The position numbers and the translations under genes were made by a program. A stretch of DNA of 64,000 nucleotides, taken from Desulfovibrio cuneatus DSM 11391. Its GTDB lineage: Bacteria > Desulfobacterota > Desulfovibrionia > Desulfovibrionales > Desulfovibrionaceae. The stretch covers positions 124,001 through 188,000 of the forward strand of contig NZ_AUCY01000004.1 of the NCBI RefSeq assembly GCF_000430005.1. Direction: 5' to 3'. Shown piece after piece: positions 1 to 64,000 of the stretch. A model generated the notes under the pieces. The model was not told the origin of the DNA, made no database searches, and worked only from the letters and a program-made list of their open reading frames with translations. The first letter of the stretch is position 1. Each line of letters starts with the position of its first letter.

Positions 1-2
1 TG

Positions 3-527
3 GCCCAGTTTACCCAGCCCACCATTTCAGGCGATATGCTGGCAGGCTTTATGCCGGAAAACACGCCGCGTGTAGACCAAGGCACCTTGCAAACTCTGGA
101 TAAACAGTTCGCCGCCCTGTTGGCGCAAGAATCCAAGCACCACTATGTGAGCGCGGAAAAAGCCCGCATGTGCTATGCCACCGCCACCCAGGGAAGCCCC
201 AAACAGGCTGCCCTGCGCACGTGGTCGGCTGTGGGCCGTTGCATGGGCGTAGACCTGTTGCTGGTGCCCCAAATTATTGCCTGGCAGGAACGTGAAGGCA
301 GCAACTTCGGCGCTGTTATTCCCGCTGGCCTTGCCATGGATTCGTTTGTAATTGATGTCAACAGCGAAACACTTATTTCCCGTTCCCATTTTGAAGAAAT
401 ACAAAGACCCCTCAGTGAAAACCTGCTGAAGACCGGAACATTCCTGCGCCGTGGGGGCCGTTGGGTTACCACCTATGAACTGGCACAGGAAGCCATGCGC
501 CAGGCAATAAAGGAGCTTGGCTTGTGA
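3..527 (+). CDS. Unrecognised protein, 5' end outside window
   Basis: The frame is open to the left edge of the window, so the start lies upstream; the first Met inside the window (36) is probably internal. About 174 residues are visible. The middle is mixed hydrophobic with a [11 protein letters not shown] strand and the C-terminus is helical ([17 protein letters not shown]). It resembles small periplasmic or lipoprotein-type proteins, but no family is recognised. Its TGA overlaps the GTG start of hisA by four bases, so the two are translationally coupled. Function is unknown; co-transcription with histidine biosynthesis may be only positional. Confidence 0.7.
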
Positions 528-1261
528 TTATTTTTCCTGCGGTTGATATTAAAGACGGCAAATGTGTGCGCCTGCAAAAAGGCCGGGCCGATGCCACCAC
601 GGTGTTTGCAGAAGACCCCGTTGAAGCTGCCCTGCACTGGGAAAAGCAAGGGGCACGCTGGCTGCACCTGGTAGACCTGGACGGAGCCTTTGCCGGAGAG
701 CCCGTAAACCTGCCCCTTATTACTCGCCTGTGCGCCGCCCTTTCCATTCCTGTGCAAATGGGCGGGGGGATTCGCAGCATTGAAACGGCCAAAGCCTACG
801 TGCAGGCCGGGGTAACCCGCCTTATTATTGGTACCATGGCCCTTGATAACCCGGAAATGTTCCAGGCCATGTGCGCTGCCCTGCCGGGGAAAATTGGCGT
901 TTCACTGGATACTGAAGGCGGTATGCTGAAAACAAAAGGCTGGGTGGCAGATTCTGGCCAAACCATTCAGGAAGTGCTGCCGCGCCTTGCCGGGCAGGGA
1001 GCCTCTTTTGTTATTCACACCGACATCGACCGCGACGGCATGCAGAGCGGGGTAAACCTTGCCCTGCTGGGTGAGCTTGCCAAAACAAGCCCCCTGCCCC
1101 TTATTGCAGCGGGCGGCGTTGCCACCCTGGACGACATTAAAAACCTGTACCCCCTAAGCAAAAACAGTAACCTGCAAGGGGCCATTACAGGCCGCGCTAT
1201 TTATGAAGGCACACTGAACCTGCCGGAGGCTATGGCCTGGTTGCAGGCCCAGCCAGCGTAA
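524..1261 (+). CDS. hisA: HisA, ProFAR isomerase
   Basis: HisA is a (beta/alpha)8 barrel that isomerises ProFAR to PRFAR, the fourth step of histidine synthesis. The 245-residue length is normal for the family. Visible are the catalytic Asp8 (FPAVDIKDG) and Asp129 (VSLDTEGG), and the phosphate-binding glycine motifs MGGGIRS (79-85), AAGGVA (195-200) and ITGRAIYEG (221-229). The start is GTG, overlapping the stop of the preceding gene, which fits translational coupling. HisF and HisH are not in the window. The identification is secure; dual PriA activity cannot be judged. Confidence 0.96.
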
Positions 1262-1387
1262 GGAAACGCTGATTTATTCCGTTTGGCTGCGTTACTTCAC
1301 GTTTCTTGAAGCAGTCGAGGGCGAAAGAGCCCACTCCTGCTTCAAGAAACGCTTGTGCCTTGCCAAACGAAAGAACTGAGCGTTTCC
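1262..1387. repeat. MITE-like palindromic repeat, family A copy 1
   Basis: A 126-bp unit bounded by GGAAACGCT (1262-1270) and AGCGTTTCC (1379-1387). The imperfect terminal inverted repeats run about 26 bp and both end inward in CGTTTGGC. An inner hairpin pairs TTTCTTGAAGCAG with CTGCTTCAAGAAA. No ORF. The same termini recur at 17545-17846 and, in part, at other places in the window. Confidence 0.75.
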
Positions 1388-1494
1388 TAAAATATCATTC
1401 ACGCCGAGACGCTTCTGCAGTAACAGTGAAGATGAAGTACAACGTCCCCCAATTTAAGTGACTCCTATTCATCAGATACCATTCACAGGACACC

Positions 1495-3240
1495 ATGATA
1501 TCCCTTTCCTCTACCCCCAAGAAATATCATACCGACCAGGACAAGGCCTGCACCCCACAGGAAACAGTGCGCCGGGTAAAGGCGGCACTTTCCGGGCTTT
1601 CTCTTTCCATTCTGGCCCAAACCCGTCGCATTGATAACGGCGTGCTGGGCATTCCTGTGTTCTTGAGCATATGCGGGGAAGACGCGCGCAGCGTTATGCC
1701 CACCCGCAAGCAAATGGGCAAAGGGGCCAGCCCGGAACAGGCTGAAGCTTCTGCCCTGATGGAGCTCATGGAACGCTATGGTTTTTTCACTTTCTGGCGT
1801 GACCTGCCTGAGGCCACCCAAACCACTTGGGAAGAAGCAAAAGTGCTGTTCCCCAAAACCCTCATGCCCCTTGATTTAGTGAACAAAGCCTGCGGCGACA
1901 CCCTGCCCCACGACACCCTGGAGCGCATACTGAACCTGCGGCCCTGGCTATTTGTACCCACCACCCACATTGCCACTGGCAACACCGTGCATGTGCCCCT
2001 GGACCTGTTCAAGGTGCTCAATGAATTCAACGGCTCTTCCGCAGGTAACACCCATGTGGAATCCATTCTGCAAGGCACCTGCGAACTGGTAGAACGCCAC
2101 GTGTGCGCCCTGGCAGACAAGCTGCACCCAGCCCTGCCAAGCCTGCCTGTGCAACCGGAAAGCACTAACGACCCGGTGCTGCGTGACCTTTTGGAAAAGT
2201 TCCACCACAACGGCATTGTGCTGGTGCTAAAAGATATGACCATGGGCATGCCCGTGCCCACCGTGGCAGCCCTGGCCATGAACCCGCTCACGTTTCCAGC
2301 CACCTCTGAAATTGTATTTACCGCAGGCACTGCCTGCACGCCGGAAAAAGCCGCTATCCGCGCCATTACAGAAGTGGCCCAGCTTGCCGGAGATTTTTGC
2401 ACCTCTGCCTCCTATGAAGCTTCCGGCCTGCCCAAATATCGCAGTTGGGAAGAAACAGAATGGCTGCACCAAGGCCCACAAACCACTTATGCTGCCCTGC
2501 CCCGCATTGAACACGACGATATGCTGGAAGAACTGCAAGAAGTGGCGCAGCGCCTGGAAGCCCTTGGCTTCCCCCTGTTTAGTGTAAGCACCCAAAACCC
2601 GCAAACAGGCGTACCCAGCAACTACAACTTTGTGCCTGGCTTCCAGTTTCGGGAGCGAGACGAACACCCCAGCGTGGGTTTGTTTGTACTACGCCTTTTG
2701 CGTGAAGAAGCGAATGAAGAAGCCTTGCTGGCCGGCCTTGCCACCATTGAGGCTGCCTACCCTGAAAGCCACTTTATTCCTTTTTTCAAAGGCCTAATTG
2801 CCCTGGACATGGGGAATGTGGAAACTGCCCGTGCCTTTTTTACTGAGGCATTGCCCTTGCAGCCAGGGGCCACCGCCACAGCCCTGGTGGCTTTTTACCA
2901 CGCCTACACCCTTACCCAGGAAGCACAGTGGGAAACGGCCATTCCCCTGCTGGATAACGCCATTGAAAGCGCCCCAGACCTGAAAGAAGCCCTTAACCTG
3001 CGCGGGGTGTGCAAGTTCAAGCTGGAACGCTACGCCGAAGCTGCGGAAGACTTCACAGAAGTTGTCAAATTCATTGACAAAAGCTCTGTTATGGACTTGT
3101 TCAACCTGGGGGTGTGTCACAAGCTCATGGGCAATACAGATGAGGCGAAAACCTACCTTACCGCAGCCCTTAGCATAGACCCCACCTTTGCCAAAGCCCA
3201 AGAGCATTTGGCAGAGCTTGCGTCACAAGTGCAAAGATAA
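1495..3240 (+). CDS. YcaO-domain protein with C-terminal TPR region
   Basis: Residues about 15-400 form a YcaO domain (KGASPEQAEASALMELMERYG and the later NxHVESILQGTCELVERH helix, which carry the Glu-rich ATP/Mg-binding elements of the family). Residues about 400-581 are tetratricopeptide-like helical repeats (AFFTEALPLQPG, LKEALNLRGVCKFKLERYAEA, AKTYLTAALSIDP). YcaO enzymes activate amide oxygens with ATP to make azolines, thioamides or amidines; the true role of this TPR-fused type is not known to me. No precursor peptide, TfuA or dehydrogenase partner lies next to it. The start ATG follows an ACAGGA ribosome site. It ends in a strong terminator, so it is probably monocistronic. Confidence 0.85.
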   Translation: MISLSSTPKKYHTDQDKACTPQETVRRVKAALSGLSLSILAQTRRIDNGVLGIPVFLSICGEDARSVMPTRKQMGKGASPEQAEASALMELMERYGFFTFWRDLPEATQTTWEEAKVLFPKTLMPLDLVNKACGDTLPHDTLERILNLRPWLFVPTTHIATGNTVHVPLDLFKVLNEFNGSSAGNTHVESILQGTCELVERHVCALADKLHPALPSLPVQPESTNDPVLRDLLEKFHHNGIVLVLKDMTMGMPVPTVAALAMNPLTFPATSEIVFTAGTACTPEKAAIRAITEVAQLAGDFCTSASYEASGLPKYRSWEETEWLHQGPQTTYAALPRIEHDDMLEELQEVAQRLEALGFPLFSVSTQNPQTGVPSNYNFVPGFQFRERDEHPSVGLFVLRLLREEANEEALLAGLATIEAAYPESHFIPFFKGLIALDMGNVETARAFFTEALPLQPGATATALVAFYHAYTLTQEAQWETAIPLLDNAIESAPDLKEALNLRGVCKFKLERYAEAAEDFTEVVKFIDKSSVMDLFNLGVCHKLMGNTDEAKTYLTAALSIDPTFAKAQEHLAELASQVQR

Positions 3241-3262
3241 TCTGATTTACTCTTAATTCATG

Positions 3263-3303
3263 AATACCCCCTCGCCAGAAAAAGCCAGGGGGTATTTTTT
3301 TTG
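3263..3303 (+). terminator. Rho-independent terminator after the YcaO gene
   Basis: The stem AATACCCCCT (3263-3272) pairs with its complement ending in GGGGGTATT (to 3295), followed by a run of eight T. It lies between convergent genes, and the A-rich left flank could let it serve the minus-strand transporter gene as well. Confidence 0.85.
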
Positions 3304-3323
3304 CCCTTCGCTACTCCAGCTAT

Positions 3324-4676
3324 TTATAATTGAAAGGGCCAGATATACGGCACAAGCACCATGCACAACACAAGGGCGACAACCTGAAGAGCCCAACCAT
3401 ACTTGACATAGTCAAAGAACGTATAGTTACCGGGGCGCAGCACCAGCGTGTTGGAAGGTGTGGCAATGGGGGTAAGGAAGCAGGCGGAAGCTGAAGCACA
3501 CACCCCCATGACGAAAGGAAGTGGGCTGTACCCCAAGTTCAGCGTCAGGGGAATAATCAGGGGCACCATAATGGCGGTTGTGGCCGTGTTGGACATAACG
3601 TTGGTAATAAGCCCGGTTATAATACAAGCAATGGCCAAAATAGCATATGGGTCAGAAACGTACTGGGTAATGGTGTTGGCAAGTAAAAGCGCTGCGCCGG
3701 ATTTTTCCATGGCAAAACTCATGGATAACATCCCGGCAAACAGGTAAATGGTGGTCCAGTCCACTCCCTTAAAGGCATTTTCAACACTTATGCAGCGGGT
3801 TATAATGCACAGCATGGCCCCAAGCATGGCAGCAGAAGTCAGGGGAATAAGCCCGGTGGCCATGGAAATGATCACCATAAAAAAGATGGCCCCGGCAATA
3901 ACGGTATACTTGGTAAAGGGGACATCCTCTTCTTCCACATGGAGTGCTGTGTCTGGCCGGTCGCCGGGCAAGAGCCACTTGGAAAACACGGTGTACATTA
4001 TAATGGTAATAATAAGCAGGGGAACCCCGTAATAACCAAATTCAAAAAAACCAAAAACCCGCGTTCCAGGAGCCATTTTGGCAATAAGGGAATTGGCGAC
4101 CATGTTTGGGGCCGTGCCCACAAGTGAAATACACCCCCCTACGGAAGCTGCGTAGGCTGTGGGCAATAATATGCGCGACGGGGAAAGGTGGGCCCTGCGA
4201 GCAATGGAAATAAGCATGGGCAGGGTAATGGCAGTTACCCCTGCATTGTTCAAAAAGGCAGACATAATACCGATCATGGCAATAGAAACAATAATAATTG
4301 AGTGCTGGCTTGTTCCGGCTTTACGAATAACCCAGGCCGCAGAACGCTGGGCAAACCCCGTGGCAAAGGTGGCTTCACCCAGCATAAACAACCCTACAAT
4401 AGTAAGAATGCTGGTGTCGCCAAAGCTGATCCAGGCATCTTTCACCGATATAACACCAAATGTGCTTAACGCACAGGGAACCAGTACCGCAGTAACAGCA
4501 AGGGGAATGGCTTCTGTAAAAAACAACAGGGCAGCCACCAGCAGAATACCCAATGTCAGGTAAATGTGGACCATATTGGGGCCAGCAACGGCTGGTACCC
4601 CGCTGGCAGCCTGGGCAGTAAGGGAAAATACAACAGCACTCAGCAATATACCAAATAAGAGTCCTATGTCCTTCAT
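3324..4676 (-). CDS. DASS/SLC13-family sodium:anion symporter
   Basis: An inner-membrane carrier of about 450 residues with roughly 11-12 hydrophobic helices. The two family signatures are present: a GTAPNMVAN loop in the first half and an SNTATTA motif in the second, the pair that builds the sodium and anion sites of SLC13/DASS proteins. Members carry C4-dicarboxylates, sulfate or other dianions; substrate cannot be read from sequence. I choose the second Met (4676) because GGAGCAGGTT precedes it. The next upstream minus-strand gene is a TauE/SafE permease, so a shared role in organic-acid or sulfonate/sulfite traffic is an inference. Confidence 0.88.
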   Translation of the reverse strand: MKDIGLLFGILLSAVVFSLTAQAASGVPAVAGPNMVHIYLTLGILLVAALLFFTEAIPLAVTAVLVPCALSTFGVISVKDAWISFGDTSILTIVGLFMLGEATFATGFAQRSAAWVIRKAGTSQHSIIIVSIAMIGIMSAFLNNAGVTAITLPMLISIARRAHLSPSRILLPTAYAASVGGCISLVGTAPNMVANSLIAKMAPGTRVFGFFEFGYYGVPLLIITIIMYTVFSKWLLPGDRPDTALHVEEEDVPFTKYTVIAGAIFFMVIISMATGLIPLTSAAMLGAMLCIITRCISVENAFKGVDWTTIYLFAGMLSMSFAMEKSGAALLLANTITQYVSDPYAILAIACIITGLITNVMSNTATTAIMVPLIIPLTLNLGYSPLPFVMGVCASASACFLTPIATPSNTLVLRPGNYTFFDYVKYGWALQVVALVLCMVLVPYIWPFQL

Positions 4677-4846
4677 AACCTGCTCCATACGTTAAGGGCA
4701 AATAATATTCATTGCCCGTGGTAAGCCCAAGGGAGCTAAGCAGCATTTACCCATAGGCATTGAAAAGCCCATGATACGTTCAGGAAAATACCTCCTTGTT
4801 AGTGTCTGTTTTACGTATTTTTTGTTAACAAAATAGTAAGGAAACG

Positions 4847-5605
4847 CTAAAAACACATATTGAGTGAAACAATAAAGATGGTCGCCAAAACAATTTTCCT
4901 GAACAGCACGCTGTTCAGTTTTTTATTGGCCAGGTTGCCAAGGTAGCTACCAAGAAAAACAAACGGAATGGCTGGCAACACGCTAAACAAAGAGCTTGGC
5001 GTAAGCATGCCTATATACAAATAAGCAATTGTTTTATATGTATTGGTTATAAAGAATAAAAGAACGATAGTGCCCACAAAAACGCGCTTATCCAAATTTC
5101 TGGTTACCAGATACAATGACCACACCAACCCCCCGGCATGTGCCAAAACAGTAGCCACACCACCCATGGCACCATAAATATAAATTTGCTTGTTCGCATA
5201 CTTTGTATTGATGACAGAAGATATTTTTTTAATAAATACAATAGGTGGCAAGGAAGGCCACAGCATACCCACAGAATAGAGCATGCCAAAAATACCCACC
5301 CCAATGCGAAAGGCCTTGCCCGGAATAATAGGCAGCAATATGGTGCCTATCAGTAAGCCTGGCAAGGCAGAAAGTAAAATACGCATCAGCTCCGGCGTGC
5401 TTGTCCACTGCTTCCAGTAATACCGCATTCCTATTACATCTGAAGCCAGCATAAGCGGGGCCCCAAGCCCCAAAGCAACCTTGGCCGGGAATGCCAAAGA
5501 AAGTGTGGGCAAAAGAAAAATACCCGAACCAACCCCCACGCCATTTTTAATAATACCTGAACATAACCCCGCAATGGCAATAATACATACTTCTGTAACA
5601 TTCAT
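4847..5605 (-). CDS. TauE/SafE-family permease
   Basis: A 252-residue membrane protein with seven to eight hydrophobic helices and the family pattern SGIIKNGVGVGSGIFLLPTLSLAF near the N-terminus, repeated more weakly in the second half. TauE/SafE proteins are proposed exporters of sulfite, sulfoacetate or other sulfur anions. The longer frame begins at 5683, but 5605 is better because GAGGG lies seven bases upstream and the protein then begins with the first helix. A possible -35/-10 pair (TTGAAA, 18 bp, TTTAAT) lies upstream on the minus strand. It lies near the TRAP/YihU-like genes, which fits sulfonate metabolism. Confidence 0.85.
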   Translation of the reverse strand: MNVTEVCIIAIAGLCSGIIKNGVGVGSGIFLLPTLSLAFPAKVALGLGAPLMLASDVIGMRYYWKQWTSTPELMRILLSALPGLLIGTILLPIIPGKAFRIGVGIFGMLYSVGMLWPSLPPIVFIKKISSVINTKYANKQIYIYGAMGGVATVLAHAGGLVWSLYLVTRNLDKRVFVGTIVLLFFITNTYKTIAYLYIGMLTPSSLFSVLPAIPFVFLGSYLGNLANKKLNSVLFRKIVLATIFIVSLNMCF

Positions 5606-5738
5606 ACGACCCTCACTTAGTACATAACGACACAGGGTTATTCCATACGCCCGATGCTCCGAAAGAAACAGTGCATACTGCATGATTAAAACGTGTGGTC
5701 ATATTCTATTTCAAGGGAAATTCTCCGATTATATCTGG

Positions 5739-5845
5739 AGAACCGCAAACTGCCGCACAGCCGCCGTACCCTTCCAAAGCCTTCGGTTTTGGTCGTCGGC
5801 TCGTAAAAACTCCGTAGTAATACCACTGCAGTAAAGCTATGCCAG
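5739..5845. repeat. Family C palindromic intergenic repeat
   Basis: A hairpin-rich stretch with GCCGCACAGCCGCC, CCAAAGCCTTCGGTTTTGG and a TAATACCA edge. The same block order occurs at 27050-27168, and related TAATACCA/GGAGC..GGCGAC blocks occur at 21114-21272 and 53293-53395. No coding potential is seen. Confidence 0.55.
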
Positions 5846-5961
5846 CAACAATTATGCCAAAGTATATTTCAAAATATACAACAACTTATGCCAATTACTC
5901 TTTGTATTTTTCCATAGTGCCCATATGTTGTTCAGTCTATGCCCATTAATCGTCCATTGCA

Positions 5962-5977
5962 TGACCATATATTGGCA
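5962..5977. promoter_or_regulatory. Palindromic operator / possible enhancer site upstream of dctP
   Basis: TGACCATATATTGGCA is a 16-bp imperfect palindrome centred about 100 bp upstream of the -24/-12 promoter of dctP. It resembles the palindromes upstream of the YihU-like gene (9734-9749 and 9779-9794). Extra TGCC half sites lie at 5889, 5918 and 5940. Spacing suits a sigma-54 activator enhancer. The rest of 5978-6604 is AT-rich, with no convincing gene. Confidence 0.55.
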
Positions 5978-6061
5978 TTTTATACATAATATTCTCGTTC
6001 AACTATACGATTTTTTACTTAACCCCCTCAAATTTGTTTATGCGGCAGCAAATATATGCCA

Positions 6062-6077
6062 TGGCACAGTAGTTGCT
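6062..6077 (+). promoter_or_regulatory. Sigma-54 (-24/-12) promoter of the TRAP operon
   Basis: TGGCACAGTAGTTGCT agrees at all key positions with the sigma-54 consensus TGGCAC-N5-TTGCW; GG (6063-6064) and GC (6075-6076) are exactly 12 bp apart. Transcription would start near 6088, leaving a leader of about 515 bases before dctP. rpoN and a bEBP gene are both in this window. Confidence 0.75.
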
Positions 6078-6604
6078 ATAACATTATTTACTGGAACTCT
6101 GTTTTCATACTTCATAATTTGTCAACGTTGTAACACACACACAAGGATATGCATTTTTGTAGAGCGAATTATGCATACACAGTACAAAAACTGTGCGAAC
6201 CCACCACTTGCATGGGCTCACTGCTATGCTCAGCCTCCATTATACCCACAATGCTTGAAACACGATACCAGGCCTCGGTTTTTACAGTAACCTCAATACA
6301 TAAGGCTACGCATGAAACAAGACTGGATCATATGCCTGGCAACCCGCATCTGCCACTTCCCCCTGCTGCTTATTAACCAGCAGGTGCCAGCTACTTACGG
6401 CTTATGGGGGGGGGACCCTTCTCCCATTCATCTTTCTCTTTGTTCATATTATCGATGTTTGCCCACCTTACCCTGCATAAGCAGTGTTTGGCGGTCTTTA
6501 TATTGTTTTGTACGTAGCTTCGCCTCTTTCACAAAAGGCGCGGCTTTGTCTTTTTTCTGGGTTGGCCTGATGTTTTTATCATCCTCAACAGCGGAGACAT
6601 CTTC

Positions 6605-7606
6605 ATGAAGCGTTTATTGTTTTTTGCTCTTGCCTCAGTGTTGTTTATGTCCCCTTCTTTGTATTGTGGCGCCGCAACGTATAAAAAAATGACTATCCGT
6701 GCAGCAACTGCTAACCCTGAAGGGAGCTTGCACGCGACAGCTATCAACAAATTTAAGGAAATTGTTGAGAGAGAATCGGGTGGAGTCATCAAAGTACAAA
6801 CGTTTTATGGTGGTTCCATGGGCGATGAACAAGCCAACGTAAAGCAGTTGCGCGACGGAGAAATACAATTGGCTGTGCTTGCCGGTGGCAACCTGACACC
6901 ATTTGCCCCAAGGGCGGGTGCGTTCATTTTGCCTTACATTTTTCCCCATGAAGAAGACGCAAAAAAATTGTTCATGAATACAGAATATATGCAAAAATCT
7001 GCTGATGAAATTGCCAAGCAAAGCCGCACACGTCCTTTGTCGTGGCTGCTTGGTGGCTATAGGCACTTAACCAATTCCAAACGCCCCATCACCAAGATGG
7101 AAGACCTGCAAGGCTTAAAAATTAGAGTTCCCGTTGTAGAATTGCAGATTGAATCTTTCCACTCCTGGGGGGTGAACCCGCACCCTCTTGCATGGTCTGA
7201 AACCTTCAACGCGTTGCAGCAAGGCGTGGCAGACGGGCAGGAAACCCCTTATTCCGTTATTCGCGACCAAAAATTTTGGGAAGTACAAAAGTACATTACC
7301 CCCCTTCACTACCAGCTCTTTATAGCCCCTATGCTTGTGTCTGAAACATGGTACCAAAGGCTTGACCCAGACACAAAGGCGCTGGTGGATAAAGCCGCCA
7401 TGGACACTGCTGCATATGAATGGAAGTGGATGGAAGAAGAAGATGCCCGTGCGCTTAACCAATGCCTTGAAAAAGGCATGATCGTAACAGAACTGACAGA
7501 CGAGCCCAAGTGGGTAGAAGCCGCCCGTGGTATATGGCCCAAGTTTTATGACAAAGTTGGCGGGAAGCCGGCTGTGGATGAGATATTGGCCATTATAGCC
7601 AAGTAA
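6605..7606 (+). CDS. dctP: TRAP transporter substrate-binding protein DctP
   Basis: A periplasmic solute receptor of 333 residues with a Sec signal peptide (KRLLFFALASVLFMSPSLYCGAA, in two parts a basic start and hydrophobic core) and the DctP fold. The conserved arginine that usually salt-bridges the substrate acid group is in LQGLKIRVP, and the family GQETPYSVI region is present. It delivers substrate to the DctQM permease encoded downstream. Ligand is unknown: the usual ligands are C4-dicarboxylates, but sulfonates and other acids are also carried, and the YihU-like gene nearby makes a sulfonate plausible. GGAGA lies ahead of the ATG. Confidence 0.93.
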   Translation: MKRLLFFALASVLFMSPSLYCGAATYKKMTIRAATANPEGSLHATAINKFKEIVERESGGVIKVQTFYGGSMGDEQANVKQLRDGEIQLAVLAGGNLTPFAPRAGAFILPYIFPHEEDAKKLFMNTEYMQKSADEIAKQSRTRPLSWLLGGYRHLTNSKRPITKMEDLQGLKIRVPVVELQIESFHSWGVNPHPLAWSETFNALQQGVADGQETPYSVIRDQKFWEVQKYITPLHYQLFIAPMLVSETWYQRLDPDTKALVDKAAMDTAAYEWKWMEEEDARALNQCLEKGMIVTELTDEPKWVEAARGIWPKFYDKVGGKPAVDEILAIIAK

Positions 7607-7712
7607 TGTTTTGAAACTATGTCGCCGTGAACGGCTTGATACAAGCTTTTCACGGTGACACCTTCTTAACGATATTGCTTTGCTATACAATCCAGAGCGC
7701 TGGGGAGGTTTT

Positions 7713-8219
7713 ATGTTTCTACTCAAGAGCATTTATCATAATTTTGAGGAATACGTCTGCACAATTTTTGTAAGCTGCATGATTATTTGCCTTGGCTTGC
7801 AGGTAGCCATGCGTATAATTTCTGGCGCTTCTATTGGATGGTCGGAAGAACTTTCACGATATTGTTTTTTGTGGACTGTATACATTGGGGCAGCTTTGGC
7901 GGCCAAACGCAATGCTCATGTGCGTATTACCGCCCAATTTTCCCTCCTCCCGTTAGGGGGAAGGCTCTTCTTCCGCATTTTTGCAGACTGTGTATGGATT
8001 GCTTTTAACCTGTATCTTGCCTTCAATTGCATTAAAACCATTCAAAATGGCCTGCTATTTCCTGAAATTTCTCCCACCCTGGGTATTGTCAAGTCTTGGG
8101 TTGAAATGGTTATCCCCTTTGGCTTTATACTTATGAGCTGGCGCATTCTCGAGCAATACTACATCCACTGGACCAAAGGCTCACTGGCATCATTGGTCAA
8201 TTACGAGGAGGGAATGTAA
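7713..8219 (+). CDS. dctQ: TRAP transporter small permease DctQ
   Basis: A 168-residue membrane protein with four hydrophobic helices and the DctQ signature WSEELSRYCFLWTVYIGAAL. It forms the permease with DctM. The start at 7713 is preceded by GGGGAGG; the longer frame from 7680 lacks this. The TAA overlaps the ATG of dctM (TAATG), so the two subunits are translationally coupled. A gap of about 105 bases after dctP holds a hairpin (GTCGCCGTGAACGG ... TTTTCACGGTGAC) which may lower permease expression relative to the binding protein. Confidence 0.9.
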   Translation: MFLLKSIYHNFEEYVCTIFVSCMIICLGLQVAMRIISGASIGWSEELSRYCFLWTVYIGAALAAKRNAHVRITAQFSLLPLGGRLFFRIFADCVWIAFNLYLAFNCIKTIQNGLLFPEISPTLGIVKSWVEMVIPFGFILMSWRILEQYYIHWTKGSLASLVNYEEGM

Positions 8220-9517
8220 TGAGCCCACTTGAAATTGCCCTCCTTTGCATGTTCCTCATGTTTTTATTGGGTTTGCCCATTTTTGCAGCCCTTGCCATTG
8301 CTGCCGCCACTACCCTTATTGCAGGCGATATTTTGCCCTTGACCATTATGCACAATTCGCTTTTTGACGGGCTCAACATTTTCCCGCTGCTTGCCATACC
8401 TTGTTTTGTGGTTGCAGGCACGCTTATGGAATATGGCAACATTACAAACCAAATTATTGATGTTGTAAAACAACTTGTAGGCCGTACTTACGGGGGCCTT
8501 GGTATAACAACAATTTTGGCATGTACTTTTTTCGCTGCCATTTCAGGTTCTGGCCCAGGCACCGTGGCAGCCGTAGGAACTGTGTTGATTCCTGCCATGC
8601 TCCGCAATGGGTATTCCAAAGAATATGCCGCATCGGTAGCCAGTTCAGGGGGCACAATAGGTATTTTAATTCCGCCTTCTAACCCCATGATTATTTATGC
8701 CATATTGGGCAACCTTTCTGTTACCGCCATGTTTACAGCAGGCTTCATTCCCGGTTTTTTGGTAGCATTTATCATGATCTCTACCGCATGGCTTTTAGCC
8801 AAGAAAAACGGCTTTCAGGGTGACGTTGATGCCCCGCCTTTTCAGTTGAGATCACTCTTGGTATCTTGCCGCAAAGGTTTTTTTGCCCTGGCAACCCCGT
8901 TTATTATTCTCGGTTCCATTTATTCCGGTTTTGCCACACCCGTGGAAGCCTCTGTGGTGGCAATTGCATGGTCACTACTTGTTGGTTGCCTTGTGAACAG
9001 GGCGCTTAAATGGAATCACATTTATAAAGCGCTCGTTGAAGGAACCATGGTATGCGGTGGCGTGTTACTCATTGTGGGAACCTCTACCCTTTTTGGCAAG
9101 ATTCTTACCTACGAAGAAGCACCCCAACGCCTTACTGCCATGGTTATGGGTATTTCAAAAGATCCTACCATTGTGCTGTTCATGATTATTGCTGTTTTGT
9201 ACGTTCTTGGCATGTTCATGGAAACGCTCTCAACCATCATCATACTTGTACCGGTGCTTTTGCCAATGATTTTGGAGCTGGGCATAGACCCAATACATTT
9301 TGGGATTATTCTGGTGGTTACCAACAACGTTGCCATGCTCACGCCGCCACTAGGGGTAAACCTCTTCGTGGCGTCACGTATTGCAAGCCTTTCAGTGGAA
9401 AAACTGTCTCTTGCTGTTATCCCGTATTTAATTGCGTTGACGTTTGCCATTATTATACTCACATTAATACCTGAGTTGAGTACTTGGCTGCCCTATACTC
9501 TGGGTTACGGTAAATAA
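8219..9517 (+). CDS. dctM: TRAP transporter large permease DctM
   Basis: A 432-residue membrane protein with about 12 helices, the sodium-driven translocation subunit of the TRAP system. Family motifs seen include ISGSGPGTVAAVGTVLIPAM near residues 115-135, SGGTIGILIPPSNPMIIY near 145-160, and the C-terminal VTNNVAMLTPPLGVNLFVAS. Length and motifs are normal. It closes the dctPQM operon; a long inverted repeat (9566-9615) follows. Confidence 0.95.
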   Translation: MSPLEIALLCMFLMFLLGLPIFAALAIAAATTLIAGDILPLTIMHNSLFDGLNIFPLLAIPCFVVAGTLMEYGNITNQIIDVVKQLVGRTYGGLGITTILACTFFAAISGSGPGTVAAVGTVLIPAMLRNGYSKEYAASVASSGGTIGILIPPSNPMIIYAILGNLSVTAMFTAGFIPGFLVAFIMISTAWLLAKKNGFQGDVDAPPFQLRSLLVSCRKGFFALATPFIILGSIYSGFATPVEASVVAIAWSLLVGCLVNRALKWNHIYKALVEGTMVCGGVLLIVGTSTLFGKILTYEEAPQRLTAMVMGISKDPTIVLFMIIAVLYVLGMFMETLSTIIILVPVLLPMILELGIDPIHFGIILVVTNNVAMLTPPLGVNLFVASRIASLSVEKLSLAVIPYLIALTFAIIILTLIPELSTWLPYTLGYGK

Positions 9518-9565
9518 TTACTGCACATAAAATACTCAGCGCATTGCGCCCTTTGCGGTATCAAA

Positions 9566-9615
9566 TGAATATAGTCATGTACTCCGGCAAACACCGGGGG
9601 CCATGACTATATTCA
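9566..9615. repeat. Perfect 14-bp inverted repeat after dctM
   Basis: TGAATATAGTCATG (9566-9579) pairs exactly with CATGACTATATTCA (9602-9615) and encloses a second hairpin CCGG-CAAACA-CCGG. No T-run follows, so it is more likely an RNA 3'-end stabiliser or an imperfect terminator than a classic terminator. Confidence 0.6.
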
Positions 9616-9733
9616 CATGATACTCTGTTAAAATGAAAAGATAATTTACCTTTTGAATCCTGTAACGGTCATTCTGCTTCACAATATTGCCATGTAAACT
9701 ACCCAATATTGGACAAAAAAGACCTTCATTACA

Positions 9734-9749
9734 TGCCAATTATTGGGCA
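9734..9749. promoter_or_regulatory. Palindromic operator 1 upstream of the YihU-like gene
   Basis: TGCCAATTATTGGGCA is a near-perfect 16-bp palindrome about 110 bp upstream of the -24/-12 promoter at 9857. A related CCCAATATTGG core lies at 9702-9712. The site resembles 5962-5977 upstream of dctP. Confidence 0.6.
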
Positions 9750-9778
9750 CAGATTTTGCCTATTTATCATACAAATAA

Positions 9779-9794
9779 TGCCCAATATTCAGCA
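9779..9794. promoter_or_regulatory. Palindromic operator 2 upstream of the YihU-like gene
   Basis: TGCCCAATATTCAGCA shares its first nine bases with the reverse complement of operator 1 (TGCCCAATAATTGGCA), 45 bp away, which is close to four helical turns. It lies about 63 bp upstream of the -24 element. It is likely bound by the same regulator. Confidence 0.58.
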
Positions 9795-9856
9795 TTATAG
9801 CCTCCCGCGTCTCTCTTTCTTGCAAATAATCATTGTCCTGCAATGGTTGTACGTCA

Positions 9857-9872
9857 TGGAATACATATTGCT
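9857..9872 (+). promoter_or_regulatory. Sigma-54 promoter of the YihU-like/fumarate reductase operon
   Basis: TGGAATACATATTGCT has GG and GC exactly 12 bp apart and a consensus TTGCT at -12; the -24 box is TGGAAT instead of TGGCAC. It lies about 60 bases before the start codon at 9930 and just downstream of the two palindromic operators. Confidence 0.6.
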
Positions 9873-9929
9873 ATCTATTGGGTAACAACGCACGTCGCAT
9901 TTCAACGTGCCAACAGTAAGGAGTACGCC

Positions 9930-10808
9930 ATGCATGTAGGTTTTATCGGGCTTGGAATGATGGGCGGAGGCATGTCCAGCAACCTGTTAAAGGCTGGTCA
10001 TACTGTTTCAGGGTTTGACCTTTCTCCTGCTTCCATGGAACGGCACGCCAAGGCAGGGGGTATTGTGGCGAAGTCTGCCAAGGAAGCGGTTAAAGACGCA
10101 GATGTTATTTTTACCATGCTGCCCAACGGGCCAGACGTGGAACACGTTCTGCTGGGGCCAGACGGCGTGGCAGCCCACATAAAACCGGGCGCTGTAATTG
10201 TGGATAGCAGCACCATTCTTCCCAAAGCAACAGACAGCATTGCCGCCCGCCTGAAGGCCATGGGTGTTGCCATGGTAGACGCTCCTATTGGGCGCACCTC
10301 AGAACACGCCTGGGCAGGCACCCTTATTTTTATGGTGGGTGGTGAAAAGGCTCACTTTGAAAAGGTGCTGCCCCTGCTTGAGGTAATGGGGGAAGTTACC
10401 TACCACTGCGGCCCTGTGGGTACAGGCATACGCACCAAAATCATCAACAACTACATGTCTATTGTGTTGAATGTACTCACAGCGGAAGCGCTGACGCTGT
10501 CTGAAAAATTTGCCCTGGACAGAGACACCCTCATCAAGGTGCTTATGGGCACCCCGGCTGGGCGTTCCCATTTAACAACCTCCTACCCGGCAAAAGTGTT
10601 CAAGAACGACGTAACAGCCACGTTCATGCTTGACCTGGCCGCCAAAGACCTGGGGCTGGCCATACAGGCTGGCGCAGCGGAAGGCGTACCCCTGGCAACA
10701 GGTGCCGCCGCCCAGCAAATATACAACATTGCCCAAAGCCACGGCCACGGCAAGGAAGACTGGACAGCCATGCTGGTGAACATGCGCGAACTGGCAGGTT
10801 TGAAATAA
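9930..10808 (+). CDS. YihU-like beta-hydroxyacid dehydrogenase (sulfolactaldehyde reductase homologue)
   Basis: A 292-residue NAD(P)-dependent dehydrogenase of the 3-hydroxyisobutyrate dehydrogenase superfamily. The Rossmann motif GFIGLGMMGGGM is at 4-15, the catalytic Lys is K170, and NNYMS is at 173-177. Where ordinary members have an SGG loop this protein has GRTS (121-124), as I recall E. coli YihU having; the whole sequence aligns well with YihU (MLPNG, GIRTKIINNYMSI, HLTTS, FMLDLA). YihU interconverts 3-sulfolactaldehyde and dihydroxypropanesulfonate, so that is the best guess; succinic or tartronate semialdehyde are alternatives. Start 9930 is chosen because TAAGGAG precedes it and the frame then opens at the Rossmann strand. 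Confidence 0.8.
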   Translation: MHVGFIGLGMMGGGMSSNLLKAGHTVSGFDLSPASMERHAKAGGIVAKSAKEAVKDADVIFTMLPNGPDVEHVLLGPDGVAAHIKPGAVIVDSSTILPKATDSIAARLKAMGVAMVDAPIGRTSEHAWAGTLIFMVGGEKAHFEKVLPLLEVMGEVTYHCGPVGTGIRTKIINNYMSIVLNVLTAEALTLSEKFALDRDTLIKVLMGTPAGRSHLTTSYPAKVFKNDVTATFMLDLAAKDLGLAIQAGAAEGVPLATGAAAQQIYNIAQSHGHGKEDWTAMLVNMRELAGLK

Positions 10809-10825
10809 CAAGCTGCCCCCCTGCT

Positions 10826-10864
10826 CCGGTTGTTGCTGCCTGCCATGGTGTGCAGGGGCAACAA
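10826..10864. other. Strong hairpin between the YihU-like gene and frdA
   Basis: GGTTGTTGC-TGCCTGC pairs with GTGCAGG-GGCAACAACC around a short loop. No T-run follows. It may attenuate or process the transcript running into the frdA operon. Confidence 0.5.
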
Positions 10865-10968
10865 CCAAAGCAAATGTGACTGCACCCTGGAACATGCGTT
10901 ACGGACTTTCTACGAAAACAAGAATTCAACGGCTTCTCTAACAAACAGCAACGACCAAGGTTGACCAT

Positions 10969-12696
10969 ATGACACCAAAACATACAGTGGACTTACTCAT
11001 ACTTGGCATGGGTGCTGCGGCAGAGCTTGCTGCCATTTACGCCTATGATGCGAACCCAAAACTTAATATTCTTATTGCTACCAAAGCCCTGAAAGGCAAG
11101 GGCGGTTGCAGCCGCATGGTGCAGGGTGGGTTCAATGTGGTGCTTGACTCAAGCGACTCACATGAAAAACATTTTATGGATACCCTGAAAGGTGGCCAGT
11201 ACATAAACGACCAGGACCTGGCCCTGACCCTTGTGGAACAGGCCACCCCCACCGTGAAAGAACTGGAAACCATTAGCGGGTGTTTTTTCGACCGCCGCGA
11301 CGATGGCCACATCCACCAAAAAGCCTTTGCCGGGCAAAGCTTTGACCGCACAGTGCACAAGGGCGACCTGACCGGCATTGAAATTATCAGCCGCACCACA
11401 GAACAGGTGTTCAAGCGGCGCATACCGGTGCTGGAAGAAACCAGGGCAGTGGAACTGCTACTGGACGAAACAGGCACCGTGGTTACCGGGGCTTTGCTGT
11501 TTGAAATGCGTACCGGAAAATTCATCGTGGTAGAAGCGGCAGCCACATTGGTGGCCACTGGCGGTGGCCCCACTCAATACCGCTTCCATGCGCCTGGGCC
11601 GGAAAAATCGGCAGACGGCATTGCCATGCTCTACCGTGCAGGCGCTGTTATGCGCGACATGGAAATGATCCAGTTCCACCCCACCGGGCTCATTATACCC
11701 GGCAGCGTGGTGGCTGGTGCTTTGCTGGAAGAAGGCCTGCGCGGTGCAGGCGCCCACTTGTACAACGGCAAGGGCGAGCGCTACATGAAAACCTACGCAC
11801 CGGAAGTGGCGGAACGCGCCACCCGCGACGTGGTAAGCCGTTCTGCCTACCTGGAAATGATAGCTGGCCGTGCCTGCCCGGAAGGGGGCGTACACATTGA
11901 CGCCGCCCACCTGGGGGCCGACTTTGTACTGAAAAACTTCCCCGGCATGGCTGAACGCTGCGCCCAATTCAACTACGACCTTGCCAATGGCAGGGTGCCT
12001 GTTTCTCCTTCTGCCCACTTTTTCATGGGCGGCGCTGCTATTGATAAAGACTGCTACGCCTCCCTGGGCAAACTGTTTGTGGCAGGGGAAGACGCTGGCG
12101 GCGTGCACGGGGCCAACAGGCTTGGGGGCAACGGCATTTGTGAATCGTGCGTGTACGGAAGGCAGGCAGGCATTTCCATTGCCAAGTTCCTTGCCTCCAA
12201 AGAAAACCGCACCATCGTCAAAACAGCACCCAAAATGGCGGAACGCATGGCAGAACGCCTTGCTGCCCCCCTCACTGCCACAAGCGGCACATCCCCCCTG
12301 GAAAACCGCCGCGACATTCAGGAAACAAACTGGCTGCAAGTGGGTGTGGTGCGTAACCAGAAAGACCTGCAAAGCGCCCTGGATTCCTTTACTGGCATGA
12401 GTGAAAACGTTGCCAAGGCCAAGGTTTCCGGGTCACAAGCCTATAATATGATTTATAATGTGCACCTAGATACCCTGAACATGATTGATGTGTCCATTAT
12501 GGCAGCCACTTCCGCCCTGCAACGCGACGAAACCCGCGGGGCACACACCCGTAGTGATTTCCCGCAGCAACGCGACGATTACGGCCTGTTCAATACCTTT
12601 TTATGGCGCGGTGAAAGCAACCTGCCTGTTTTTGAAAAGCGAGAGGTGATTTTTAAGCACAAATCTCTGGAAACTTGCCAACAGTTCAAGAAGTAG
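10969..12696 (+). CDS. frdA: Fumarate reductase/succinate dehydrogenase flavoprotein subunit
   Basis: A 575-residue FAD flavoprotein that interconverts fumarate and succinate on the cytoplasmic face. The dinucleotide motif LGMGAAAELAA (12-22) is near the N-terminus. Catalytic signatures are FHPTG, EEGLRGAGAHLYN, SAHFFMGG and HGANRLGGN, so substrate residues are intact. The His that links FAD covalently in FrdA/SdhA (SHTxxxQGG) is replaced: here the loop reads GGCSRMVQGG, with Cys47 at the His position. FAD may therefore be non-covalent or Cys-linked; as recalled for E. coli FrdA, losing the His favours fumarate reduction. It heads a run of six genes with the anchor, SdhB-Rieske, cytochrome b/c and fumarase. 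Confidence 0.9.
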   Translation: MTPKHTVDLLILGMGAAAELAAIYAYDANPKLNILIATKALKGKGGCSRMVQGGFNVVLDSSDSHEKHFMDTLKGGQYINDQDLALTLVEQATPTVKELETISGCFFDRRDDGHIHQKAFAGQSFDRTVHKGDLTGIEIISRTTEQVFKRRIPVLEETRAVELLLDETGTVVTGALLFEMRTGKFIVVEAAATLVATGGGPTQYRFHAPGPEKSADGIAMLYRAGAVMRDMEMIQFHPTGLIIPGSVVAGALLEEGLRGAGAHLYNGKGERYMKTYAPEVAERATRDVVSRSAYLEMIAGRACPEGGVHIDAAHLGADFVLKNFPGMAERCAQFNYDLANGRVPVSPSAHFFMGGAAIDKDCYASLGKLFVAGEDAGGVHGANRLGGNGICESCVYGRQAGISIAKFLASKENRTIVKTAPKMAERMAERLAAPLTATSGTSPLENRRDIQETNWLQVGVVRNQKDLQSALDSFTGMSENVAKAKVSGSQAYNMIYNVHLDTLNMIDVSIMAATSALQRDETRGAHTRSDFPQQRDDYGLFNTFLWRGESNLPVFEKREVIFKHKSLETCQQFKK

Positions 12697-12737
12697 CCTG
12701 GCCCTTCAACCTTAACAGTATGCATGGAGAATTTGCG

Positions 12738-13076
12738 ATGAAAACACCCGAGATGGAAAGCAGAGAACCACTTCAGTGGGGTGAAATTGACCCATACCGC
12801 CGGGGGCGGGCTCATGTTGGCATGTGGGCCTGGCTGTTGCAGCGCATTAGCGCCGTGTTCATTTTGCTCTTTCTTGGCCTGCACCTGGCTTACACCTATA
12901 AGCCGTTCTTGCAGTTCATGCTCTTTCTTACCCTTATCTTCCACGCAGCTCTTGGCATTCGTGTCATCCTGCTGGACTGCAACCTGGTAAACATCAAGTA
13001 CCAGCGCTACCTCATTCCTTGGGTACTGGGCATTGGGCTGGCTATTATGGCTGTGGTCTGGTTCATCATTTACTAG
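12738..13076 (+). CDS. Short SdhC/SdhD-like membrane anchor
   Basis: A 112-residue protein with three hydrophobic helices (about 33-52, 57-78, 91-110). It carries the anchor motif LQRISAV (R36, S38) near the first helix, and FHAALGIRVILLD (62-80 region) with His69, the usual haem b ligand in SdhC/SdhD; His49 is a second candidate. Family anchors are a pair of three-helix proteins or one five-helix FrdC; only one three-helix anchor is found here. It might dimerise, or the cytochrome b encoded downstream may supply the missing half. Start ATG at 12738 follows GGAGA. Confidence 0.8.
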   Translation: MKTPEMESREPLQWGEIDPYRRGRAHVGMWAWLLQRISAVFILLFLGLHLAYTYKPFLQFMLFLTLIFHAALGIRVILLDCNLVNIKYQRYLIPWVLGIGLAIMAVVWFIIY

Positions 13077-13111
13077 AAAACGCTGAGTTGTTCAGTAACT
13101 CTCTCGTAAAT

Positions 13112-13149
13112 GACACGCCCACCGAGCAGTTTCAAAGTGAAATTGTGCT
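13112..13149 (-). repeat. Partial family B repeat
   Basis: The reverse complement reads AGCACAATTTCACTTTGAAA and continues CTGCTCGGTGGGCGTGTC, matching the left end of the family B elements at 35952, 50125 and 51511. It lies between the anchor gene and the SdhB-Rieske gene, so it is transcribed within the operon and could form RNA structure there. Confidence 0.55.
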
Positions 13150-13167
13150 ACTGAAGGAGCAAGCATC

Positions 13168-14451
13168 ATGCAGTCCAAACAAACCTTGCGAAAGGTTAAA
13201 ATATATCGCTACGACCCGGAAAAAGGTGGGGAAGGGCAGTTCAGCACCTATGATCTGAACATTGAAAACCCTGCCATTACCACCATTCTGGATGTGCTCA
13301 TTCGCATTCAGAAAGAACAGGACCCTTCCATTTCCTTTCGCTATGCATGCCGGGTGAATATGTGTGGCTCGTGCGGCATGGTTATTAACGGCAGGGAAGG
13401 CCTTGCCTGCAAAACCAACGTAAGCCACCTGCCTGCGGGGCAGGACATTACCCTGCGCCCCCTGAACCACTTCCCCGTCATTAAAGACCTGGTTGTGGAC
13501 ATGGGGCCATTCTTCACCAAATATGAAGACGCCCTGCCCTTTTTTGAACCCAAAATGAAGCATGATGAGCCGTATATTATTAAGGCAGACGACCCAAAGC
13601 GGGTGGACATTGGCATGGCCACCGACTGTATTGCCTGCGGCTGCTGCGTTTCAAGCTGTACCATGGTGAATAACCATGAAGGGTATGCTGGCCCCGCAGC
13701 CCTGAACCGGGCCTTTACCCTGCTGGCAGACGAACGCGACGCGCTGTTCGTGCCTCGCCTTACCCGTGCCCTGGAGTCCTGCTACAATTGCCGCACAGAA
13801 TTTAACTGTACGGAAGTATGCCCAAAACAGATCAGCGGCACACGCTCCATCAAGTATATTCAACGCCTGGCAGTAACCCACCTGAAAGAATTGAAGCCAC
13901 TGGAGGCCCACCCGGCAGAAGAACTGCCCCCAAAACCACCCAAGGAAGAACCTGACACCCCCTGCTGCTGTAAGGCCGGGCACGCGGCAGACCCTTCCCG
14001 CCGGAGTTTTTTGAAAACGGCGGCAGGCATGGTGGGTATTGCCAGCTCTGTGGGTATTGCCGGGGTACTGGGTGTTGCGGCGGTTGCCCCCACACTGGCT
14101 TCCAACCCCAAGCAGTGGGTGCCCGCTGGAACGCTGAAAGATTTCCCCGTGGGCGGCATCAGCACCATCATGCTCAGCTATACCCGCACCCAGGGGTTCC
14201 ACAGCGCTGCCGTGAATGCACCCATTCTGGTACGCCGTGATTCGGAAACAGAATTCCTGTGCTTTAGCAGCAGTTGCCCCCACCTTGGGTGTTCTGTTGC
14301 CTGGGACCCCCTTTCAGCCCGTTTTAAGTGCGCCTGCCACGGCGGTGCTTTTGATAAAGATGGCAACGTGCTTGCCGGGCCGCCACCGCGCGGGCTGGAC
14401 CGCCTGCCCTGGAAAATTGAAGACGGTATTATCAAGGTGGAGGTGGTGTAA
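13168..14451 (+). CDS. Fused SdhB/FrdB iron-sulfur subunit and Tat-type Rieske protein
   Basis: Residues 1-245 are an SdhB/FrdB subunit: [2Fe-2S] ligands C61, C66, C69, C81; then C154-x2-C157-x2-C160-x3-C164 and C205-x2-C208-x5-C214-x3-C218-P for the [4Fe-4S]/[3Fe-4S] centres. A Pro-rich linker with a CCC triplet (266-268) follows. Residues 278-312 form a twin-arginine signal anchor (SRRSFLKTAAG plus a hydrophobic stretch). Residues 315-427 are a Rieske domain with C370-x-H372-LG-C375 and C388-x-C390-H391. There is no frameshift and no ATG/GTG start before the RR motif. The SdhB part should stay inside and the Rieske part be exported, tying complex II to the downstream cytochrome b. The last base of the stop overlaps the next ATG (TAATG). 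Confidence 0.92.
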   Translation: MQSKQTLRKVKIYRYDPEKGGEGQFSTYDLNIENPAITTILDVLIRIQKEQDPSISFRYACRVNMCGSCGMVINGREGLACKTNVSHLPAGQDITLRPLNHFPVIKDLVVDMGPFFTKYEDALPFFEPKMKHDEPYIIKADDPKRVDIGMATDCIACGCCVSSCTMVNNHEGYAGPAALNRAFTLLADERDALFVPRLTRALESCYNCRTEFNCTEVCPKQISGTRSIKYIQRLAVTHLKELKPLEAHPAEELPPKPPKEEPDTPCCCKAGHAADPSRRSFLKTAAGMVGIASSVGIAGVLGVAAVAPTLASNPKQWVPAGTLKDFPVGGISTIMLSYTRTQGFHSAAVNAPILVRRDSETEFLCFSSSCPHLGCSVAWDPLSARFKCACHGGAFDKDGNVLAGPPPRGLDRLPWKIEDGIIKVEVV

Positions 14452-15851
14452 TGAGCTTCAAAAAGAATATTGGCTGGGAAACCCATCTCAAGCCATTCCT
14501 CTACAAAAAACTGCCTGAAGGCACAGGTTGGAGCGCCATTCTTGGTACCCTGTGCGCCCTTACCTTTGGCATTCTTGTGCTCACAGGCATGGTGCTGGCG
14601 TTTTACTATGTTCCTTCACCAGACAAAGCCTGGCTTTCCGTGCAGTTCATTTCCAATGAAGTGCCCATGGGCAACATTGTGCGCGGGCTACACCACTGGG
14701 GTGCAGGGGCCATGGTGTTGCTGGTCTTCTGCCACCTTATGGTGACCTACCTGCACGGGGCTTACCTTGCCCCGCGCCAGGGCACATGGCTTACCGGGGC
14801 TTTTTTGTTCCTTATAGTACTGGGCCTTGGTTTTACGGGCTACCTGCTGCCCTGGGACATGAAGGCTTACTGGGCCACAGTGGTAGGTGCCAACATTCCC
14901 AGCCAGTACCCCCTGGTGGGCGGCTATATTTCCCGCTTTATTCTGGGGGGGGAAGGCATGTCGGGCTTTACCCTGACCCGCTTTTACTCCGTGCACACCC
15001 TGGTGTTGCCTGCCTGCCTGCTGCTGTTTGCAGCAATACACATTTACTTTATTCGCCTGCACAACCTTTCCGACCCACGTGAACGCCTTGCCGGGGAAAA
15101 ATTACCCCCCGAAACAGGCATTCCGTATCGCTTTTTCCCCGAGCACATGAGCCGCACCATGCTGGGCTTTGGGGTAGTTGTGGGGGCACTGTTCCTGCTG
15201 GCAGCGTTCATTCCTGCCCCGCTGGAAGAAAAAGCAGGCACCTTTATAGCAGACTACTTGCCCCGGCCTGAATGGTACTATATGTGGCTGTTCCAGTTGT
15301 TGACCTATTTTTCCGGCGCATGGGAAATGGCAGGCAGCCTGCTCCTTCCTGTGGGCGGGGTGGCCTTGCTGCTGCTGGTGCCCTTTATCAGCGAAAGCCG
15401 CATGAAAGGCATGGTCAACAGGCCCATTTCCATGGCCATTGGCACCACTTTTATTCTGTGTGTGGTGTTCCTTACGGTTATGGCTTACTCCGACGCAGCC
15501 CCCTACAATAAAACCGTTGTCATTCCCTCTACCCCGCTCACCAAAGAACAGCAGGCCGGGCTTGCCGTGTTTGTGGAGCGCGAATGCTCTTATTGCCACA
15601 ACATCATGGGCAAGGGTGGGCACCGCACTGGCCCGGACATGAGCAACATGGTGCGCAAAGGCCGCACGGCAGAATACCTTTCCAACTACATTAAAAAGCC
15701 TACCTCCATATTGGCTTCCAGCACCATGCCAGCCTACGAGCTAACGCCGCAGGAACTGGCTGACCTTTCCGCCTTTCTCCTCTCGCTGCATTTTACCAAG
15801 GGCGTTACTCCGGTGGAAGTTTCCACCGCCGATATCCTAAAGAAAAAATAG
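14451..15851 (+). CDS. Cytochrome b (b6 plus subunit IV type) fused to C-terminal cytochrome c
   Basis: A 466-residue membrane protein with about eight helices, the core of a quinol:cytochrome c oxidoreductase. Haem b ligands are H81/H95 (HHWGAGAMVLLVFCH) and H182/H197 with b6-type 14/15 spacing. The Qo-site motif PEWY is at 273-276. After the last helix (about 327-346) is a mono-haem c domain: CSYCH (C379, C382, H383) with TMPAY (Met426) as probable axial ligand. This replaces a separate cytochrome c1. Its gene overlaps the SdhB-Rieske gene by one base, so both are made together. The bc complex would pass quinol electrons to periplasmic c-type cytochromes. Confidence 0.92.
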   Translation: MSFKKNIGWETHLKPFLYKKLPEGTGWSAILGTLCALTFGILVLTGMVLAFYYVPSPDKAWLSVQFISNEVPMGNIVRGLHHWGAGAMVLLVFCHLMVTYLHGAYLAPRQGTWLTGAFLFLIVLGLGFTGYLLPWDMKAYWATVVGANIPSQYPLVGGYISRFILGGEGMSGFTLTRFYSVHTLVLPACLLLFAAIHIYFIRLHNLSDPRERLAGEKLPPETGIPYRFFPEHMSRTMLGFGVVVGALFLLAAFIPAPLEEKAGTFIADYLPRPEWYYMWLFQLLTYFSGAWEMAGSLLLPVGGVALLLLVPFISESRMKGMVNRPISMAIGTTFILCVVFLTVMAYSDAAPYNKTVVIPSTPLTKEQQAGLAVFVERECSYCHNIMGKGGHRTGPDMSNMVRKGRTAEYLSNYIKKPTSILASSTMPAYELTPQELADLSAFLLSLHFTKGVTPVEVSTADILKKK

Positions 15852-15885
15852 TTTATTCAGCAGCCTCATAGGCAAGGAGTGAACG

Positions 15886-16767
15886 ATGAAAGAACTCGAT
15901 TATAGCATTGTGGAAGAAGCAGCCAAGCAGCTGTATATTAAAGCCCTGTGCGAACTGCCACCCGATGTGCGCATTGCCCTGAAAAACGCCTATGCCAAGG
16001 AAACAAACCCGGCGGCCCGCAGTGTGTTTGATGCCATATTCAAAGCCATAGACATTGCAGACACCAAAAAAACGCTGCTGTGCCAAGATACTGGCCTTCC
16101 CATTTACAAGGTAAAAATCGGGTCCAAATACAATTGGAATGGCGCTGCCATCAAAAAATGCCTGTCTGAAGGGGCCCGCCGGGCCACCCAGGAATTTCCC
16201 TTCCGCAGCAGTTCCACCCACACCATTACCCGCATCAACCCCCAAACATCCGTGGGCCCCGGCCTGCCCGTTATTTACTATGACTTTGCAGACGACGTGG
16301 ACACCTTGGATATTCTGATGGTTCCCAAGGGGTCTGGTTCGGAAAACATGAGCAAAATGCAAATGTTTTACCCGCAACACGGCATTAAAGCGGTGAAAAA
16401 GTTTATTCTGGATACGGTCATTGAAAGTGGTGCCAACCCCTGCCCCCCTGGCATTATTGGTGTTGGCCTTGGGGGTACTGCCGACCTGGTTATGAAGCTG
16501 GCCAAAGACGCCATTGTTCGCCCCGTGGGCCAACGCAACCCAGACCCCATGCTTGCGGAAATGGAAATAGAGCTGGAAGAAGCCATTAACGCCACAGGCC
16601 GTGGCCCCATGGGGCTTGGCGGCGACATTTCCTGCCTGGCGGTACATATTGAGGCGGCCTATACGCACATTACGCAAAACCCGGTGGCCGTGAACACCCA
16701 GTGCTGGCCTGCCCGCAGGGCACGCGCCATTATTACCCCCTCGGGCAACGTTACCTACGGGTATTAA
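15886..16767 (+). CDS. Class I fumarate hydratase alpha subunit
   Basis: A 293-residue N-terminal half of the two-subunit [4Fe-4S] fumarase/tartrate dehydratase family. The three cluster cysteines are C66 (LCQDTG), C186 (NPCPPGIIGVGLGG) and C273 (TQCWPARRA). It hydrates fumarate to malate together with the beta subunit encoded 10 bases downstream. Placement after frdA-type genes points to fumarase rather than tartrate dehydratase, though sequence alone cannot exclude the latter. AAGGAG precedes the ATG. Like other class I enzymes it should be oxygen-sensitive. Confidence 0.92.
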   Translation: MKELDYSIVEEAAKQLYIKALCELPPDVRIALKNAYAKETNPAARSVFDAIFKAIDIADTKKTLLCQDTGLPIYKVKIGSKYNWNGAAIKKCLSEGARRATQEFPFRSSSTHTITRINPQTSVGPGLPVIYYDFADDVDTLDILMVPKGSGSENMSKMQMFYPQHGIKAVKKFILDTVIESGANPCPPGIIGVGLGGTADLVMKLAKDAIVRPVGQRNPDPMLAEMEIELEEAINATGRGPMGLGGDISCLAVHIEAAYTHITQNPVAVNTQCWPARRARAIITPSGNVTYGY

Positions 16768-16777
16768 GGAGAACGCC

Positions 16778-17371
16778 ATGAGTAAAACGCACCACCTGAC
16801 GTCGCCTTTTTCCGAAGAGGTCATTCGTAGCCTCAATGCCGGGGATATTGTCTACTTTGACGGCCCCCTGTTTGGCATTCGCGACCTGACCCAGATTCAT
16901 ATATTCGACAAAGGCAACCCACCCCCAGTGGACCTTACGGGTATGCCCTGCATTCACACCGCCCCAAGCTTGCGCCGGGTGGGCGACAAATGGGAAAAAA
17001 TATGTGTGGGCACCACCACCAGCACCCGTATGGACCGATTTACCCCTGGGCTTATCGGCCAATACGGAGTGCGGGCCATTATTGGCAAGGGGGGGCTTTA
17101 CCAGGGCAGCCTGGATGCCATGCAAAAGTACGGGGCAGTATACCTTGCCATTGTGGGCGGGGCTGCCTCCCTTGAAACAGAACAGATTGAAGAAGTGGAA
17201 GCCGTATATTTTGAAGAATTGCACCCGGAAGCGTTGTACCGTTTTCGCGTAAAAAACTTTGGCCCCCTGACCGTGGCTATGGATAGCCACGGGCGCCACC
17301 TTTATGAAGAAGTGGGTGCCAAAATCAAGGAAAAGCTACCAGAAATATACAAAAAACTCGGTGTCATATAG
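16778..17371 (+). CDS. Class I fumarate hydratase beta subunit
   Basis: A 197-residue partner of the preceding subunit, matching the C-terminal half of FumA/FumB. It has the family motif GTTTSTRMD near residue 81 and IGKGGLYQG near 107. It begins with ATG after GGAGA. This ends the operon that runs from the YihU-like gene or from frdA. Malate made here could leave by a transporter or feed pyruvate formation; the direction (fumarate to malate or back) depends on growth mode. Confidence 0.92.
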   Translation: MSKTHHLTSPFSEEVIRSLNAGDIVYFDGPLFGIRDLTQIHIFDKGNPPPVDLTGMPCIHTAPSLRRVGDKWEKICVGTTTSTRMDRFTPGLIGQYGVRAIIGKGGLYQGSLDAMQKYGAVYLAIVGGAASLETEQIEEVEAVYFEELHPEALYRFRVKNFGPLTVAMDSHGRHLYEEVGAKIKEKLPEIYKKLGVI

Positions 17372-17544
17372 GTACTATTGTAGGGTTTGGGGGGGCATTG
17401 CCTTCCCAAGCCCTTTGCCATTCCCTTTGTGCCCGCACTCTCGCCTCAACCACTCTAGTATTTTGGGAGACACGGGAAAAGACCCTAGGCAACGAGTATT
17501 GAAAATGGTACGCTGATTCGGCAACAATGAGTTAGTAGTCGTTT

Positions 17545-17846
17545 GGAAACGCTCAGTGTTTCGTTTGGCAAGGCTCAAGCTTTTTTTTGAGGCGGGTGCT
17601 GGCAATTCCGTAGGCAAGCGGAATTGGAAACTGCCCGCAGAGCGAGAACCGAAGGCCAAGGCCCAGAACGGGCCGAGTCAACCCTTCCGTCCTCGACTGT
17701 TTCATTACAGCCTACGGCAGTCGCGAGCACAACGAGCCGTGGAGCGGGAGTGGAGGGTATGGGCAGCTTTGCTCACCATACATACCCACGAAGCTCGAGC
17801 AGAGAAAATGAAGCAAAGCCCCCAAACAGAATAACGCAGCGTTTCC
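17545..17846. repeat. MITE-like palindromic repeat, family A copy 2
   Basis: A 302-bp unit between the fumarase operon and the bEBP gene. The left end GGAAACGCTCAGTGTTTCGT continues TTGGC; the right end is the inverted equivalent finishing CAGCGTTTCC. Ends match copy 1 (1262-1387), but the inside differs and is longer. No credible ORF is seen. The flank 17372-17544 holds a G/C-rich hairpin (GGGGGGGCATTGCCTTCCC) and no gene. Confidence 0.7.
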
Positions 17847-17903
17847 AAAAGAAGTGTTCTGCTCCTCCCTGACAGAGCCATGCATTACCGCTGGAGGAAA
17901 GAG

Positions 17904-19532
17904 ATGCGACACCTCTCTGATTCACTCTACCAGACATTACTGGAAATCAATAATATTCTGGTGCGCGAAGTAACACCCGAAGGGCTGTTCCGCTCCCTGG
18001 CAAAGGCATTGCAATCCATACTGCATTGCGACAGGTGCAGCCTGACCATTTATGAGCATGAAACAGACAGCCTTTCCTGGTTTGCCCGCTCCGAAGGCAT
18101 TCGCGTAACCCGCATGGACAGCGAAGAACAGGCGCCCATTCGCGGCCCTTTGGCACGCAGGGCCATTACCACACGTGAACCTGTTATCATTCCCCGGCTG
18201 AAAGAGTACGCTGAAGATGAAGGCATTCAATTAATGCTTGATGCCGGGCTGCGCTCTTCCATGGTATTTCCCCTGCTCAATCGCAACAAACCCATTGGGG
18301 CTCTCTCCATTTCCTTTGCCCGCAACCTGGATGAATGGTCTGAAGAGCTTCGTGTCTCTCTTGAAAAAATGTCCGGTCAGGTGGCATTGGCCGTGGCAAA
18401 CATGCTTATTCATGCCAAGCTGAACAAGCGCAATGAAGACCTGCATAAACAGGTGGGCACCCTGCTGAGCGGGGAAGACAGCCCGCAACACGCAGATTCA
18501 CGCTTCTTTTTCCAATGCTCCACCATGAATTCCCTTATGGGGCAAATTCGCCTGCTGGCCAAAAGCGATGCTTCTGTCCTTATTTGCGGCGAAACTGGAA
18601 CAGGCAAGGAATTTGTCGCCCGCTTTATTCATCGCTACAGCCCCCGCAAAACCTTCAATTTTGTCAAGGTGAACTGCCCGGCCCTTTCCCCCACCCTGTT
18701 TGAAAGCGAACTCTTCGGCCATGCCAAAGGGGCATTTACTGGTGCGGCCAGTGGCAGGGTAGGCCGTTTTGAACTGGCCGACAAAGGCAGTATTTTTCTG
18801 GATGAAATAGGGGATTTGGACATTATCCTTCAAGCCAAGCTTTTGCATGTACTACAAGACGCAAAGCTGGAACGGGTGGGGGAAAACCGCTCCATCAGCA
18901 TTAACGCCCGCTGTATTTCTGCCACCAATGCCGACCTGCACCACCTGATGCGCGACGGGCGCTTCCGGCGCGATCTTTTTTATCGGCTTGGGGTTACCAC
19001 AGTGCAAGTGCCCCCCCTGCGCGACAGGGAAGGCGAGCTCGCCCCCATGCTGGGGCACCTCATGCACATTCATGCAGGTGATATGACGTGTGCTCCTGCC
19101 ACCTTCCACCCGGAAGCCTTGCACATGCTGCAAGAATATCATTGGCCTGGCAATGTGCGCGAACTTTCAAACCTGGTGGCCCGGCTGCTTATTCTGCACC
19201 CTGGGGGAGAAATTGGACCAGACAAGGTACGCCCCCTGCTGGAACAAAGCAGTAGCCAGAACAGCCCGGAACACGCACAAGCCATAGGATATTACCACTC
19301 CAGCTATTGTGCACCAGCGCAGGACCACACTACTGTGGGCACCTCCACCACGGCACACCAAGGGCACAGCCTGAATTCTGCAGAAAAAAAACACATTGAA
19401 CGCATCCTTACCATAGTTAATGGCCGCATCAGCGGCAAATTGGGGGCGGCTAGCCTTTTATGTGTGCCCCGCTCCACCCTTCAGTACAAGCTGAAAAAAC
19501 ACGGCATTAACCCCAAACATTTTCAACGCTAA
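17904..19532 (+). CDS. Sigma-54-dependent activator with GAF sensor domain
   Basis: A 542-residue bacterial enhancer-binding protein. Residues 1-170 are a GAF domain, the likely sensor of a small ligand. The AAA+ domain has Walker A GETGTGKE (229-236), the sigma-54 contact loop GAFTGA (276-281) and Walker B FLDEIGD (298-304). The C-terminus has a Fis-type helix-turn-helix ([24 protein letters not shown], last 30 residues). Start 17904 is chosen for GGAGG seven bases upstream. It sits between the TRAP/frd island and the DUF401 permease, each of which has a -24/-12 promoter, so it is the natural candidate regulator. NorR and FhlA have a similar layout. Confidence 0.93.
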
Positions 19533-19743
19533 CAGCAGTTGTGCAGTTTTTTGCAGCAGTAACGCCATTGCAACACGGTGCGTTGCGTGCGTTTGCATCA
19601 TTTTCCGACGAATAGTCAACCCAAAGCTATTTTGCCTTTGTGTTACCATCCCCTTGTGTACTACCGTATTTTTGTTTATGTAAGCGCAGGAAGCACCACT
19701 ATTGCATTTTGGGCATAATGGCCATGCAAGCCTGCACGTTTGC

Positions 19744-19759
19744 TGGCTTTTTTGTTGCC
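19744..19759 (+). promoter_or_regulatory. Possible sigma-54 promoter of the DUF401 gene
   Basis: TGGCTTTTTTGTTGCC has GG and GC 12 bp apart and consensus TGGC/TTGC halves. It lies about 60 bases before the chosen start codon. TTGGGCATAATGGCCA at 19709-19724 just upstream carries the same TGCCCAA half site as the operators of the island, but in a different layout. The rest of 19533-19743 shows no gene. Confidence 0.5.
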
Positions 19760-19820
19760 AGTAGCCTTTTGCTCGCCCACATTATGTTACCGGGCATTCT
19801 CCCGTCTTGCAGGTTTACTC

Positions 19821-21113
19821 ATGCTGTTTTCCCCTACTGCCATTGCATTTGCTACGCTGTTTGCCGTGTTTGGCGTTGTTTTACTGTGCGTGTGGCGTAA
19901 GCTCCCCTTGTGGCTTGCCATTCTGGCCGGGGCGGGCAGTCTTGCTGCCTTCACCCACATTCCTGTTCTGTCCATGCTGGAACTGGCATTGCGCCCCCTG
20001 GCTGACCCAAGTTTTGTGCTGCTCTCTGGCATTTTATACCTTATTCTGGCGCTTTCCGGGGTGCAGGCAATTTCCGGCCAAACGGCCCGTTTGGTGGCAA
20101 TGCTTGAAGAACGAATTCTTTCCCCCCGCTTACGCCTTGCCGTATTCCCCGCACTTATTGGCCTTTTGCCCATGCCGGGTGGGGCGCTCATTTCCTGCCC
20201 CATGCTGGAACAATCCGCCCAGCCCATGGGCCTCAGCCAAAAAGAAAAGGGAACCATCAATTACTGGTTTCGCCATATTTGGGAAGTCTCCTGGCCCCTC
20301 TACCCTGGCTACATTCTGGCAAGTTCCCTGCTGCACCTGCCCCTTTCCCGCCTTGCCGCCTTTACCTTTCCCATGGTGCTACTTTCCGCAATCATAGGCT
20401 GGCTGTTTTACCTGCCAAAGCAATGTCTTTCCGCCAGTAAACCTGCCGCCGGGCCCTGCACCCCTGTTCACCTTGTGTTGGCTGAAGCCCTGCCACTGCT
20501 GGTAACACTGCTGGGTGCCGGAGTATTTTCCCTTCTTTTTGACATGGCAACGCTCAACGTTCCTTCCCAGTTGCCATTTTTGCTCTCACTGTTGCTCGGG
20601 TTGGTCATTGCCCTGTGGCAGGGGCGGAAGACGACTTCTGGCCCGCTTCGGCCCATTTTTCTCAATGCCAATGCCCCACGCCTTATTTTACTGGTGTACG
20701 GTATTTTCTATTTTAAAGATGTTATTGAAGCCAGTGGTATTGTGCAGGCAATAGCCCACATTGGGAACAACGGAGTGGCCCTGTATGCCCTGTTCATCAT
20801 ACTCCCGTTTGTGTGCGGCTTGCTTACCGGCATTATGGTGGGTTTTGTGGGAGCTTCCTTTCCCATTCTTATTGGCACGCTTGCTCAAGCCGGTTTACAG
20901 GAACACGCCGTCCCTCTGATGATTCTGGCCCTGGCCGCAGGCAACTGCGGGCAACTGCTTTCCCCCTTGCACGTATGCCTGGTGGTAACGGCAGACTATT
21001 TTAAAACGCCCATGCACAACGTGTGGCGCGTGCTGCCCCTGCCCTTGCTCATACTTTTTTTAGGTAGCGTGGCATGGGTACTTTGCCTGCATTTTGCCGG
21101 AGCAACGTTTTAA
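19821..21113 (+). CDS. DUF401-family membrane permease
   Basis: A membrane protein of about 430 residues with 10-11 hydrophobic helices and the motif PMPGGALISCPMLEQSA typical of DUF401 proteins, a distant part of the ion-transporter superfamily. Second-half motif is GIMVGFVGASFPILIGTLAQAG. Substrate is unknown. The longer frame begins at 19740, inside the putative -12 element, so the Met at 19821 is preferred. Directly follows the bEBP gene and may carry a substrate or product of the same pathway. Confidence 0.75.
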   Translation: MLFSPTAIAFATLFAVFGVVLLCVWRKLPLWLAILAGAGSLAAFTHIPVLSMLELALRPLADPSFVLLSGILYLILALSGVQAISGQTARLVAMLEERILSPRLRLAVFPALIGLLPMPGGALISCPMLEQSAQPMGLSQKEKGTINYWFRHIWEVSWPLYPGYILASSLLHLPLSRLAAFTFPMVLLSAIIGWLFYLPKQCLSASKPAAGPCTPVHLVLAEALPLLVTLLGAGVFSLLFDMATLNVPSQLPFLLSLLLGLVIALWQGRKTTSGPLRPIFLNANAPRLILLVYGIFYFKDVIEASGIVQAIAHIGNNGVALYALFIILPFVCGLLTGIMVGFVGASFPILIGTLAQAGLQEHAVPLMILALAAGNCGQLLSPLHVCLVVTADYFKTPMHNVWRVLPLPLLILFLGSVAWVLCLHFAGATF

Positions 21114-21272
21114 TACCAAGTTGCAACCTGTAGGGTTGTAACTTGGTATGAGGAGCCTGCACGGGCAGGCGACCGTAAGCGAAGCTTACGCAGGAGCCAC
21201 GGCAGCTTTGCTGCCGGGCGACTCTTTGCAATCAAGGGGGATTATATCCCCATTGATTGCAACTTGGTATAA
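21114..21272. repeat. Family C palindromic repeat with nested hairpins
   Basis: The outer arms are TAATACCAAGTTGCAACC and GATTGCAACTTGGTAT. Inside are GTAAGCGAAGCTTAC, GGCAGCTTTGCTGCC and two copies of the GGAGCC...GGCGAC frame. Related blocks are at 5739, 27050 and 53293. Confidence 0.65.
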
Positions 21273-21304
21273 GAAACGATAAAGACCACTATTATGCCAA
21301 AAAC

Positions 21305-21342
21305 AATGGGCTTTTACCCGAACCATGGGGTAAAAGCCCATT
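21305..21342. terminator. Strong hairpin, probable terminator after the DUF401 gene
   Basis: AATGGGCTTTTACCC (21305-21319) pairs exactly with GGGTAAAAGCCCATT (21328-21342); TTGTTTG follows. The T-run is short. Confidence 0.65.
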
Positions 21343-21522
21343 TGTTTGAATGAACTCTCAGCGTAACCTACTCTAAAACAAAAAAGTGCCTTAATAGCAC
21401 TTCACAACGCATTCTCTTTCAAACTTCATTCACAGGCACCGGCTGCCCGTATTCTACAGCCTCACTGCCCCGCTCCAGGCAATGCGCTTGTTGGTAATGC
21501 AGTCCTGTTCCCACACAGCGGC

Positions 21523-21942
21523 CTAACTTGCCACGTAACGCTCCAGGGTTTGGGCTGAACATTCACGGCTTACCCAGTAAGCCGAAGCCCACACCATAAG
21601 CGCTGTGGCTTGGGTGTCGTCCAGGCGTTTTATTTTGGCTTCCAGGGCGTCACGCCCTACATTGTGCTTTTCATGCAAGGCAAACCGCTCACACATATCC
21701 CCGACCCGCACAAGCAAATAGGTAATTTTAGCGGTGTCTGGCATAAGTCGTAAATCTTTATGGGCATCCACAATCACTTTCAGTTCAGGGCTGGTAAATT
21801 GCTGTTTAAGCCCGGCCATAGCCCGGAAAAAAGTATCCACCGCCCAGGGAAGAATGAACTCTGCTCCGGCACTTTTTGTCCGAAAGTATTCTTTAAGCCA
21901 TTGTTCCTGTTCGTTATTTATTCTTGCCGCTACTTGAGGCAT
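21523..21942 (-). CDS. Hypothetical protein, 139 residues
   Basis: Begins MPQVAARINNEQEQW at an ATG preceded by AGGAGCGGCT; the frame could extend to 22053 but no ribosome site is seen there. Mostly alpha-helical and soluble, with a C-terminal ALMVWASAYWVSRE helix. No family recognised. Its N-terminus (AARINNEQEQWLKEYF) recalls short ribbon-helix-helix or phage-borne regulators, which is weak. It stands alone between a terminator and the PEP-synthase-like gene. Confidence 0.6.
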   Translation of the reverse strand: MPQVAARINNEQEQWLKEYFRTKSAGAEFILPWAVDTFFRAMAGLKQQFTSPELKVIVDAHKDLRLMPDTAKITYLLVRVGDMCERFALHEKHNVGRDALEAKIKRLDDTQATALMVWASAYWVSRECSAQTLERYVAS

Positions 21943-22253
21943 AGCCGCTCCTGTTATGTAAATTACTTCAATGCTGTCCGGCTCAAATCCGGGCAACAGT
22001 GGGGTGATTTTGCTGGCAAAATCACCTCGCATAGCGAGTCGTTTGCCTCTCAATTCACTTCTTTGTGTCTCTTCGTTGAATAAAAAGCCTGCCCTGGAAC
22101 AAAAAATAGCCGGACAGTATTGAAATTTGTTTTAGGATACCAGCCAGCATCGCTAAAATCAAGATTTTATCTAGAGCATTTTTATTCAGGCACTGCCTGC
22201 ATCCACAAGTTGTCGCTTCCACGTCCAAGCAGATGCGCCAGCCCTTGCAATAC

Positions 22254-22279
22254 AAAAAAGCCCTTATCAGGGCTTTTTT
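22254..22279 (-). terminator. Terminator of the PEP-synthase-like gene
   Basis: AAAAAAGCCCT, loop TATC, AGGGCTTTTTT: a perfect symmetrical terminator just past the stop at 22297 on the minus strand. It can work in both directions. Confidence 0.85.
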
Positions 22280-22296
22280 GACAACAATACCAGTGG

Positions 22297-24912
22297 TTAA
22301 TCAACCAGTTGCGGTGGCGCCTGATACTTGCGGAGCGTTTCGGCAATGCCTTTGCGAAGCAGGTCGGCAAAGGTATTGCGGGCATCTTCGCCATGGAGTG
22401 AAGCATCCATTTGCCGGGTATGGATAATGAGGTACCCTAAAATAGCCAGCAGGGTGCAGGCATCTGCAGCGCTCAAATCTTCTGCCCTAGCGGAAACGGC
22501 ATCTTCCTTCACATCCACAATAAAGCCATTTTCCGCCAATACGTCTGCCACCATATGCACACGGCGGCGGCGGCGGTCCATGTTGGCGGCCCCACCCTTA
22601 AAATGAAAACTCACATAGTTTTCCTGCTCCAACTGCCCTGTTTGGGCTTCCACCGTGCAAAAATGGTAGCCAAAACTGGCTTGCAGGTTACAGTATTCCT
22701 TGTCTATCATGAAGTAGTTGCGTGTCATGCGCATGGAAGAACTGGTTATTTCCAGGTCCGGGTTGGATGCGCTTTCCGCCATAACAGAAAAGAAGCCACG
22801 CACACTTGCTGCTGGTGGCCCTGCCCAGGGCACGGCTATCATACCTTGCCACAAGGCCAACATGGGCATACTGCACACCTTTTCAACGTCCAGGTACTTT
22901 CCTTCCACGGAGGAACAAAACCCTGCCCCCAGGTTCACCACAAAATACTGAAGCTTACTGCCTTTGTACCGCAACTGCTTACCACAACGCCCGGCAAACA
23001 GATTTTCATCCACACGGAACATTTCTTCCACCGCTTTTTCATGGCAATAGCGGGTAATGTCGTGCATGGTTTCACAATAGGCCGGAGCAAACGTGGGCGA
23101 TTCCGGATAAAGCAAGTGCAGTGGGGCTATGTGGCTCATGGCTTTTGCCAGCACCGTATAGACTGGCGAGCCAGCAAACAGCGACTTTGGCGTATGGGTT
23201 TCCCGTGCCAGCACAACGTCCACTTTACCAGCATACACGCGGCAAGCGGCAGCTTCCAGGGTCACTTCCTGGCCTGGTTGCAACACTTCCAGGGCACCTT
23301 CCACTCCAAAAAGGGCAGGAATGCCATATTCCCTGGCCACGCTGGCAAGGTGGCCTGCGGTGCCCCCCAATTCGCTAATAACACCACTGGCGCGGGAAAG
23401 CACAGGGGCCCAGCGCGAGTGGGCTTGCTCCACCAGTAGAATCCCCCCCTTGGGGAAGTTCACCATGTCGCCATCGCGGCGCACCACCACCACCGGGCCG
23501 GAACACACCCCCAGGCTGGCGCACACCCCTTTTTCCAGCACGGGCACATGCCCAGCGGGAGGCGGGGGCACGGCTGCTTCCTGGTGGGAATTTTGCAAGG
23601 GGCGGCTTTGCAGCAAAATGAGGGTGCCCGCTTGGTCATAGGCCCATTCAATATCTTGGGGCATGCCATAAAAGGCTTCAAATTCCATGGCAATGGTTGC
23701 CAGCTCATGCACCTGTTGCGGGGTCAGGCTCGGTGTATCGGCTTCTTCCTGCGGAACAGGGGCTACTATTATACCTTCGCCACTGGAACACAACAAACGC
23801 TCTTTTTTCAGGCTAATGCGCTGCTCTAAAATTTCGTAAGGGGGAGTGCGGCTTACATGGAACACATCAAGTTCAGCAGTGCCGTCCACCACAGCCTTGG
23901 GCAAACCTGGCACAGCATTAATCACCACCCTGCCTTCTGGCTGGGTGGGGTCCTGGCTGTACACCACTCCTCCGGAAGTGGCCTGCACCATGCTCATGCA
24001 CCCCACACACATAGGCACTTCATCATCAGGAATACCACGGTTCAAACGGTAGGACATGGCTGTAACGCAGTATTTGCTTGCCACCACCAGCTTGTAGGTT
24101 TTCAGCAGGTTTTCCCCGGTTATGTTCAACTCGCTCCGGTATTGACCAGCAAAAGAAACGCCGGGGCTATCCTCCCCAATGGCACTGCTGCGCACCGCAA
24201 GGTGCATAGGGCCATGTTGGGCCACCAGCTTTTTGTATTCGCCCAAAATGGCGTCTTCCAAATCTTGCGGAATAGTGGCAGCCAGCACCAGGGCTTGCAG
24301 GCGTTCACTTAACGCAAACATGGCATCCAGTTGGGTCAGGTCTGTCATTTGAATAAGGCGGGGAATTTCTTCATGCAACCCTGTGGCTTCCACAAACCGA
24401 CGGAACCCACTGGCCGTAACCACAAACCCTGCGGGAATACGCCGCCCAAGCTTTTGGGAAGCTTCCCCAAGGCTTGCCATTTTGTCGCCTACTTCATGGG
24501 AAAAACTGGCGTTGAGCGTATCAAGAGAAATAACCAAAGGCCCCCCGGAAGGAAACACCTTGGGGGCAAGTTCTGCCTGAATACGTTCCTGAATAATCTT
24601 CCAGCGTTCAAACAATTCTTTGTGTTCGCGGTTTCCTGTTAACACATTCAAATATTTTATCATATTATACACATTCACCGTAACCGTGGTGCAATGGGCA
24701 CGCACATGGCTCAGGCTGAAAAAATAACTCCCGCGCATGGCTTCTTCCATGCCAGCAACAGCTTCCAGGGCACGCTTGTTGGCGGAAAGCAGCAGCTTGA
24801 AGTTGTCTCCCCTGGTTTTAAAAGCCTGGCGAAATATTTCTTCTTCATCATGGCTTAACGGGGGTTGCCCTGCTTTGCCCAACAGCTTTTTGAAAAACTG
24901 TACAAATTTCAT
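22297..24912 (-). CDS. PEP-synthase-like protein with nucleotide-binding and swivelling domains
   Basis: An 871-residue protein. After an unfamiliar helical N-terminus (1-125), residues about 130-440 match the PEP/pyruvate-binding ATP-grasp domain (LAVRSSAIGEDS at 238-249, DIEW 420-423, QSRP 435-438). Residues about 460-560 are the PEP-utilising mobile domain with phospho-His candidate H521 (GGTAGHLASVAREYGIPA). The C-terminal 300 residues do not look like the PEP/pyruvate TIM barrel of PpsA. It may move phosphate from ATP to a different acceptor, as in rifampicin phosphotransferase-like proteins. Its ATG overlaps the stop of a receiver-domain gene, suggesting it is part of a signalling unit. 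Confidence 0.8.
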   Translation of the reverse strand: MKFVQFFKKLLGKAGQPPLSHDEEEIFRQAFKTRGDNFKLLLSANKRALEAVAGMEEAMRGSYFFSLSHVRAHCTTVTVNVYNMIKYLNVLTGNREHKELFERWKIIQERIQAELAPKVFPSGGPLVISLDTLNASFSHEVGDKMASLGEASQKLGRRIPAGFVVTASGFRRFVEATGLHEEIPRLIQMTDLTQLDAMFALSERLQALVLAATIPQDLEDAILGEYKKLVAQHGPMHLAVRSSAIGEDSPGVSFAGQYRSELNITGENLLKTYKLVVASKYCVTAMSYRLNRGIPDDEVPMCVGCMSMVQATSGGVVYSQDPTQPEGRVVINAVPGLPKAVVDGTAELDVFHVSRTPPYEILEQRISLKKERLLCSSGEGIIVAPVPQEEADTPSLTPQQVHELATIAMEFEAFYGMPQDIEWAYDQAGTLILLQSRPLQNSHQEAAVPPPPAGHVPVLEKGVCASLGVCSGPVVVVRRDGDMVNFPKGGILLVEQAHSRWAPVLSRASGVISELGGTAGHLASVAREYGIPALFGVEGALEVLQPGQEVTLEAAACRVYAGKVDVVLARETHTPKSLFAGSPVYTVLAKAMSHIAPLHLLYPESPTFAPAYCETMHDITRYCHEKAVEEMFRVDENLFAGRCGKQLRYKGSKLQYFVVNLGAGFCSSVEGKYLDVEKVCSMPMLALWQGMIAVPWAGPPAASVRGFFSVMAESASNPDLEITSSSMRMTRNYFMIDKEYCNLQASFGYHFCTVEAQTGQLEQENYVSFHFKGGAANMDRRRRRVHMVADVLAENGFIVDVKEDAVSARAEDLSAADACTLLAILGYLIIHTRQMDASLHGEDARNTFADLLRKGIAETLRKYQAPPQLVD

Positions 24913-25286
24913 TGCACACCATGGGGTTTCTTTTTATTCACTACATCATTCAACCGCTCAATAAGATCATTAATGGGCACAGGCTTCAGCAGGTAATCTG
25001 CCGCACCCGTTTCCACCCCCAACACTGCGCTTTCCAAGCTGGCATGCCCGGAAAGTAAAATAACTTCCACCTCCGGGTGAGTCGCCTTTATGCGGCGCAG
25101 CACCTCAAGCCCATCCATGCCTGTCATTTTTACATCGAGAACAGCCACATCAAAAGCTTCTTTTTCAATGGCAGCCAGGGCATGCAGTCCACTTTCAGCG
25201 GTGGTTACCTGAAAGCCCCGTTTTTCCAAACGGTTTTTCATCAGTTCCAGGTAGTCAGCTTCATCATCAACAAGTAAAATATGCAT
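24909..25286 (-). CDS. Single-domain response regulator (receiver only)
   Basis: A 125-residue receiver domain: MHILLVDDEAD (acidic pair D7, D8), phospho-acceptor Asp in VAVLDVKMTGMDG, the Thr/Ser in ILLSGHAS, and Lys in YLLKPV. There is no output domain. The start at 25286 has GGGGGT upstream and begins right at beta strand 1; the longer frame to 25397 is not needed. It overlaps the PEP-synthase-like gene by ATGA, so the two are coupled. The cognate kinase is not adjacent. Confidence 0.92.
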   Translation of the reverse strand: MHILLVDDEADYLELMKNRLEKRGFQVTTAESGLHALAAIEKEAFDVAVLDVKMTGMDGLEVLRRIKATHPEVEVILLSGHASLESAVLGVETGAADYLLKPVPINDLIERLNDVVNKKKPHGVQ

Positions 25287-25365
25287 AGCACCCCCTTGAA
25301 TAGACCTTGTTTTGTGCGCCCCAGCATACCAGAAACCGTAATGCAACAGCAAAAAGCTGTGCAGG

Positions 25366-26244
25366 TTAGCCAAGCTCCAGGTGTCGGTGTTCAACACTCA
25401 CCGCATACTGCTTTTGCCGGAAAACCAAGGCCAGGGCTTCCACCATGGCTACAGAACGGTGCCTGCCCCCGGTACAGCCAATGGCAACGCTCAGGCGAAA
25501 ACGCCCTTCCTGTTCATTCTGCTTAAATGTAAAATCCAAAAATTCTTGCAATTTTGCAAAGAAGGCTGCCCCTGCTGTGCTGTTCAGAACATACTGGCTT
25601 ACCCCTGCGTTTTTACCGGAAAGAGGCTTTAATTCTGGCACAAAGTAAGGGTTTGGTAAAAAACGCAAGTCGAACATCATGTCTGCATCTGCCGGGGCAC
25701 CATACTTAAAGCCAAAACTTGTCAGGTGCAGGCGCAAGGAATGGGCGCTTTGTTCCAGAGTTTGCCATTTTTCCTGCAAGGCCCGGCGCAGGTCGTGTAT
25801 GGAATAGAAGGAGGAGTCAATAATAAGGTCTGCACTGTCGCGCAGGGGCTGCATACGGCTGCGTTCAAGGGTAAGGGCCCGTTCAAGGCCCACCCCTTCA
25901 CGTTCCAGCGGGTGGGGCCGCCGTGTTGCAGCATAGCGCTTCAAAAGCACATCTTGCTGCGCTTCCAGAAAAACAAGCTGCGGTGTAACACCTTGTTCTT
26001 GCAACGCTTCCAAAGCTTTATGATAATCAGCAATAAACTCGCTGCGCCGCAGGTCCATACCAAACACAAGGCCTTTGTATTCCACCCCCTGCTCAGAAGT
26101 GAACATGCCAGGCACCTGCGGGGCAAAAGAAACTGGCAGGCCATCTACCGCAACAAACCCCATGTCTTCAAACACATTAAGCGCGGTACTTTTGCCAGAG
26201 CCAGAAAGGCCAGTGACAATAATAACAGGAAAATGTTGGCCCAT
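25366..26244 (-). CDS. rapZ: RapZ-family nucleotide-binding protein
   Basis: A 292-residue RNase adapter/P-loop protein. Walker A GLSGSGKST is near residue 14, the second motif RRSEFIADYHKAL follows, and the C-terminal signature GCTGGRHRSVAMVE is present. In enterobacteria RapZ steers RNase E to the GlmZ small RNA; outside them it is usually tied to cell-envelope or PTS regulation. Start at 26244 opens at the P-loop strand; the frame upstream has no ribosome site. Located downstream of rpoN and hpf, the usual rpoN cluster minus ptsN. Confidence 0.92.
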   Translation of the reverse strand: MGQHFPVIIVTGLSGSGKSTALNVFEDMGFVAVDGLPVSFAPQVPGMFTSEQGVEYKGLVFGMDLRRSEFIADYHKALEALQEQGVTPQLVFLEAQQDVLLKRYAATRRPHPLEREGVGLERALTLERSRMQPLRDSADLIIDSSFYSIHDLRRALQEKWQTLEQSAHSLRLHLTSFGFKYGAPADADMMFDLRFLPNPYFVPELKPLSGKNAGVSQYVLNSTAGAAFFAKLQEFLDFTFKQNEQEGRFRLSVAIGCTGGRHRSVAMVEALALVFRQKQYAVSVEHRHLELG

Positions 26245-26372
26245 GAAACATGCCTTTGCGCGCCCCGCGCTTTGGGGTGTTACTTGGTTATGTACCCAAA
26301 AGCTTCTTCCACCTTGCAGCATTCCACCAGGGCCTAGCTGCTGCCCACTGCTCCTGTATGCGTAACAGTAAA

Positions 26373-26414
26373 GCAGGGCACCCGTTGGCAACAATCGCAC
26401 AACAGGTGCCCTGC
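26373..26414 (-). terminator. Hairpin between hpf and rapZ
   Basis: GCAGGGCACC (26373-26382) pairs with GGTGCCCTGC (26405-26414). On the minus strand a weak T-rich tail (TTTACTGTT) follows, so it may end part of the hpf transcript. Confidence 0.55.
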
Positions 26415-26421
26415 ACTAAGG

Positions 26422-26964
26422 TTATTCAGTCATTTCAATAAGGTACAGTTCTCCGTTGGCTTTGCGGTATATCATGTGCACCGTAAGGTATTCCGCATGC
26501 AAAAACACAATGTGTTCCAAGCCCTCGCGTTGCAGTTTTTCTGCAGCTTCTTCGGGCAGTAACGGGTCTGCAACCTCTTCCCCTTCCAGGGCAAGCTGCC
26601 TGCCTTCACCTTTTCCGCTCAGTACGTAACGTTCCGCGGCAAGGTCATCACGCTCTTTGCCGGCTCGGCGTTTTTTATCAATGCGCCGCTCGCTCAGCTT
26701 TTTCACCTGGGCGGTAACGGTATCAAGCACCATATCAATGGAGGCATACATATCCTGGGAAACTTCTGTGCCGGTAACGTCCAAGTGGTCTGCCGTTATG
26801 CGCACATCAGCTTTCTGCCCAAGTTTACCAACAGAAAGCACCACATGAATGTTGGCGTTTTCCGCTTTTCCCAAAAAGCGCCCAAGCTTGCCAAGGCGCT
26901 GTTCTGCATACTTTCGCAAATGGTCTGAGGGTGTGAAGTCTTTGAAGGTAATGTTGAAGTTCAT
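26422..26964 (-). CDS. hpf: Long-form ribosome hibernation factor HPF
   Basis: 180 residues: an N-terminal HPF/YfiA domain (MNFNITFKDFTPSDHLRKYAEQRLGKL) that binds the 30S decoding centre, and a C-terminal dimerisation domain (about 120-180, LQREGLEHIVFLHAEYLTVHMIYRKANGELYLIEM) that pairs ribosomes into 100S particles. Length matches the long form. A very strong AAGGAGG ribosome site precedes the ATG. It follows rpoN as in many proteobacteria. Confidence 0.95.
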   Translation of the reverse strand: MNFNITFKDFTPSDHLRKYAEQRLGKLGRFLGKAENANIHVVLSVGKLGQKADVRITADHLDVTGTEVSQDMYASIDMVLDTVTAQVKKLSERRIDKKRRAGKERDDLAAERYVLSGKGEGRQLALEGEEVADPLLPEEAAEKLQREGLEHIVFLHAEYLTVHMIYRKANGELYLIEMTE

Positions 26965-27049
26965 GGCGTTTCCTCCTTAACTCATTGAGCAACAAAAGGT
27001 GGATAAAGCGCTGTATTCCATTGCTAAGTAAAGCTGGCGTTTCCATGTG

Positions 27050-27168
27050 GAGAGCCACTCACGGCGGCACAGCCGCCTTGCTCCTCCAAAACTTTCGTTT
27101 TTAGTCGCTTGCTTACGCAAACGTCGTAATACCATTTCTGGCAATGGTCCCTGAAATTGGTATTACTT
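27050..27168. repeat. Family C palindromic repeat between rpoN and hpf
   Basis: Contains GGCGGCACAGCCGCC, CCAAAACTTTCGTTTTTAG, GCTTGCTTACGCAAACG and a GTAATACCA...TTGGTATTAC frame at the right. Same order of hairpins as at 5739-5845. Confidence 0.6.
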
Positions 27169-27170
27169 TC

Positions 27171-28598
27171 CTAAAAAAACGCACGCCGTTTTGAGGAAGA
27201 AGGAATATCAAGCGCGGTGCGGTATTTGGCAACTGTGCGTCTGGCTATGGTTACCTTTAACGCATCTTTGAGCATTTCGGCAATAGCGTCGTCGCTGAGA
27301 GGAGATTTTGCATCCTCGTCATCAATATATTTCTTGATGAGCGCCTTAACGCTTTCAGAACCCACTTCAGTACCATCTTCCAGGGCCAAGGCACTATTAA
27401 AGAAATACTTTAACTCAAACATGCCATGGGGCGTTGCCGCATATTTGTTGGAAGTAATACGGCTTACAGTGGATTCATGCATGCCGATATCGTCGGCAAT
27501 ATCTTTCAAAATAAGAGGCCGCAAAAAAGAAACCCCTCGTTCAAAAAAGGCGTGCTGATACTTAACAATACTTTCCATGACCTTATACAAGGTACGCTGG
27601 CGCTGGTACAGGCTTTTAATCAGCCACGAAGCAGAGCGCATCTTTTCAAGAATATACTCTTTGTCCGTATCATTGGCAGCTTTCAGGGAATCCTCATACC
27701 AGGAGGAAAGCTGCAAGTGGGGTATGCCTTCTTCATTCAGTACAATAATAAATTCATTATCCAGTGGGTAAACAAATACATCCGGTGAAATGTAGTGTGC
27801 ATCCCCTTCACCAAACATGGCACCAGGCATAGGGTCCAGGGTTTGAATAATATCCAGGTATTCTCGCAAATCTTCCGGGGTTAGCTTGAACTTGCGCAAA
27901 ATGGGCTTATAGCGCTTGGTTTGAAGGTCTTCAAGGTGCTCGGTAACAAGGGCAACCAGAATAGGGTCCCTGTCGTAGCGCAGCACGGCAAGCTGGGTTA
28001 GCAGGCATTCTTGTGGTGTTCTGGAAGCAATGCCCACAGGGTCGAAGCGCTGAATTTGCAGCACCACCTCTTCCACAGCTTCTTCGGTGCGGCCACTCAT
28101 TTCCGCAAGCTCGGCCAGGGAAGCATGCAAATAGCCAGAATGGTCAAGGTTCTGAATGATAACCTCGCCAATTTCCTTTTGCTCTTCTTTCAGGTTGGAA
28201 AGACGTAGCTGCCACATAAGGTGGCCTTGCAATGTGGGTTTTGTGGCATAGCGGGCATCATAGGCAAGGCCTTCTTCTGCGGCTTCAAATTCGCGCATAG
28301 AAGCCTGCCGGGAGGTGCTGGAAAATTCCCCCAGGTAATCTTCCCAATCGGCATTTTGTGTAATTTCGCGTGTATAGCCTTCATCAGCATCGGTTTTGGA
28401 AAGGGTTGAAATTTCATCCCGTGCTATGGGCACTTCTTCCATGGCTTCTTCTAAAAACGGATTTTCCAAAAGCTCTTGCTGTACAGTTTCCATAAGCTCC
28501 AGGCGTGAAAGCTGTAACAGACGAATGGCCTGCTGCAACTGGGGGGTCATCACCAGTTGTTGCGTCAATTTAAGCTGTTGCCGTAATTCCAAAGCCAT
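27171..28598 (-). CDS. rpoN: RNA polymerase sigma-54 factor
   Basis: 475 residues. The Gln/Leu-rich N-terminal activator-interaction region (LRQQLKLTQQLVMTPQLQQA) is followed by an acidic linker, the core-binding domain and the C-terminal DNA-binding domain ending in the RpoN box ARRTVAKYR. The start at 28598 has AAAGGA eight bases upstream; the annotated frame reaches 28631 but without a ribosome site. Its product would serve the -24/-12 promoters at 6062, 9857 and 19744, with the bEBP at 17904 as likely activator. Confidence 0.96.
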   Translation of the reverse strand: MALELRQQLKLTQQLVMTPQLQQAIRLLQLSRLELMETVQQELLENPFLEEAMEEVPIARDEISTLSKTDADEGYTREITQNADWEDYLGEFSSTSRQASMREFEAAEEGLAYDARYATKPTLQGHLMWQLRLSNLKEEQKEIGEVIIQNLDHSGYLHASLAELAEMSGRTEEAVEEVVLQIQRFDPVGIASRTPQECLLTQLAVLRYDRDPILVALVTEHLEDLQTKRYKPILRKFKLTPEDLREYLDIIQTLDPMPGAMFGEGDAHYISPDVFVYPLDNEFIIVLNEEGIPHLQLSSWYEDSLKAANDTDKEYILEKMRSASWLIKSLYQRQRTLYKVMESIVKYQHAFFERGVSFLRPLILKDIADDIGMHESTVSRITSNKYAATPHGMFELKYFFNSALALEDGTEVGSESVKALIKKYIDDEDAKSPLSDDAIAEMLKDALKVTIARRTVAKYRTALDIPSSSKRRAFF

Positions 28599-29119
28599 AA
28601 AACTATCCTTTGCAACCTTGCCGGCCACCACCTAGGGGAAGTGCCGAAATTATCTTCCTGCGATGCTGCGCCAATGCCTTTTACAAGAACAATGAACGAA
28701 TAACGTGTCTCGTCAAATAGACATAGGCGGGCTTTGCTCGCCGTTTAACGACTATTTCACGTGTAAAATGCTCTCTAACAGACAAACCAGAATGAAGCGA
28801 CTGAGCTGCACAACACGTCTTAGCAAGTATTATGCCACAAATGAGATCTTAAGGCAAGCTTTGGCTACGTAAATGGCATTACGGGCTGCAAAACAGTGTA
28901 CAATTTACGCATAATGTTTGGAAAAATTAGGGAAACGCTATTTAATCAATGGTTGCGCTTACATTTAAATTTCCCCCCCACAGCGCCACAAGGCAGGTGC
29001 CTGCATTTTCTCAGAAAACACGCATAGCGCATTTCACCGGTTAAAAAGCCGCACCTGCCATACCCTGCCCGGCAAACCACCGGGCACCATGGCATTTATG
29101 GAGTTACAAACTGTTTCCC
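28599..29119. other. Gene-free region upstream of rpoN
   Basis: No supported gene. It holds a GGCGGGCTTTGCTCGCC hairpin (28727-28743), a sequence resembling a family B right end (TTTCACGTGTAAAATGCTC near 28753-28773), a GGAAACGCT family A end (28931-28939), and a TGCCCGG-CAAACCA-CCGGGCA hairpin (29066-29086) that may end the transcript of the gene starting at 29524. Confidence 0.5.
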
Positions 29120-29524
29120 TTACCCCTTGGCAGCGGCCAAATAGGCCTCTTGCAGGCGAGCAAGCAAATAGTCGCCAGCCTCCGGCCCTTCCACATCAAA
29201 ACAGCAGGCATCTTCCCCCATGAGACCACCGGGAACCACGTCCCCCCGCTCTTGCGGGTCTGTAACCAGGTTGGCGTAAAAGCACACGGAAAGCCAACGG
29301 GCGGCAGGGGCATCATCAATAACATCCACCAGCACAAACAGAGGCCGGTTGCTTTGGGCAGTATGCTTTGCCCGCAAAGAATAGCTTACCCCCGGGCGGC
29401 CCTTAAATTCCAAAGTAACCCCTGGCAATGCCGCAAGTGCTGCATAGCAGGCATCAAACACAGGTTTTACGCCAAGGGTATCAGCACTCCAATCCTGCAA
29501 AAACACCTGTAACTCTTGGTTCAT
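29120..29524 (-). CDS. Hypothetical protein, 134 residues
   Basis: A soluble protein with an excellent ribosome site (AAGGAGG) before its ATG. The pattern YAALAALPGVTLEFKGRPGVSYSLRAKH followed by FVLVDVIDDAPAARWLSVCFYANLVTDP looks like an alternating beta-sheet domain. The family is not recognised. It stands alone between rlmD and rpoN. Confidence 0.75.
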   Translation of the reverse strand: MNQELQVFLQDWSADTLGVKPVFDACYAALAALPGVTLEFKGRPGVSYSLRAKHTAQSNRPLFVLVDVIDDAPAARWLSVCFYANLVTDPQERGDVVPGGLMGEDACCFDVEGPEAGDYLLARLQEAYLAAAKG

Positions 29525-29639
29525 GGGTCCTCCTTTGGTTAGGCCATAAGCCTATTGCACACCGGGTTTTACGTATTTATGATAATATGTACTCTTTTCT
29601 TTTGCATAGCACAGCAGGGTAGGAACCGCCATAACAAAA

Positions 29640-29757
29640 GGGAACGCCTGGCCCTTTGGCCCAAAGCGTTCCCTGAAACAGCGAAGTACTGCGATTACAT
29701 ATAGCATTAGGCAGTAATGAGATTACATTTGCCTAGCCAAACGGAATATATGAGCGT
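29640..29757. repeat. Degenerate family A repeat next to rlmD
   Basis: The right end (29731-29757) reverse-complements to GAAAAACGCTCATATATTCC followed by GTTTGGC, very close to the family A terminus. The left side has GGGAACGCCTGGCCCTTTGGC and a GGGAACGC...GCGTTCCC hairpin (29640-29673). It probably also supplies the transcript end of rlmD. Confidence 0.5.
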
Positions 29758-29761
29758 TTTT

Positions 29762-31165
29762 CTAGCTCTGGCGGGTAAGTACCAAAATATTCTCCACATG
29801 CGGCGTATGGGGGAACATATCCACAGGAATGGCCCGCTCAGCCTGCCACCATGGTTGAAGCAGGGCAACATCGCGTGCTTGTGTGCCAATGTCGCACGAA
29901 ATATAAATAAGCTTTTTCGCCGTGCTTTCCCGCAAAATACGCACCACAGCAGCATCCAGCCCGGCGCGAGGGGGGTCTACCACAATCACATCCGGGGTTT
30001 CTTCTTCTGCCCCAAGCAATTTTTCCATTTCGCCTGCCTTGAACTTGCAACGGCGCAGCTTTAACCGCTTGGCATTGCTGTTGGCAGCCCCAACGGCTTC
30101 GGGCTGAATATCAAAACCGCGCACGCTGGCGGCCTTTTCACCCAAAAACAACCCTACAGAACCAACACCGCAATAGAGATCCCACACTTTTTCTTCACCC
30201 GTCAGGGCTGCGGCTTCCGCTACTGCGGCAAAGAGCACCCCAGCAGCACCAGTGTTAGTTTGCAGGAAAACAGAATGCGGGGCAGAAAGGGTAATGTGCC
30301 CTATTTCCTCAAGGTATGCACCGACCCCTGCCACATAGACAACTTTCTCCCCTTGGGCAATAGCGGCGCGGTCTTTGCGTTGTGTGTGGGCCACTCCGGA
30401 AATGCCCAGTTCGGTATTGGCCACCAGGGCGTCCGCCAGAATATGCACAGGTTCAACGTACTGTTTGTTGCCTGCAAAGTTGGCCGGGGCTGTGATAATT
30501 TCCACCACACATTGCTCAAGCCCTTCCGGGGCATACTGTGGAAGGTGCAACACGAGAAAACGTAAATAGCCTTCAGGCCCAGAATATGCCGGAATGGGCC
30601 GGGCTTCCAGCAACTGGCGCACAGCTTGCAGCACCGCCCTGCCCCGCTCAGGCAACAAAGGACAATGGTCTACTTCCACCAAGTTGTGGGAACCCTTTTG
30701 GCGAAGACCCAGCACAGGAGTCCCTTCCGGCCCCTTTGCAAAAGCAAAGGCAACCTTGTTGCGAAACCCAAGGGAGAGAGGGGAAGCTGCCACAGGGGCT
30801 ACATCAACCACCGTTTTTCCAATGCGGGCAAGGGTTTCCCGCACGTGGCGCTGTTTCCATTCATGCTGTGCCGCAAGAGAGAGGTTCTGCCAGCTACAGC
30901 CGCCACACAGGGCAAAGTGCGGGCACGTTGGGGCCACAGCATGGGGGGAAGGGCTCAGCACTTCTTCCACAGAGGCTTGCACCACACGCTTCTTCACCTG
31001 GGTAACCCGCGCTGCCACCGTTTCGCCCAAAATACCGCTTTCCAAAAAGACCACTTGCCCCTGGTGGCGGGCTACCCCACCCCCCTGAACAGTCATGTCA
31101 ATAATCTCAAGCGGTTCTATACGCTGGCCAACCTCTAACATGGGGGTGCCTGCTTCATTTGTCAT
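29762..31165 (-). CDS. rlmD: RlmD-like 23S rRNA (uracil-5)-methyltransferase
   Basis: 467 residues. An N-terminal TRAM/OB domain (10-70), then the iron-sulfur motif CPHFALCGGCSW with the later Cys in VDHCPLL. The SAM-binding motif VWDLYCGVGSVGLFLG and VVDPPRAGLD follow, and the catalytic Cys is in YISCDIGTQARD. This is the RumA/RlmD type, making m5U in 23S rRNA; a different uridine site (RlmC/TrmA) cannot be excluded. Start at 31165 has AAGGA upstream. Confidence 0.9.
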   Translation of the reverse strand: MTNEAGTPMLEVGQRIEPLEIIDMTVQGGGVARHQGQVVFLESGILGETVAARVTQVKKRVVQASVEEVLSPSPHAVAPTCPHFALCGGCSWQNLSLAAQHEWKQRHVRETLARIGKTVVDVAPVAASPLSLGFRNKVAFAFAKGPEGTPVLGLRQKGSHNLVEVDHCPLLPERGRAVLQAVRQLLEARPIPAYSGPEGYLRFLVLHLPQYAPEGLEQCVVEIITAPANFAGNKQYVEPVHILADALVANTELGISGVAHTQRKDRAAIAQGEKVVYVAGVGAYLEEIGHITLSAPHSVFLQTNTGAAGVLFAAVAEAAALTGEEKVWDLYCGVGSVGLFLGEKAASVRGFDIQPEAVGAANSNAKRLKLRRCKFKAGEMEKLLGAEEETPDVIVVDPPRAGLDAAVVRILRESTAKKLIYISCDIGTQARDVALLQPWWQAERAIPVDMFPHTPHVENILVLTRQS

Positions 31166-31273
31166 AATTAATCCTTCATGCCTGGCTGCAGGGCAACGAG
31201 GCGTGTTACTCAAAAACACTACAGGGAATCAATTCCCTGTAGTTGCAACAAGTTCTAGTACTTATTGCACCGG

Positions 31274-31313
31274 GAAAAAGACAGGCTGCCCGCATTACGC
31301 AGCCAGCCTGTCT
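31274..31313 (-). terminator. Terminator of the trxA-trxB-bamD transcript
   Basis: AGACAGGCTG (31279-31288) pairs with CAGCCTGTCT (31304-31313); on the minus strand TTTTT follows the stem. It lies about 85 bases past the bamD stop. Confidence 0.8.
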
Positions 31314-31398
31314 TGCTCATTTGCTCATTGCAGGGTGAAAAGGAAACGCTGCTATACGCGGTAGCTTCCTTGCCCCCACCCGTGCACCTGGAAGTGCC

Positions 31399-32133
31399 CT
31401 AGAAAAAGTCTTTGACTGATTTCCAGAACGAACCTTCGCGGGTTTCGCGGGTTTCTTCTGCTTCCTGCTCCCGTGCCAATACGAATGTCGCTTTCGCCTT
31501 TTCAGCGGCATGGTCGTAAATTTCCGGCACATCGCTGTAGTGGTCTACAATGTACTGGTAGCGGGAAAGGGCTGAAGTATAGCGCTTCTGGCGGTAATAA
31601 AAGTCGCCATAGAACAATTCAGACTCTGCCATAAGGCGGCGTGCTTCTGCCATTTTTTGGGTTGAAGTGTCAGCATACTCTGTTCCGGGGTAACTTTCAC
31701 GCAGCCGGGCAAAGTAGGAATACGCTTCTTCAACAGGCCCAATTGGTCTGTCAATGGAAGGGTAACCATTCATGTTGGACATACCAATTTGGAACAGCAC
31801 GTAAGGAATGGCTTCATGCCGGGGGTGCATACCTTCAAATTCTTTATATGCATCAGAGGCCTGGCCCCATTCTTCATCCAGAAAATAACTGTCGGCCAAG
31901 GAAAGTTCAGCTTCAATGGTATACGGGCTGAAAGGATAGTTATCCTTCAAGCGGGTATAATAGTCCGCAGCTGTAACGTAGTTTTTTTCTCGCATGGCTT
32001 CATTGCCAGCCTCAAACAATTCTTGGGCGGTATCTTCCGGGGGGGGCAGGTAAAAATAGTCAATAACGCCACAACCGGAAAGAAAAACGGTAAATAAGGC
32101 AATGCAAAGCAAACGCGTAGATGTTAGAGCCAT
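31399..32133 (-). CDS. bamD: BamD outer-membrane assembly lipoprotein
   Basis: 244 residues with a lipoprotein signal (lipobox LSGC, Cys about 21) and TPR-type helices: [39 protein letters not shown]. This is the BamD/ComL family, an essential part of the BAM complex that folds outer-membrane proteins. The start at 32133 is one base from the end of trxB, so it is translated from the same mRNA. The C-terminal tail is charged. Confidence 0.9.
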
Positions 32134-32134
32134 G

Positions 32135-33049
32135 CTAGTGTCCCAGGTAGAGGTAGGCGGAGTTAGCCGCAGTGACCCCGTCACCCACGGCTGTGGCTAC
32201 TTGCCGACATGCTTTGGAGCGAATATCCCCAGCAGCAAACACGCCAGGAATATTTGTGCGCATTTCGCAGTCAGTTACAATAAAGCCGTTGGCGTCGCGG
32301 TTCAGCTCTGGCGGCAAATAGCCACCAGCAGGCAAAAATCCAATAAACACAAAAAGGCCATTCACTGCAAGGTAGTGTTCCTCACCAGTTTTGACATTTC
32401 TCACTGTCACGCCCTCAAGGCCAGTTTCCCCATGCAATGCAGTAATGACAGAGTCATACTCCACATGGATATTTTCCGTTTTCTTAACCCGCTCCTGGTA
32501 AACAGGAGCACCACGGAAGGAATCACGCCGGTGCACAAGGTGAACGTCTGAAACAAGTCTGGCAAGGTAGAGCGATTCTTCAAGGGCTGTGTTCCCGCCC
32601 CCTACCACAGCAACAGGCTGCCCACGAAAGAAGTTACCATCGCACAGGGCACAATAAGAAATGCCCTTGCCAATAAACTTTTCTTCCCCTGGTACGCCAA
32701 GGTTGCGGTATACCACACCAGAAGCAACAACGATGGAATCTGCCTCAATCCATTCATCATCCACGCGCACGCGCTTGGGTGATGTTTCCGCATGCAGGGC
32801 AGTAATTTCGCCACGTATGCGGTCAATGGGGTACGGCTCCAGGTGTGCAGAAAGCGCATCAGACAATTCGTACCCTTTAATCCCTTTGGGGAAGCCTGGG
32901 TAATTCTCGATATCGTCGGTAAGCAGCATAAGCCCACCATGAGCAAGCTTTTCCACAATAGCTACCGTAAGCCCAAAACGAGCCAGGTACAAAGCAGCGG
33001 AAAGCCCCGCAGGCCCTCCCCCGATAACGAGAGAATCATATCGTGCCAT
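32135..33049 (-). CDS. trxB: Thioredoxin reductase
   Basis: 304 residues with the FAD motif [15 protein letters not shown] (10-24), NAD(P)H motif [15 protein letters not shown], and FAD-binding C-terminus [21 protein letters not shown]. The redox pair is C133-A-L-C136 rather than the common CATC, a mild change. It reduces the thioredoxin encoded immediately upstream; TAATG overlap couples trxA and trxB. Confidence 0.95.
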
Positions 33050-33372
33050 TAGCCAAGTGCCTTTTGGTTCAACAAGTCTTTCAGGTGTGCTTTGGAAATG
33101 GCCCCTGTTACCTGTTCAACAACTTTGCCGTCTTTAAACAGAATAAGGGTGGGAATAGCACGAATGCTGAACTTGCCAGGGGTAACCGGGTTTTCGTCCA
33201 CATTCATTTTCACAATGCTCACTTGGCCCTTAAACTCTTCTGCAAGCTCGTCCACCACAGGGGTGAGAGCACGGCAAGGACCGCACCAGGGTGCCCAAAA
33301 ATCTACAAGAACAGGCTGGGAAGCCTGGGTTACTTCAGCATCAAAGGTGGCATCTGTAACAGCGTGTGCCAT
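33049..33372 (-). CDS. trxA: Thioredoxin
   Basis: 107 residues with the classic WCGPCR active site and normal length. The ATG is preceded by AAGGAG. First gene of the trxA-trxB-bamD transcription unit, with a good sigma-70 promoter at 33573-33601. Confidence 0.97.
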   Translation of the reverse strand: MAHAVTDATFDAEVTQASQPVLVDFWAPWCGPCRALTPVVDELAEEFKGQVSIVKMNVDENPVTPGKFSIRAIPTLILFKDGKVVEQVTGAISKAHLKDLLNQKALG

Positions 33373-33572
33373 GATAGCATCTCCTTACCGTTGGCGATAG
33401 GTTCAAACAGGGCTGTGTGCACCTGTTGGGGCGTATACAGCTTCTGACGTTCATCACAATGAGTCCGGCATCTCGTTAACCGACGCATAAAAGCCCAAAA
33501 CGACCTTATTCAGAAGGCACGCTAACTTCATGTGCGCCGAAAAATTACGAGGTGCCGTTAAAGACTCTTCTT

Positions 33573-33601
33573 AAAATAAAAGTCTTATGCGGCACTGTCA
33601 A
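33573..33601 (-). promoter_or_regulatory. Sigma-70-type promoter of trxA
   Basis: On the minus strand TTGACA (33601-33596), a 17-bp spacer, and TATTTT (33578-33573). It lies about 200 bases before trxA. The rest of 33373-33678 holds no gene; it is the divide between trxA and the end of tsaD. Confidence 0.65.
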
Positions 33602-33678
33602 GTGCCAGCCTTGCTATATGCTGTTTTGCAAGGGACGCAAAGCCCCTGCAAGCCAGCACGAAAACAGGCAAAGGGTTG

Positions 33679-34830
33679 TCATACCCCAAAATGGTGCCAG
33701 TCGTTGGGCACAGCTTTTCCCCTAGGAATAGCTTCAAAAGAGAGAGTATGATAAAAACCCTCTTTTGCCAAGAGCCAGCCCAAAAAAGCTACCATGGCGG
33801 CATTGTCTGCGCATAACGCAGGGCTTGGGGCCAAAAAGGGCAGGCCATGTTCCGCAGCCAAAACCTGCATGGCATTGCGCAACATGCTGTTTGCCGCTAC
33901 CCCTCCCGCAAGAACAAGCCCCTGCACGCCTGGTTGGCGTTGCAAGGCTCGGCGTGTTTTTTCCACCAGTGTGTCCACCACGGCCTGGGAATAGGCTGCG
34001 CATACGCTGCCAAGCTCTGCCCTGCCCTGTTCAGGTGTTTCCACCTCTCCGGTGGCGGGGTTCCAACGCACTGCGGGCAAAGGGTGCTTTGCCCAAAAAA
34101 CTGACATAGAGGTTTTTAAACCGCTAAAGCTGAAATCAAGGGTATCATTGTCCAAGTAAGGCCTGGGGAACATATGGCCTATACGCCCTGGCTTGCCCTG
34201 GCCTGTTTTTTGGGTTGCCCCAGTTGAACTCTGCCCCAAGCTGGCTGCCTTTGCATTGGCATGGGCAGCTTCACGGGCCAGCGTGTCAATATGCACCCCG
34301 GCGGGGTAAGGCAAACCCATCATTTTCCCGGCTTTGTCAAAGGCTTCACCCGCAGCATCATCCAGGGTTTTGCCAAGCACGGTAAACTGCGTGGGGCTGT
34401 GCATGGCATACAGGTGTGTGTGCCCCCCAGAAACCAGCAACCCAAGGGCGGGGAACACCAGGGGCTGTTCCAGCCCATAAGCCAGCAAATGGGCATGCAA
34501 ATGGTTTACCCCCACAAGCTTCGCCCCGGTGCCAAGGCTGAGGCCTTTGGCAAAGGCAACCCCCACCAGCAGGCTTCCCAAAAGGCCAGGGCCACGGGCA
34601 ACGCTGATGCAGTCCAGATGGTTGGGAGCAAGGCCTTCATCCGCCATAAGGGTATCGAACAGCAAACCAAGCAGCCTGTGGTGCTCGCGCGAAGCGAGCT
34701 CAGGCACAACCCCGCCAAAAAGCGCATGCACCCGGGCCTGGGAAGCGGCCAATTGCGCACGCAGTTGGCCATTTTCCACAAGGGCAACGCACGTATCATC
34801 ACATGAAGTTTCAATTCCCAAGCAAAGCAC
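33679..34830 (-). CDS. tsaD: TsaD/Kae1 tRNA threonylcarbamoyl transferase
   Basis: About 383 residues of the ASKHA fold. N-terminal [18 protein letters not shown] metal motif region ([12 protein letters not shown]), NHLHAH and [10 protein letters not shown]. TsaD puts the threonylcarbamoyl group on A37 of ANN-decoding tRNAs. The start is uncertain: GTG at 34830 has GAGG five bases upstream and matches the family N-terminus, while ATG at 34860 lacks a site. A Gly/Thr/Gln-rich insertion ([18 protein letters not shown]) sits mid-protein. Lies 80 bases after fbp. Confidence 0.93.
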
Positions 34831-34910
34831 AGGCACCTCGCATGCAAGGGGTAAGTGCATTGCCAGAACCAGACGGAAACGCCGCGCAAAAACCACATGA
34901 CACCATGAAT

Positions 34911-35933
34911 TTACCCTTGGCGCAATTGGGCTTCAGCAAAGGCTACGTCGGCCTTTGCCCCAATGTACAAGGGCACCCGCTGGTGCAACTTTTCCGGCAC
35001 AATTTCAAGAATACGCCCGGTGCCACTGCTGGCAGCGCCCCCTGCCTGCTCCGCAAGAAAGGCCAGGGGGGAAGCTTCGCACAAAAGGCGCAGCTTGCCC
35101 CGTGGCGCTTCCGGATTTTTGTGGTCCAGCGGATACATGAACACACCACCATATTGCAGGGTACGGTGAAAATCGGCTACAAGGGAACCCACATAGCGCG
35201 TGCTGTAGGGCTTTTTTTGTGGGTTATCATGCGCTTTAAACGATTCTACAATGCGGCGTGTGGGGGCGTCCCAGTAAGCGTGGTTTCCTTCGTTTACCGA
35301 ATAGATGGCCCCAGAATTTGGAATGGTCATGTTGGGGTGGGAAAGCAGAAATTCGCCCACGCTGGGGTCCAGGGTAAAGCCATGCACCCCTTGCCCCGTG
35401 CTGTATACCATCATGGTGGAAGGCCCATACAGGAAGTACCCTGCTGCCACCTGCTGGTAGCCCGGTTGCAGCAATTCGTTGGGGTTTACCTCGCTAGTGC
35501 TGGCACTTTTACGGCGCATAATGGAAAAAATGGTGCCCACGTTGATGTTCACATCAATATTGCTGGAACCATCCAAGGGGTCAAAAACCAGAATATAGTC
35601 GCCCTTGGGCAAATGGGAAGGAATGGAAATAGGTTCCGGGTTTTCTTCCGAAGCCATCAGGCACAGTGCCCCACTGCGTTCCAAACGGTGAATGAGCACC
35701 TGGTTGGCATATTCATCCAACTTCTGCACATTTTCACCCTGTACATTCACTTCCCCGGTGCCCCCCAGTACGTCCAGCAGGCCAGCCTTATTCACGCTTC
35801 GCGTAATCAGCTTGGCTGCCAGAATAAGGTCATACAGCAACTGGGTAAACTTACCCGTTGCAGCAGGGGACTTTTTCTGGTGCAAAAGCAAATGCTCCAC
35901 CACGGTAATTTGTTTGGTAGATCCAGCTTCCAT
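34911..35933 (-). CDS. fbp: Class I fructose-1,6-bisphosphatase
   Basis: 340 residues. Metal-binding motifs ASEENPEP and [11 protein letters not shown] are present, with the C-terminal [20 protein letters not shown]. Gluconeogenic enzyme removing the C1 phosphate. A ribosome site AAAGGA precedes the ATG. Family B repeat 1 lies directly upstream, in the place of its promoter. Confidence 0.96.
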
Positions 35934-35951
35934 GGCTGTTCCTTTTCATTA

Positions 35952-36098
35952 GAGCAATTTCACTTTGAAATGGCTCGGTGGACGCAACGCGAACACCCGC
36001 GAAGCGTGTCGTTTTATTACATTATAACAATACGTTACAATGTAAAGTTCCATGCAGTATATGGCAGGTGAATATACATTCTCAACGTTTACATGCTC
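35952..36098. repeat. Family B MITE-like element, copy 1
   Basis: 147 bp. Left end GAGCAATTTCACTTTGAAA; right end reverse-complements to GAGCATGTAAACGTTGAGAA. The core holds a CGCGAACACCCGCGAAGCGT block followed by GTCGTTTTATT, shared with copies at 50125 and 51511. No ORF. Placed between fbp and the lipoprotein gene. Confidence 0.7.
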
Positions 36099-36255
36099 TC
36101 GCTGAACGGTTACACGGCAAGGGCATGTGGTGCACGCTCAAACGGCGAGCTTTGCCCGCCGTTATTCTCTTGCCAGTGAATCAGCAACTCCTGACAGCAT
36201 TTGTTTATTGGTTGTCCCCTTGGCCGTTTCGCAAGGGATACTCTATGCAAAAAAC

Positions 36256-37038
36256 TTATTCAGCCTTCTTTGCCTTGGCAGAAGAAGAAGCAGAATCAGG
36301 AATAATGTACACCAGCGGCAGGTTGCCCACATAACGGGTTACCCAATAAAACCCACTGCCAGAGCTGCCCACATGGCCACTGGAATGCTTGCGTACTTCT
36401 TCTTCCCAGTTCATGCTACCCGCAGCACCACCGTTGCCTGCCCACAGAACACCCTGGCTGGATGCAATGGAGAACCCACCGGGGTTGGGAGACTTCATAA
36501 GCAGGTTACGCGGGTCGAACCGGGCTACAACAAGGCCACGCATTTCTTCACCACGGAACACCGGGTTCCCCACATAAATGCTGGTGTGGTCGCCTTCCTG
36601 GCGGGCATACCCACGCAGTGCGGCCATGCCTTGCTTGGGGTCTGCCTGCAACAGCGGGGTAGCGTCAAAATCTTTCCCGGCGTATTCAGGGTAATGGGCA
36701 ATCACTTTCCCTTCACCGTCCACAAGGGCTACGCCTGTAAGCCAGGGGAAGCGCTGCATTACCTCAAATACCCATTCTGCATCAACATCACGGCCACTAT
36801 TTTCAATGGCACGCATCATACCACTCAGTTCCCTGTCAATATCCCTCGCCGTTTCACCCAAGGCAAAGTGGTACTCCTCGCCGTCGCCTTTTGCGTCCAT
36901 ATCCAGGCTGGCCGGAGTGTTCAGATAGCTTTTATACTGCTTTACAGTATATTTCCAAGCTTCTCTGGTAGTTTGATTGCCGGAACAACCTGCCGCGAAA
37001 AATGCCAGCAAAAGAAATACAGAGGATAAACGACGCAC
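36256..37038 (-). CDS. Cache-like lipoprotein
   Basis: 260 residues starting at GTG (37038) with AAGGAG seven bases upstream; the longer frame to 37167 is not supported. A lipoprotein signal with lipobox FAAGC is followed by a periplasmic domain: WVFEVMQRFPWLTGVALVDGEGKVIAHYPEY and NPVFRGEEMRGLVVARFDP, a pattern like single Cache sensor domains. No kinase or chemotaxis domain is attached, so it may be a lone ligand-binding protein. The tail is Ser/Lys/Ala-rich. Confidence 0.75.
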   Translation of the reverse strand: MRRLSSVFLLLAFFAAGCSGNQTTREAWKYTVKQYKSYLNTPASLDMDAKGDGEEYHFALGETARDIDRELSGMMRAIENSGRDVDAEWVFEVMQRFPWLTGVALVDGEGKVIAHYPEYAGKDFDATPLLQADPKQGMAALRGYARQEGDHTSIYVGNPVFRGEEMRGLVVARFDPRNLLMKSPNPGGFSIASSQGVLWAGNGGAAGSMNWEEEVRKHSSGHVGSSGSGFYWVTRYVGNLPLVYIIPDSASSSAKAKKAE

Positions 37039-37166
37039 AGACAACTCCTTATGGATGGACACGTTGAGAAAGCTCAACTCACCGAACGGCAAACGCACAG
37101 TGATGCGGCGCAAGGGGTCGGCTTTGAGGATTTGCAAAAAAATGAATAAACCACCTGCCCGCCACA

Positions 37167-38276
37167 TTAATGGGCACGGTTTTCCAAGCGCTGAGCAAGC
37201 GATTCCAGCAAATCGGCTAACTTGCTGCTGTGCCCGGTGCTTGCGCTGTCAGCTTCTTGGCCAGCAGGTACAGCAGCACTTCGGCCTTGCAATTCGGTCA
37301 TGCGTTCAAGCAACTCGCCCTTTTCAGCTTCAGGAGCATGGGTGGCAAGTTCACCATAAATTTCAGCAGCACCGGCAAAATCGCCTTGTTCGGCAAGCAC
37401 TTCAGCCATGGAACGAGTGCGAATGGAAAAAGGCTCTTCCTCTCCTTCCTCATCCCCTTCATCCCCCCCTTCTTCCAGGGCAGGTGCAAGGTCATGCCCG
37501 GCACTAATCTGTTTTTCAGGTACTGGGGCAAATGCACCAGAACCATCTTCAAACACAGGCAGCTCCGATGCAGGGGCAGCCACCGCAGCGGGGGCTTCTG
37601 GCTGGTGTTGCTGCTCGTCAAAAACAAGGTCCGAGTCAGCCTCAAAGCCATCGCCAAGGTCAAGGGTGCTGTCAAGTGCAGCCTCAACCGCCGGGGTTTG
37701 CGGCGCGTCGTGCACAACATGAGGGGCAGGGGCTTCATGAACCTCTGCAACACGTGCCGGGTGGGACGGTACTTTTGGTGCCGCACTGGCAGCATACGCG
37801 TGGGCTGCTTCATGGGCAGCAGCGCCGTGGTGGCTATGGGCACCATGCACCACAGGGGGCAAAGCAGCGCCCGTAAGGGCAGCAAGGCCTTGTTCCATAA
37901 TGGCACCCCACGAAATTGTTTTGCCTTGCAAAGCAAGGCCCACAACACGCATGGCAAGGGCAGCATCACGCATACCCGGTTTGGCGGAAAGAATGTTGCT
38001 CCAGGCGCCCCAGAATGCAGGGTAAGCCGAAAAAAGACGCCCTAGCTCGCTTGCTTCTCCTTCTGCGGCAGTTTGGTTGCCAGCCAGAAGCAGAAACTCA
38101 ATAAGCAGAAGGCGTGCCTCTACGTGATCGGGGTGGTGTACAATGCCTTGTTGCAATGTACTTATAGCAACGGGAAGCTGCCCGTCAGAAGCCAAAAGAC
38201 GCGCCAATGGAAAAAAGACGCGGGAACCTGGCTCTAGTGCCAATACTTCACGATACCATTCAATCTTTTGTTTCAT
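37167..38276 (-). CDS. TPR-containing protein with low-complexity middle
   Basis: 369 residues from ATG at 38276, which lies inside the end of ftsB. The N-terminal 130 residues are TPR-like (WYREVLALEPGSRVFFPLARLL, ALSTLQQGIVHHPDHVEARLLL type). The middle (150-300) is rich in His, Ala, Pro and acidic residues, probably disordered. The C-terminus has another helix pair (MAEVLAEQGDFAGAAEIYGELA). Probably a scaffold; function unknown. It is coupled to ftsB by a 17-base overlap. Confidence 0.8.
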   Translation of the reverse strand: MKQKIEWYREVLALEPGSRVFFPLARLLASDGQLPVAISTLQQGIVHHPDHVEARLLLIEFLLLAGNQTAAEGEASELGRLFSAYPAFWGAWSNILSAKPGMRDAALAMRVVGLALQGKTISWGAIMEQGLAALTGAALPPVVHGAHSHHGAAAHEAAHAYAASAAPKVPSHPARVAEVHEAPAPHVVHDAPQTPAVEAALDSTLDLGDGFEADSDLVFDEQQHQPEAPAAVAAPASELPVFEDGSGAFAPVPEKQISAGHDLAPALEEGGDEGDEEGEEEPFSIRTRSMAEVLAEQGDFAGAAEIYGELATHAPEAEKGELLERMTELQGRSAAVPAGQEADSASTGHSSKLADLLESLAQRLENRAH

Positions 38277-38586
38277 CCGCAGCCACTCCTGGCCTTTCGT
38301 GAGCTTTTTGCTCAGGGAAGATATACAGGATTTCGGTTTCCCTAACATAGTTCAAACGATTTCTCACCACTTTCTCAACATACTTGTCATCAGATTGCAA
38401 TAATCTGATTTCCTGACTTAACAAAATGTTCTTTTCGTCAAGCTCGGCAATTTGGCTTGTCAGGCGGTCGTGAAACGTTTTTAACCCTCTGTAAGCAAGA
38501 ACACCCTGTTCCCCCCACACAAGACTATAAACAAGAACCACGTTCAAAAGAAGGGAAACAACCAATGCCACCTGTCGTGCTATCAT
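38260..38586 (-). CDS. ftsB: FtsB/DivIC-family septum protein
   Basis: 108 residues with one N-terminal membrane helix (VALVVSLLLNVVLVYSLVWG), a coiled coil (LTSQIAELDEKNILLSQEIRLLQ) and the ENxVRxxLNYVRETEILYIF-type end. It would join FtsL and FtsQ at the division site. Two bases from the preceding small gene and overlapping the TPR gene. Confidence 0.87.
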   Translation of the reverse strand: MIARQVALVVSLLLNVVLVYSLVWGEQGVLAYRGLKTFHDRLTSQIAELDEKNILLSQEIRLLQSDDKYVEKVVRNRLNYVRETEILYIFPEQKAHERPGVAADETKD

Positions 38587-38588
38587 AT

Positions 38589-38867
38589 TTATTGCAACAA
38601 CCGCAAGGGGTCTTTCCGGGTTTGCAGCCCACTTCCAAGGGGCTCTTGAATTTCAGCCAAAAATTTTCCTGTGGCAGCTTCTATTCGGCACACATCATCT
38701 TCAACCACGCGCACGCCATCTATATGAGAAAAAGCCTGGCGCAGGGTTTTCATTTCTTCGGCAAGGGCAGGACCAAGGTGGGAACAGGAAAGCGCTTCTT
38801 CCAGTTCAAGAATGGTTTGCAGGCAGTTGCGAAGGCGCAACACAAGCTGTTGTTTGTCTGCGGGCAT
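38589..38867 (-). CDS. Hypothetical protein, 92 residues
   Basis: A small helical protein (LVLRLRNCLQTILELEEALSCSHLGPALAEEMKTLRQAF) with no signal or membrane helix. Its position between pgsA and ftsB, with tight spacing on both sides (23 and 2 bases), supports a real gene. Family not recognised. Confidence 0.7.
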   Translation of the reverse strand: MPADKQQLVLRLRNCLQTILELEEALSCSHLGPALAEEMKTLRQAFSHIDGVRVVEDDVCRIEAATGKFLAEIQEPLGSGLQTRKDPLRLLQ

Positions 38868-38890
38868 TTTCGTTCCGGGTTTGGCAACCG

Positions 38891-39475
38891 TTACAGGCTG
38901 CTCGTTTTATTCTCTTGGTGAGGGTGTTTTTTCTCTTTGGTGGTGTAAAAAAACACAGCAAAGTAATTCCAGCCGGAATACACGGTAAGCGCTGTAGCAA
39001 GATACAGCAACCATGTACCAATTTGGTGTGAAGGCAAACCAAACAGCGGGTAATGCAACATAAGGGGCACCAGGGCCACAATTTGCAAAATGGTTTTGAT
39101 TTTTCCGTATTTGTCTGCGGCAATAACCATGCCTTCATCGGCGGCAATGGCCCGAAGGCCTGTAACCATAAGGTCGCGGGAAATAATAATAATGGCCACC
39201 CAGCCACCTACCCAACCGAGCTGCACCAGCATAACCAGCACGGCGGAAATAAGCACCTTATCGGCCAGGGGGTCTACAAACTTGCCAAAGCTGGTTATTT
39301 GCCCAGCCTTGCGGGCGAGGTAGCCATCCACCATATCGGTAAGAGCTGCGGCAATAAACAGCAGCGCAGCAAAAAAGCACCCCCACCAACTTGCACTGGC
39401 AAGAAACAGCAGAATAATGGGCACCACCGCTATGCGCGAAAGTGAGAGTATATTAGGCAAGTTCCAGACAACCAT
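38891..39475 (-). CDS. pgsA: CDP-diacylglycerol-glycerol-3-phosphate phosphatidyltransferase
   Basis: About 194 residues, several membrane helices. The CDP-alcohol phosphotransferase motif is present: D-M-V-D-G-Y-L-A-R-K-A-G-(x)n-G-K-F-V-D-P-L-A-D-K. Makes phosphatidylglycerophosphate. N-terminal WNLPNILSLSRI matches the family start, so ATG 39475 is preferred over the TTG at 39502. Confidence 0.92.
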   Translation of the reverse strand: MVVWNLPNILSLSRIAVVPIILLFLASASWWGCFFAALLFIAAALTDMVDGYLARKAGQITSFGKFVDPLADKVLISAVLVMLVQLGWVGGWVAIIIISRDLMVTGLRAIAADEGMVIAADKYGKIKTILQIVALVPLMLHYPLFGLPSHQIGTWLLYLATALTVYSGWNYFAVFFYTTKEKKHPHQENKTSSL

Positions 39476-39727
39476 GAACAGCACCCACAGCGATGTTAGC
39501 AACCTGCCAGGTTTTCACCTGGCAACACGAGCAAAAGCCACAAAAAACTCGGCAGGAGTCATAAAACTCAGGCGTACCAGCCAAAAACACTCCCTGCATT
39601 CTGCTTTCCTTTCTATACTACCTGAGAGCGCGACGAAGTGCAATGCCAGTTGGCATGTAAGCCTAAAAAGCTTTCATTTTGCCTGTTGCGAAAAGTCAAA
39701 AATGAGCCACTGGCAACGCGTTGAACA

Positions 39728-39755
39728 AAAAGAAGCCACTGCGTGCAGTGGCTTC
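39728..39755 (-). terminator. Terminator after mrp
   Basis: GAAGCCACTGC, GT, GCAGTGGCTTC (39732-39755) with TTTTTGTT following on the minus strand. About 60 bases past the mrp stop. Confidence 0.85.
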
Positions 39756-39815
39756 CCTCAGGCTGGCAGGAAAAAACAGAAAGCGCCGCCCTGCTCCCTG
39801 CCTTACAGCGTATTC

Positions 39816-40772
39816 TTACTCTTTCGGCAAATGCATGCGTACAAAGCGCTCTTTGGCGCAGGCTTCAATTACAGTTTCTGCCAGAGCAAAAAACTGTTTT
39901 TTTGCAGCGTGTTCGCCTTCAAGAAGAACCACAGGCACGCCTTTGTCTGCCGCCACCACGGTGGCAGGGTCCAGGGGAATGGCCCCCAGAAATGGCACGC
40001 CGTAATGTTGGGCCAGTATTTCACCGCCGCCCTTCTTGAACAGGGGAATATCTCCTCCGCAATGGGGGCAGGCCAGCCCGCTCATGTTTTCTACCACCCC
40101 AAGCACCGTGCCATGGGCGTGCTGCAAGAAGTTCATGGCTTTTCGCACGTCGGCCAGGGAAATTTCCTGGGGCGTAGTCACCATAATGCTCAGTGCCTCC
40201 GGCAGGGTTTTCATGATGGTCAAGTGCTCATCCCCCGTGCCGGGAGGGGAGTCAATGACCAGAAAGTCCAAATCGCCCCACTTCACATCGCTTAAGAACT
40301 GGCGGATGGCGGCTGTTTTTTTGGGGCCGCGCCAAATAATGGCAGTGTCTTTGTCGTGCAGGAGCGAATCCATGGAAAGCACCTTCACATTGTCACGGTA
40401 AAGAGCAGGCAACAACGTTTCGCCATCTTCGTCCATATCAAGGCCACTGCCAAGGCCCAACAGGTTGGGTACACTGGGGCCGTGAATATCCACATCCAGA
40501 ATGCCCACACGCTTTCCCCGTTCAGCAAGGGCTATGGCCAGGTTAACGGCCACAGAGCTTTTCCCCACACCGCCTTTACCACTCATAACAAACAGCACGT
40601 GGCCCATGTGGCCCACGGCCTGGGCAATTTGGGCATCCTGCATGGACATGGGGTCATTTGCCCCACGGCTGGAAGCACAACCAGAGCAACCAGAGCCGTC
40701 GTTACCGGCCTTGGAACAACTGGATTGAGAAGAACAACCCGCTGCCGGGGCTGTGGGAATGGAATCAGCCAT
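39816..40772 (-). CDS. mrp: Mrp/NBP35-family iron-sulfur carrier ATPase
   Basis: 318 residues. The deviant Walker A GKGGVGKS, DVDIHGPSVPNLLG and the C-terminal CPHCGG pair that holds a bridging cluster are present. An N-terminal Cys-rich tail (C13, C19, C29, C32) recalls eukaryotic Nbp35, which uses four N-terminal Cys for a stable [4Fe-4S] cluster, though the spacing differs. It inserts or carries iron-sulfur clusters. Start 40772 follows AAGGAG. Confidence 0.93.
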   Translation of the reverse strand: MADSIPTAPAAGCSSQSSCSKAGNDGSGCSGCASSRGANDPMSMQDAQIAQAVGHMGHVLFVMSGKGGVGKSSVAVNLAIALAERGKRVGILDVDIHGPSVPNLLGLGSGLDMDEDGETLLPALYRDNVKVLSMDSLLHDKDTAIIWRGPKKTAAIRQFLSDVKWGDLDFLVIDSPPGTGDEHLTIMKTLPEALSIMVTTPQEISLADVRKAMNFLQHAHGTVLGVVENMSGLACPHCGGDIPLFKKGGGEILAQHYGVPFLGAIPLDPATVVAADKGVPVVLLEGEHAAKKQFFALAETVIEACAKERFVRMHLPKE

Positions 40773-40854
40773 TGTATGCTCCTTCTTCAAGTGAAAAAAT
40801 CGTGTTATGAACAGAATGTTATATGTATGGGATGGAAAATTTTTGTTATTGGCC

Positions 40855-41022
40855 TACTCGACCCGAGTCAAAAGCGCTGCCCAACGAAGGCAAAAACGTT
40901 TCCTCTACAAGTGCAGGAGTGGATTTTTGCTTTTTGCCAAGGCGGGCAAGCTTTTGATGAGGCGAGTGTACTCTTACGGTACTCGACCCGAGTCAAAAGC
41001 GCTGCCCAACGAAAGCAAAAAC
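40855..41022. repeat. 43-bp direct repeat and long inverted repeat (family D)
   Basis: TACTCGACCCGAGTCAAAAG...GCAAAAAC at 40855-40897 recurs at 40980-41022 with one mismatch. Between them TTTTGCTTTTTGCC...AAGCTTTTGATGAGGCGAGT (40923-40970) is close to the inverted version, so 40855-40971 can fold into a long hairpin. Confidence 0.75.
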
Positions 41023-41039
41023 AAAAAGACACCCTGCAC

Positions 41040-41684
41040 TTAGGCCCAGCCGTGGGTGCCGACTAGATCCACAAACGAAACAGCATCCAAGGCGCGGCCT
41101 TGCACTTTGCCTTCTTCTTTGGTCACGCACACAAGGCGTTGCCCGCGGCGTTCTTCCCCCACAGGAATAACCATTATTCCCGGGTCGGCAAGTTGGGCCA
41201 CCAGGGGCTTGGGTATGGAAGGGCCGCCAGCGGTAACAATAATGCGGTCAAAGGGGCCTGCTTCTTCCCAGCCGTGGGTGCCGTCTGCCAGCTTCAGGCG
41301 CAGGCCCCGGTAGCGCAGGCGCAGAAATAGGTCTGCGGCACGGGTGTACAGTTCAGGAATACGCTCTATGGAATACACTTCCAGCCCCATGCTGTGCAGC
41401 ACTGCGGCCTGGTAGCCGGAACCGGTGCCAATTTCCAGAATACGCATGCCGGGCTTAGCCTGTAAAAGTTCTGTCATGGCAGCCACCACATGGGGCTGCG
41501 AAATGGTTTGCCCAAGACCTATGGGCAGGGGGTAATCTTCATAGGCGCGGGGCACAAGGGCCTCTGGCACAAACAAATGCCGCGGCACAGTACGCATGGC
41601 TTCCAGCACAAGCGGGTCGGTTATACCTCGCGTTATAAGCTGGTCGCGCACCATTCGGTCGCGGCTTATGCGGTATGCGGTCAT
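41040..41684 (-). CDS. pcm: Protein-L-isoaspartate O-methyltransferase
   Basis: 214 residues. SAM motif [39 protein letters not shown] and [10 protein letters not shown] are family signatures. Repairs isoaspartyl damage. AAGGAA precedes the ATG. Confidence 0.95.
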
Positions 41685-42036
41685 GGCCTTTCCTTGAACA
41701 ATATAGTTGCCTTTATGCCTTTGGCAGTACGTTACAAACGGGGACTAATGCCCACCGATGCCACACATGCCCCCGGCAGAGGGTGCCCTGCGGGCAAGAA
41801 TGAAGCTCTTTTTGATAATCACGCCCTCTTGTGGAACAAATTTTCACGCGCAAGTCAATGCCTTATATGCCTAAAAGGCAGCAGGCAAGGCAAATGAGCC
41901 AGAACGGACAGCTTTGCCTTGCAGCAAGAATGGTTCATATGTATTATGAGGTTGTTTGCAGCGAAAGGAAATATGAGCACCCCCTGCCGGGGCGTTGTTG
42001 ACCACACAGAGCAAAGGCAAGGAGTTTTTCAACGGC
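41685..42036. other. Gap between divergent pcm and the siroheme gene
   Basis: About 350 bases with no convincing gene. Upstream regions of both flanking genes; I see no repeat-family member or strong terminator. A GCCTTATATGCCTAAAAGGC hairpin lies at 41860-41879. Confidence 0.4.
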
Positions 42037-42708
42037 ATGCAGTTCTACCCACTTTTTTTGAATTTACACAACAAGGAAGTCCTTGTGGTGGGCGGTGGTG
42101 CTGTGGGAGCCCGCAAAATTGCTTCCCTGCTTATGGCAGAGCCGCAAAAAATTATGGTGGTAGAACCTGCCCCAGGCACAGCCCTTGCCCCGCTTTTGCA
42201 AAACAGCTGTGTACACCTTGCCTGCCGTCCTTTTCAGCCAGAAGATATTTTGGGCAAAGCCCTGGTGTTTGCCGCCACAGGCAACCGCCAGGTAAACGAA
42301 CTGGTGGCAGACCTGTGCGAGGCACGCGGAATTTTGTGCAATAGTGCAGACAACCAGGAAAAAAGCGCCTTTGTGGTGCCCGCGCATTTTCATAATGGCC
42401 CCATTTTGGCCGCCATTGGTACCCAGGGGGCAAGCCCGGCCCTTTCCCGGCGGTTGCGCCAGGAGCTGGAAATGTGGCTTGATAACCGGTTCACACGCCT
42501 AGCCCTGGTGCTGGGTAGGCTGCGCCCCCAGTTACTGGCCCAAGGCCTGCCGACAGAAGAAAACACCCACATTTTCAGAACACTGGTGAATGGCCCCCTG
42601 GCAGACCTGTTACACCAAGGGCGCTTTGAAGAAGCCCGCATCTATCTGGCCACAGTGCTACCAGAACCACTCCACCCCCACGTGGGAGATTTGCTCCATG
42701 AGCTTTGA
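42037..42708 (+). CDS. Precorrin-2 dehydrogenase/siroheme synthase N-terminal domain protein
   Basis: 223 residues like the N-terminal half of CysG or Met8p: MQFYPLFLNLHNKEVLVVGGGAVGARKIASLL is the NAD-binding start, with ILCNSADNQEKSAFVVPA and GASPALSRRLRQELE later. Makes sirohydrochlorin from precorrin-2; siroheme is needed for sulfite reductase. The methyltransferase domain of CysG is absent. Start at 42037 has AAGGAG 12 bases away, a little far. It overlaps the next gene by 11 bases. Confidence 0.9.
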   Translation: MQFYPLFLNLHNKEVLVVGGGAVGARKIASLLMAEPQKIMVVEPAPGTALAPLLQNSCVHLACRPFQPEDILGKALVFAATGNRQVNELVADLCEARGILCNSADNQEKSAFVVPAHFHNGPILAAIGTQGASPALSRRLRQELEMWLDNRFTRLALVLGRLRPQLLAQGLPTEENTHIFRTLVNGPLADLLHQGRFEEARIYLATVLPEPLHPHVGDLLHEL

Positions 42709-43516
42709 ATCAATACTCATCCTTTTGGTAATACTTTCGTATTCATTTGCCACCCTAGGTATTTTTATGGGTACCCTTGCCATGCGCCGCAAGGTTAAGG
42801 TGGCGGCAAACTGGTTTACTTTTGCCGGGTTTGGCCTGCATACCCTTGCTGTGCTTGTTACCCTGGTGGCGCACCCTTTTGCGGAACTTTCCGCCGGGTA
42901 TTTCATGCAGTTACTTTCCTGGCTGCTTATCTTTTTATACCTTGCGGCATGGCGTTTTTTGCGCCTTCCCTTCCTTGCCCTAACAGCCGCGCCCCTGGCA
43001 CTTTTGCTGTTTGTGCTTTCCCTGCGTCTTTCCAATGTTACCAGTGTGCTGCCGGAACATTGGGCCGTGCTGTTTTTTGGGCTGCACGTACTTTCCCTGT
43101 TCATAAGCCTTGGGCTTTTGGCCATGGCCTTTGGTTCTGGCCTGCTGTTTGTGTATATGGAACGTAAAATTAAAACTAAAATGCCTCTTGCAGATTTCGC
43201 CAAAGGGCTGCCGGGCTTAAGTATATACGATAAAGTGAATAAAATTGCGGTGGTTGTGGGCTTCCCGCTATACACGCTGGGGCTTATGTCCAGTTTTATC
43301 TGGCTGCCACTCAGCCAACACCAGCTTGAAAACCCTAAAGTACTACTTTCATTATTCACTTGGTTTCTGTACGCTTTGCTGTTCTACCAGCGCATGGCCC
43401 TTGGCTACCAAGGCAGAAAGACGGCTGTAATGGCCATTATCATTTTCAGTATTTCAGCTCTTTCCCTTACGCTGGACTTTTTCCTTTCCCACCACAGCAC
43501 GTTGTTGCAGCCCTGA
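42698..43516 (+). CDS. HemX/CcsA-like membrane protein
   Basis: 272 residues, eight or so helices, in the cytochrome c assembly (CcsA/CcmC) superfamily. It has conserved His residues (FGLHVLS, FAGFGLHTLAV) and a WLPLSQ segment instead of the full WAxxxWGxYW tryptophan motif. Placement just before hemA matches the HemX arrangement; HemX modulates glutamyl-tRNA reductase in Bacillus. It starts inside the previous gene after GGGAG and ends two bases before hemA. Confidence 0.8.
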   Translation: MSFESILILLVILSYSFATLGIFMGTLAMRRKVKVAANWFTFAGFGLHTLAVLVTLVAHPFAELSAGYFMQLLSWLLIFLYLAAWRFLRLPFLALTAAPLALLLFVLSLRLSNVTSVLPEHWAVLFFGLHVLSLFISLGLLAMAFGSGLLFVYMERKIKTKMPLADFAKGLPGLSIYDKVNKIAVVVGFPLYTLGLMSSFIWLPLSQHQLENPKVLLSLFTWFLYALLFYQRMALGYQGRKTAVMAIIIFSISALSLTLDFFLSHHSTLLQP

Positions 43517-43518
43517 TT

Positions 43519-44883
43519 ATGGACAAATACCTTATTCTTGCCGGTTTAAATTACAAAACGGCCCCGGTGGAAGTGCGCGAGCGCTTCGCCCTAACTGACC
43601 CAGCCCTGAAAGAGCAAGGCATAATTCCCCTTGGCAAGGGCATTAACGAATGCATGGTACTTTCCACCTGCAACCGGGTGGAAATAGTGGCGGTTGCCAA
43701 TGCGCCAGGGGCCAGCGAACAATTGCTGGAACACTGGGCCACATGCCGAAACCAGCCTGTAAGCGCCCTGCGCCCCTATGTGTATATTCACCATGGCCCT
43801 GCGGCAGTGGAACACCTGTTTACCGTGGCTGCCAGCCTGGATTCCATGGTGCTGGGTGAACCGCAAATTCTGGGACAATTAAAAGACGCCTACCGCTATG
43901 CCCTGGAACAGCGCCATGCACGGGTTATTCTGAACCGACTACTGCACAAGGCCTTTTCTGTTGCTAAGCGGGTACGCACCGAAACAGCCGTGGCTTCCAG
44001 TGCCGTTTCCATCAGCTATGCAGCCGTGGAACTGGCCAAACGCATTTTTGATGACATGAGTGACATTCGGGCCATGCTCATTGGCGCAGGGGAAATGGCG
44101 GAACTTGCCGCCACTCATCTGGTGAATGCGGGTATTAAGTCTGTGCGGGTAGCCAACCGCACCCATGAACGCGCACTGCAACTGGCGCGGCAATATGGCG
44201 GTGCGGCAGTGCCCTTTGAATGCCTTGCCGAACACTTGGCCGAAGTGGATATTGTTATCAGCTCCACAGGCTCGCACGAACCCATCATACGCGCCAAAGA
44301 CATGCGTAACGTACTGAAACGCCGTAAAAACCGACCCATGTTCTTTATAGATATTGCCGTGCCACGAGACATTGACCCAGACGTGAACAGCCTGGATAAC
44401 GTGTACCTGTACGACATAGACGACCTGAAAGAAGTGGTGGAAGAAAACCTTGCCAACAGGCGGGAAGAAGCGGGGAAAGCGGCGGAAATCGTCACGGCAG
44501 AGGCCGCCATATTCGTAAGCTGGATGGAAGAGCTGGACCTGCAACCCACCATTGTAAAGCTTGTGCGCCGCGCGGAACGTATTGCCAATGAGGAACTGGA
44601 GAAAACCTTGAAACGCATTGGCCCTGTTTCCGAGGATACCCGGCTCGCACTGGAAGCCATGCTGGCTGCGGTTATCAAAAAAACGAACCATGAACCCATT
44701 TCATTTTTGCGCCGCAGGTTTGCAGAGCAAAATGCGGCAGACACTGCCATTCATACTGTGCGCCGGGTGTTTAACCTGGACGTAGAAAACGTGCCAGAAG
44801 ATGCCCACCTGGGCCGCCGTAAGTCGACATGCAGCAACAGCAGTTGTGGCACATGCCGGTCGTGCCGGGGCACTAAAAAGTAG
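43519..44883 (+). CDS. hemA: Glutamyl-tRNA reductase with Cys-rich tail
   Basis: 454 residues. Active-site Cys in STCNRVE (about 50), MVLGEPQILGQ and the NADPH motif IGAGEMAELAA are present. Makes glutamate-1-semialdehyde, the first committed step of tetrapyrrole synthesis. The C-terminus ends in a Cys cluster (C438, C443, C446, C449) of CxxxxCxxCxxC form that is not part of the usual enzyme; it may bind metal, haem or a cluster and give feedback control. Immediately after the HemX gene. Confidence 0.94.
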   Translation: MDKYLILAGLNYKTAPVEVRERFALTDPALKEQGIIPLGKGINECMVLSTCNRVEIVAVANAPGASEQLLEHWATCRNQPVSALRPYVYIHHGPAAVEHLFTVAASLDSMVLGEPQILGQLKDAYRYALEQRHARVILNRLLHKAFSVAKRVRTETAVASSAVSISYAAVELAKRIFDDMSDIRAMLIGAGEMAELAATHLVNAGIKSVRVANRTHERALQLARQYGGAAVPFECLAEHLAEVDIVISSTGSHEPIIRAKDMRNVLKRRKNRPMFFIDIAVPRDIDPDVNSLDNVYLYDIDDLKEVVEENLANRREEAGKAAEIVTAEAAIFVSWMEELDLQPTIVKLVRRAERIANEELEKTLKRIGPVSEDTRLALEAMLAAVIKKTNHEPISFLRRRFAEQNAADTAIHTVRRVFNLDVENVPEDAHLGRRKSTCSNSSCGTCRSCRGTKK

Positions 44884-44892
44884 AGCGTATTA

Positions 44893-45066
44893 CACAATTG
44901 AAATTGTTGTACTTTACGTGGGGAGGCTCTGCCCCCCCCTCCGCCAAGGGCATCATGCCCTTGGAACCCGCATCAGCGTTCACTTTCCCGCCCTGCGGGG
45001 AAGTGAACATAAATGGGTACAAGGGGCGTTATGCCCCTTGCAGGGGCTGGGGGACAGCGTCCCCCA
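44893..45066. repeat. Array of hairpins downstream of hemA
   Basis: In a row: ACAATTGAAATTGT (44893-44906); GGGGAGGCTCTGCCCCCCC (44920-44938); CCAAGGGCATCATGCCCTTGG (44944-44964); GTTCACTTTCCC...GGGGAAGTGAAC (44978-45008); CAAGGGGCGTTATGCCCCTTG (45020-45040); TGGGGGACAGCGTCCCCCA (45048-45066). No ORF. The last hairpin is followed by ATAAAAG and could also end hemA transcription. Confidence 0.75.
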
Positions 45067-45116
45067 ATAAAAGTCAATAAAATTCATTGTGCAATGGTTT
45101 AAAAGAGGGAGGGTTA

Positions 45117-45452
45117 ATGCGTACATATACCATAGACCAGCTAAACGCCCAGGACATTACCGCCATCACCAAACACCTGCAAGGGCTTGGGCTTGGTGCC
45201 GGGCTGGAAGGGTTGTTCTGGCTGCCCGTGGCCCTGGAGCACCTTTCCCCCACCCAGCAGGAACATGCCGCCAAGTGCGGCCCCTATGCCCTGGGCCTGG
45301 AAGTAACAGAAGACGCCCTGCACCTTGAATTACTTGTGCGTGCCCGCAATGCCATGCGCTGTGAATGCATTGCCACCGCCCCCCCAGCCCTGCGCCAACA
45401 CATTATGGACTACCTGGACGCCATGCTGGTGGAGCTGGGCATTCACGCTTAG
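45117..45452 (+). CDS. Hypothetical protein, 111 residues
   Basis: ATG at 45117 follows a strong GGAGGG. Soluble alpha/beta protein (YTIDQLNAQDITAITKHLQGLGLGAGLEGLFWLPV). Two bases before tilS. It looks like a small conserved protein of this group but I do not recognise a family. Confidence 0.75.
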   Translation: MRTYTIDQLNAQDITAITKHLQGLGLGAGLEGLFWLPVALEHLSPTQQEHAAKCGPYALGLEVTEDALHLELLVRARNAMRCECIATAPPALRQHIMDYLDAMLVELGIHA

Positions 45453-45454
45453 CC

Positions 45455-46549
45455 ATGCCCCACCCTGCCGATTATATGCCGGGCCTGCCCCCCGTTCCCC
45501 AGCTTCCCATTTCCTTACAGGCCATGCCCCCGGCAGCGGCCCGTTTTTGCTTGGCCACAGCAAGGTTCATGGAAGCAGAACTGGGCGTGCCCCTGGCAGG
45601 CACACATTTTTTAGTGGGTTTTTCCGGCGGGGCAGATTCACTGGCCCTGCTCACCTGCCTGCATGCCCTGGCCCCCCATAAGGGGTGCCGCGTGAGTGCG
45701 GCCCACCTGAACCACAGCCTGCGCGAGGCTGCCGGGGCGGAAGAAGCCTGGTGCAAAGCCACCTGCCATGCTGCGGGCATTGCCTTTTACAGCCACACAG
45801 CCAACGTGCCAGCCACCATGCAGGCCAATGGCATGGGCATGGAAGAAGCAGCCCGCGCCGCCCGGTACGATTTTTACCATAGCTCCATACAGGCCAGCGG
45901 GGCCACGTTTGTGGCCCTTGGCCACCACCTGAATGACCTTGCGGAAGATATGCTCATGCGTCTGGTGCGCGGGGCGGGCTGGCCCGGGCTTTCCGGCATG
46001 GCAGGCATATGCGCTACCCGCCAGTTGGTGCGCCCTTTGCTGCATACCCCCAGAGCCAGCATTGAGACCTTCCTACACACCCTTAAAATTTCAGCCCTTA
46101 TGGATGCCTCAAACAACGACACGGCATTTACCCGCAACCGGATACGCCACACCCTGCTCCCCCTGGTAATGCAGGAAAACCCCCGCTTTTTGGAACATGT
46201 GGCCCTTTTATGGCGGCAAGGGCAAGGGGATGAAGCCTACTTTGCAGAGGCCCTGCACAATGCCGGGGCCAGCACAGCGCCGCCTCCCTCTTGTGTGCCA
46301 CAGCCCAAGGCACAACCCCTTTTCCACACCACTCCCACAGCCTTTTTGGCCCCCTTGCCGCAAGCCTTGCGCCTGCGCTGGTATAAACAGCAGTTGCAGC
46401 GCTGGGGCGTGCCCCCCCTGGCAGCCACCCTGTTCCGGCTGGACACTGCCTGCATGGGGGAACAGTTCCCAAAAACATTCCAGTTTTCAGGTGGATGCAC
46501 CGCCACCGTACATAAGCGGCACATTGAGTGGTGCTTGCCTGCGCCCTAA
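45455..46549 (+). CDS. tilS: tRNA(Ile)-lysidine synthase
   Basis: 364 residues. P-loop FSGGADSLALL, AHLNHSLR, ALGHHLNDLAEDMLMRL and RNRIRHTLLP are the TilS signatures. Changes the C34 of tRNA-Ile(CAU) to lysidine. The start ATG at 45455 is two bases after the previous stop. C-terminal tRNA-binding part is shortened and Pro/Ala-rich. Confidence 0.93.
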   Translation: MPHPADYMPGLPPVPQLPISLQAMPPAAARFCLATARFMEAELGVPLAGTHFLVGFSGGADSLALLTCLHALAPHKGCRVSAAHLNHSLREAAGAEEAWCKATCHAAGIAFYSHTANVPATMQANGMGMEEAARAARYDFYHSSIQASGATFVALGHHLNDLAEDMLMRLVRGAGWPGLSGMAGICATRQLVRPLLHTPRASIETFLHTLKISALMDASNNDTAFTRNRIRHTLLPLVMQENPRFLEHVALLWRQGQGDEAYFAEALHNAGASTAPPPSCVPQPKAQPLFHTTPTAFLAPLPQALRLRWYKQQLQRWGVPPLAATLFRLDTACMGEQFPKTFQFSGGCTATVHKRHIEWCLPAP

Positions 46550-46577
46550 AAGCGTGCCCGCAGCCAGGGCAAAACAG

Positions 46578-46616
46578 AACACGCTATTCCGCATAGAGCA
46601 TGCGTAATAGCGTGTT
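46578..46616. terminator. Bidirectional terminator between tilS and the hybrid kinase
   Basis: AACACGCTATT (46578-46588) pairs with AATAGCGTGTT (46606-46616), with an inner GCAT/ATGC pair. Short T-rich flanks on both sides. Genes converge here. Confidence 0.65.
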
Positions 46617-46659
46617 TATGCATATTCTCTCATGAAAATGCTGGGCGCTCGGGTGCGGA

Positions 46660-49600
46660 TTATTGCACAGGCGGGGGAGAAAGTAACCGGTCGATGATGA
46701 CCAGAACCTCTTCATAGTCACCAATAAGCGTATTATGCAGCACTGCTCCCAGGGCTGAAGAACCACTGGCTCCAGGCACCAGGGTTTGCAGCGCGCTCAC
46801 GGCATTATCAATGGCTTCAGGATTCAACTCTTCTATGGCGTTGCGCAGGGCGCGTAATTCGGCCTGCACCTCCATTGTCACCTCGCCTTCCATTTGCGGC
46901 ACCACGCCTTGCCCTGCCAGGGCAGCCTGTATGTTTTGCAACAGCGTTTGCAAATCAAATAAAAATGAACTGTGGTGCACCAGAATAAAGCCCATATCAC
47001 TGCGCCTGCCTGCGTCTTCAAGTTGCGCTGCCCGCTGGGAAAGCCCTTCCGCCCCTATGCTGGCACAGGCGGATTTCAAGGCATGCACATAGGTTACATA
47101 CAAAGGAGTGTTGCCTTCTTCCAGGCATTCACTCAATTCCGCCACCTTTGTCAGGCCATCTTCCATAAACACATACAGCGTACGCAGGTAGCCCGGCAGG
47201 GAACCGCCTGTACTGGCAATGCCAGCAGCAACATTCAAGCCATCAATAGTCATGTGGGTGCTCGCATCATGCCCCCCTTCTTCAATGGGGCTTTGCTGCT
47301 TTTGGCGTGGAATCCACTTGCGCAGCAACGTGCTGAGCTTCATCACATCGATGGGTTTTGAAAGGAAGTCATCAAAACCACTTTCCATAAACAAATCCTG
47401 CGCCCCAGCCACAGCATTGGCTGTGAGGGCCACAATGGGCACGGTTTCCAAGTATGGGTCCACATCGCCCATGCCACGAATAATCATAGTGGCCTCAATG
47501 CCGTTCATGCCAGGCATCATGTGGTCCATGAAGACAAGGTCATACTTGCGGGCCTGCACTGCGGTAATGGCGTCTGTGCCACTGCTACACAGGTCAATAT
47601 GCATATGGTAAGGCAGCATCAGCCCTTCAGCCACTTTCAGGTTTGTTTTAATGTCATCCACAATAAGAATACGGGCAGAAGGCGCGGAAAAGCGCACTAA
47701 TATTTCTTTGCCAGGGCTGTATGGGCAACTGGAAATTTGCCCATTTAAAATGTTGGCAATAGACATGGCATGGGCAGGCATGGCCAGGGTGTGCAGGCTG
47801 TGCTCTCCCACGGCCTCCCCAAATTCGGTAAGTAAAACCACCTTGGGGCTTACCCCCAGGCGGGTTATCACTTCTTTGGCACTGCCAAGCAAAAAGGAAG
47901 AAACAAACAGATAATCGCACGGGCCCTGGGCCAGCGCCAGGAACAGCTCATTATCTGTAGCAACAGTGGCGCACTGCACACCAAGGTTGTGCATGGTGCG
48001 TAAAATGGATTCCGCATATACTTCCCTACGCTCATACAAGAGCACACTTCTCTGGTCTGGCGCATCCACCACCGCCAAGCGCTCATATTCCTGCACTTTT
48101 TGCGGCAATGTTACGGTAAAAACACTGCCCTTGCCGTATTCCGATTCCACAGTAATTTTACCGTTCATGGCTTCCACAAAGTACTTGGTAATGGCAAGCC
48201 CAAGTCCGGACCCTTCAATACCCCGGTTTTTCACCAGGTCAAGCTGTACAAAGTCTACGAAAAGCATGCCCAAGTGTTCCTGGCGAATGCCTTTGCCGCT
48301 ATCTGCCACAGAAATGGTGAGCAACGTGGTTTCTTCTGATTGTTGTGTGCAGGAAATATTCAGAGCAACAAAGCCTTTTTCCGTATATTTTACGGCATTA
48401 CTCAGCAAATTTAAAATAATTTGGCGAATGCGCACTTCATCCCCAAACAGTTTATTGGGAATATTACAGTCAATGTTTGTTACAAAGCGCACAGGGGAAT
48501 CAAGCACACGCATGCGAATAATATTAATGGCATCGTTCACCAGGGAAGAGAATACATAATCATCCAGCACCAGCTCCAGCTTGCCTGATTCGATTTTTGA
48601 AAAATCCAGAATATCGTTGATAATCGAAAGCAGGTTCATGCCTGCATGTTTTATCATAAGCACATGTTCATTGGCAGCCGCAGGCAGTTTTTCCCGCAGG
48701 GCCAGTTCTGCCATGCCAATAATGGCATTCATGGGAGTGCGTATTTCATGGCTCATTTTTGCCAGAAACATGCTCTTTGACCTGTCAGAAGCTTCAGCCT
48801 TTTCTTTTTCGTACATGGCTTCCATGGCTTCCATTTTCACCGTTTGCAACTGGTTAAGCTGGCGCAACATTTCTTTCAGGGCAAGAAACAGGCTGCTTAT
48901 CTCGCTTTTCTGGTGTTTACTTTCAGCCACAAGGCTTAGCTGGGAATTCAGGTCTATGCTCAAGTCGCCATTGGCAATGCGGTACGCACTTTCGGTAAGC
49001 TGCTTAATGGGCTGCACAATACGGCGTGTGGTATAAAACAAAATGCCCACAAACAAAATAAGACCCATAATGCTTATGCTGACAATGGTTGTGGTGGCGT
49101 TGCGGGCAGCCCGCAGCAAGGTGTCGTCCGGTAGGTCAATGTACAAATACAGCTGGTTGTTTGTTAGGTCTTCTTGCACAGGGAAAAAGTATATGCGGGC
49201 CTGTTTGTTCCAGAAAGAGGAAAAACCCTTGTACCAAAAGGGCTTGCCAAGCCCAAGGGAAGCCATAACACTCTCTGCATGCTCAAAGCCAAGTTCGGCG
49301 ATATTGCGGTTAATAATGCGCCTGTCCTTGGCATACACAACCCTTCCGTTGCAGTCCAAAAGCAGCACCTTTTGCTCTCCTTCCTTCTGCTTGTCATCCA
49401 GGAAGCGAAACGTTTCTTCATATAAAATACTGATACCCACCATGCCCACAACCCTGCCATTGCGCACCAGGGAAGAAATAATGGTGGCAGTGTAAGGAGC
49501 ACCATGCCCGAGAATGTAATCGTAGTACTTTACATTTTCCAAGGGCAGGCTGCCTGCCTGAAATGTGACGTTGTGATCCACAGGGCCTGTTGCCAGAATG

Positions 49601-50022
49601 TCAGCAGGGTCTATAAATTCGTCGCGCTCAATAATATTCTCACCCTCTTTCACAAACAAACGGGAAAAGGCCTGCCCCGGCAAAAATTCATCCGGGTAAA
49701 AAACAAACAGCGCCTTGTGAATGTGTGGGGTAGCCTTGAGTGTGGATTTAACCAGAAGGGAGGCAATTTCAGCGGAACGCGGCTTGGCGGGATCTATATT
49801 GAGCAGGTTGTTGTTCAAAAGCTGTAGCAACAGATGGATATTGGTAAAGCGCTCGCCAATCTGCCGCATGGTTTCATCAGCAAACAATTCTGACTTTTCA
49901 TCGGTAAAATGTTCATTTTCTGAGTACACAATTTCATTAATAGCAATAATTACCAGCGAAAAAATTATCAGCAAGGGCAACAAGCAGGCAGTAAGAATAC
50001 GCGAAAACACCGAACGGTTCAT
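46660..50022 (-). CDS. BarA-like hybrid sensor histidine kinase
   Basis: 1120 residues. A first membrane helix (12-34), a large periplasmic dCache-type domain (35-300), a second helix (about 315-340), HAMP, the kinase core (SHEIRTPMNAIIG with the phospho-His; GSGLGLAI in the ATPase), a degenerate receiver without the Asp, a true receiver (ILIVDDIKTN, DLVFMDHMMPG) and a C-terminal HPt domain (YVHALKSACASIGAEGL). ATG 50022 is preferred over 50052. The next gene upstream encodes an HD-GYP response regulator, a likely signalling partner. Confidence 0.93.
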   Translation of the reverse strand: MNRSVFSRILTACLLPLLIIFSLVIIAINEIVYSENEHFTDEKSELFADETMRQIGERFTNIHLLLQLLNNNLLNIDPAKPRSAEIASLLVKSTLKATPHIHKALFVFYPDEFLPGQAFSRLFVKEGENIIERDEFIDPADILATGPVDHNVTFQAGSLPLENVKYYDYILGHGAPYTATIISSLVRNGRVVGMVGISILYEETFRFLDDKQKEGEQKVLLLDCNGRVVYAKDRRIINRNIAELGFEHAESVMASLGLGKPFWYKGFSSFWNKQARIYFFPVQEDLTNNQLYLYIDLPDDTLLRAARNATTTIVSISIMGLILFVGILFYTTRRIVQPIKQLTESAYRIANGDLSIDLNSQLSLVAESKHQKSEISSLFLALKEMLRQLNQLQTVKMEAMEAMYEKEKAEASDRSKSMFLAKMSHEIRTPMNAIIGMAELALREKLPAAANEHVLMIKHAGMNLLSIINDILDFSKIESGKLELVLDDYVFSSLVNDAINIIRMRVLDSPVRFVTNIDCNIPNKLFGDEVRIRQIILNLLSNAVKYTEKGFVALNISCTQQSEETTLLTISVADSGKGIRQEHLGMLFVDFVQLDLVKNRGIEGSGLGLAITKYFVEAMNGKITVESEYGKGSVFTVTLPQKVQEYERLAVVDAPDQRSVLLYERREVYAESILRTMHNLGVQCATVATDNELFLALAQGPCDYLFVSSFLLGSAKEVITRLGVSPKVVLLTEFGEAVGEHSLHTLAMPAHAMSIANILNGQISSCPYSPGKEILVRFSAPSARILIVDDIKTNLKVAEGLMLPYHMHIDLCSSGTDAITAVQARKYDLVFMDHMMPGMNGIEATMIIRGMGDVDPYLETVPIVALTANAVAGAQDLFMESGFDDFLSKPIDVMKLSTLLRKWIPRQKQQSPIEEGGHDASTHMTIDGLNVAAGIASTGGSLPGYLRTLYVFMEDGLTKVAELSECLEEGNTPLYVTYVHALKSACASIGAEGLSQRAAQLEDAGRRSDMGFILVHHSSFLFDLQTLLQNIQAALAGQGVVPQMEGEVTMEVQAELRALRNAIEELNPEAIDNAVSALQTLVPGASGSSALGAVLHNTLIGDYEEVLVIIDRLLSPPPVQ

Positions 50023-50124
50023 GCCAAAACCCCTTTGCGGGTTGCACCGCATTCATGCTGCACACATACCCAGGGCAACCCCCGGATGTAATTAAGAAAT
50101 GTCTGATTAGCCAGCCTTTCCCTA

Positions 50125-50270
50125 AAGCAATTTTACTGTGACATTGCTCAGTGGACACGTTGCTGCCACCCGCGAAGCGTGTCGTTTTATTTTATGATAA
50201 CCAGTTGTCATATACATTTCTTCGCGCGCTTTACTGTAAATGGATTTAGCGTTTCAACGTTAAAATGAGC
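50125..50270. repeat. Family B MITE-like element, copy 2
   Basis: About 146 bp between the hybrid kinase and the HD-GYP gene. Left AAGCAATTTTACTGTGACA, core CACCCGCGAAGCGTGTCGTT, right end TTTCAACGTTAAAATGAGC. The right end reaches the stop codon of the HD-GYP gene. Confidence 0.65.
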
Positions 50271-51460
50271 TAGTACGATTCGCCAAACAGGAAGTCACTT
50301 GGCCATTGGCTGTGGAAGTTCGCTATTTCATTGAAGGTATCGGATATTGTGAGAAAAATATCCACCAAAGCCGGGTCGAACTGCGTGCCCCGTCCTTCAC
50401 TAAGAATAGCCACAGCCTCTTCATGGCTGAACGCCTTTTTGTAAGGGCGCACAGAAACAAGAGCGTCATACACATCAGCAATGGCCATAAGCCTGCCGCT
50501 TAGCGGAATATCCCTGCCTCTAAGCCCCTTGGGGTAGCCTTTGCCGTCCCAGCGTTCATGATGTGTGGCGGCAAGTTCTTTGGCATATTTCAAAAATTCA
50601 TGTTCTGCGGTATTCTTCTTGATTTTTTCAATAATGCGGGCACCAAATGTTGTGTGCACCTTAATTTCTTCAAATTCTTCCTGGGTAAGCTTGCCAGGTT
50701 TTTTTAAAATGGAATCGCTAATGGCGATCTTGCCTACATCGTGCAGCTGGGCAGATTGTAACACAAGCGCCACATCCCAAGCGGCCACCTCTTCGCGGTA
50801 CAGGCCAACATCAACCATGGCTTCCACCAATACAGAAAGATACTTCTGGGTGCGTTCAATATGGCCCCCGGTAATATCGTCCCGGCATTCCACCAGCTCT
50901 GCTACCGTGCGCAACACAGCGTTTTTCAATTCCACCACAGTTTTGGTTTTTTCCGCCACCATGTATTCCAGGTTGGTATTGTAATGGTGCAACTCGCGCT
51001 TTTGCGATTCAATAAGCAAATGCACTTCTATGCGCTTGCGGAGCAACTGCGGGGAAAACGGTTTTACAATATAATCAACAGCGCCAAGTGAAAGCCCTTC
51101 AAGCTCGCTTTCCGTATCGCTTTTTGCGGTAAGGTATACTATGGGAATTGCGGCGGTTTCTTCCTTGGCCTTGATAATTTTGATAACATCATACCCAGTC
51201 ATTTCAGGCATTTCAACGTCAAGCAGAATAAGGTCTGGCCGGGTGCGTTCCAGCATTTTCAACAACCGTTCACCGGAATTGAAAGTGAACACGTTATAGT
51301 CACCTGCCAGGGCATTTTTGCCAGAAGTCAGGTTGGTCAGGTTGTCGTCAACCAGGAAAATTGTTTTACGAGCCGAAGGGTCGGCAGCTTCCTGGGCAGG
51401 GGTAGCCTGCCGCTGTGCCGCCGCAGAACCTTCATGTAAAAATGCATTATTTTCACGCAT
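50270..51460 (-). CDS. HD-GYP response regulator (putative c-di-GMP phosphodiesterase)
   Basis: 396 residues. Receiver (IFLVDDNLTN, Asp in LILLDVEMPEM, Lys in YIVKPF) at about 32-150, a coiled linker, and an HD-GYP domain at 190-390 with QLHDVGKIAI, THHERWDGKGYPKGLRG and IADVYDALVS. The GYP motif is intact, so it should cleave c-di-GMP. Strong GGAGGG start. A family B repeat lies on each side. Confidence 0.95.
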   Translation of the reverse strand: MRENNAFLHEGSAAAQRQATPAQEAADPSARKTIFLVDDNLTNLTSGKNALAGDYNVFTFNSGERLLKMLERTRPDLILLDVEMPEMTGYDVIKIIKAKEETAAIPIVYLTAKSDTESELEGLSLGAVDYIVKPFSPQLLRKRIEVHLLIESQKRELHHYNTNLEYMVAEKTKTVVELKNAVLRTVAELVECRDDITGGHIERTQKYLSVLVEAMVDVGLYREEVAAWDVALVLQSAQLHDVGKIAISDSILKKPGKLTQEEFEEIKVHTTFGARIIEKIKKNTAEHEFLKYAKELAATHHERWDGKGYPKGLRGRDIPLSGRLMAIADVYDALVSVRPYKKAFSHEEAVAILSEGRGTQFDPALVDIFLTISDTFNEIANFHSQWPSDFLFGESY

Positions 51461-51510
51461 AGTTCCCTCCGTACCCCGGGAAGGAGCCGGAAATAATAAG
51501 ACTCGAACTA

Positions 51511-51655
51511 GGGCAATTTCACTTTGAAATTGCTCAGTGGACGCAACGCGAACACCCGCGAAGCATGTCGTTCAATTCTATTATGACAACATAATACATG
51601 GAATGATCCATGCCCCTTATGGTAAGTGGATTTTATTTTCAACGTTAAACTGCTC
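51511..51655. repeat. Family B MITE-like element, copy 3
   Basis: 145 bp. Left end GGGCAATTTCACTTTGAAAT; right end reverse-complements to GAGCAGTTTAACGTTGAAAA. The core GGACGCAACGCGAACACCCG and CGAAGCATGTCGTT match copy 1 almost base for base. Placed upstream of the HD-GYP gene. The stretch 51656-52077 beyond it is AT-rich with no supported gene. Confidence 0.7.
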
Positions 51656-52077
51656 TCAGTGCTTTGTGTATAGCCAATACGGCTAGAAACAACCACACAC
51701 CTGCATATACGCTGCAATGAACAGTGCCATTTGTTTAGGGTTCAAGCAGTTGAATAGAAAAGACTGTTGGAGAGACTATACACAAAACAGGTACAAAAAC
51801 AACAGGAAAGAACAGCGGACCAGGCGATATGCACAGCATGAATTTTCATGCAGATTTATTGAAAAATACTCCAGAAGAGCACAAATATATGGGGGTAATT
51901 TTAATCATAATCCTATACATTATCAATACGCTTAACTAAATTTGCGGGAAATATATCGCTCACAAGGCACCTTAAAAATAGCTAAGTGGATATTTGACAC
52001 TCTTTCAAAAATATGCTTGAACGCATTTTGCTGGACCTGCGGTATGTGCTTACATAAAATCAAATAGAAACAAAAAA

Positions 52078-52320
52078 AGGCAGCACTGGCCAGGTGAGGA
52101 CCAGTACTGCCCAAGTGCAGGCTAAGGGGCATAATGCCGCTTATTCTGAAAACACACGATTTGTAGCAGTCCTGCAAGGTATGCAGGGCGGGGGGGGAAC
52201 TACATACCGTTCTCGCTCGTGCTTTCAGCTCTTTCCTACACCATTCAGGGCCCAAGCCTAGGCGGTTACCGCCAACGCACTTACCTTGAAACCGGAGTAA
52301 AAATACTATACTCTACGGGT
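52078..52320 (-). ncRNA. Candidate small RNA ending in a strong terminator
   Basis: On the minus strand GGCAGTACTGG...CCAGTGCTGCC (52111-52079) is followed by TTTTTTTG, a textbook terminator, yet no minus-strand gene lies upstream before the LysR gene at 52371. The 200 bases before it are structured and gene-free, so a short independent transcript is likely. It matches no RNA family I can name. Start is not defined. Confidence 0.4.
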
Positions 52321-52370
52321 TAGTGCCCTGAATAACTTTGTAGCACTCCTAAAAGTGAACATGAATAGCA

Positions 52371-53291
52371 ATGAATGAAAAACAGTATTGCAAAAATAGC
52401 ATGTCTCTGGATATTTTTTGGCAAAACATTCCTTTATTTGTTGAATTAGCACGACAAAAAAATTTTTCCAAAACGGCAGACATCCTGGGATTAAGCGTTT
52501 CCACCTTGTCTCGCAGAATAAAAGCACTGGAAACAAGTGTTGGAGTTTCCCTGTTTGTCCGTAATACCCGCAGCGTAGTATTAACACCTGAAGGGGAAGA
52601 CTTACGGGAAAAATGCATTCCAATAATGCAAAATGCGGAGGACATTTATGAAAAAGGCACACAAAAAACAAATAATATTACAGGAACTGTTCGTTTAAGC
52701 ATTTTTTCTGAAATGTACTACTCTATCCTTGCAACGGAACTGCCAAAGCTCCTTAATAAATGGCCCAACCTACAACTCTCTCTTTTTCTTACAGACAAAC
52801 CCACGGACCTGCACTCTGAGCTTGTCGACCTGGACCTTCGCCTGGGTGATTTGCCCACTTCCAACCTCAACGCCCGCAAACTCACCTCGTTAGACCTTTA
52901 TGTCTTCGCGGCACCCAGCCTGTTTGAAAAATATCCCATTCCGCAACGACCGGAAGACCTTACCTTACTCCCTGGGCTGACATTGATTTACAAAGGAAGC
53001 CCTTGGATGCTTTCGAAAGGAGATGAATGTCGCAAAATAATAATAAATACACGGCACAGTGCAACGTGCGTCCGCGTACTCAAAGATATGACGGTGGCAG
53101 GGATGGGGATTATGCTGCTACGCCCGGCCGAAGCGCAGGAATTTGTCGACCAAGGAAAACTTATGCGGATTCTGCCAGAGTGGAAAGGATTAACGTTAGA
53201 TGTGCACCTGTTGTGGGCAAACAACAAACTCCCTTCCCGCGTGCGTGTGGTAAAAGATTTTTTATGTGAAGTGTTTGCCAAAGTGAAGTAG
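52371..53291 (+). CDS. LysR-type transcriptional regulator
   Basis: 306 residues. N-terminal winged HTH (FVELARQKNFSKTADILGLSVSTLSRRIKALE) and a periplasmic-binding-fold effector domain. The start could be 52371 or 52401; neither has a strong ribosome site. A TTGAAA/TATACT pair (52286-52312, 15-bp spacing) is a possible promoter. It reads toward the dmsABC operon 230 bases downstream, its likely target. Confidence 0.9.
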   Translation: MNEKQYCKNSMSLDIFWQNIPLFVELARQKNFSKTADILGLSVSTLSRRIKALETSVGVSLFVRNTRSVVLTPEGEDLREKCIPIMQNAEDIYEKGTQKTNNITGTVRLSIFSEMYYSILATELPKLLNKWPNLQLSLFLTDKPTDLHSELVDLDLRLGDLPTSNLNARKLTSLDLYVFAAPSLFEKYPIPQRPEDLTLLPGLTLIYKGSPWMLSKGDECRKIIINTRHSATCVRVLKDMTVAGMGIMLLRPAEAQEFVDQGKLMRILPEWKGLTLDVHLLWANNKLPSRVRVVKDFLCEVFAKVK

Positions 53292-53292
53292 T

Positions 53293-53395
53293 ACCAATTC
53301 TGGGTTGAACCTGCCAGAATTGATATGATATAACCTGGGCAAGCAGAGGATGAACGCAATGGTTTTGTAGGAGCAAGGCGACCCGCCAAGGAAAA
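53293..53395. repeat. Family C-like repeat upstream of dmsA
   Basis: TACCAATTCTGGGTTGAACC followed by a CCAGAATTGATA inverted partner, then AGGAGCAAGGCGACCC, as in the other family C blocks. 53396-53521 has no gene. Confidence 0.45.
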
Positions 53396-53521
53396 AACGG
53401 TTTTTACACGGGAATGGAATAAAGCCTTGCAATTTGAAATACGTCAGCCGCCAAGTCATAGTAGTTGCAAAACAACCACCCTAGGTGCGGCTGGCATCTT
53501 ACTGTTCAAGGGAGAAACAGA

Positions 53522-55966
53522 ATGAGTACACGAATCAAACCAATGCCAAGCACCAAAACAAGCAGGCGAGCCATATTGAAAGGTGGCGCAGCCGTGCTTG
53601 CTTCTTCCATGTGCCCGGTTGCCATTGAAATTGTAAATGCCAACGAGGTATGGGCAGACATGCCAAAGCCAGCCAGCCAAGGCCCAGCCGATAAAATTCT
53701 CTGGAACTCCTGTAACGTAAACTGCGGTAGTCGGTGTGCCCTGCGCGTGCACGTAAAAGACGGCGTTATTACCCGCGTGGAAACAGACAACACAGGGAAT
53801 GATGAATACGGCCTGCACCAGTTGCGGGCCTGCCCGCGTGGCCGTGCCATGCGCCAGCGCATTTACGCCAAGGAACGCATTCCCTACCCCATGCGCCGTG
53901 TGGGCAAACGTGGGGAAGGCAAATTTGAACGCATTTCCTGGGAAGAAGCCATTAAGGAAGTCAGCAGCCGCCTGAAAAACACCCTGGAAAAATACGGTAA
54001 CGAGGCTGTTTACCTGAACTACGGCACAGGCGCCCTTGGCAGCACCATGGGCAAAAGCTGGCCCCCTGCCACCACCCCTGTGGCCCGCCTTATGAACACA
54101 ATGGGTGGCTACCTGAACCACTATTCCGACTATTCCACCATTCAAATTACGGTGGGCATGCCCTACTTGTTTGGCAAAGCCTTTGATTCCAGCGCCCTTT
54201 CCGCCATGGAAGATGCCGAACTGTGCGTCTTTTTCGGCAACAACCCTTCGGAAACGCGCATGTCTGGCACCAAGGCACGCACCCTGCAACACGGGCGCTT
54301 TTCACGCAACACCCGCACCATTGTGGTGGACCCGCGCTACACAGACACCATGGTCACCGCGGGCGACGAATGGGTGCCCATTCGCCCCGGCACAGACGCA
54401 GCCCTGTGCGCTGCCCTGGCCCATGTGCTCATTACGGAAAACATGGTGAACACCGACTTCATTGCCTCCCACACCATAGGGTACGATGAAGATTCTCTGC
54501 CGGAAGGCGCTCCTGCCGGGTCTTCCTACAAATCATACATTCTTGGCACAGGGCCAGACGCCACAGCCAAAAGCCCGGCCTGGGCAGAACCCATTACCGG
54601 CATACCCGCAGCCCGCATTGAACAGCTTGCCCGCGAAATAGGCCGCGCCAAGCCCTGCTTTATTTGCCAGGGCTGGGGGCCACAGCGCAGTTCCTATGGG
54701 GAAAACCTCTCCCGCGCTGTTTCCATGCTGGCCGTGCTTACAGGCAACATTGGCCTGAAAGGCACCAACACGGGGGAACGCGAACCAAACCGCGTAAAAA
54801 TGCTGCCCATGTCACCCTTCCCCACCCTTTCCAACCCGGTAAAAACAGCCGTTTCCTGCTTCAACTGGTTCCAAGCCATTGAAGATTACACCACCATGAC
54901 AGACAAAACCGCTGGCATTCGCGGGCGGGACAAACTGGTGGCCCCCATCAAGTTCATTTGGAACTATGCGGGCAACTGCCTTACCAACCAGCACGGCGGC
55001 ATTAACCAGATGGACCCCATTCTGGCAGATGAAACCAAGTGCGAAAGCATTATTGTGCTGGACACCACCCTTACTTCTTCCGCCAAGTATGCAGACATTC
55101 TGCTGCCCGTGTGCTCCAACCTGGAAGAATACGACTGGACGGTGGAAGGCGACGCCAACATCAGCTACGTTATTTTTGATGATAAATGCATTGAACCCCT
55201 TGGGGAAAGCCGCAGCATTTATGACATTCTGGCAGACGTGGCCACGGCCATGGGCAAGGGCCAGGAATTTACCGAAGGCCGTACCCAGTACCAGTGGCTG
55301 GAGCACCTGTATGCGCAGTCGCGCAAGGCCCTGCCAGACCTGCCCCCCACCCTGGAAGAAGCCTACAAAATGGGCGTGTACAAGGTGAAACTGCCGGAAC
55401 ACCACATTGGCTTGCGTGCATTCCGTGAAGACCCGGTAAAAAATCCGCTGCCCTCCCCTTCCGGCAAAATTGAAATCTATTCGGCCCGCCTTGCCAAAAT
55501 TGCCGAAGAATGGAAACTGCCCGCGGGCCAGGTTATTACCCCGCTGCCGGAGTTTGTACACGACCCAGAAGGGGCCCCGGTGGAAGCTGGCAGCAGCACC
55601 CCCTTGCTACTTATTGGGCACCACTACAAGCAGCGCACCCACTCCACTTATGGCAACAGTGCCTGGATGAAGGAAGTGGCCCCGCAAGATATATGGATTA
55701 ACCCCATTGATGCCAAGGCACGCGGTATTTTCCATGGCGACAAAGTAAAAGTGTTTAACGAGCGCGGCGTGACCTATGTAAGCGCCCGCGTTACCCCCCG
55801 TATTATGCCTGGGGTGGTTTCCTTGCCGCAGGGTGCATGGCACACGCCAGACGCCAAAGGGGAAGACCAGAACGGCTGTGTGAACGTGCTCACGTCCCTT
55901 AAGCCCAGTGCTCTGGCAAAAGGCAACCCGCACCACACCAACCTTGTGCAAGTTACAAAAGCATAG
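53522..55966 (+). CDS. dmsA: DmsA-type Tat-exported molybdopterin oxidoreductase
   Basis: 814 residues. Tat signal TSRRAILKGGAAVL (13-26), [4Fe-4S] ligands C64, C68, C72, C104, and the Mo-ligand Ser205 in HYSDYSTIQI, which marks the DMSO reductase/DmsA-YnfE group. Other family motifs are NNPSETRMSG and WGPQRSSYGENLSRAV. Likely reduces DMSO, TMAO or another S-, N- or Se-oxide outside the cytoplasmic membrane; the exact acceptor cannot be set. GGGAG precedes ATG 53522. The dedicated Tat chaperone DmsD is not in the window. Confidence 0.93.
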   Translation: MSTRIKPMPSTKTSRRAILKGGAAVLASSMCPVAIEIVNANEVWADMPKPASQGPADKILWNSCNVNCGSRCALRVHVKDGVITRVETDNTGNDEYGLHQLRACPRGRAMRQRIYAKERIPYPMRRVGKRGEGKFERISWEEAIKEVSSRLKNTLEKYGNEAVYLNYGTGALGSTMGKSWPPATTPVARLMNTMGGYLNHYSDYSTIQITVGMPYLFGKAFDSSALSAMEDAELCVFFGNNPSETRMSGTKARTLQHGRFSRNTRTIVVDPRYTDTMVTAGDEWVPIRPGTDAALCAALAHVLITENMVNTDFIASHTIGYDEDSLPEGAPAGSSYKSYILGTGPDATAKSPAWAEPITGIPAARIEQLAREIGRAKPCFICQGWGPQRSSYGENLSRAVSMLAVLTGNIGLKGTNTGEREPNRVKMLPMSPFPTLSNPVKTAVSCFNWFQAIEDYTTMTDKTAGIRGRDKLVAPIKFIWNYAGNCLTNQHGGINQMDPILADETKCESIIVLDTTLTSSAKYADILLPVCSNLEEYDWTVEGDANISYVIFDDKCIEPLGESRSIYDILADVATAMGKGQEFTEGRTQYQWLEHLYAQSRKALPDLPPTLEEAYKMGVYKVKLPEHHIGLRAFREDPVKNPLPSPSGKIEIYSARLAKIAEEWKLPAGQVITPLPEFVHDPEGAPVEAGSSTPLLLIGHHYKQRTHSTYGNSAWMKEVAPQDIWINPIDAKARGIFHGDKVKVFNERGVTYVSARVTPRIMPGVVSLPQGAWHTPDAKGEDQNGCVNVLTSLKPSALAKGNPHHTNLVQVTKA

Positions 55967-55996
55967 TCACACGTGACTTTTTAAGGGAATATCACT

Positions 55997-56626
55997 ATGA
56001 AAAATCCTGCTTTCTACTTTAATGCAGAACTGTGTACCGGCTGCAAGGCCTGCATGATTGCCTGCAAAGACAAACATAACCTTGGCACAGGCGTAAACTG
56101 GCGCAAAGTACTGGAATTTGCTGGCGGGGAGTTCATTCCCACAGGCCGAGGTTCATTCCACCACAACGTGTTTGCCTACTACGTTTCCATTTCCTGCAAC
56201 CACTGTGAAAACGCCGTGTGCGCCACTGGCTGCCCCACAAAAGCCATGCATAAAGACGAAAACGGCATTGTTTCCGTGGACGAAAGCCGCTGCGTGGGCT
56301 GCCGCTACTGTGAATGGAATTGCCCGTACTCTGCCCCGCAGTTTGATGAAGTCAAAGGCAAAATGACCAAGTGCGACTTTTGCCGCGACTACCTGGCAAA
56401 AGGGGAAGCCCCTTCCTGCGTGGCTGCCTGCCCTTGCCGCGCCCTTGATTTTGGCGAATATGAAGCGCTTAAGGCAAAATATGGGGAATTTGCCCCCATT
56501 GCCCCCCTGCCTTCACCGGAACTGACCCAACCGCACCTTATCTGCAAACCCAACCGCCATTCCCGGCCACAGGGTAGCACAGCAGGCACACGCGGCGCAC
56601 GCATCAGCAACCCGCAGGAGGTGTAG
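55997..56626 (+). CDS. dmsB: DmsB-type four-cluster ferredoxin subunit
   Basis: 209 residues with four Cys groups: CTGCKACMIAC, CNHCENAVCATGCP, CVGCRYCEWNCP, and CDFCRDYL...CVAACPCRAL. Moves electrons from the membrane subunit to the Mo site. Downstream of dmsA by 30 bases, two bases before dmsC. Confidence 0.95.
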   Translation: MKNPAFYFNAELCTGCKACMIACKDKHNLGTGVNWRKVLEFAGGEFIPTGRGSFHHNVFAYYVSISCNHCENAVCATGCPTKAMHKDENGIVSVDESRCVGCRYCEWNCPYSAPQFDEVKGKMTKCDFCRDYLAKGEAPSCVAACPCRALDFGEYEALKAKYGEFAPIAPLPSPELTQPHLICKPNRHSRPQGSTAGTRGARISNPQEV

Positions 56627-56628
56627 AC

Positions 56629-57432
56629 ATGCATAATATCAGTCTTGTTCTGTTCACCATATTTGCCCAGGCCGCCGTAGGCATGGTGCTGCTGCTTTCC
56701 CTTATGCCAACGGTTGCCCCGCAACCCGAAGGGGCCCCCTTGCGGGCCGTGAATGCCCACAAAAACTTCCGCACAGGCTCTGCCATTGCCTTGGTCTTTC
56801 TGGCCGTAGGTGTTGTGTTTTCCATGCTGCACCTTTCCGACAAACTCATCAGCTACTATTCCATTGCCAACGTGGCAACATCCTGGCTGAGCCGTGAAAT
56901 TATTATGGTGGGCCTGTTTGGCATGGCAACCCTGTGGCTGGTGGTTTCCGGCAAACGGGTGGCAGCCTTTGTGGCAACCCTTATGGGCCTTGGCCTGGTG
57001 TATGTAATGGCCATGATCTACCAGACACCCCCCATTCCCTTTTGGCATACCAACTTGACCATGTACGTGTTCTTTGCCTCTGCCCTGGTGCTGGGCGCAG
57101 CCACCCTGCTGGCCATGCAGGCCATGCGCGGCGACCTGTGCGGCATTCTGGCTACCATTCTTATGGTGGGCGGCGCCCTGCGCGCGTGCCTTGGGGTTGC
57201 CCAGCTTGCCAATAGCTTTGAAACCGCCGCAGAACTGCCCCTTGTGTACATGCACCTTGCAGGCATAACCCTTGCCATGGTGCTTGTGTTCCTGGCAAAC
57301 CGCATTCGGGCAGGGCAAAAAAGCCCTTCCACGGGCGCCGGGGCCATGCTCCTGGCTGCCGCACTGGTGTGGGCTGCGGAAATTGCCGCCCGCATCATGT
57401 TCTATGCCTCCACTACCTCGCTGACCATGTAA
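56629..57432 (+). CDS. dmsC: DmsC-type membrane anchor
   Basis: 267 residues, about eight membrane helices, the quinol-oxidising anchor of the DmsABC complex. GGAGG is in the end of dmsB ahead of its ATG. No haem-binding His pairs are evident, as in DmsC. Closes the operon. Confidence 0.9.
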   Translation: MHNISLVLFTIFAQAAVGMVLLLSLMPTVAPQPEGAPLRAVNAHKNFRTGSAIALVFLAVGVVFSMLHLSDKLISYYSIANVATSWLSREIIMVGLFGMATLWLVVSGKRVAAFVATLMGLGLVYVMAMIYQTPPIPFWHTNLTMYVFFASALVLGAATLLAMQAMRGDLCGILATILMVGGALRACLGVAQLANSFETAAELPLVYMHLAGITLAMVLVFLANRIRAGQKSPSTGAGAMLLAAALVWAAEIAARIMFYASTTSLTM

Positions 57433-57499
57433 AACACGCCTTGCCATATGCCCCCAAATCATTTATGAATACGCCTGCCTGTGCATTGCCATAGGCTGC

Positions 57500-57591
57500 G
57501 GAGAGGTAGCGAAGCTGGCCGTAACGCGCCCGACTCGAAATCGGGTTAGGGTTAACCCCCTACGTGGGTTCGAATCCCACCCTCTCCGCCA
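57500..57591 (+). tRNA. tRNA-Ser (CGA)
   Basis: Acceptor GGAGAGG pairs with CCTCTCC; the anticodon arm CCCGA-CTCGAAA-TCGGG gives CGA; there is a long variable arm (TAGGG-GTTAA-CCCCCTA) typical of serine tRNAs; T arm GTGGG-TTCGAAT-CCCAC; encoded CCA. Reads UCG. An integrase gene follows 170 bases downstream, so the 3' end is the probable attachment site (attL) of an integrated element. Confidence 0.96.
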
Positions 57592-57618
57592 TAAATTGAT
57601 TTTAAAGCTATTTTAAAG

Positions 57619-57660
57619 AGCCTGAAAAGAAACAATGTTCATTCTTTTCAGGCTTTTTTG
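57619..57660 (+). terminator. Terminator after tRNA-Ser
   Basis: AGCCTGAAAAGAA (57619-57631) pairs with TTCTTTTCAGGCT (57642-57654), then TTTTT. Confidence 0.9.
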
Positions 57661-57724
57661 CGTCTAATGGCCTTCTCAGGTATCCCAGGGTGCAATTGAC
57701 ACGTTGGATAAAGTATAAGATAAA

Positions 57725-57762
57725 ATGACCTCATAGGATAAATTCATATTCTTGGAGGTCAT
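57725..57762 (+). promoter_or_regulatory. Hairpin that could hide the integrase ribosome site
   Basis: ATGACCTC (57725-57732) is the exact complement of GAGGTCAT (57755-57762), which holds the GGAGG ribosome site of int. Repeated GGATAAA/GATAAA words precede it. Confidence 0.5.
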
Positions 57763-57763
57763 C

Positions 57764-59026
57764 ATGGCAGCACGGAAACCACTTACAGATGCCGCATTAA
57801 AAGCACTGCGCCCACGAGATGACGGCAAAGAGCTTCAAGTTTATGACGCACATCCCGACTGCCCCGGCTTGTTTGTGGCAACATCCAAAACAGGAAAGCG
57901 GGTTTTCAGATTGAAAACACGGTTCAGGGGAAAAGACATACTCATGACCCTTGGCGGCTACCCTGCCATATCCCTCAAATTAGCGCGAGAGAAGGCACTA
58001 GAAGCCCATGCGCTTATCGCACGGGGCGTCAACCCTTCTGAAGCGAAAAAGGCCCAGAAAACGGCAGAGCAGGAAGAACCCGACACCTTCCGCAAATGGA
58101 CGGAACACTGGCTTGCCAAACGCTGGCCCCAATGGTCAACACGTCATAAGGAAGATACACGCGGCAAGATTGAGCTGCACATATACCCCATTATTGGCGA
58201 TAAAGTTCTGCCAGAGCTCCGGCGTGACGACTATGTGAAGGTTCTCGAACCCCTTCGCGCTTCGGGCAAGAAGGAAACATCGCATAAAATCCGTTCCATT
58301 CTGGCACAAATTGTAGACGAATATTTAAACACTACTGAAAGCGATCTTCCCAACTGGCCCACGCGATTACGCCGCGACTACGCCACCAGCAAAAAGGACG
58401 TGAAACACAGGGCCGCGCTGGTACTGCCCGGTGAAGTCGGCGGCCTCATGCTGGCAATTGAGAGCTATTACGCCATATCAATTCAAACGTACTGCGCTTT
58501 AAAGTTCTCTGCCTTGACCTTTGCCCGCCCCGGCGAGGTACGCCATGCGGAATGGGTTGGAATTGATCTTCGGGAACGTGTCTGGACGATACCCCCCGAA
58601 AAGATGAAAATGGGAAGACCGCATGTAGTGCCCCTGGCAGAACAAACGATCAAGGTACTGGGTACGTTACGCTCTATTACCGGGCAAGGGAGATACCTGT
58701 TCCCTTCCACACGCTCACGCACTGCGCCCATGTCCGAGGCCACAGTGACAGCAGCCCTCAGAAGAATGGGGTACAGCCAAGAGCAAATGTGCGCCCACGG
58801 CTTCAGGGGCATGGCGAGTACGCTGTTAAATGAACAAGGCTGGCCTTCGGATGCGATTGAACTGCAATTAGCTCATGCGGAATCCAATTCAATCAGAGCG
58901 GCATATAATCACGCTACGTTTTTAGAAAAACGCAAAGAAATGATGCAATTTTGGGCAAACTATCTGGACACATTACGCCGCGAGGCAAGAAAGCAAGGCC
59001 GCTTCGAGCATGTTTTCGTAGATTAG
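57764..59026 (+). CDS. int: Tyrosine-family integrase (P4-type)
   Basis: 420 residues. The N-terminal DUF4102-like domain (ARKPLTDAALKALRP ... LTLGGYP type) is followed by the catalytic domain: R in ARPGEVRHAEW, H-x-x-R in HGFRGMAST, H in QLAHAE and nucleophile Y in RAAYNHA. Integrates at tRNA genes, here tRNA-Ser(CGA). Start at 57764 follows GGAGG. It ends in a terminator. Confidence 0.95.
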   Translation: MAARKPLTDAALKALRPRDDGKELQVYDAHPDCPGLFVATSKTGKRVFRLKTRFRGKDILMTLGGYPAISLKLAREKALEAHALIARGVNPSEAKKAQKTAEQEEPDTFRKWTEHWLAKRWPQWSTRHKEDTRGKIELHIYPIIGDKVLPELRRDDYVKVLEPLRASGKKETSHKIRSILAQIVDEYLNTTESDLPNWPTRLRRDYATSKKDVKHRAALVLPGEVGGLMLAIESYYAISIQTYCALKFSALTFARPGEVRHAEWVGIDLRERVWTIPPEKMKMGRPHVVPLAEQTIKVLGTLRSITGQGRYLFPSTRSRTAPMSEATVTAALRRMGYSQEQMCAHGFRGMASTLLNEQGWPSDAIELQLAHAESNSIRAAYNHATFLEKRKEMMQFWANYLDTLRREARKQGRFEHVFVD

Positions 59027-59031
59027 CACCG

Positions 59032-59064
59032 ATGCCCTCCACAAACAGGAGGGCATTTTTTTTG
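59032..59064 (+). terminator. Terminator of int
   Basis: ATGCCCTCC, loop ACAAACA, GGAGGGCAT, then TTTTTTTT. Confidence 0.92.
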
Positions 59065-59241
59065 GATATTTCCGCCCTAAAACACGCCTATAAATAGCCT
59101 AAAACCCTAGTCCATACCAAGCCAAAAAGCGGTTTAAGTGCAATGATAATAAATCCTTGCATGGTAAAATAACCGTGGTATTGTGGACACACAAGGAGGC
59201 TCTAGCAACCTCTAACTTCTCTGGCGGGAAGGACGCATGTA

Positions 59242-60648
59242 ATGACACAAAACAAACGAGAAGAAGGAACTCTAATAAGCTCCCCCCCTCCCCACACACT
59301 CAACCCCCACACCTCTGGCTTCAACAAAAACAAACAATCATCCAAGCAACCCCGCAGGGGTTGCTCCCGTGACTCCGAAGGAGTCACATGTCTTCAAGAA
59401 TCGTTCTACGATAACATTCCTTTATTCTCCTCATATCTAACACCGCTTACGCAAAACGAGGTTACACCTCAGTTTGACCAAGTAGGGTTCAGCATCCTTT
59501 GCAAGTATGCCCCTGATAGTGATTCATTTTGGGAAATAGCAAAGGAGTACTGCCCGGACTTGTATCGCCCCAAAGGGGCAGCACAGAGCCGGAGCAATCG
59601 CTATGGGTTCGTTTTGACTGACCCAAACTCTCATGGCTGGAGATTGCTAAGTTTCAAGCCCACAGAGGAAAATATAAAGAATCTTTATATCCTATTTAAT
59701 GACAAGCGTTTACGGAACCGCCTAACAATAAAGATTCATTCTATTGAGGTACGTTGGGACTTGCCACTCCCGGCCCAGATACATCGTACAGAGCTTGAAG
59801 CTACTCTGCACACCTTGGCTGCCACTTTACGACCTGTGAACCGCCAAGCGGCATTTTCTTATGAGGCAGGGCCACTGGAGTACAAAGAGCGCTCCAGCGT
59901 TGTGAACGGGCCATGCACCTGCTATTGGAACACGTACCCGGCGAAGCGTCGCAAAGTCTCCACCAAGATTTACGCCAAAAGCTTTGACGATGCCAAAACG
60001 TGGAATATTCGCTGTGAGGCAACGCTTAAATCTGATGCAATACAGCGTTATCTCAGCTTGCCAAAGGGATTCCCCCGGAGCCTTGCCCATTTTGAGAGTG
60101 CGCTGGAGTGTGTACGTTTTACAGACTTCTGGCTGCCATTAGACTGGCCTTCATGGTTGACCCAGGCAAACAGGCTTGCACAAAAGCTGCCAGCCAACAG
60201 AAGAACCGTTTTTCTGTTCTGTCGAGCGGCATTCTTGCGAGCATCCACACAAAAAGAACGCTTGCAGGCGGCCCGGCGGATTGCAAGAATACTGCATTCT
60301 CGCAGGCTCCAAGAAGCAATTACGCACCCCAGCCCAACAAAACCCCGAAAGAAAGCTGCCCCCCCTGCCAACGTGCCCGCATGGGTTCCACAACCCGCAA
60401 CCAAAGGAACGCGAAAGCGCCAGCCTGCACCCGTCGTTGCGGAAACGCAGGCCAGCCCGGTTCCCTGTGGCAAACGGCGCAGGCAGTACCCTGCCCCGAC
60501 AGCACCGAGCACACCCATAACGGAAGTGCAGCCTGCACCTGATACGCCTGCAACCGCCATTCCGGTTCCCGCTGCCCCTTGCGCCTGTCTTTGGCCCCGC
60601 TGTAAATTCCCCAACAGCAAACACAAGCGAACTGGCCCACAGAAATGA
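59242..60648 (+). CDS. Element-borne protein, possible replication initiator
   Basis: 468 residues. The N-terminal 60 are low-complexity; residues 60-350 form the folded part; the last 120 are Pro/Ala/Lys-rich and disordered. EVRWDLPLPAQIHRTELEATL and TCYWNTYPAKRRKVSTKIYAKS...IRCEATLK vaguely follow the order of rolling-circle or phage replication initiators (a Tyr-x-K region followed by a basic core). That is a weak reading: I cannot name a family. Two perfect hairpins lie inside its 5' part (59346-59387). It is the first large gene after int. Confidence 0.6.
   Translation: MTQNKREEGTLISSPPPHTLNPHTSGFNKNKQSSKQPRRGCSRDSEGVTCLQESFYDNIPLFSSYLTPLTQNEVTPQFDQVGFSILCKYAPDSDSFWEIAKEYCPDLYRPKGAAQSRSNRYGFVLTDPNSHGWRLLSFKPTEENIKNLYILFNDKRLRNRLTIKIHSIEVRWDLPLPAQIHRTELEATLHTLAATLRPVNRQAAFSYEAGPLEYKERSSVVNGPCTCYWNTYPAKRRKVSTKIYAKSFDDAKTWNIRCEATLKSDAIQRYLSLPKGFPRSLAHFESALECVRFTDFWLPLDWPSWLTQANRLAQKLPANRRTVFLFCRAAFLRASTQKERLQAARRIARILHSRRLQEAITHPSPTKPRKKAAPPANVPAWVPQPATKGTRKRQPAPVVAETQASPVPCGKRRRQYPAPTAPSTPITEVQPAPDTPATAIPVPAAPCACLWPRCKFPNSKHKRTGPQK
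59346..59387. repeat. Two adjacent perfect hairpins
   Basis: GCAACCCC-GCA-GGGGTTGC (59346-59364) and GTGACTCC-GAA-GGAGTCAC (59369-59387). Both have eight-base stems and three-base loops. They lie within the 5' part of the preceding gene and may be origin or attenuator structure. Confidence 0.75.
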
Positions 60649-60699
60649 CCCAGGACGCACGAACACAACCAAGCCCTTGCCCATTCCTACCCATCCATG

Positions 60700-60735
60700 A
60701 AAGCCCCGCAGAATCAAATTGTGGGGCTTCTTTTA
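60700..60735 (+). terminator. Terminator of the replication-like gene
   Basis: AAGCCCCGCA pairs with TTGTGGGGCTT, then CTTTTATTT. About 50 bases after the stop at 60648. Confidence 0.8.
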
Positions 60736-61336
60736 TTTACTCTGCCGAAACATACGGGAAAACACCATAACCAACAGTAGCGCCCCGTGCTGCCTTGTCG
60801 TGCTTGTGGAGTAACTACAAAGCCTAAATATAATCATTCTTTCTATTCGTCCGTATTTTACCCGCTGGCAATATTCACAAACTAGCACAAAGAACACCCG
60901 CCGCACCACTCGCTTGCTCCTGCCCCATTCCAACAAGAAGCACCGCCACTACACCCCACAGCCTAAAGCCCATACCAGCCACTATACACGTCTATAAGTA
61001 TTTTCAAAATGGCATTCTGCCCTGTTCACGCCAATACAAAACGAACGCCAAAGAGCATACACAACCCGCCAGAATGTTTGACAAATAACGACAGAGAGCG
61101 TTTAGTTTTACGCATGGAGCAAGGAAACGCAACACGAACCCAGAGCAACGCGCACCAGCAAGGAACAAGCCGCTCACTGCCACGAGTGACATAATCCCAA
61201 AGAGTGCCAGACGCTAAGAGTACAAAGCAACCCCCACGCTTCCATGTAAGGTAGGCCCGTTTCTCACTATCCAGCCTAAAATCAGCAAGTGCTGCACGGA
61301 ACGGGCCTGCCCCCTATAGAAACACGGGAAAGACCA
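60736..61336. other. Gene-poor segment of the integrated element
   Basis: I see no supported gene. Small frames at 60733-60936 (minus) and 61009-61194 (plus) lack ribosome sites. No repressor or AlpA-like gene was found here, unusual for a region next to an integrase. Confidence 0.4.
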
Positions 61337-61669
61337 ATGACAAACACCGAGCCCCTAGCCGAACTCCAAAGGCTGACAGCATTCGCCATGCGACTGGCAG
61401 AACAGTACAGCAACACGATAGCAGAGATTCGTAATCGGGAAAGAATGCGGAACAGTACAGTAACACAACAGCAGAGATTCGTAACACGAACTTTGGAAGT
61501 ACCCCGCCCACGCAACGTCGCCCGACCCAAGCGAGAACCAAACTGCCTTGCCTGCTTGCATCTCCCAAAACAAGGGAAGAAATGGGCCAGAATCTATGCA
61601 GGAAACATGCCAACGCTAACGGAAGAGAAGCAGGCAAAAGTTCATATACAACCGAACCTTAGTATATAG
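61337..61669 (+). CDS. Hypothetical small protein of the element
   Basis: 110 residues beginning MTNTEPLAELQRLTAF after GGGAAAG. Helical N-terminus, then basic. Its DNA holds a 37-bp direct repeat (61398-61434 and 61448-61484) 50 bp apart, so the second copy is read in another frame. C-terminal CLACLHLPKQG has two Cys. No family recognised. Confidence 0.5.
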   Translation: MTNTEPLAELQRLTAFAMRLAEQYSNTIAEIRNRERMRNSTVTQQQRFVTRTLEVPRPRNVARPKREPNCLACLHLPKQGKKWARIYAGNMPTLTEEKQAKVHIQPNLSI

Positions 61670-61748
61670 AAACAACAGCCAAAAGCAAGCGGCACAATGC
61701 TTTCAAAGAATATACACCACAACGCAACAGACTTCAAGTGAGCCGGAT

Positions 61749-62399
61749 ATGACTACCCGAACGACACAAACCACCCGTAAGCGCAGCGCCCCAAGCGAGG
61801 CCACTTGCACTGCGGAAGCTGCCAAAAAGCGCCGCAGACAGGCAGCAGACGCAGTGCCAGTGCAGGCCGATTGCCCGCAAGATGCAGGCTCCTTACAGGC
61901 AGATGCACCCCGCAGGCGCAGCCGTTCCGAGCGAGTGAGGCCGGAGAGCCTAACAGAACTGCAATCTGCATTGGATGCGGGGCGACTTGATAACCGCACC
62001 CGTGAAGCCCAACGCCTTGTATCTGCGCGTGAAGCACTGGCAAAGACACCCGAAGTTGTATGCCGTGGCCTGCTACTCGACTGCATAGCGACTTCGAGTG
62101 TCGTCTTAGGCAGCCTGTTTGAAGAACTGGCAAAGCCCGGTGCAATAATGAAAGGCGGCGAACTCAGCCAGATTGTAACAAAGCACTTGCCGGAAGTTCA
62201 GCGCTCCTTACGCGGTAACATTGATGCGCTTCAGCGTTTGGACGGAAGGCAGCCTGCCACCAAAGAGGACACAGATAACCCTTTGGACGTGAGCAGCATC
62301 TTGTTGGCAGCCGCCCAAGAAGGCAGGGGGGGAGGCCCCGGAGCCGCCGGAGGCGATTCTGCCCCTTACCCCCATGCAGACAATGACACAAATTTTTAG
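61749..62399 (+). CDS. Hypothetical protein, possible terminase small subunit
   Basis: 216 residues. Basic N-terminus with KKRRRQ, then helical core (TELQSALDAGRLDNRTREAQRLVSAREALAKTPE), and a Gly-rich end. Position three genes before the terminase large subunit and basic helical character suggest a small terminase or DNA-binding packaging protein; sequence alone does not prove it. Confidence 0.5.
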   Translation: MTTRTTQTTRKRSAPSEATCTAEAAKKRRRQAADAVPVQADCPQDAGSLQADAPRRRSRSERVRPESLTELQSALDAGRLDNRTREAQRLVSAREALAKTPEVVCRGLLLDCIATSSVVLGSLFEELAKPGAIMKGGELSQIVTKHLPEVQRSLRGNIDALQRLDGRQPATKEDTDNPLDVSSILLAAAQEGRGGGPGAAGGDSAPYPHADNDTNF

Positions 62400-62432
62400 A
62401 AACTTTCTTTCTATTTCATAAGGAGCCCACCA

Positions 62433-62726
62433 ATGGCAGCACCCCGAAAAACTCCAGCGCAAAACGTACTTCGCAAGCGCCTGCAACTGATACGAGAAAG
62501 CAAAGAATGTTTGCTTCTGCTTCATGGCGCAGTATGCGAACCCCCAAGAGATTACATTCCCCCGGCATACCGGGCACCCGAATTGCCGGAAGGACTGCGA
62601 GAAATGGTTAGTTCCCTTATTTTCAATGCGTTTGGGCGTCTTGCCACTCTGGAAAAAAGCTGTGGCCTGGACTATGTGGCGCAAGTCAAGTCAGACAGCA
62701 GCAGCGCCAATCATAAGGAGCTGTAG
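62433..62726 (+). CDS. Hypothetical protein, 97 residues
   Basis: ATG follows AAGGAG. Helical (TPAQNVLRKRLQLIRESKECLLLLHGAV). Three bases before the terminase start. May be a packaging accessory. Confidence 0.6.
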   Translation: MAAPRKTPAQNVLRKRLQLIRESKECLLLLHGAVCEPPRDYIPPAYRAPELPEGLREMVSSLIFNAFGRLATLEKSCGLDYVAQVKSDSSSANHKEL

Positions 62727-62729
62727 CCC

Positions 62730-64000
62730 GTGACCCAGGCCAACGGCAAACAATCTCCACAATTCACCAAAGCGCAGGTGATTTCTTGGCGCGAAGGTGC
62801 AGAGGGCTTCCTTCGCTGGGTGGATGACGTGAAACCCAGGATTCCGGGCAGGCAGGGAGGCCCCATTGTGTTTGTGCCTGAAGATTTTCAGGTAGACGCT
62901 GTGCGCCGTGCCCTGGCCCTGAAGCCGGACGGCACTTTCAAATACCAAACAATCATTCTTTCTTTTCCAAGACGGCACAGCAAGACCACACTTGCCGCGC
63001 TGTTGGTACTATGGCGATTTTTCACAAAACCCGGCGAGAACATTGTCTACCTTACCAACAGTGAGAAGCAGTCGCGGAATACAGGCTTTTCCTTGTGTCG
63101 TGGGATTGTTCAAAATACGCCAGCCCTTGCCGCACAGCTCCCCGGCGATTGTATTCAGACATACCGCCTAAGTTATCCAAAGCTGGGCAACGAATTACGC
63201 ACAGTTTCGACAACAATTTCAGCACTTTACGGCGAAAAACTTACTTGTGGGTGGATTTCAGAACTCCATGCAGCCAAAGACGATGAGGCTATGCGCGTTC
63301 TGGCGAGTTCCCTTGGAGACTCGGCAAACCCTTGGCTTCTGATTGACAGCACCGTGGACAAGCTAGGGGGGCCTCTTCACAAGCTCGAACAACTCGCTGA
63401 GTCTGGAAAAAACCCCACAATATGCGTTATCCGCCAAGAGTACGCCGACCTTGCCGAAGCCCTGGAGCGTTCCCCCTCTTGGATTTGTCGCGACTGGTTG
63501 CAATACACCTGTTATGACCAGACACTGCCCGCTATCTTTGCCAGCCAGCACCTGAATAAGCGTTCTGAGAGCTCCAACTGCCTGTTTTCTGCCACCGCCA
63601 TTGCCGCATGTCAAAAGCCTTTGCCGCACCCCCTGACAAAAAGCGAACTGGAGCAGATAGCAGCCGGAAGGGCCTATGCCACAGGTGGCGGATTAGACCG
63701 TGCTTATTTTGCCTCCCTGCACGGAGATAGCACAATCTGGACTTGCGTTTCCAAGATTGCTGACCCGGACGGCGGCGAAGCCCATTTTTATATTCTGCAC
63801 CAAAAGAGCATTCTTGGTTCGCTCGCAAGCGGTATCAAAAAGGCCATGCTGCATGATGTGGAAGAATATGGACTTCATAACACGGTAATTGAGGCATACA
63901 ACGCCCAAGATATTGCACTTTGGGCCACGGACAAGGGCATTCCCAATGAAGTGACCCACGCCAGCACAAACAGCCAAGTACCTGCATTCATGGAACTATA
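62730..64000 (+). CDS. Phage terminase large subunit, 3' end outside window
   Basis: GTG start at 62730 with AAGGAG nine bases upstream; 423 codons are visible and the frame runs off the right edge. The Q-motif region FQVDAVRRAL (53-62) and Walker A-like SFPRRHSKTT (78-87) lead into the ATPase. WISELH near 174 may hold the Walker B Glu. The segment GGGLDRAYFASLHGDSTIW may open the nuclease domain. It powers DNA packaging and shows the element is phage-related. Confidence 0.85.
   Translation, partial: MTQANGKQSPQFTKAQVISWREGAEGFLRWVDDVKPRIPGRQGGPIVFVPEDFQVDAVRRALALKPDGTFKYQTIILSFPRRHSKTTLAALLVLWRFFTKPGENIVYLTNSEKQSRNTGFSLCRGIVQNTPALAAQLPGDCIQTYRLSYPKLGNELRTVSTTISALYGEKLTCGWISELHAAKDDEAMRVLASSLGDSANPWLLIDSTVDKLGGPLHKLEQLAESGKNPTICVIRQEYADLAEALERSPSWICRDWLQYTCYDQTLPAIFASQHLNKRSESSNCLFSATAIAACQKPLPHPLTKSELEQIAAGRAYATGGGLDRAYFASLHGDSTIWTCVSKIADPDGGEAHFYILHQKSILGSLASGIKKAMLHDVEEYGLHNTVIEAYNAQDIALWATDKGIPNEVTHASTNSQVPAFMEL

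Follow-up and report, generated by a model that had tools for sequence, protein, structure and literature searches.

A single unbroken open reading frame in the window (the whole stretch of DNA analysed, 64,000 nucleotides long), running from the ATG at 13168 to the TAA at 14451, encodes a protein of 427 aa (46,576 Da, or 46.6 kDa) in which a complete SdhB/FrdB iron–sulfur domain is followed by a linker, an RR-x-F-L anchor and a complete Rieske domain, as an earlier note on this DNA had claimed. The chances are about even that this fusion serves as electron-transfer subunit in a covalent complex II–complex III enzyme, probably one that oxidises 3-sulfopropionate, which is succinate with one carboxylate replaced by a sulfonate; the substrate is probably not succinate. 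At the level of sequence, it is established that the operon comprises a cytoplasmic-type flavoprotein, SdhB with a membrane-anchored Rieske domain, an SdhC with two invariant histidines, a complete cytochrome b of the Rieske type that carries a haem-c domain, and a FumAB-type hydratase, and that these are co-inherited. The features of the region are as follows, by position in the window.

3324 to 4688, minus strand: CitMHS-type anion transporter, adjoining TauE (profile search).
4847 to 5683, minus strand: TauE/SafE-family anion exporter, divergent from the operon (open reading frame; Pfam TauE, E 4e-30).
6062 to 6077, plus strand: sigma-54 (-24/-12) consensus site of putative function upstream of the TRAP genes, the sole zero-mismatch site in the 64-kb window.
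6605 to 9517, plus strand: TRAP transporter, with DctP at 6605-7606, DctQ at 7680-8219 and DctM at 8219-9517 (Pfam DctP, DctQ, DctM).
9930 to 10808, plus strand: 3-hydroxyisobutyrate dehydrogenase family gene; nearest NCBIfam model sulfolactaldehyde 3-reductase, at 323 bits below its cut-off of 348.
10969 to 12696, plus strand: SdhA-like flavoprotein, catalytic subunit, with no FAD-linking His (GKGGCSRM) and with EEG replacing TEG (profile searches, alignment).
12738 to 13076, plus strand: SdhC-like anchor of 112 aa, with three helices and invariant H49, H69, R36 and D80 (Pfam Sdh_cyt; invariant columns of alignment A2).
13168 to 13893, plus strand: SdhB/FrdB domain, residues 1-242 (Pfam Fer2_3, Fer4_8, Fer4_17; NCBIfam dhsB, 193.9 bits against a cut-off of 88; cysteine positions).
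13894 to 13998, plus strand: Pro/Cys-rich linker, residues 243-277, of varying length across rows.
13999 to 14103, plus strand: twin-arginine signal anchor, RRSFLK at 278-283 and hydrophobic at 288-306 (R278/R279 invariant in 22 of 22 rows of alignment A1; hydropathy scan).
14113 to 14448, plus strand: Rieske domain, CACHGGxF (Pfam Rieske; invariant columns; AlphaFold2; Foldseek).
14451 to 15851, plus strand: cytochrome b with 7 predicted helices, H81/H95, H182/H197 and PEWY, plus a C-terminal mono-haem c domain (C379xxC382H383, M426) (profile and alignment).
15886 to 16767, plus strand: FumA/TtdA-type hydratase alpha subunit, a proposed sulfoacrylate hydratase (Pfam Fumerase, E 1e-90).
16778 to 17371, plus strand: FumB/TtdB-type hydratase beta subunit (Pfam, NCBIfam, match in relatives).
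17880 to 19532, plus strand: GAF/sigma-54 activator (profile search).

The SdhB cysteine groups, the twin-arginine anchor and the Rieske ligands were all located at the residues numbered previously. The SdhB domain carries cysteines 61, 66, 69, 81, 154, 157, 160, 164, 205, 208, 214 and 218, all 12 of which are invariant in the 22 rows of alignment A1 and correspond to the [2Fe-2S], [4Fe-4S] and [3Fe-4S] groups of complex II. The Rieske ligands C370, H372, C388 and H391 and the disulfide pair C375/C390 are also invariant in this alignment, and the ligand motif was found in 23 of 23 rows (the window and 22 further loci). Gly393 and Phe395 take the place of Ser and Tyr in this domain, and a redox potential well under the bc1 range is predicted on that account. 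Pfam models Fer2_3 (E 4e-32), Fer4_8 (E 1e-7) and Rieske (E 1e-11) each matched above their curated cut-offs. The hydropathy scan of the fusion revealed a single strong hydrophobic segment, at 288-306, which supports the proposal that the chain crosses the membrane once; a weak segment (146-166) falls within the SdhB domain. The distance from the CPK motif to the RR pair ranges from 41 to 89 residues over the 23 rows. The whole-chain AlphaFold2 model was poor (61.5), good scores being confined to the Rieske part and some segments of the N-terminal ferredoxin region; block means were 74-94 across residues 321-427, and Foldseek matched this Rieske part to 8hn2, 9rk4 and 5cxm.

When the fusion was sought in other genomes, 22 further loci were found in independent assemblies from several phyla, at 51-76% identity. 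None of the 23 aligned rows holds an internal stop and all carry the RR anchor; row L035 has lost its C-terminal end past the last Rieske ligand, close to a contig end, and the splits in L038 and G017 likewise fall at contig ends, the latter genome matching both the fusion and SdhA but with the two halves on separate contigs. Since independent assemblies share the frame, an artefact, whether frameshift or misassembly, was ruled out. An internally started Rieske protein is unlikely to be the rule, because two of the 23 rows (L057 and L060) have no in-frame start codon within the linker and the start positions in the other rows differ from row to row; the mature product would be one SdhB::Rieske chain, barring post-translational cleavage. 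The loci, whose synteny was checked by direct sequence search, have in common the order SdhA, three-helix SdhC, SdhB::Rieske and cytochrome b::c, then FumA and FumB where the contig extends. The SdhC start was placed at 12738, from where relatives align, the list of open reading frames giving TTG 12675. Together, the fusion and the shared operon support the earlier view that the complex II module is covalently tied to the cytochrome b encoded next. In a family sample of 288 genomes, the 12 that matched the fusion protein are also the 12 that matched the SdhA encoded with it, and 13 carriers reached outside that sample complete a set of 25 genomes. Fourteen of the 22 homologous loci hold sigma-54 activators that are 35-63% identical to that of the window over the best segment, and the total of sigma-54 sites with at most two mismatches in the 64-kb window equals the chance expectation.

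As for the membrane partners, H49 and H69 of SdhC are invariant in 21 rows (A2) and align to histidines of 6lum_C and, weakly, of 6lum_D, the corresponding profile matches having E values of 3e-12 and 0.016. AlphaFold2 modelled SdhC with three helices (mean 80.9); the Foldseek match had no significance by E-value, 6lum_C being the closest by rank. In cytochrome b, all 22 rows keep the haem histidines H81, H95, H182 and H197. Of the 21 rows that reach the PEWY site, 20 have PEWY and one has PDWY; the 22nd row ends earlier.

As far as the open-access literature searched shows, no enzyme with such a layout has been described, which bears out the earlier claim of novelty. Mycobacterium smegmatis Sdh2 (6lum) and Desulfovibrio gigas QFR (5xmj) likewise contain SdhA, SdhB and a membrane anchor, and we take each to hold two b haems; the present SdhC is closest by profile to 6lum_C and may share with these enzymes the arrangement of two His per anchor. 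In contrast to both, a single 112-aa anchor gene replaces SdhC plus SdhD, an exported Rieske domain is carried on SdhB, the operon runs into cytochrome b::c and the SdhA active site is altered. Class F complex II, the mycobacterial Sdh1 (7d6v), shares the pairing of complex II with a Rieske-type cluster, and SdhA finds its best PDB match in 7d6v_A. However, according to the accessible part of PMC10238741, the Sdh1 cluster lies within a six-helix membrane subunit, whereas here a soluble-type Rieske domain stands behind a twin-arginine anchor and is joined to SdhB, and SdhC has three helices in 112 aa. The likeness to bc1 and b6f complexes extends to the Rieske ligands, the four haem-b histidines, PEWY, the one-helix Rieske anchor and the c-type haem domain, but here the whole of SdhB precedes the Rieske anchor, the c haem is at the C-terminus of cytochrome b itself and the gene fusion dedicates the complex to one dehydrogenase. 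Judging by entry titles, complex II also lies beside complex III in the Perkinsus CII2CIII2CIV2 supercomplex (9fq7) and the Tetrahymena I+II+III+IV mega-complex (8gym); those are eukaryotic, whereas here one polypeptide reaches across both complexes. The complex II–III contact in 9fq7 and 8gym is, to our knowledge, non-covalent.

Succinate or fumarate, the substrate named in the earlier note, found no support as stated: SdhA departs from the succinate type at the FAD His and TEG, and a C3-sulfonate is what this operon and the related ones suggest, through SuyAB, TauE/SafE, an SsuA-like ABC transporter, the sulfolactaldehyde-reductase-like gene and dissimilatory sulfite reductase. SuyA and SuyB, which make up the sulfolactate sulfite-lyase, share a locus with the fusion in 12 of 22 relatives; they were not found in the other 10 loci, several of which are short contigs, nor in the window, the SuyAB of this genome being on another contig. 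SuyB is present in 12 of 12 family carriers against 67 of the 288 family genomes overall (hypergeometric 1.1e-8, by genus 3e-4, neither phylogeny-corrected), 55 family genomes having it without the cluster. Ten of the 13 carriers outside the family sample also matched SuyB, one of them partially, and the remaining three, of unestablished genome completeness, gave no match. The SuyB clade is tight, with 13 plasmid records at 59.6-67% identity and the next among the matches listed, of the UxaA family, at 39.8%; SuyB belongs to this clade, being 66% (and SuyA 47%) identical to the Cupriavidus pinatubonensis pair, which adjoins annotated hpsN and hpsO. No Pfam model matched the SuyA-size proteins. 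A dsrA match above cut-off was obtained in 19 of the 25 carriers (two of these matches hold a stop) and fragments in two more, the other four showing DsrA neither above cut-off nor as a strong fragment.

Regarding transport, the TRAP system is the probable importer of the substrate. The window TauE shares 57% identity with the one adjoining the L061 cluster, and 8 of the 22 homologous loci hold TauE relatives. Upstream of the fusion cluster, L061 also has a CitMHS relative (Pfam), as do L058 and L060 (judged by sequence only); the SsuA-like ABC transporter lies in one relative locus. ComC/SlcC-like genes were labelled by the analyst in L028 and L035, below model cut-offs, an RraA-like gene follows SuyB in L058 and L060, and the two glycyl-radical enzyme proteins examined were choline-lyase-like.

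The accessible parts of PMC6278857 and PMC8667426 place the same SuyAB clade, with sulfite release, in the sulfolactate pathway of C. pinatubonensis JMP134, Desulfovibrio sp. DF1 and Bilophila wadsworthia, SuyAB activity on sulfolactate having been demonstrated for DF1 (PMC6278857), a strain with a second suyAB pair. In JMP134 and DF1, sulfolactate is made from DHPS by dehydrogenases, whereas in the present case it would come from 3-sulfopropionate, apparently by way of an SDH/fumarase-like pair. The available portion of PMC11489063 credits to a thesis the conversion of 3-sulfopropionate via sulfoacrylate to sulfolactate in Roseovarius, and states that Bilophila respires with 3-sulfopropionate by a mechanism that is “unclear”; in the literature as far as accessible, B. 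wadsworthia is the one organism shown to use this compound. Genus g49, perhaps Bilophila, has SarD and SuyB and is without the cluster, so another route to use 3-sulfopropionate probably exists. Three SuyAB neighbourhoods in two g49 genomes gave no match to the window SdhA or FumAB, and no Bilophila record was among the matches of the fusion search; in one of these neighbourhoods, another SDH-superfamily flavoprotein lies about 6 kb from SuyB.

Judging from gene content, SdhA would oxidise 3-sulfopropionate to 3-sulfoacrylate, FumAB would hydrate this to 3-sulfolactate, and SuyAB would cleave the latter into pyruvate and the sulfite that DsrAB would respire. Electrons would leave FAD through the SdhB domain with its three Fe-S clusters and reach a pair of b haems in an SdhC homodimer, and then menaquinone near the outer face and the adjacent Qo site. 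There, one electron would enter the Rieske domain, which belongs to the same chain as the SdhB domain, and then the haem-c domain, the other returning via bL/bH to the quinone pool. Uphill substrate oxidation by menaquinone would spend membrane potential, and since the tethered Qo reaction would repay it, the joint enzyme would be near-electroneutral; the fusion would also keep the modules at 1:1 and pass scarce quinol directly. Least certain in this explanation are which way electrons flow on balance and what accepts them past the haem-c domain. The broader proposal, that a fused complex II-III among sulfite reducers of several phyla carries out quinone-channelled, near-electroneutral 3-sulfopropionate oxidation and thereby supplies a missing anaerobic desulfonation route from this compound via sulfoacrylate, sulfolactate and sulfite to H2S, has somewhat less than an even chance of being correct. 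Points that fit the oxidation of 3-sulfopropionate by this enzyme less well are that SuyAB lies outside the window, that SuyB is common without the cluster, that FumA exceeds the fumarase cut-off, making plain fumarate possible, and that the Glu in place of the Thr of the SdhA substrate-site motif is without explanation.

It is possible, although doubtful, that the Rieske/cytochrome b module works in reverse, the membrane potential driving substrate electrons via the b haems into menaquinone for DsrMKJOP, with cytochrome c as no net acceptor. Sulfite respiration requires electrons at or below the menaquinol potential and the donor here presumably lies near +30 mV, energetics that argue for reversal, as does the failure to find a haem-copper oxidase in 10 of the 25 carrier genomes (the single-contig genome G094 among them), four of the 10 being at least 97% complete. 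On that count, such an oxidase was rejected as the general final acceptor; CCP_MauG, found in only 6 of the 14 genomes tested, was rejected as a common one, and COX1 and CCP_MauG were both missing in 6 of 14 genomes tested for both. Against reversal, a di-haem SdhC alone could suffice, and the complete set of PEWY, Rieske and haem-c suggests a high-potential branch in use.

Rather improbable is a covalent succinate:quinone:cytochrome c oxidoreductase, with FumAB as a plain fumarase and SuyAB as a neighbour serving another purpose. In its favour, aligned with the ordinary FrdA of this genome, SdhA retains the active-site Arg and His residues (HPTG His, RDVVSR, H-x-x-MGG, NRLGGN), among which are those we take to be catalytic; FumA exceeds the NCBIfam fumarase cut-off (307.5 against 276), and dicarboxylate-type transporters are near the cluster (SDF in L063; CitMHS in L061 and the window). 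However, an ordinary FrdA-FrdB-FumAB set, with 30-39% identity to the operon proteins, is encoded separately in the genome, and an ordinary housekeeping Sdh was therefore ruled out; the operon FumA is 67-90% identical to those of the relatives and 39% to the other FumA of the genome. Additionally, SdhA scores below the curated cut-offs of all 25 NCBIfam models listed (TfrA, the nearest, 495.6 against 718; sdhA_forward 316.3 against 727; fum_red_Fp 285.1 against 932.7). It lacks the covalent-FAD His, GKGGC[ST]RMVQGG being present in 21 of 21 rows covering the site where the own FrdA has RRSHSS, and carries EEG in place of TEG, with its substrate-binding Thr, in 22 of 22 rows (VTEG in the own FrdA). 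The SuyAB association likewise speaks against succinate.

It is unlikely that the chemistry runs in the opposite direction, sulfolactate being dehydrated to sulfoacrylate and this reduced to 3-sulfopropionate by menaquinol, as an electron sink like malate/fumarate respiration. The missing covalent-FAD His counts in its favour, as E. coli FrdA His mutants reportedly keep fumarate reduction and lose succinate oxidation, and so do TfrA, a fumarate reductase, as the nearest model (cut-off not reached) and dsrA in most carriers tested. A TauE relative is also present, and TauE is the probable 3-sulfopropionate exporter in E. gilvus according to the available portion of PMC11489063. Yet the Rieske/Qo module would be unneeded and would draw quinol electrons to a higher-potential periplasmic carrier, and SuyAB beside the cluster suits the use of sulfolactate as a sulfite donor. 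Very unlikely is another saturated acid with a fumarate-like product, such as methylsuccinate/mesaconate or a tartrate-related acid, to which the action of FumAB-family Fe-S hydratases on tartrate too (model descriptions) and the RraA-like genes of L058 and L060 would point, but SuyAB, TauE/SafE and the ComC/SlcC-like genes so labelled in L028/L035 are of sulfonate type and no recurring CoA or C5 chemistry gene was noticed on reading through the loci.

According to the accessible part of PMC10238741, complex II is usually absent from, or loosely held in, respiratory supercomplexes. In the present system, one chain would bind complex II firmly to the cytochrome b complex, so that quinone channelling and the payment for uphill succinate-type oxidation would be testable on one gene. 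3-Sulfopropionate is a product of sulfoquinovose breakdown, and its conversion to sulfite and H2S by sulfite-reducing bacteria is presented as an open question in the available parts of PMC11489063 and PMC12890257, for which the operon provides a concrete gene list. The operon looks suited to degrading a plant-sugar-derived sulfonate to sulfite in a gut-type sulfite-respiring bacterium, a step for which the genes of anaerobes appear to be undescribed so far.

The frame at 13168-14451 runs unbroken through 427 residues, with a complete SdhB/FrdB in residues 1-242, a twin-arginine anchor that begins at R278-R279 and holds one strong hydrophobic segment (288-306), and a complete Rieske domain as the C-terminal remainder; the residue numbers given for this gene in the earlier note were correct. 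The proposed search for the SdhB and Rieske pair in other genomes showed that it recurs. When GTDB genomes were scanned with the complete fusion protein as query, 25 loci were recovered, 18 of them matching along the fusion (52-73% identity, best segment) and six matching the SdhB half only (32-42%), while in L038 the match ends at a contig end. When the window was aligned with 22 loci, one per genome, no internal stop was found in any of the 23 rows, both RR and the Rieske ligand motif were present in all of them, and between CPK and RR the linker spanned 41 to 89 residues; in L035, near a contig end, the terminal part is lost beyond the ligand His. Within the 288 sampled Desulfovibrionaceae genomes, the fusion was matched at E 1e-100 or better in 12, the same 12 that carry its SdhA partner, and in one of these (G017) its halves lie on two contigs, with the break at a contig end. 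As the earlier note had supposed, no description of such a family was found in the open-access literature consulted. The arrangement differs from that of class F complex II, whose Rieske cluster is placed within a membrane subunit in the consulted part of a review (PMC10238741).

Separate trees were built for the SdhB and Rieske halves of 22 rows. In both trees the ten Desulfovibrionales rows form a group (100/99 each), as do L030-L033 (99/98 and 100/98), and a larger eight-row group is supported by the Rieske half (98/94) and weakly by the SdhB half (46/65). The deeper tree picture fits a single fusion event, after which the halves were inherited together and occasionally transferred across phyla. 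Among the ten Desulfovibrionales rows the half-trees disagree on the window, which is placed with L057 by SdhB (97/91) and with L062, L064 and L066 by Rieske (88/88); the Rieske half may have been exchanged locally.

The operon comprises DctP-DctQ-DctM, a 3-hydroxyisobutyrate dehydrogenase (HIBADH) family gene, SdhA, SdhC, SdhB::Rieske, cytochrome b::c, FumA, FumB and a GAF/sigma-54 activator, and between SdhA and FumB neighbouring genes overlap or lie fewer than 100 bases apart. The associated features are:

3324-4688, minus strand: CitMHS gene, divergent from the operon
4847-5683, minus strand: TauE/SafE gene, divergent from the operon
5844-5859, minus strand: sigma-54 site with one mismatch, pointing toward the divergent TauE and CitMHS genes
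6062-6077: perfect sigma-54 site, the sole zero-mismatch site in 64 kb

Sigma-54 sites with up to two mismatches occur at chance level. SdhA-SdhC-SdhB::Rieske-cytochrome b is kept in relatives to the extent that contigs reach, as is FumAB on contigs of sufficient length, preceding SdhA in L039. In that same MAG, SdhA lies in two frames (L039:2874-4586; 465 and 84 aa), reflecting a pseudogene or an assembly error, and in a Sumerlaeota MAG a URO-D family gene (L026:4353-5486) stands between cytochrome b::c and FumA. Since the window's genome also holds an ordinary FrdA, FrdB and FumAB set on contig C1 (30-39% identical; FrdA of 624 aa, containing RRSHSS and VTEG), the window cluster is a paralogous, specialised set. 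The closest unfused SdhB relatives (L040, L041 and L043; 41-42%) adjoin SdhA proteins whose best segment is 31-34% identical, and in L040 and L043 Pfam identifies a class II fumarase upstream; no Rieske match was found in the sequence available for these loci, L041 ending directly after SdhB, and they possibly represent another non-canonical succinate-type pathway.

SdhA shares its catalytic Arg and His residues with FrdA, but its FAD-carrying His is replaced (GKGGC[ST]RM in 21/21 rows covering the site), EEG stands instead of TEG in 22/22 rows, and it falls below the curated cut-off of all 25 models shown (30 matched). SdhC (112 aa) has three predicted helices (mean confidence 80.9) and, across 21 rows, invariant H49, H69, R36 and D80. 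Its profile matched the M. smegmatis Sdh2 structure at SdhC (E 3e-12) and weakly at SdhD (E 0.016), both His aligning to His in each, and the same SdhC chains ranked first in Foldseek (probability 0.98-0.99, yet E 0.07-0.14). Therefore, an SdhC homodimer would supply four His as ligands of two b haems positioned near opposite membrane faces. In cytochrome b, the four haem His are invariant (22 rows), PEWY is found in 20 of the 21 rows reaching the site (PDWY in the other), and seven helices are predicted, which would place the C-terminal haem-c domain on the outer side; CxYCH and Met occur in all 19 rows reaching them. The Rieske motif is CACHGGxF. In bc1, Ser and Tyr raise the Rieske potential, and because these are replaced by Gly and Phe (22/22 rows of the fusion alignment), a low-potential, menaquinone-type Rieske is predicted.

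Electrons would enter at the cytoplasmic FAD, pass through the SdhB clusters and be carried over the membrane by the SdhC haems, with menaquinone reduced near the outer face; such a transmembrane path has already been proposed for two-haem complex II. The Rieske domain would lie on this same face, quinol would be passed directly to the Qo site and its electrons split there, one going to Rieske and the haem-c domain and the other returning via bL/bH. By standard charge counts, what the first step costs would be repaid in full by the second. No haem-copper oxidase was found in 10 of 25 carriers, of which G031, G094, G106 and G152 are at least 97% complete, and in six of the 14 carriers searched for both, neither haem-copper oxidase nor CCP/MauG peroxidase was found. 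For these, a serious alternative is that the module runs in reverse, with electrons from the substrate pushed into menaquinone by the membrane potential.

Regarding the substrate, SuyA and SuyB (sulfolactate sulfite-lyase) are encoded in the same locus as the fusion in 12/22 relatives. SuyB was identified by its 66% identity (SuyA, 47%) to the Cupriavidus pinatubonensis pair, which adjoins annotated hpsN and hpsO, and by a clear gap between 13 SuyB-clade plasmid records (59.6-67%) and the next listed UxaA-family protein (39.8%; 316 records matched); no Pfam model matches the SuyA-size protein. SuyB occurs in 12/12 family carriers versus 67/288 family genomes (p = 1.1e-8, or 3e-4 by genus, phylogeny uncorrected). 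Beyond the family sample, SuyB was matched in 10 of the 13 carriers reached, one match being partial. The window's genome encodes SuyAB on contig C26 (L056:6643-11460) with a racemase like the lactate racemase LarA, a HIBADH-family gene and another DctP/DctM pair, which shares 63-80% identity with that of the window; this locus probably serves sulfolactate use and brings its own racemase. The dissimilatory sulfite reductase gene dsrA was above cut-off in 19/25 carriers (G321 and G313 with one internal stop), fragmentary in G152 and G154, and found in neither form in G315, G316, G318 and G319; the cut-off was not reached in any of 14 control genomes. Further genes of sulfonate type nearby are TauE/SafE, in the window and 8/22 relative loci, a binding protein resembling SsuA together with its ABC partners in L028, and, below the model cut-offs, genes resembling ComC/SlcC in L028 and L035.

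An RraA/aldolase-like gene follows SuyB at L058:14060-14917 and L060:15356-16033 (Pfam), two complete SuyB lie near each other on a single contig in G079 and G074, and two short SuyB-like fragments directly downstream of the intact gene (L064:3623-3801) may be what is left of a tandem duplicate. In G206, a genome of genus g49 without the fused cluster, an SDH/fumarate-reductase superfamily flavoprotein (L107:1588-3318; FAD_binding_2 and Succ_DH_flav_C) lies some 6 kb away from SuyB and is possibly this genus's own path to sulfolactate. The window's genome also has two choline trimethylamine-lyase-type glycyl-radical enzymes (contigs C34 and C35; L070, L079), which fits a gut habitat.

From these sequences we infer, as with everything past domain content and gene association, that the SdhA-like enzyme, the fumarase-like hydratase and SuyAB would convert 3-sulfopropionate via 3-sulfoacrylate and 3-sulfolactate to pyruvate and sulfite, the sulfonate counterpart of succinate to fumarate to malate. 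FumA is above a fumarase cut-off, so that a succinate enzyme, as in the earlier note's covalent succinate/fumarate-quinone-cytochrome c machine, is still a tenable reading of the fused complex. No description of the 3-sulfopropionate pathway genes was found in the open-access literature consulted. According to the consulted part of PMC11489063, Bilophila wadsworthia respires with 3-sulfopropionate, and the sulfoacrylate/sulfolactate route is credited to a thesis on the aerobe Roseovarius nubinhibens and is still to be investigated in sulfite reducers; the Bilophila mechanism is termed unclear in the part of PMC12890257 consulted. Genus g49, which may be Bilophila, is positive for SarD and SuyB without the fused cluster, and therefore at least one further route probably exists beside the fused system.
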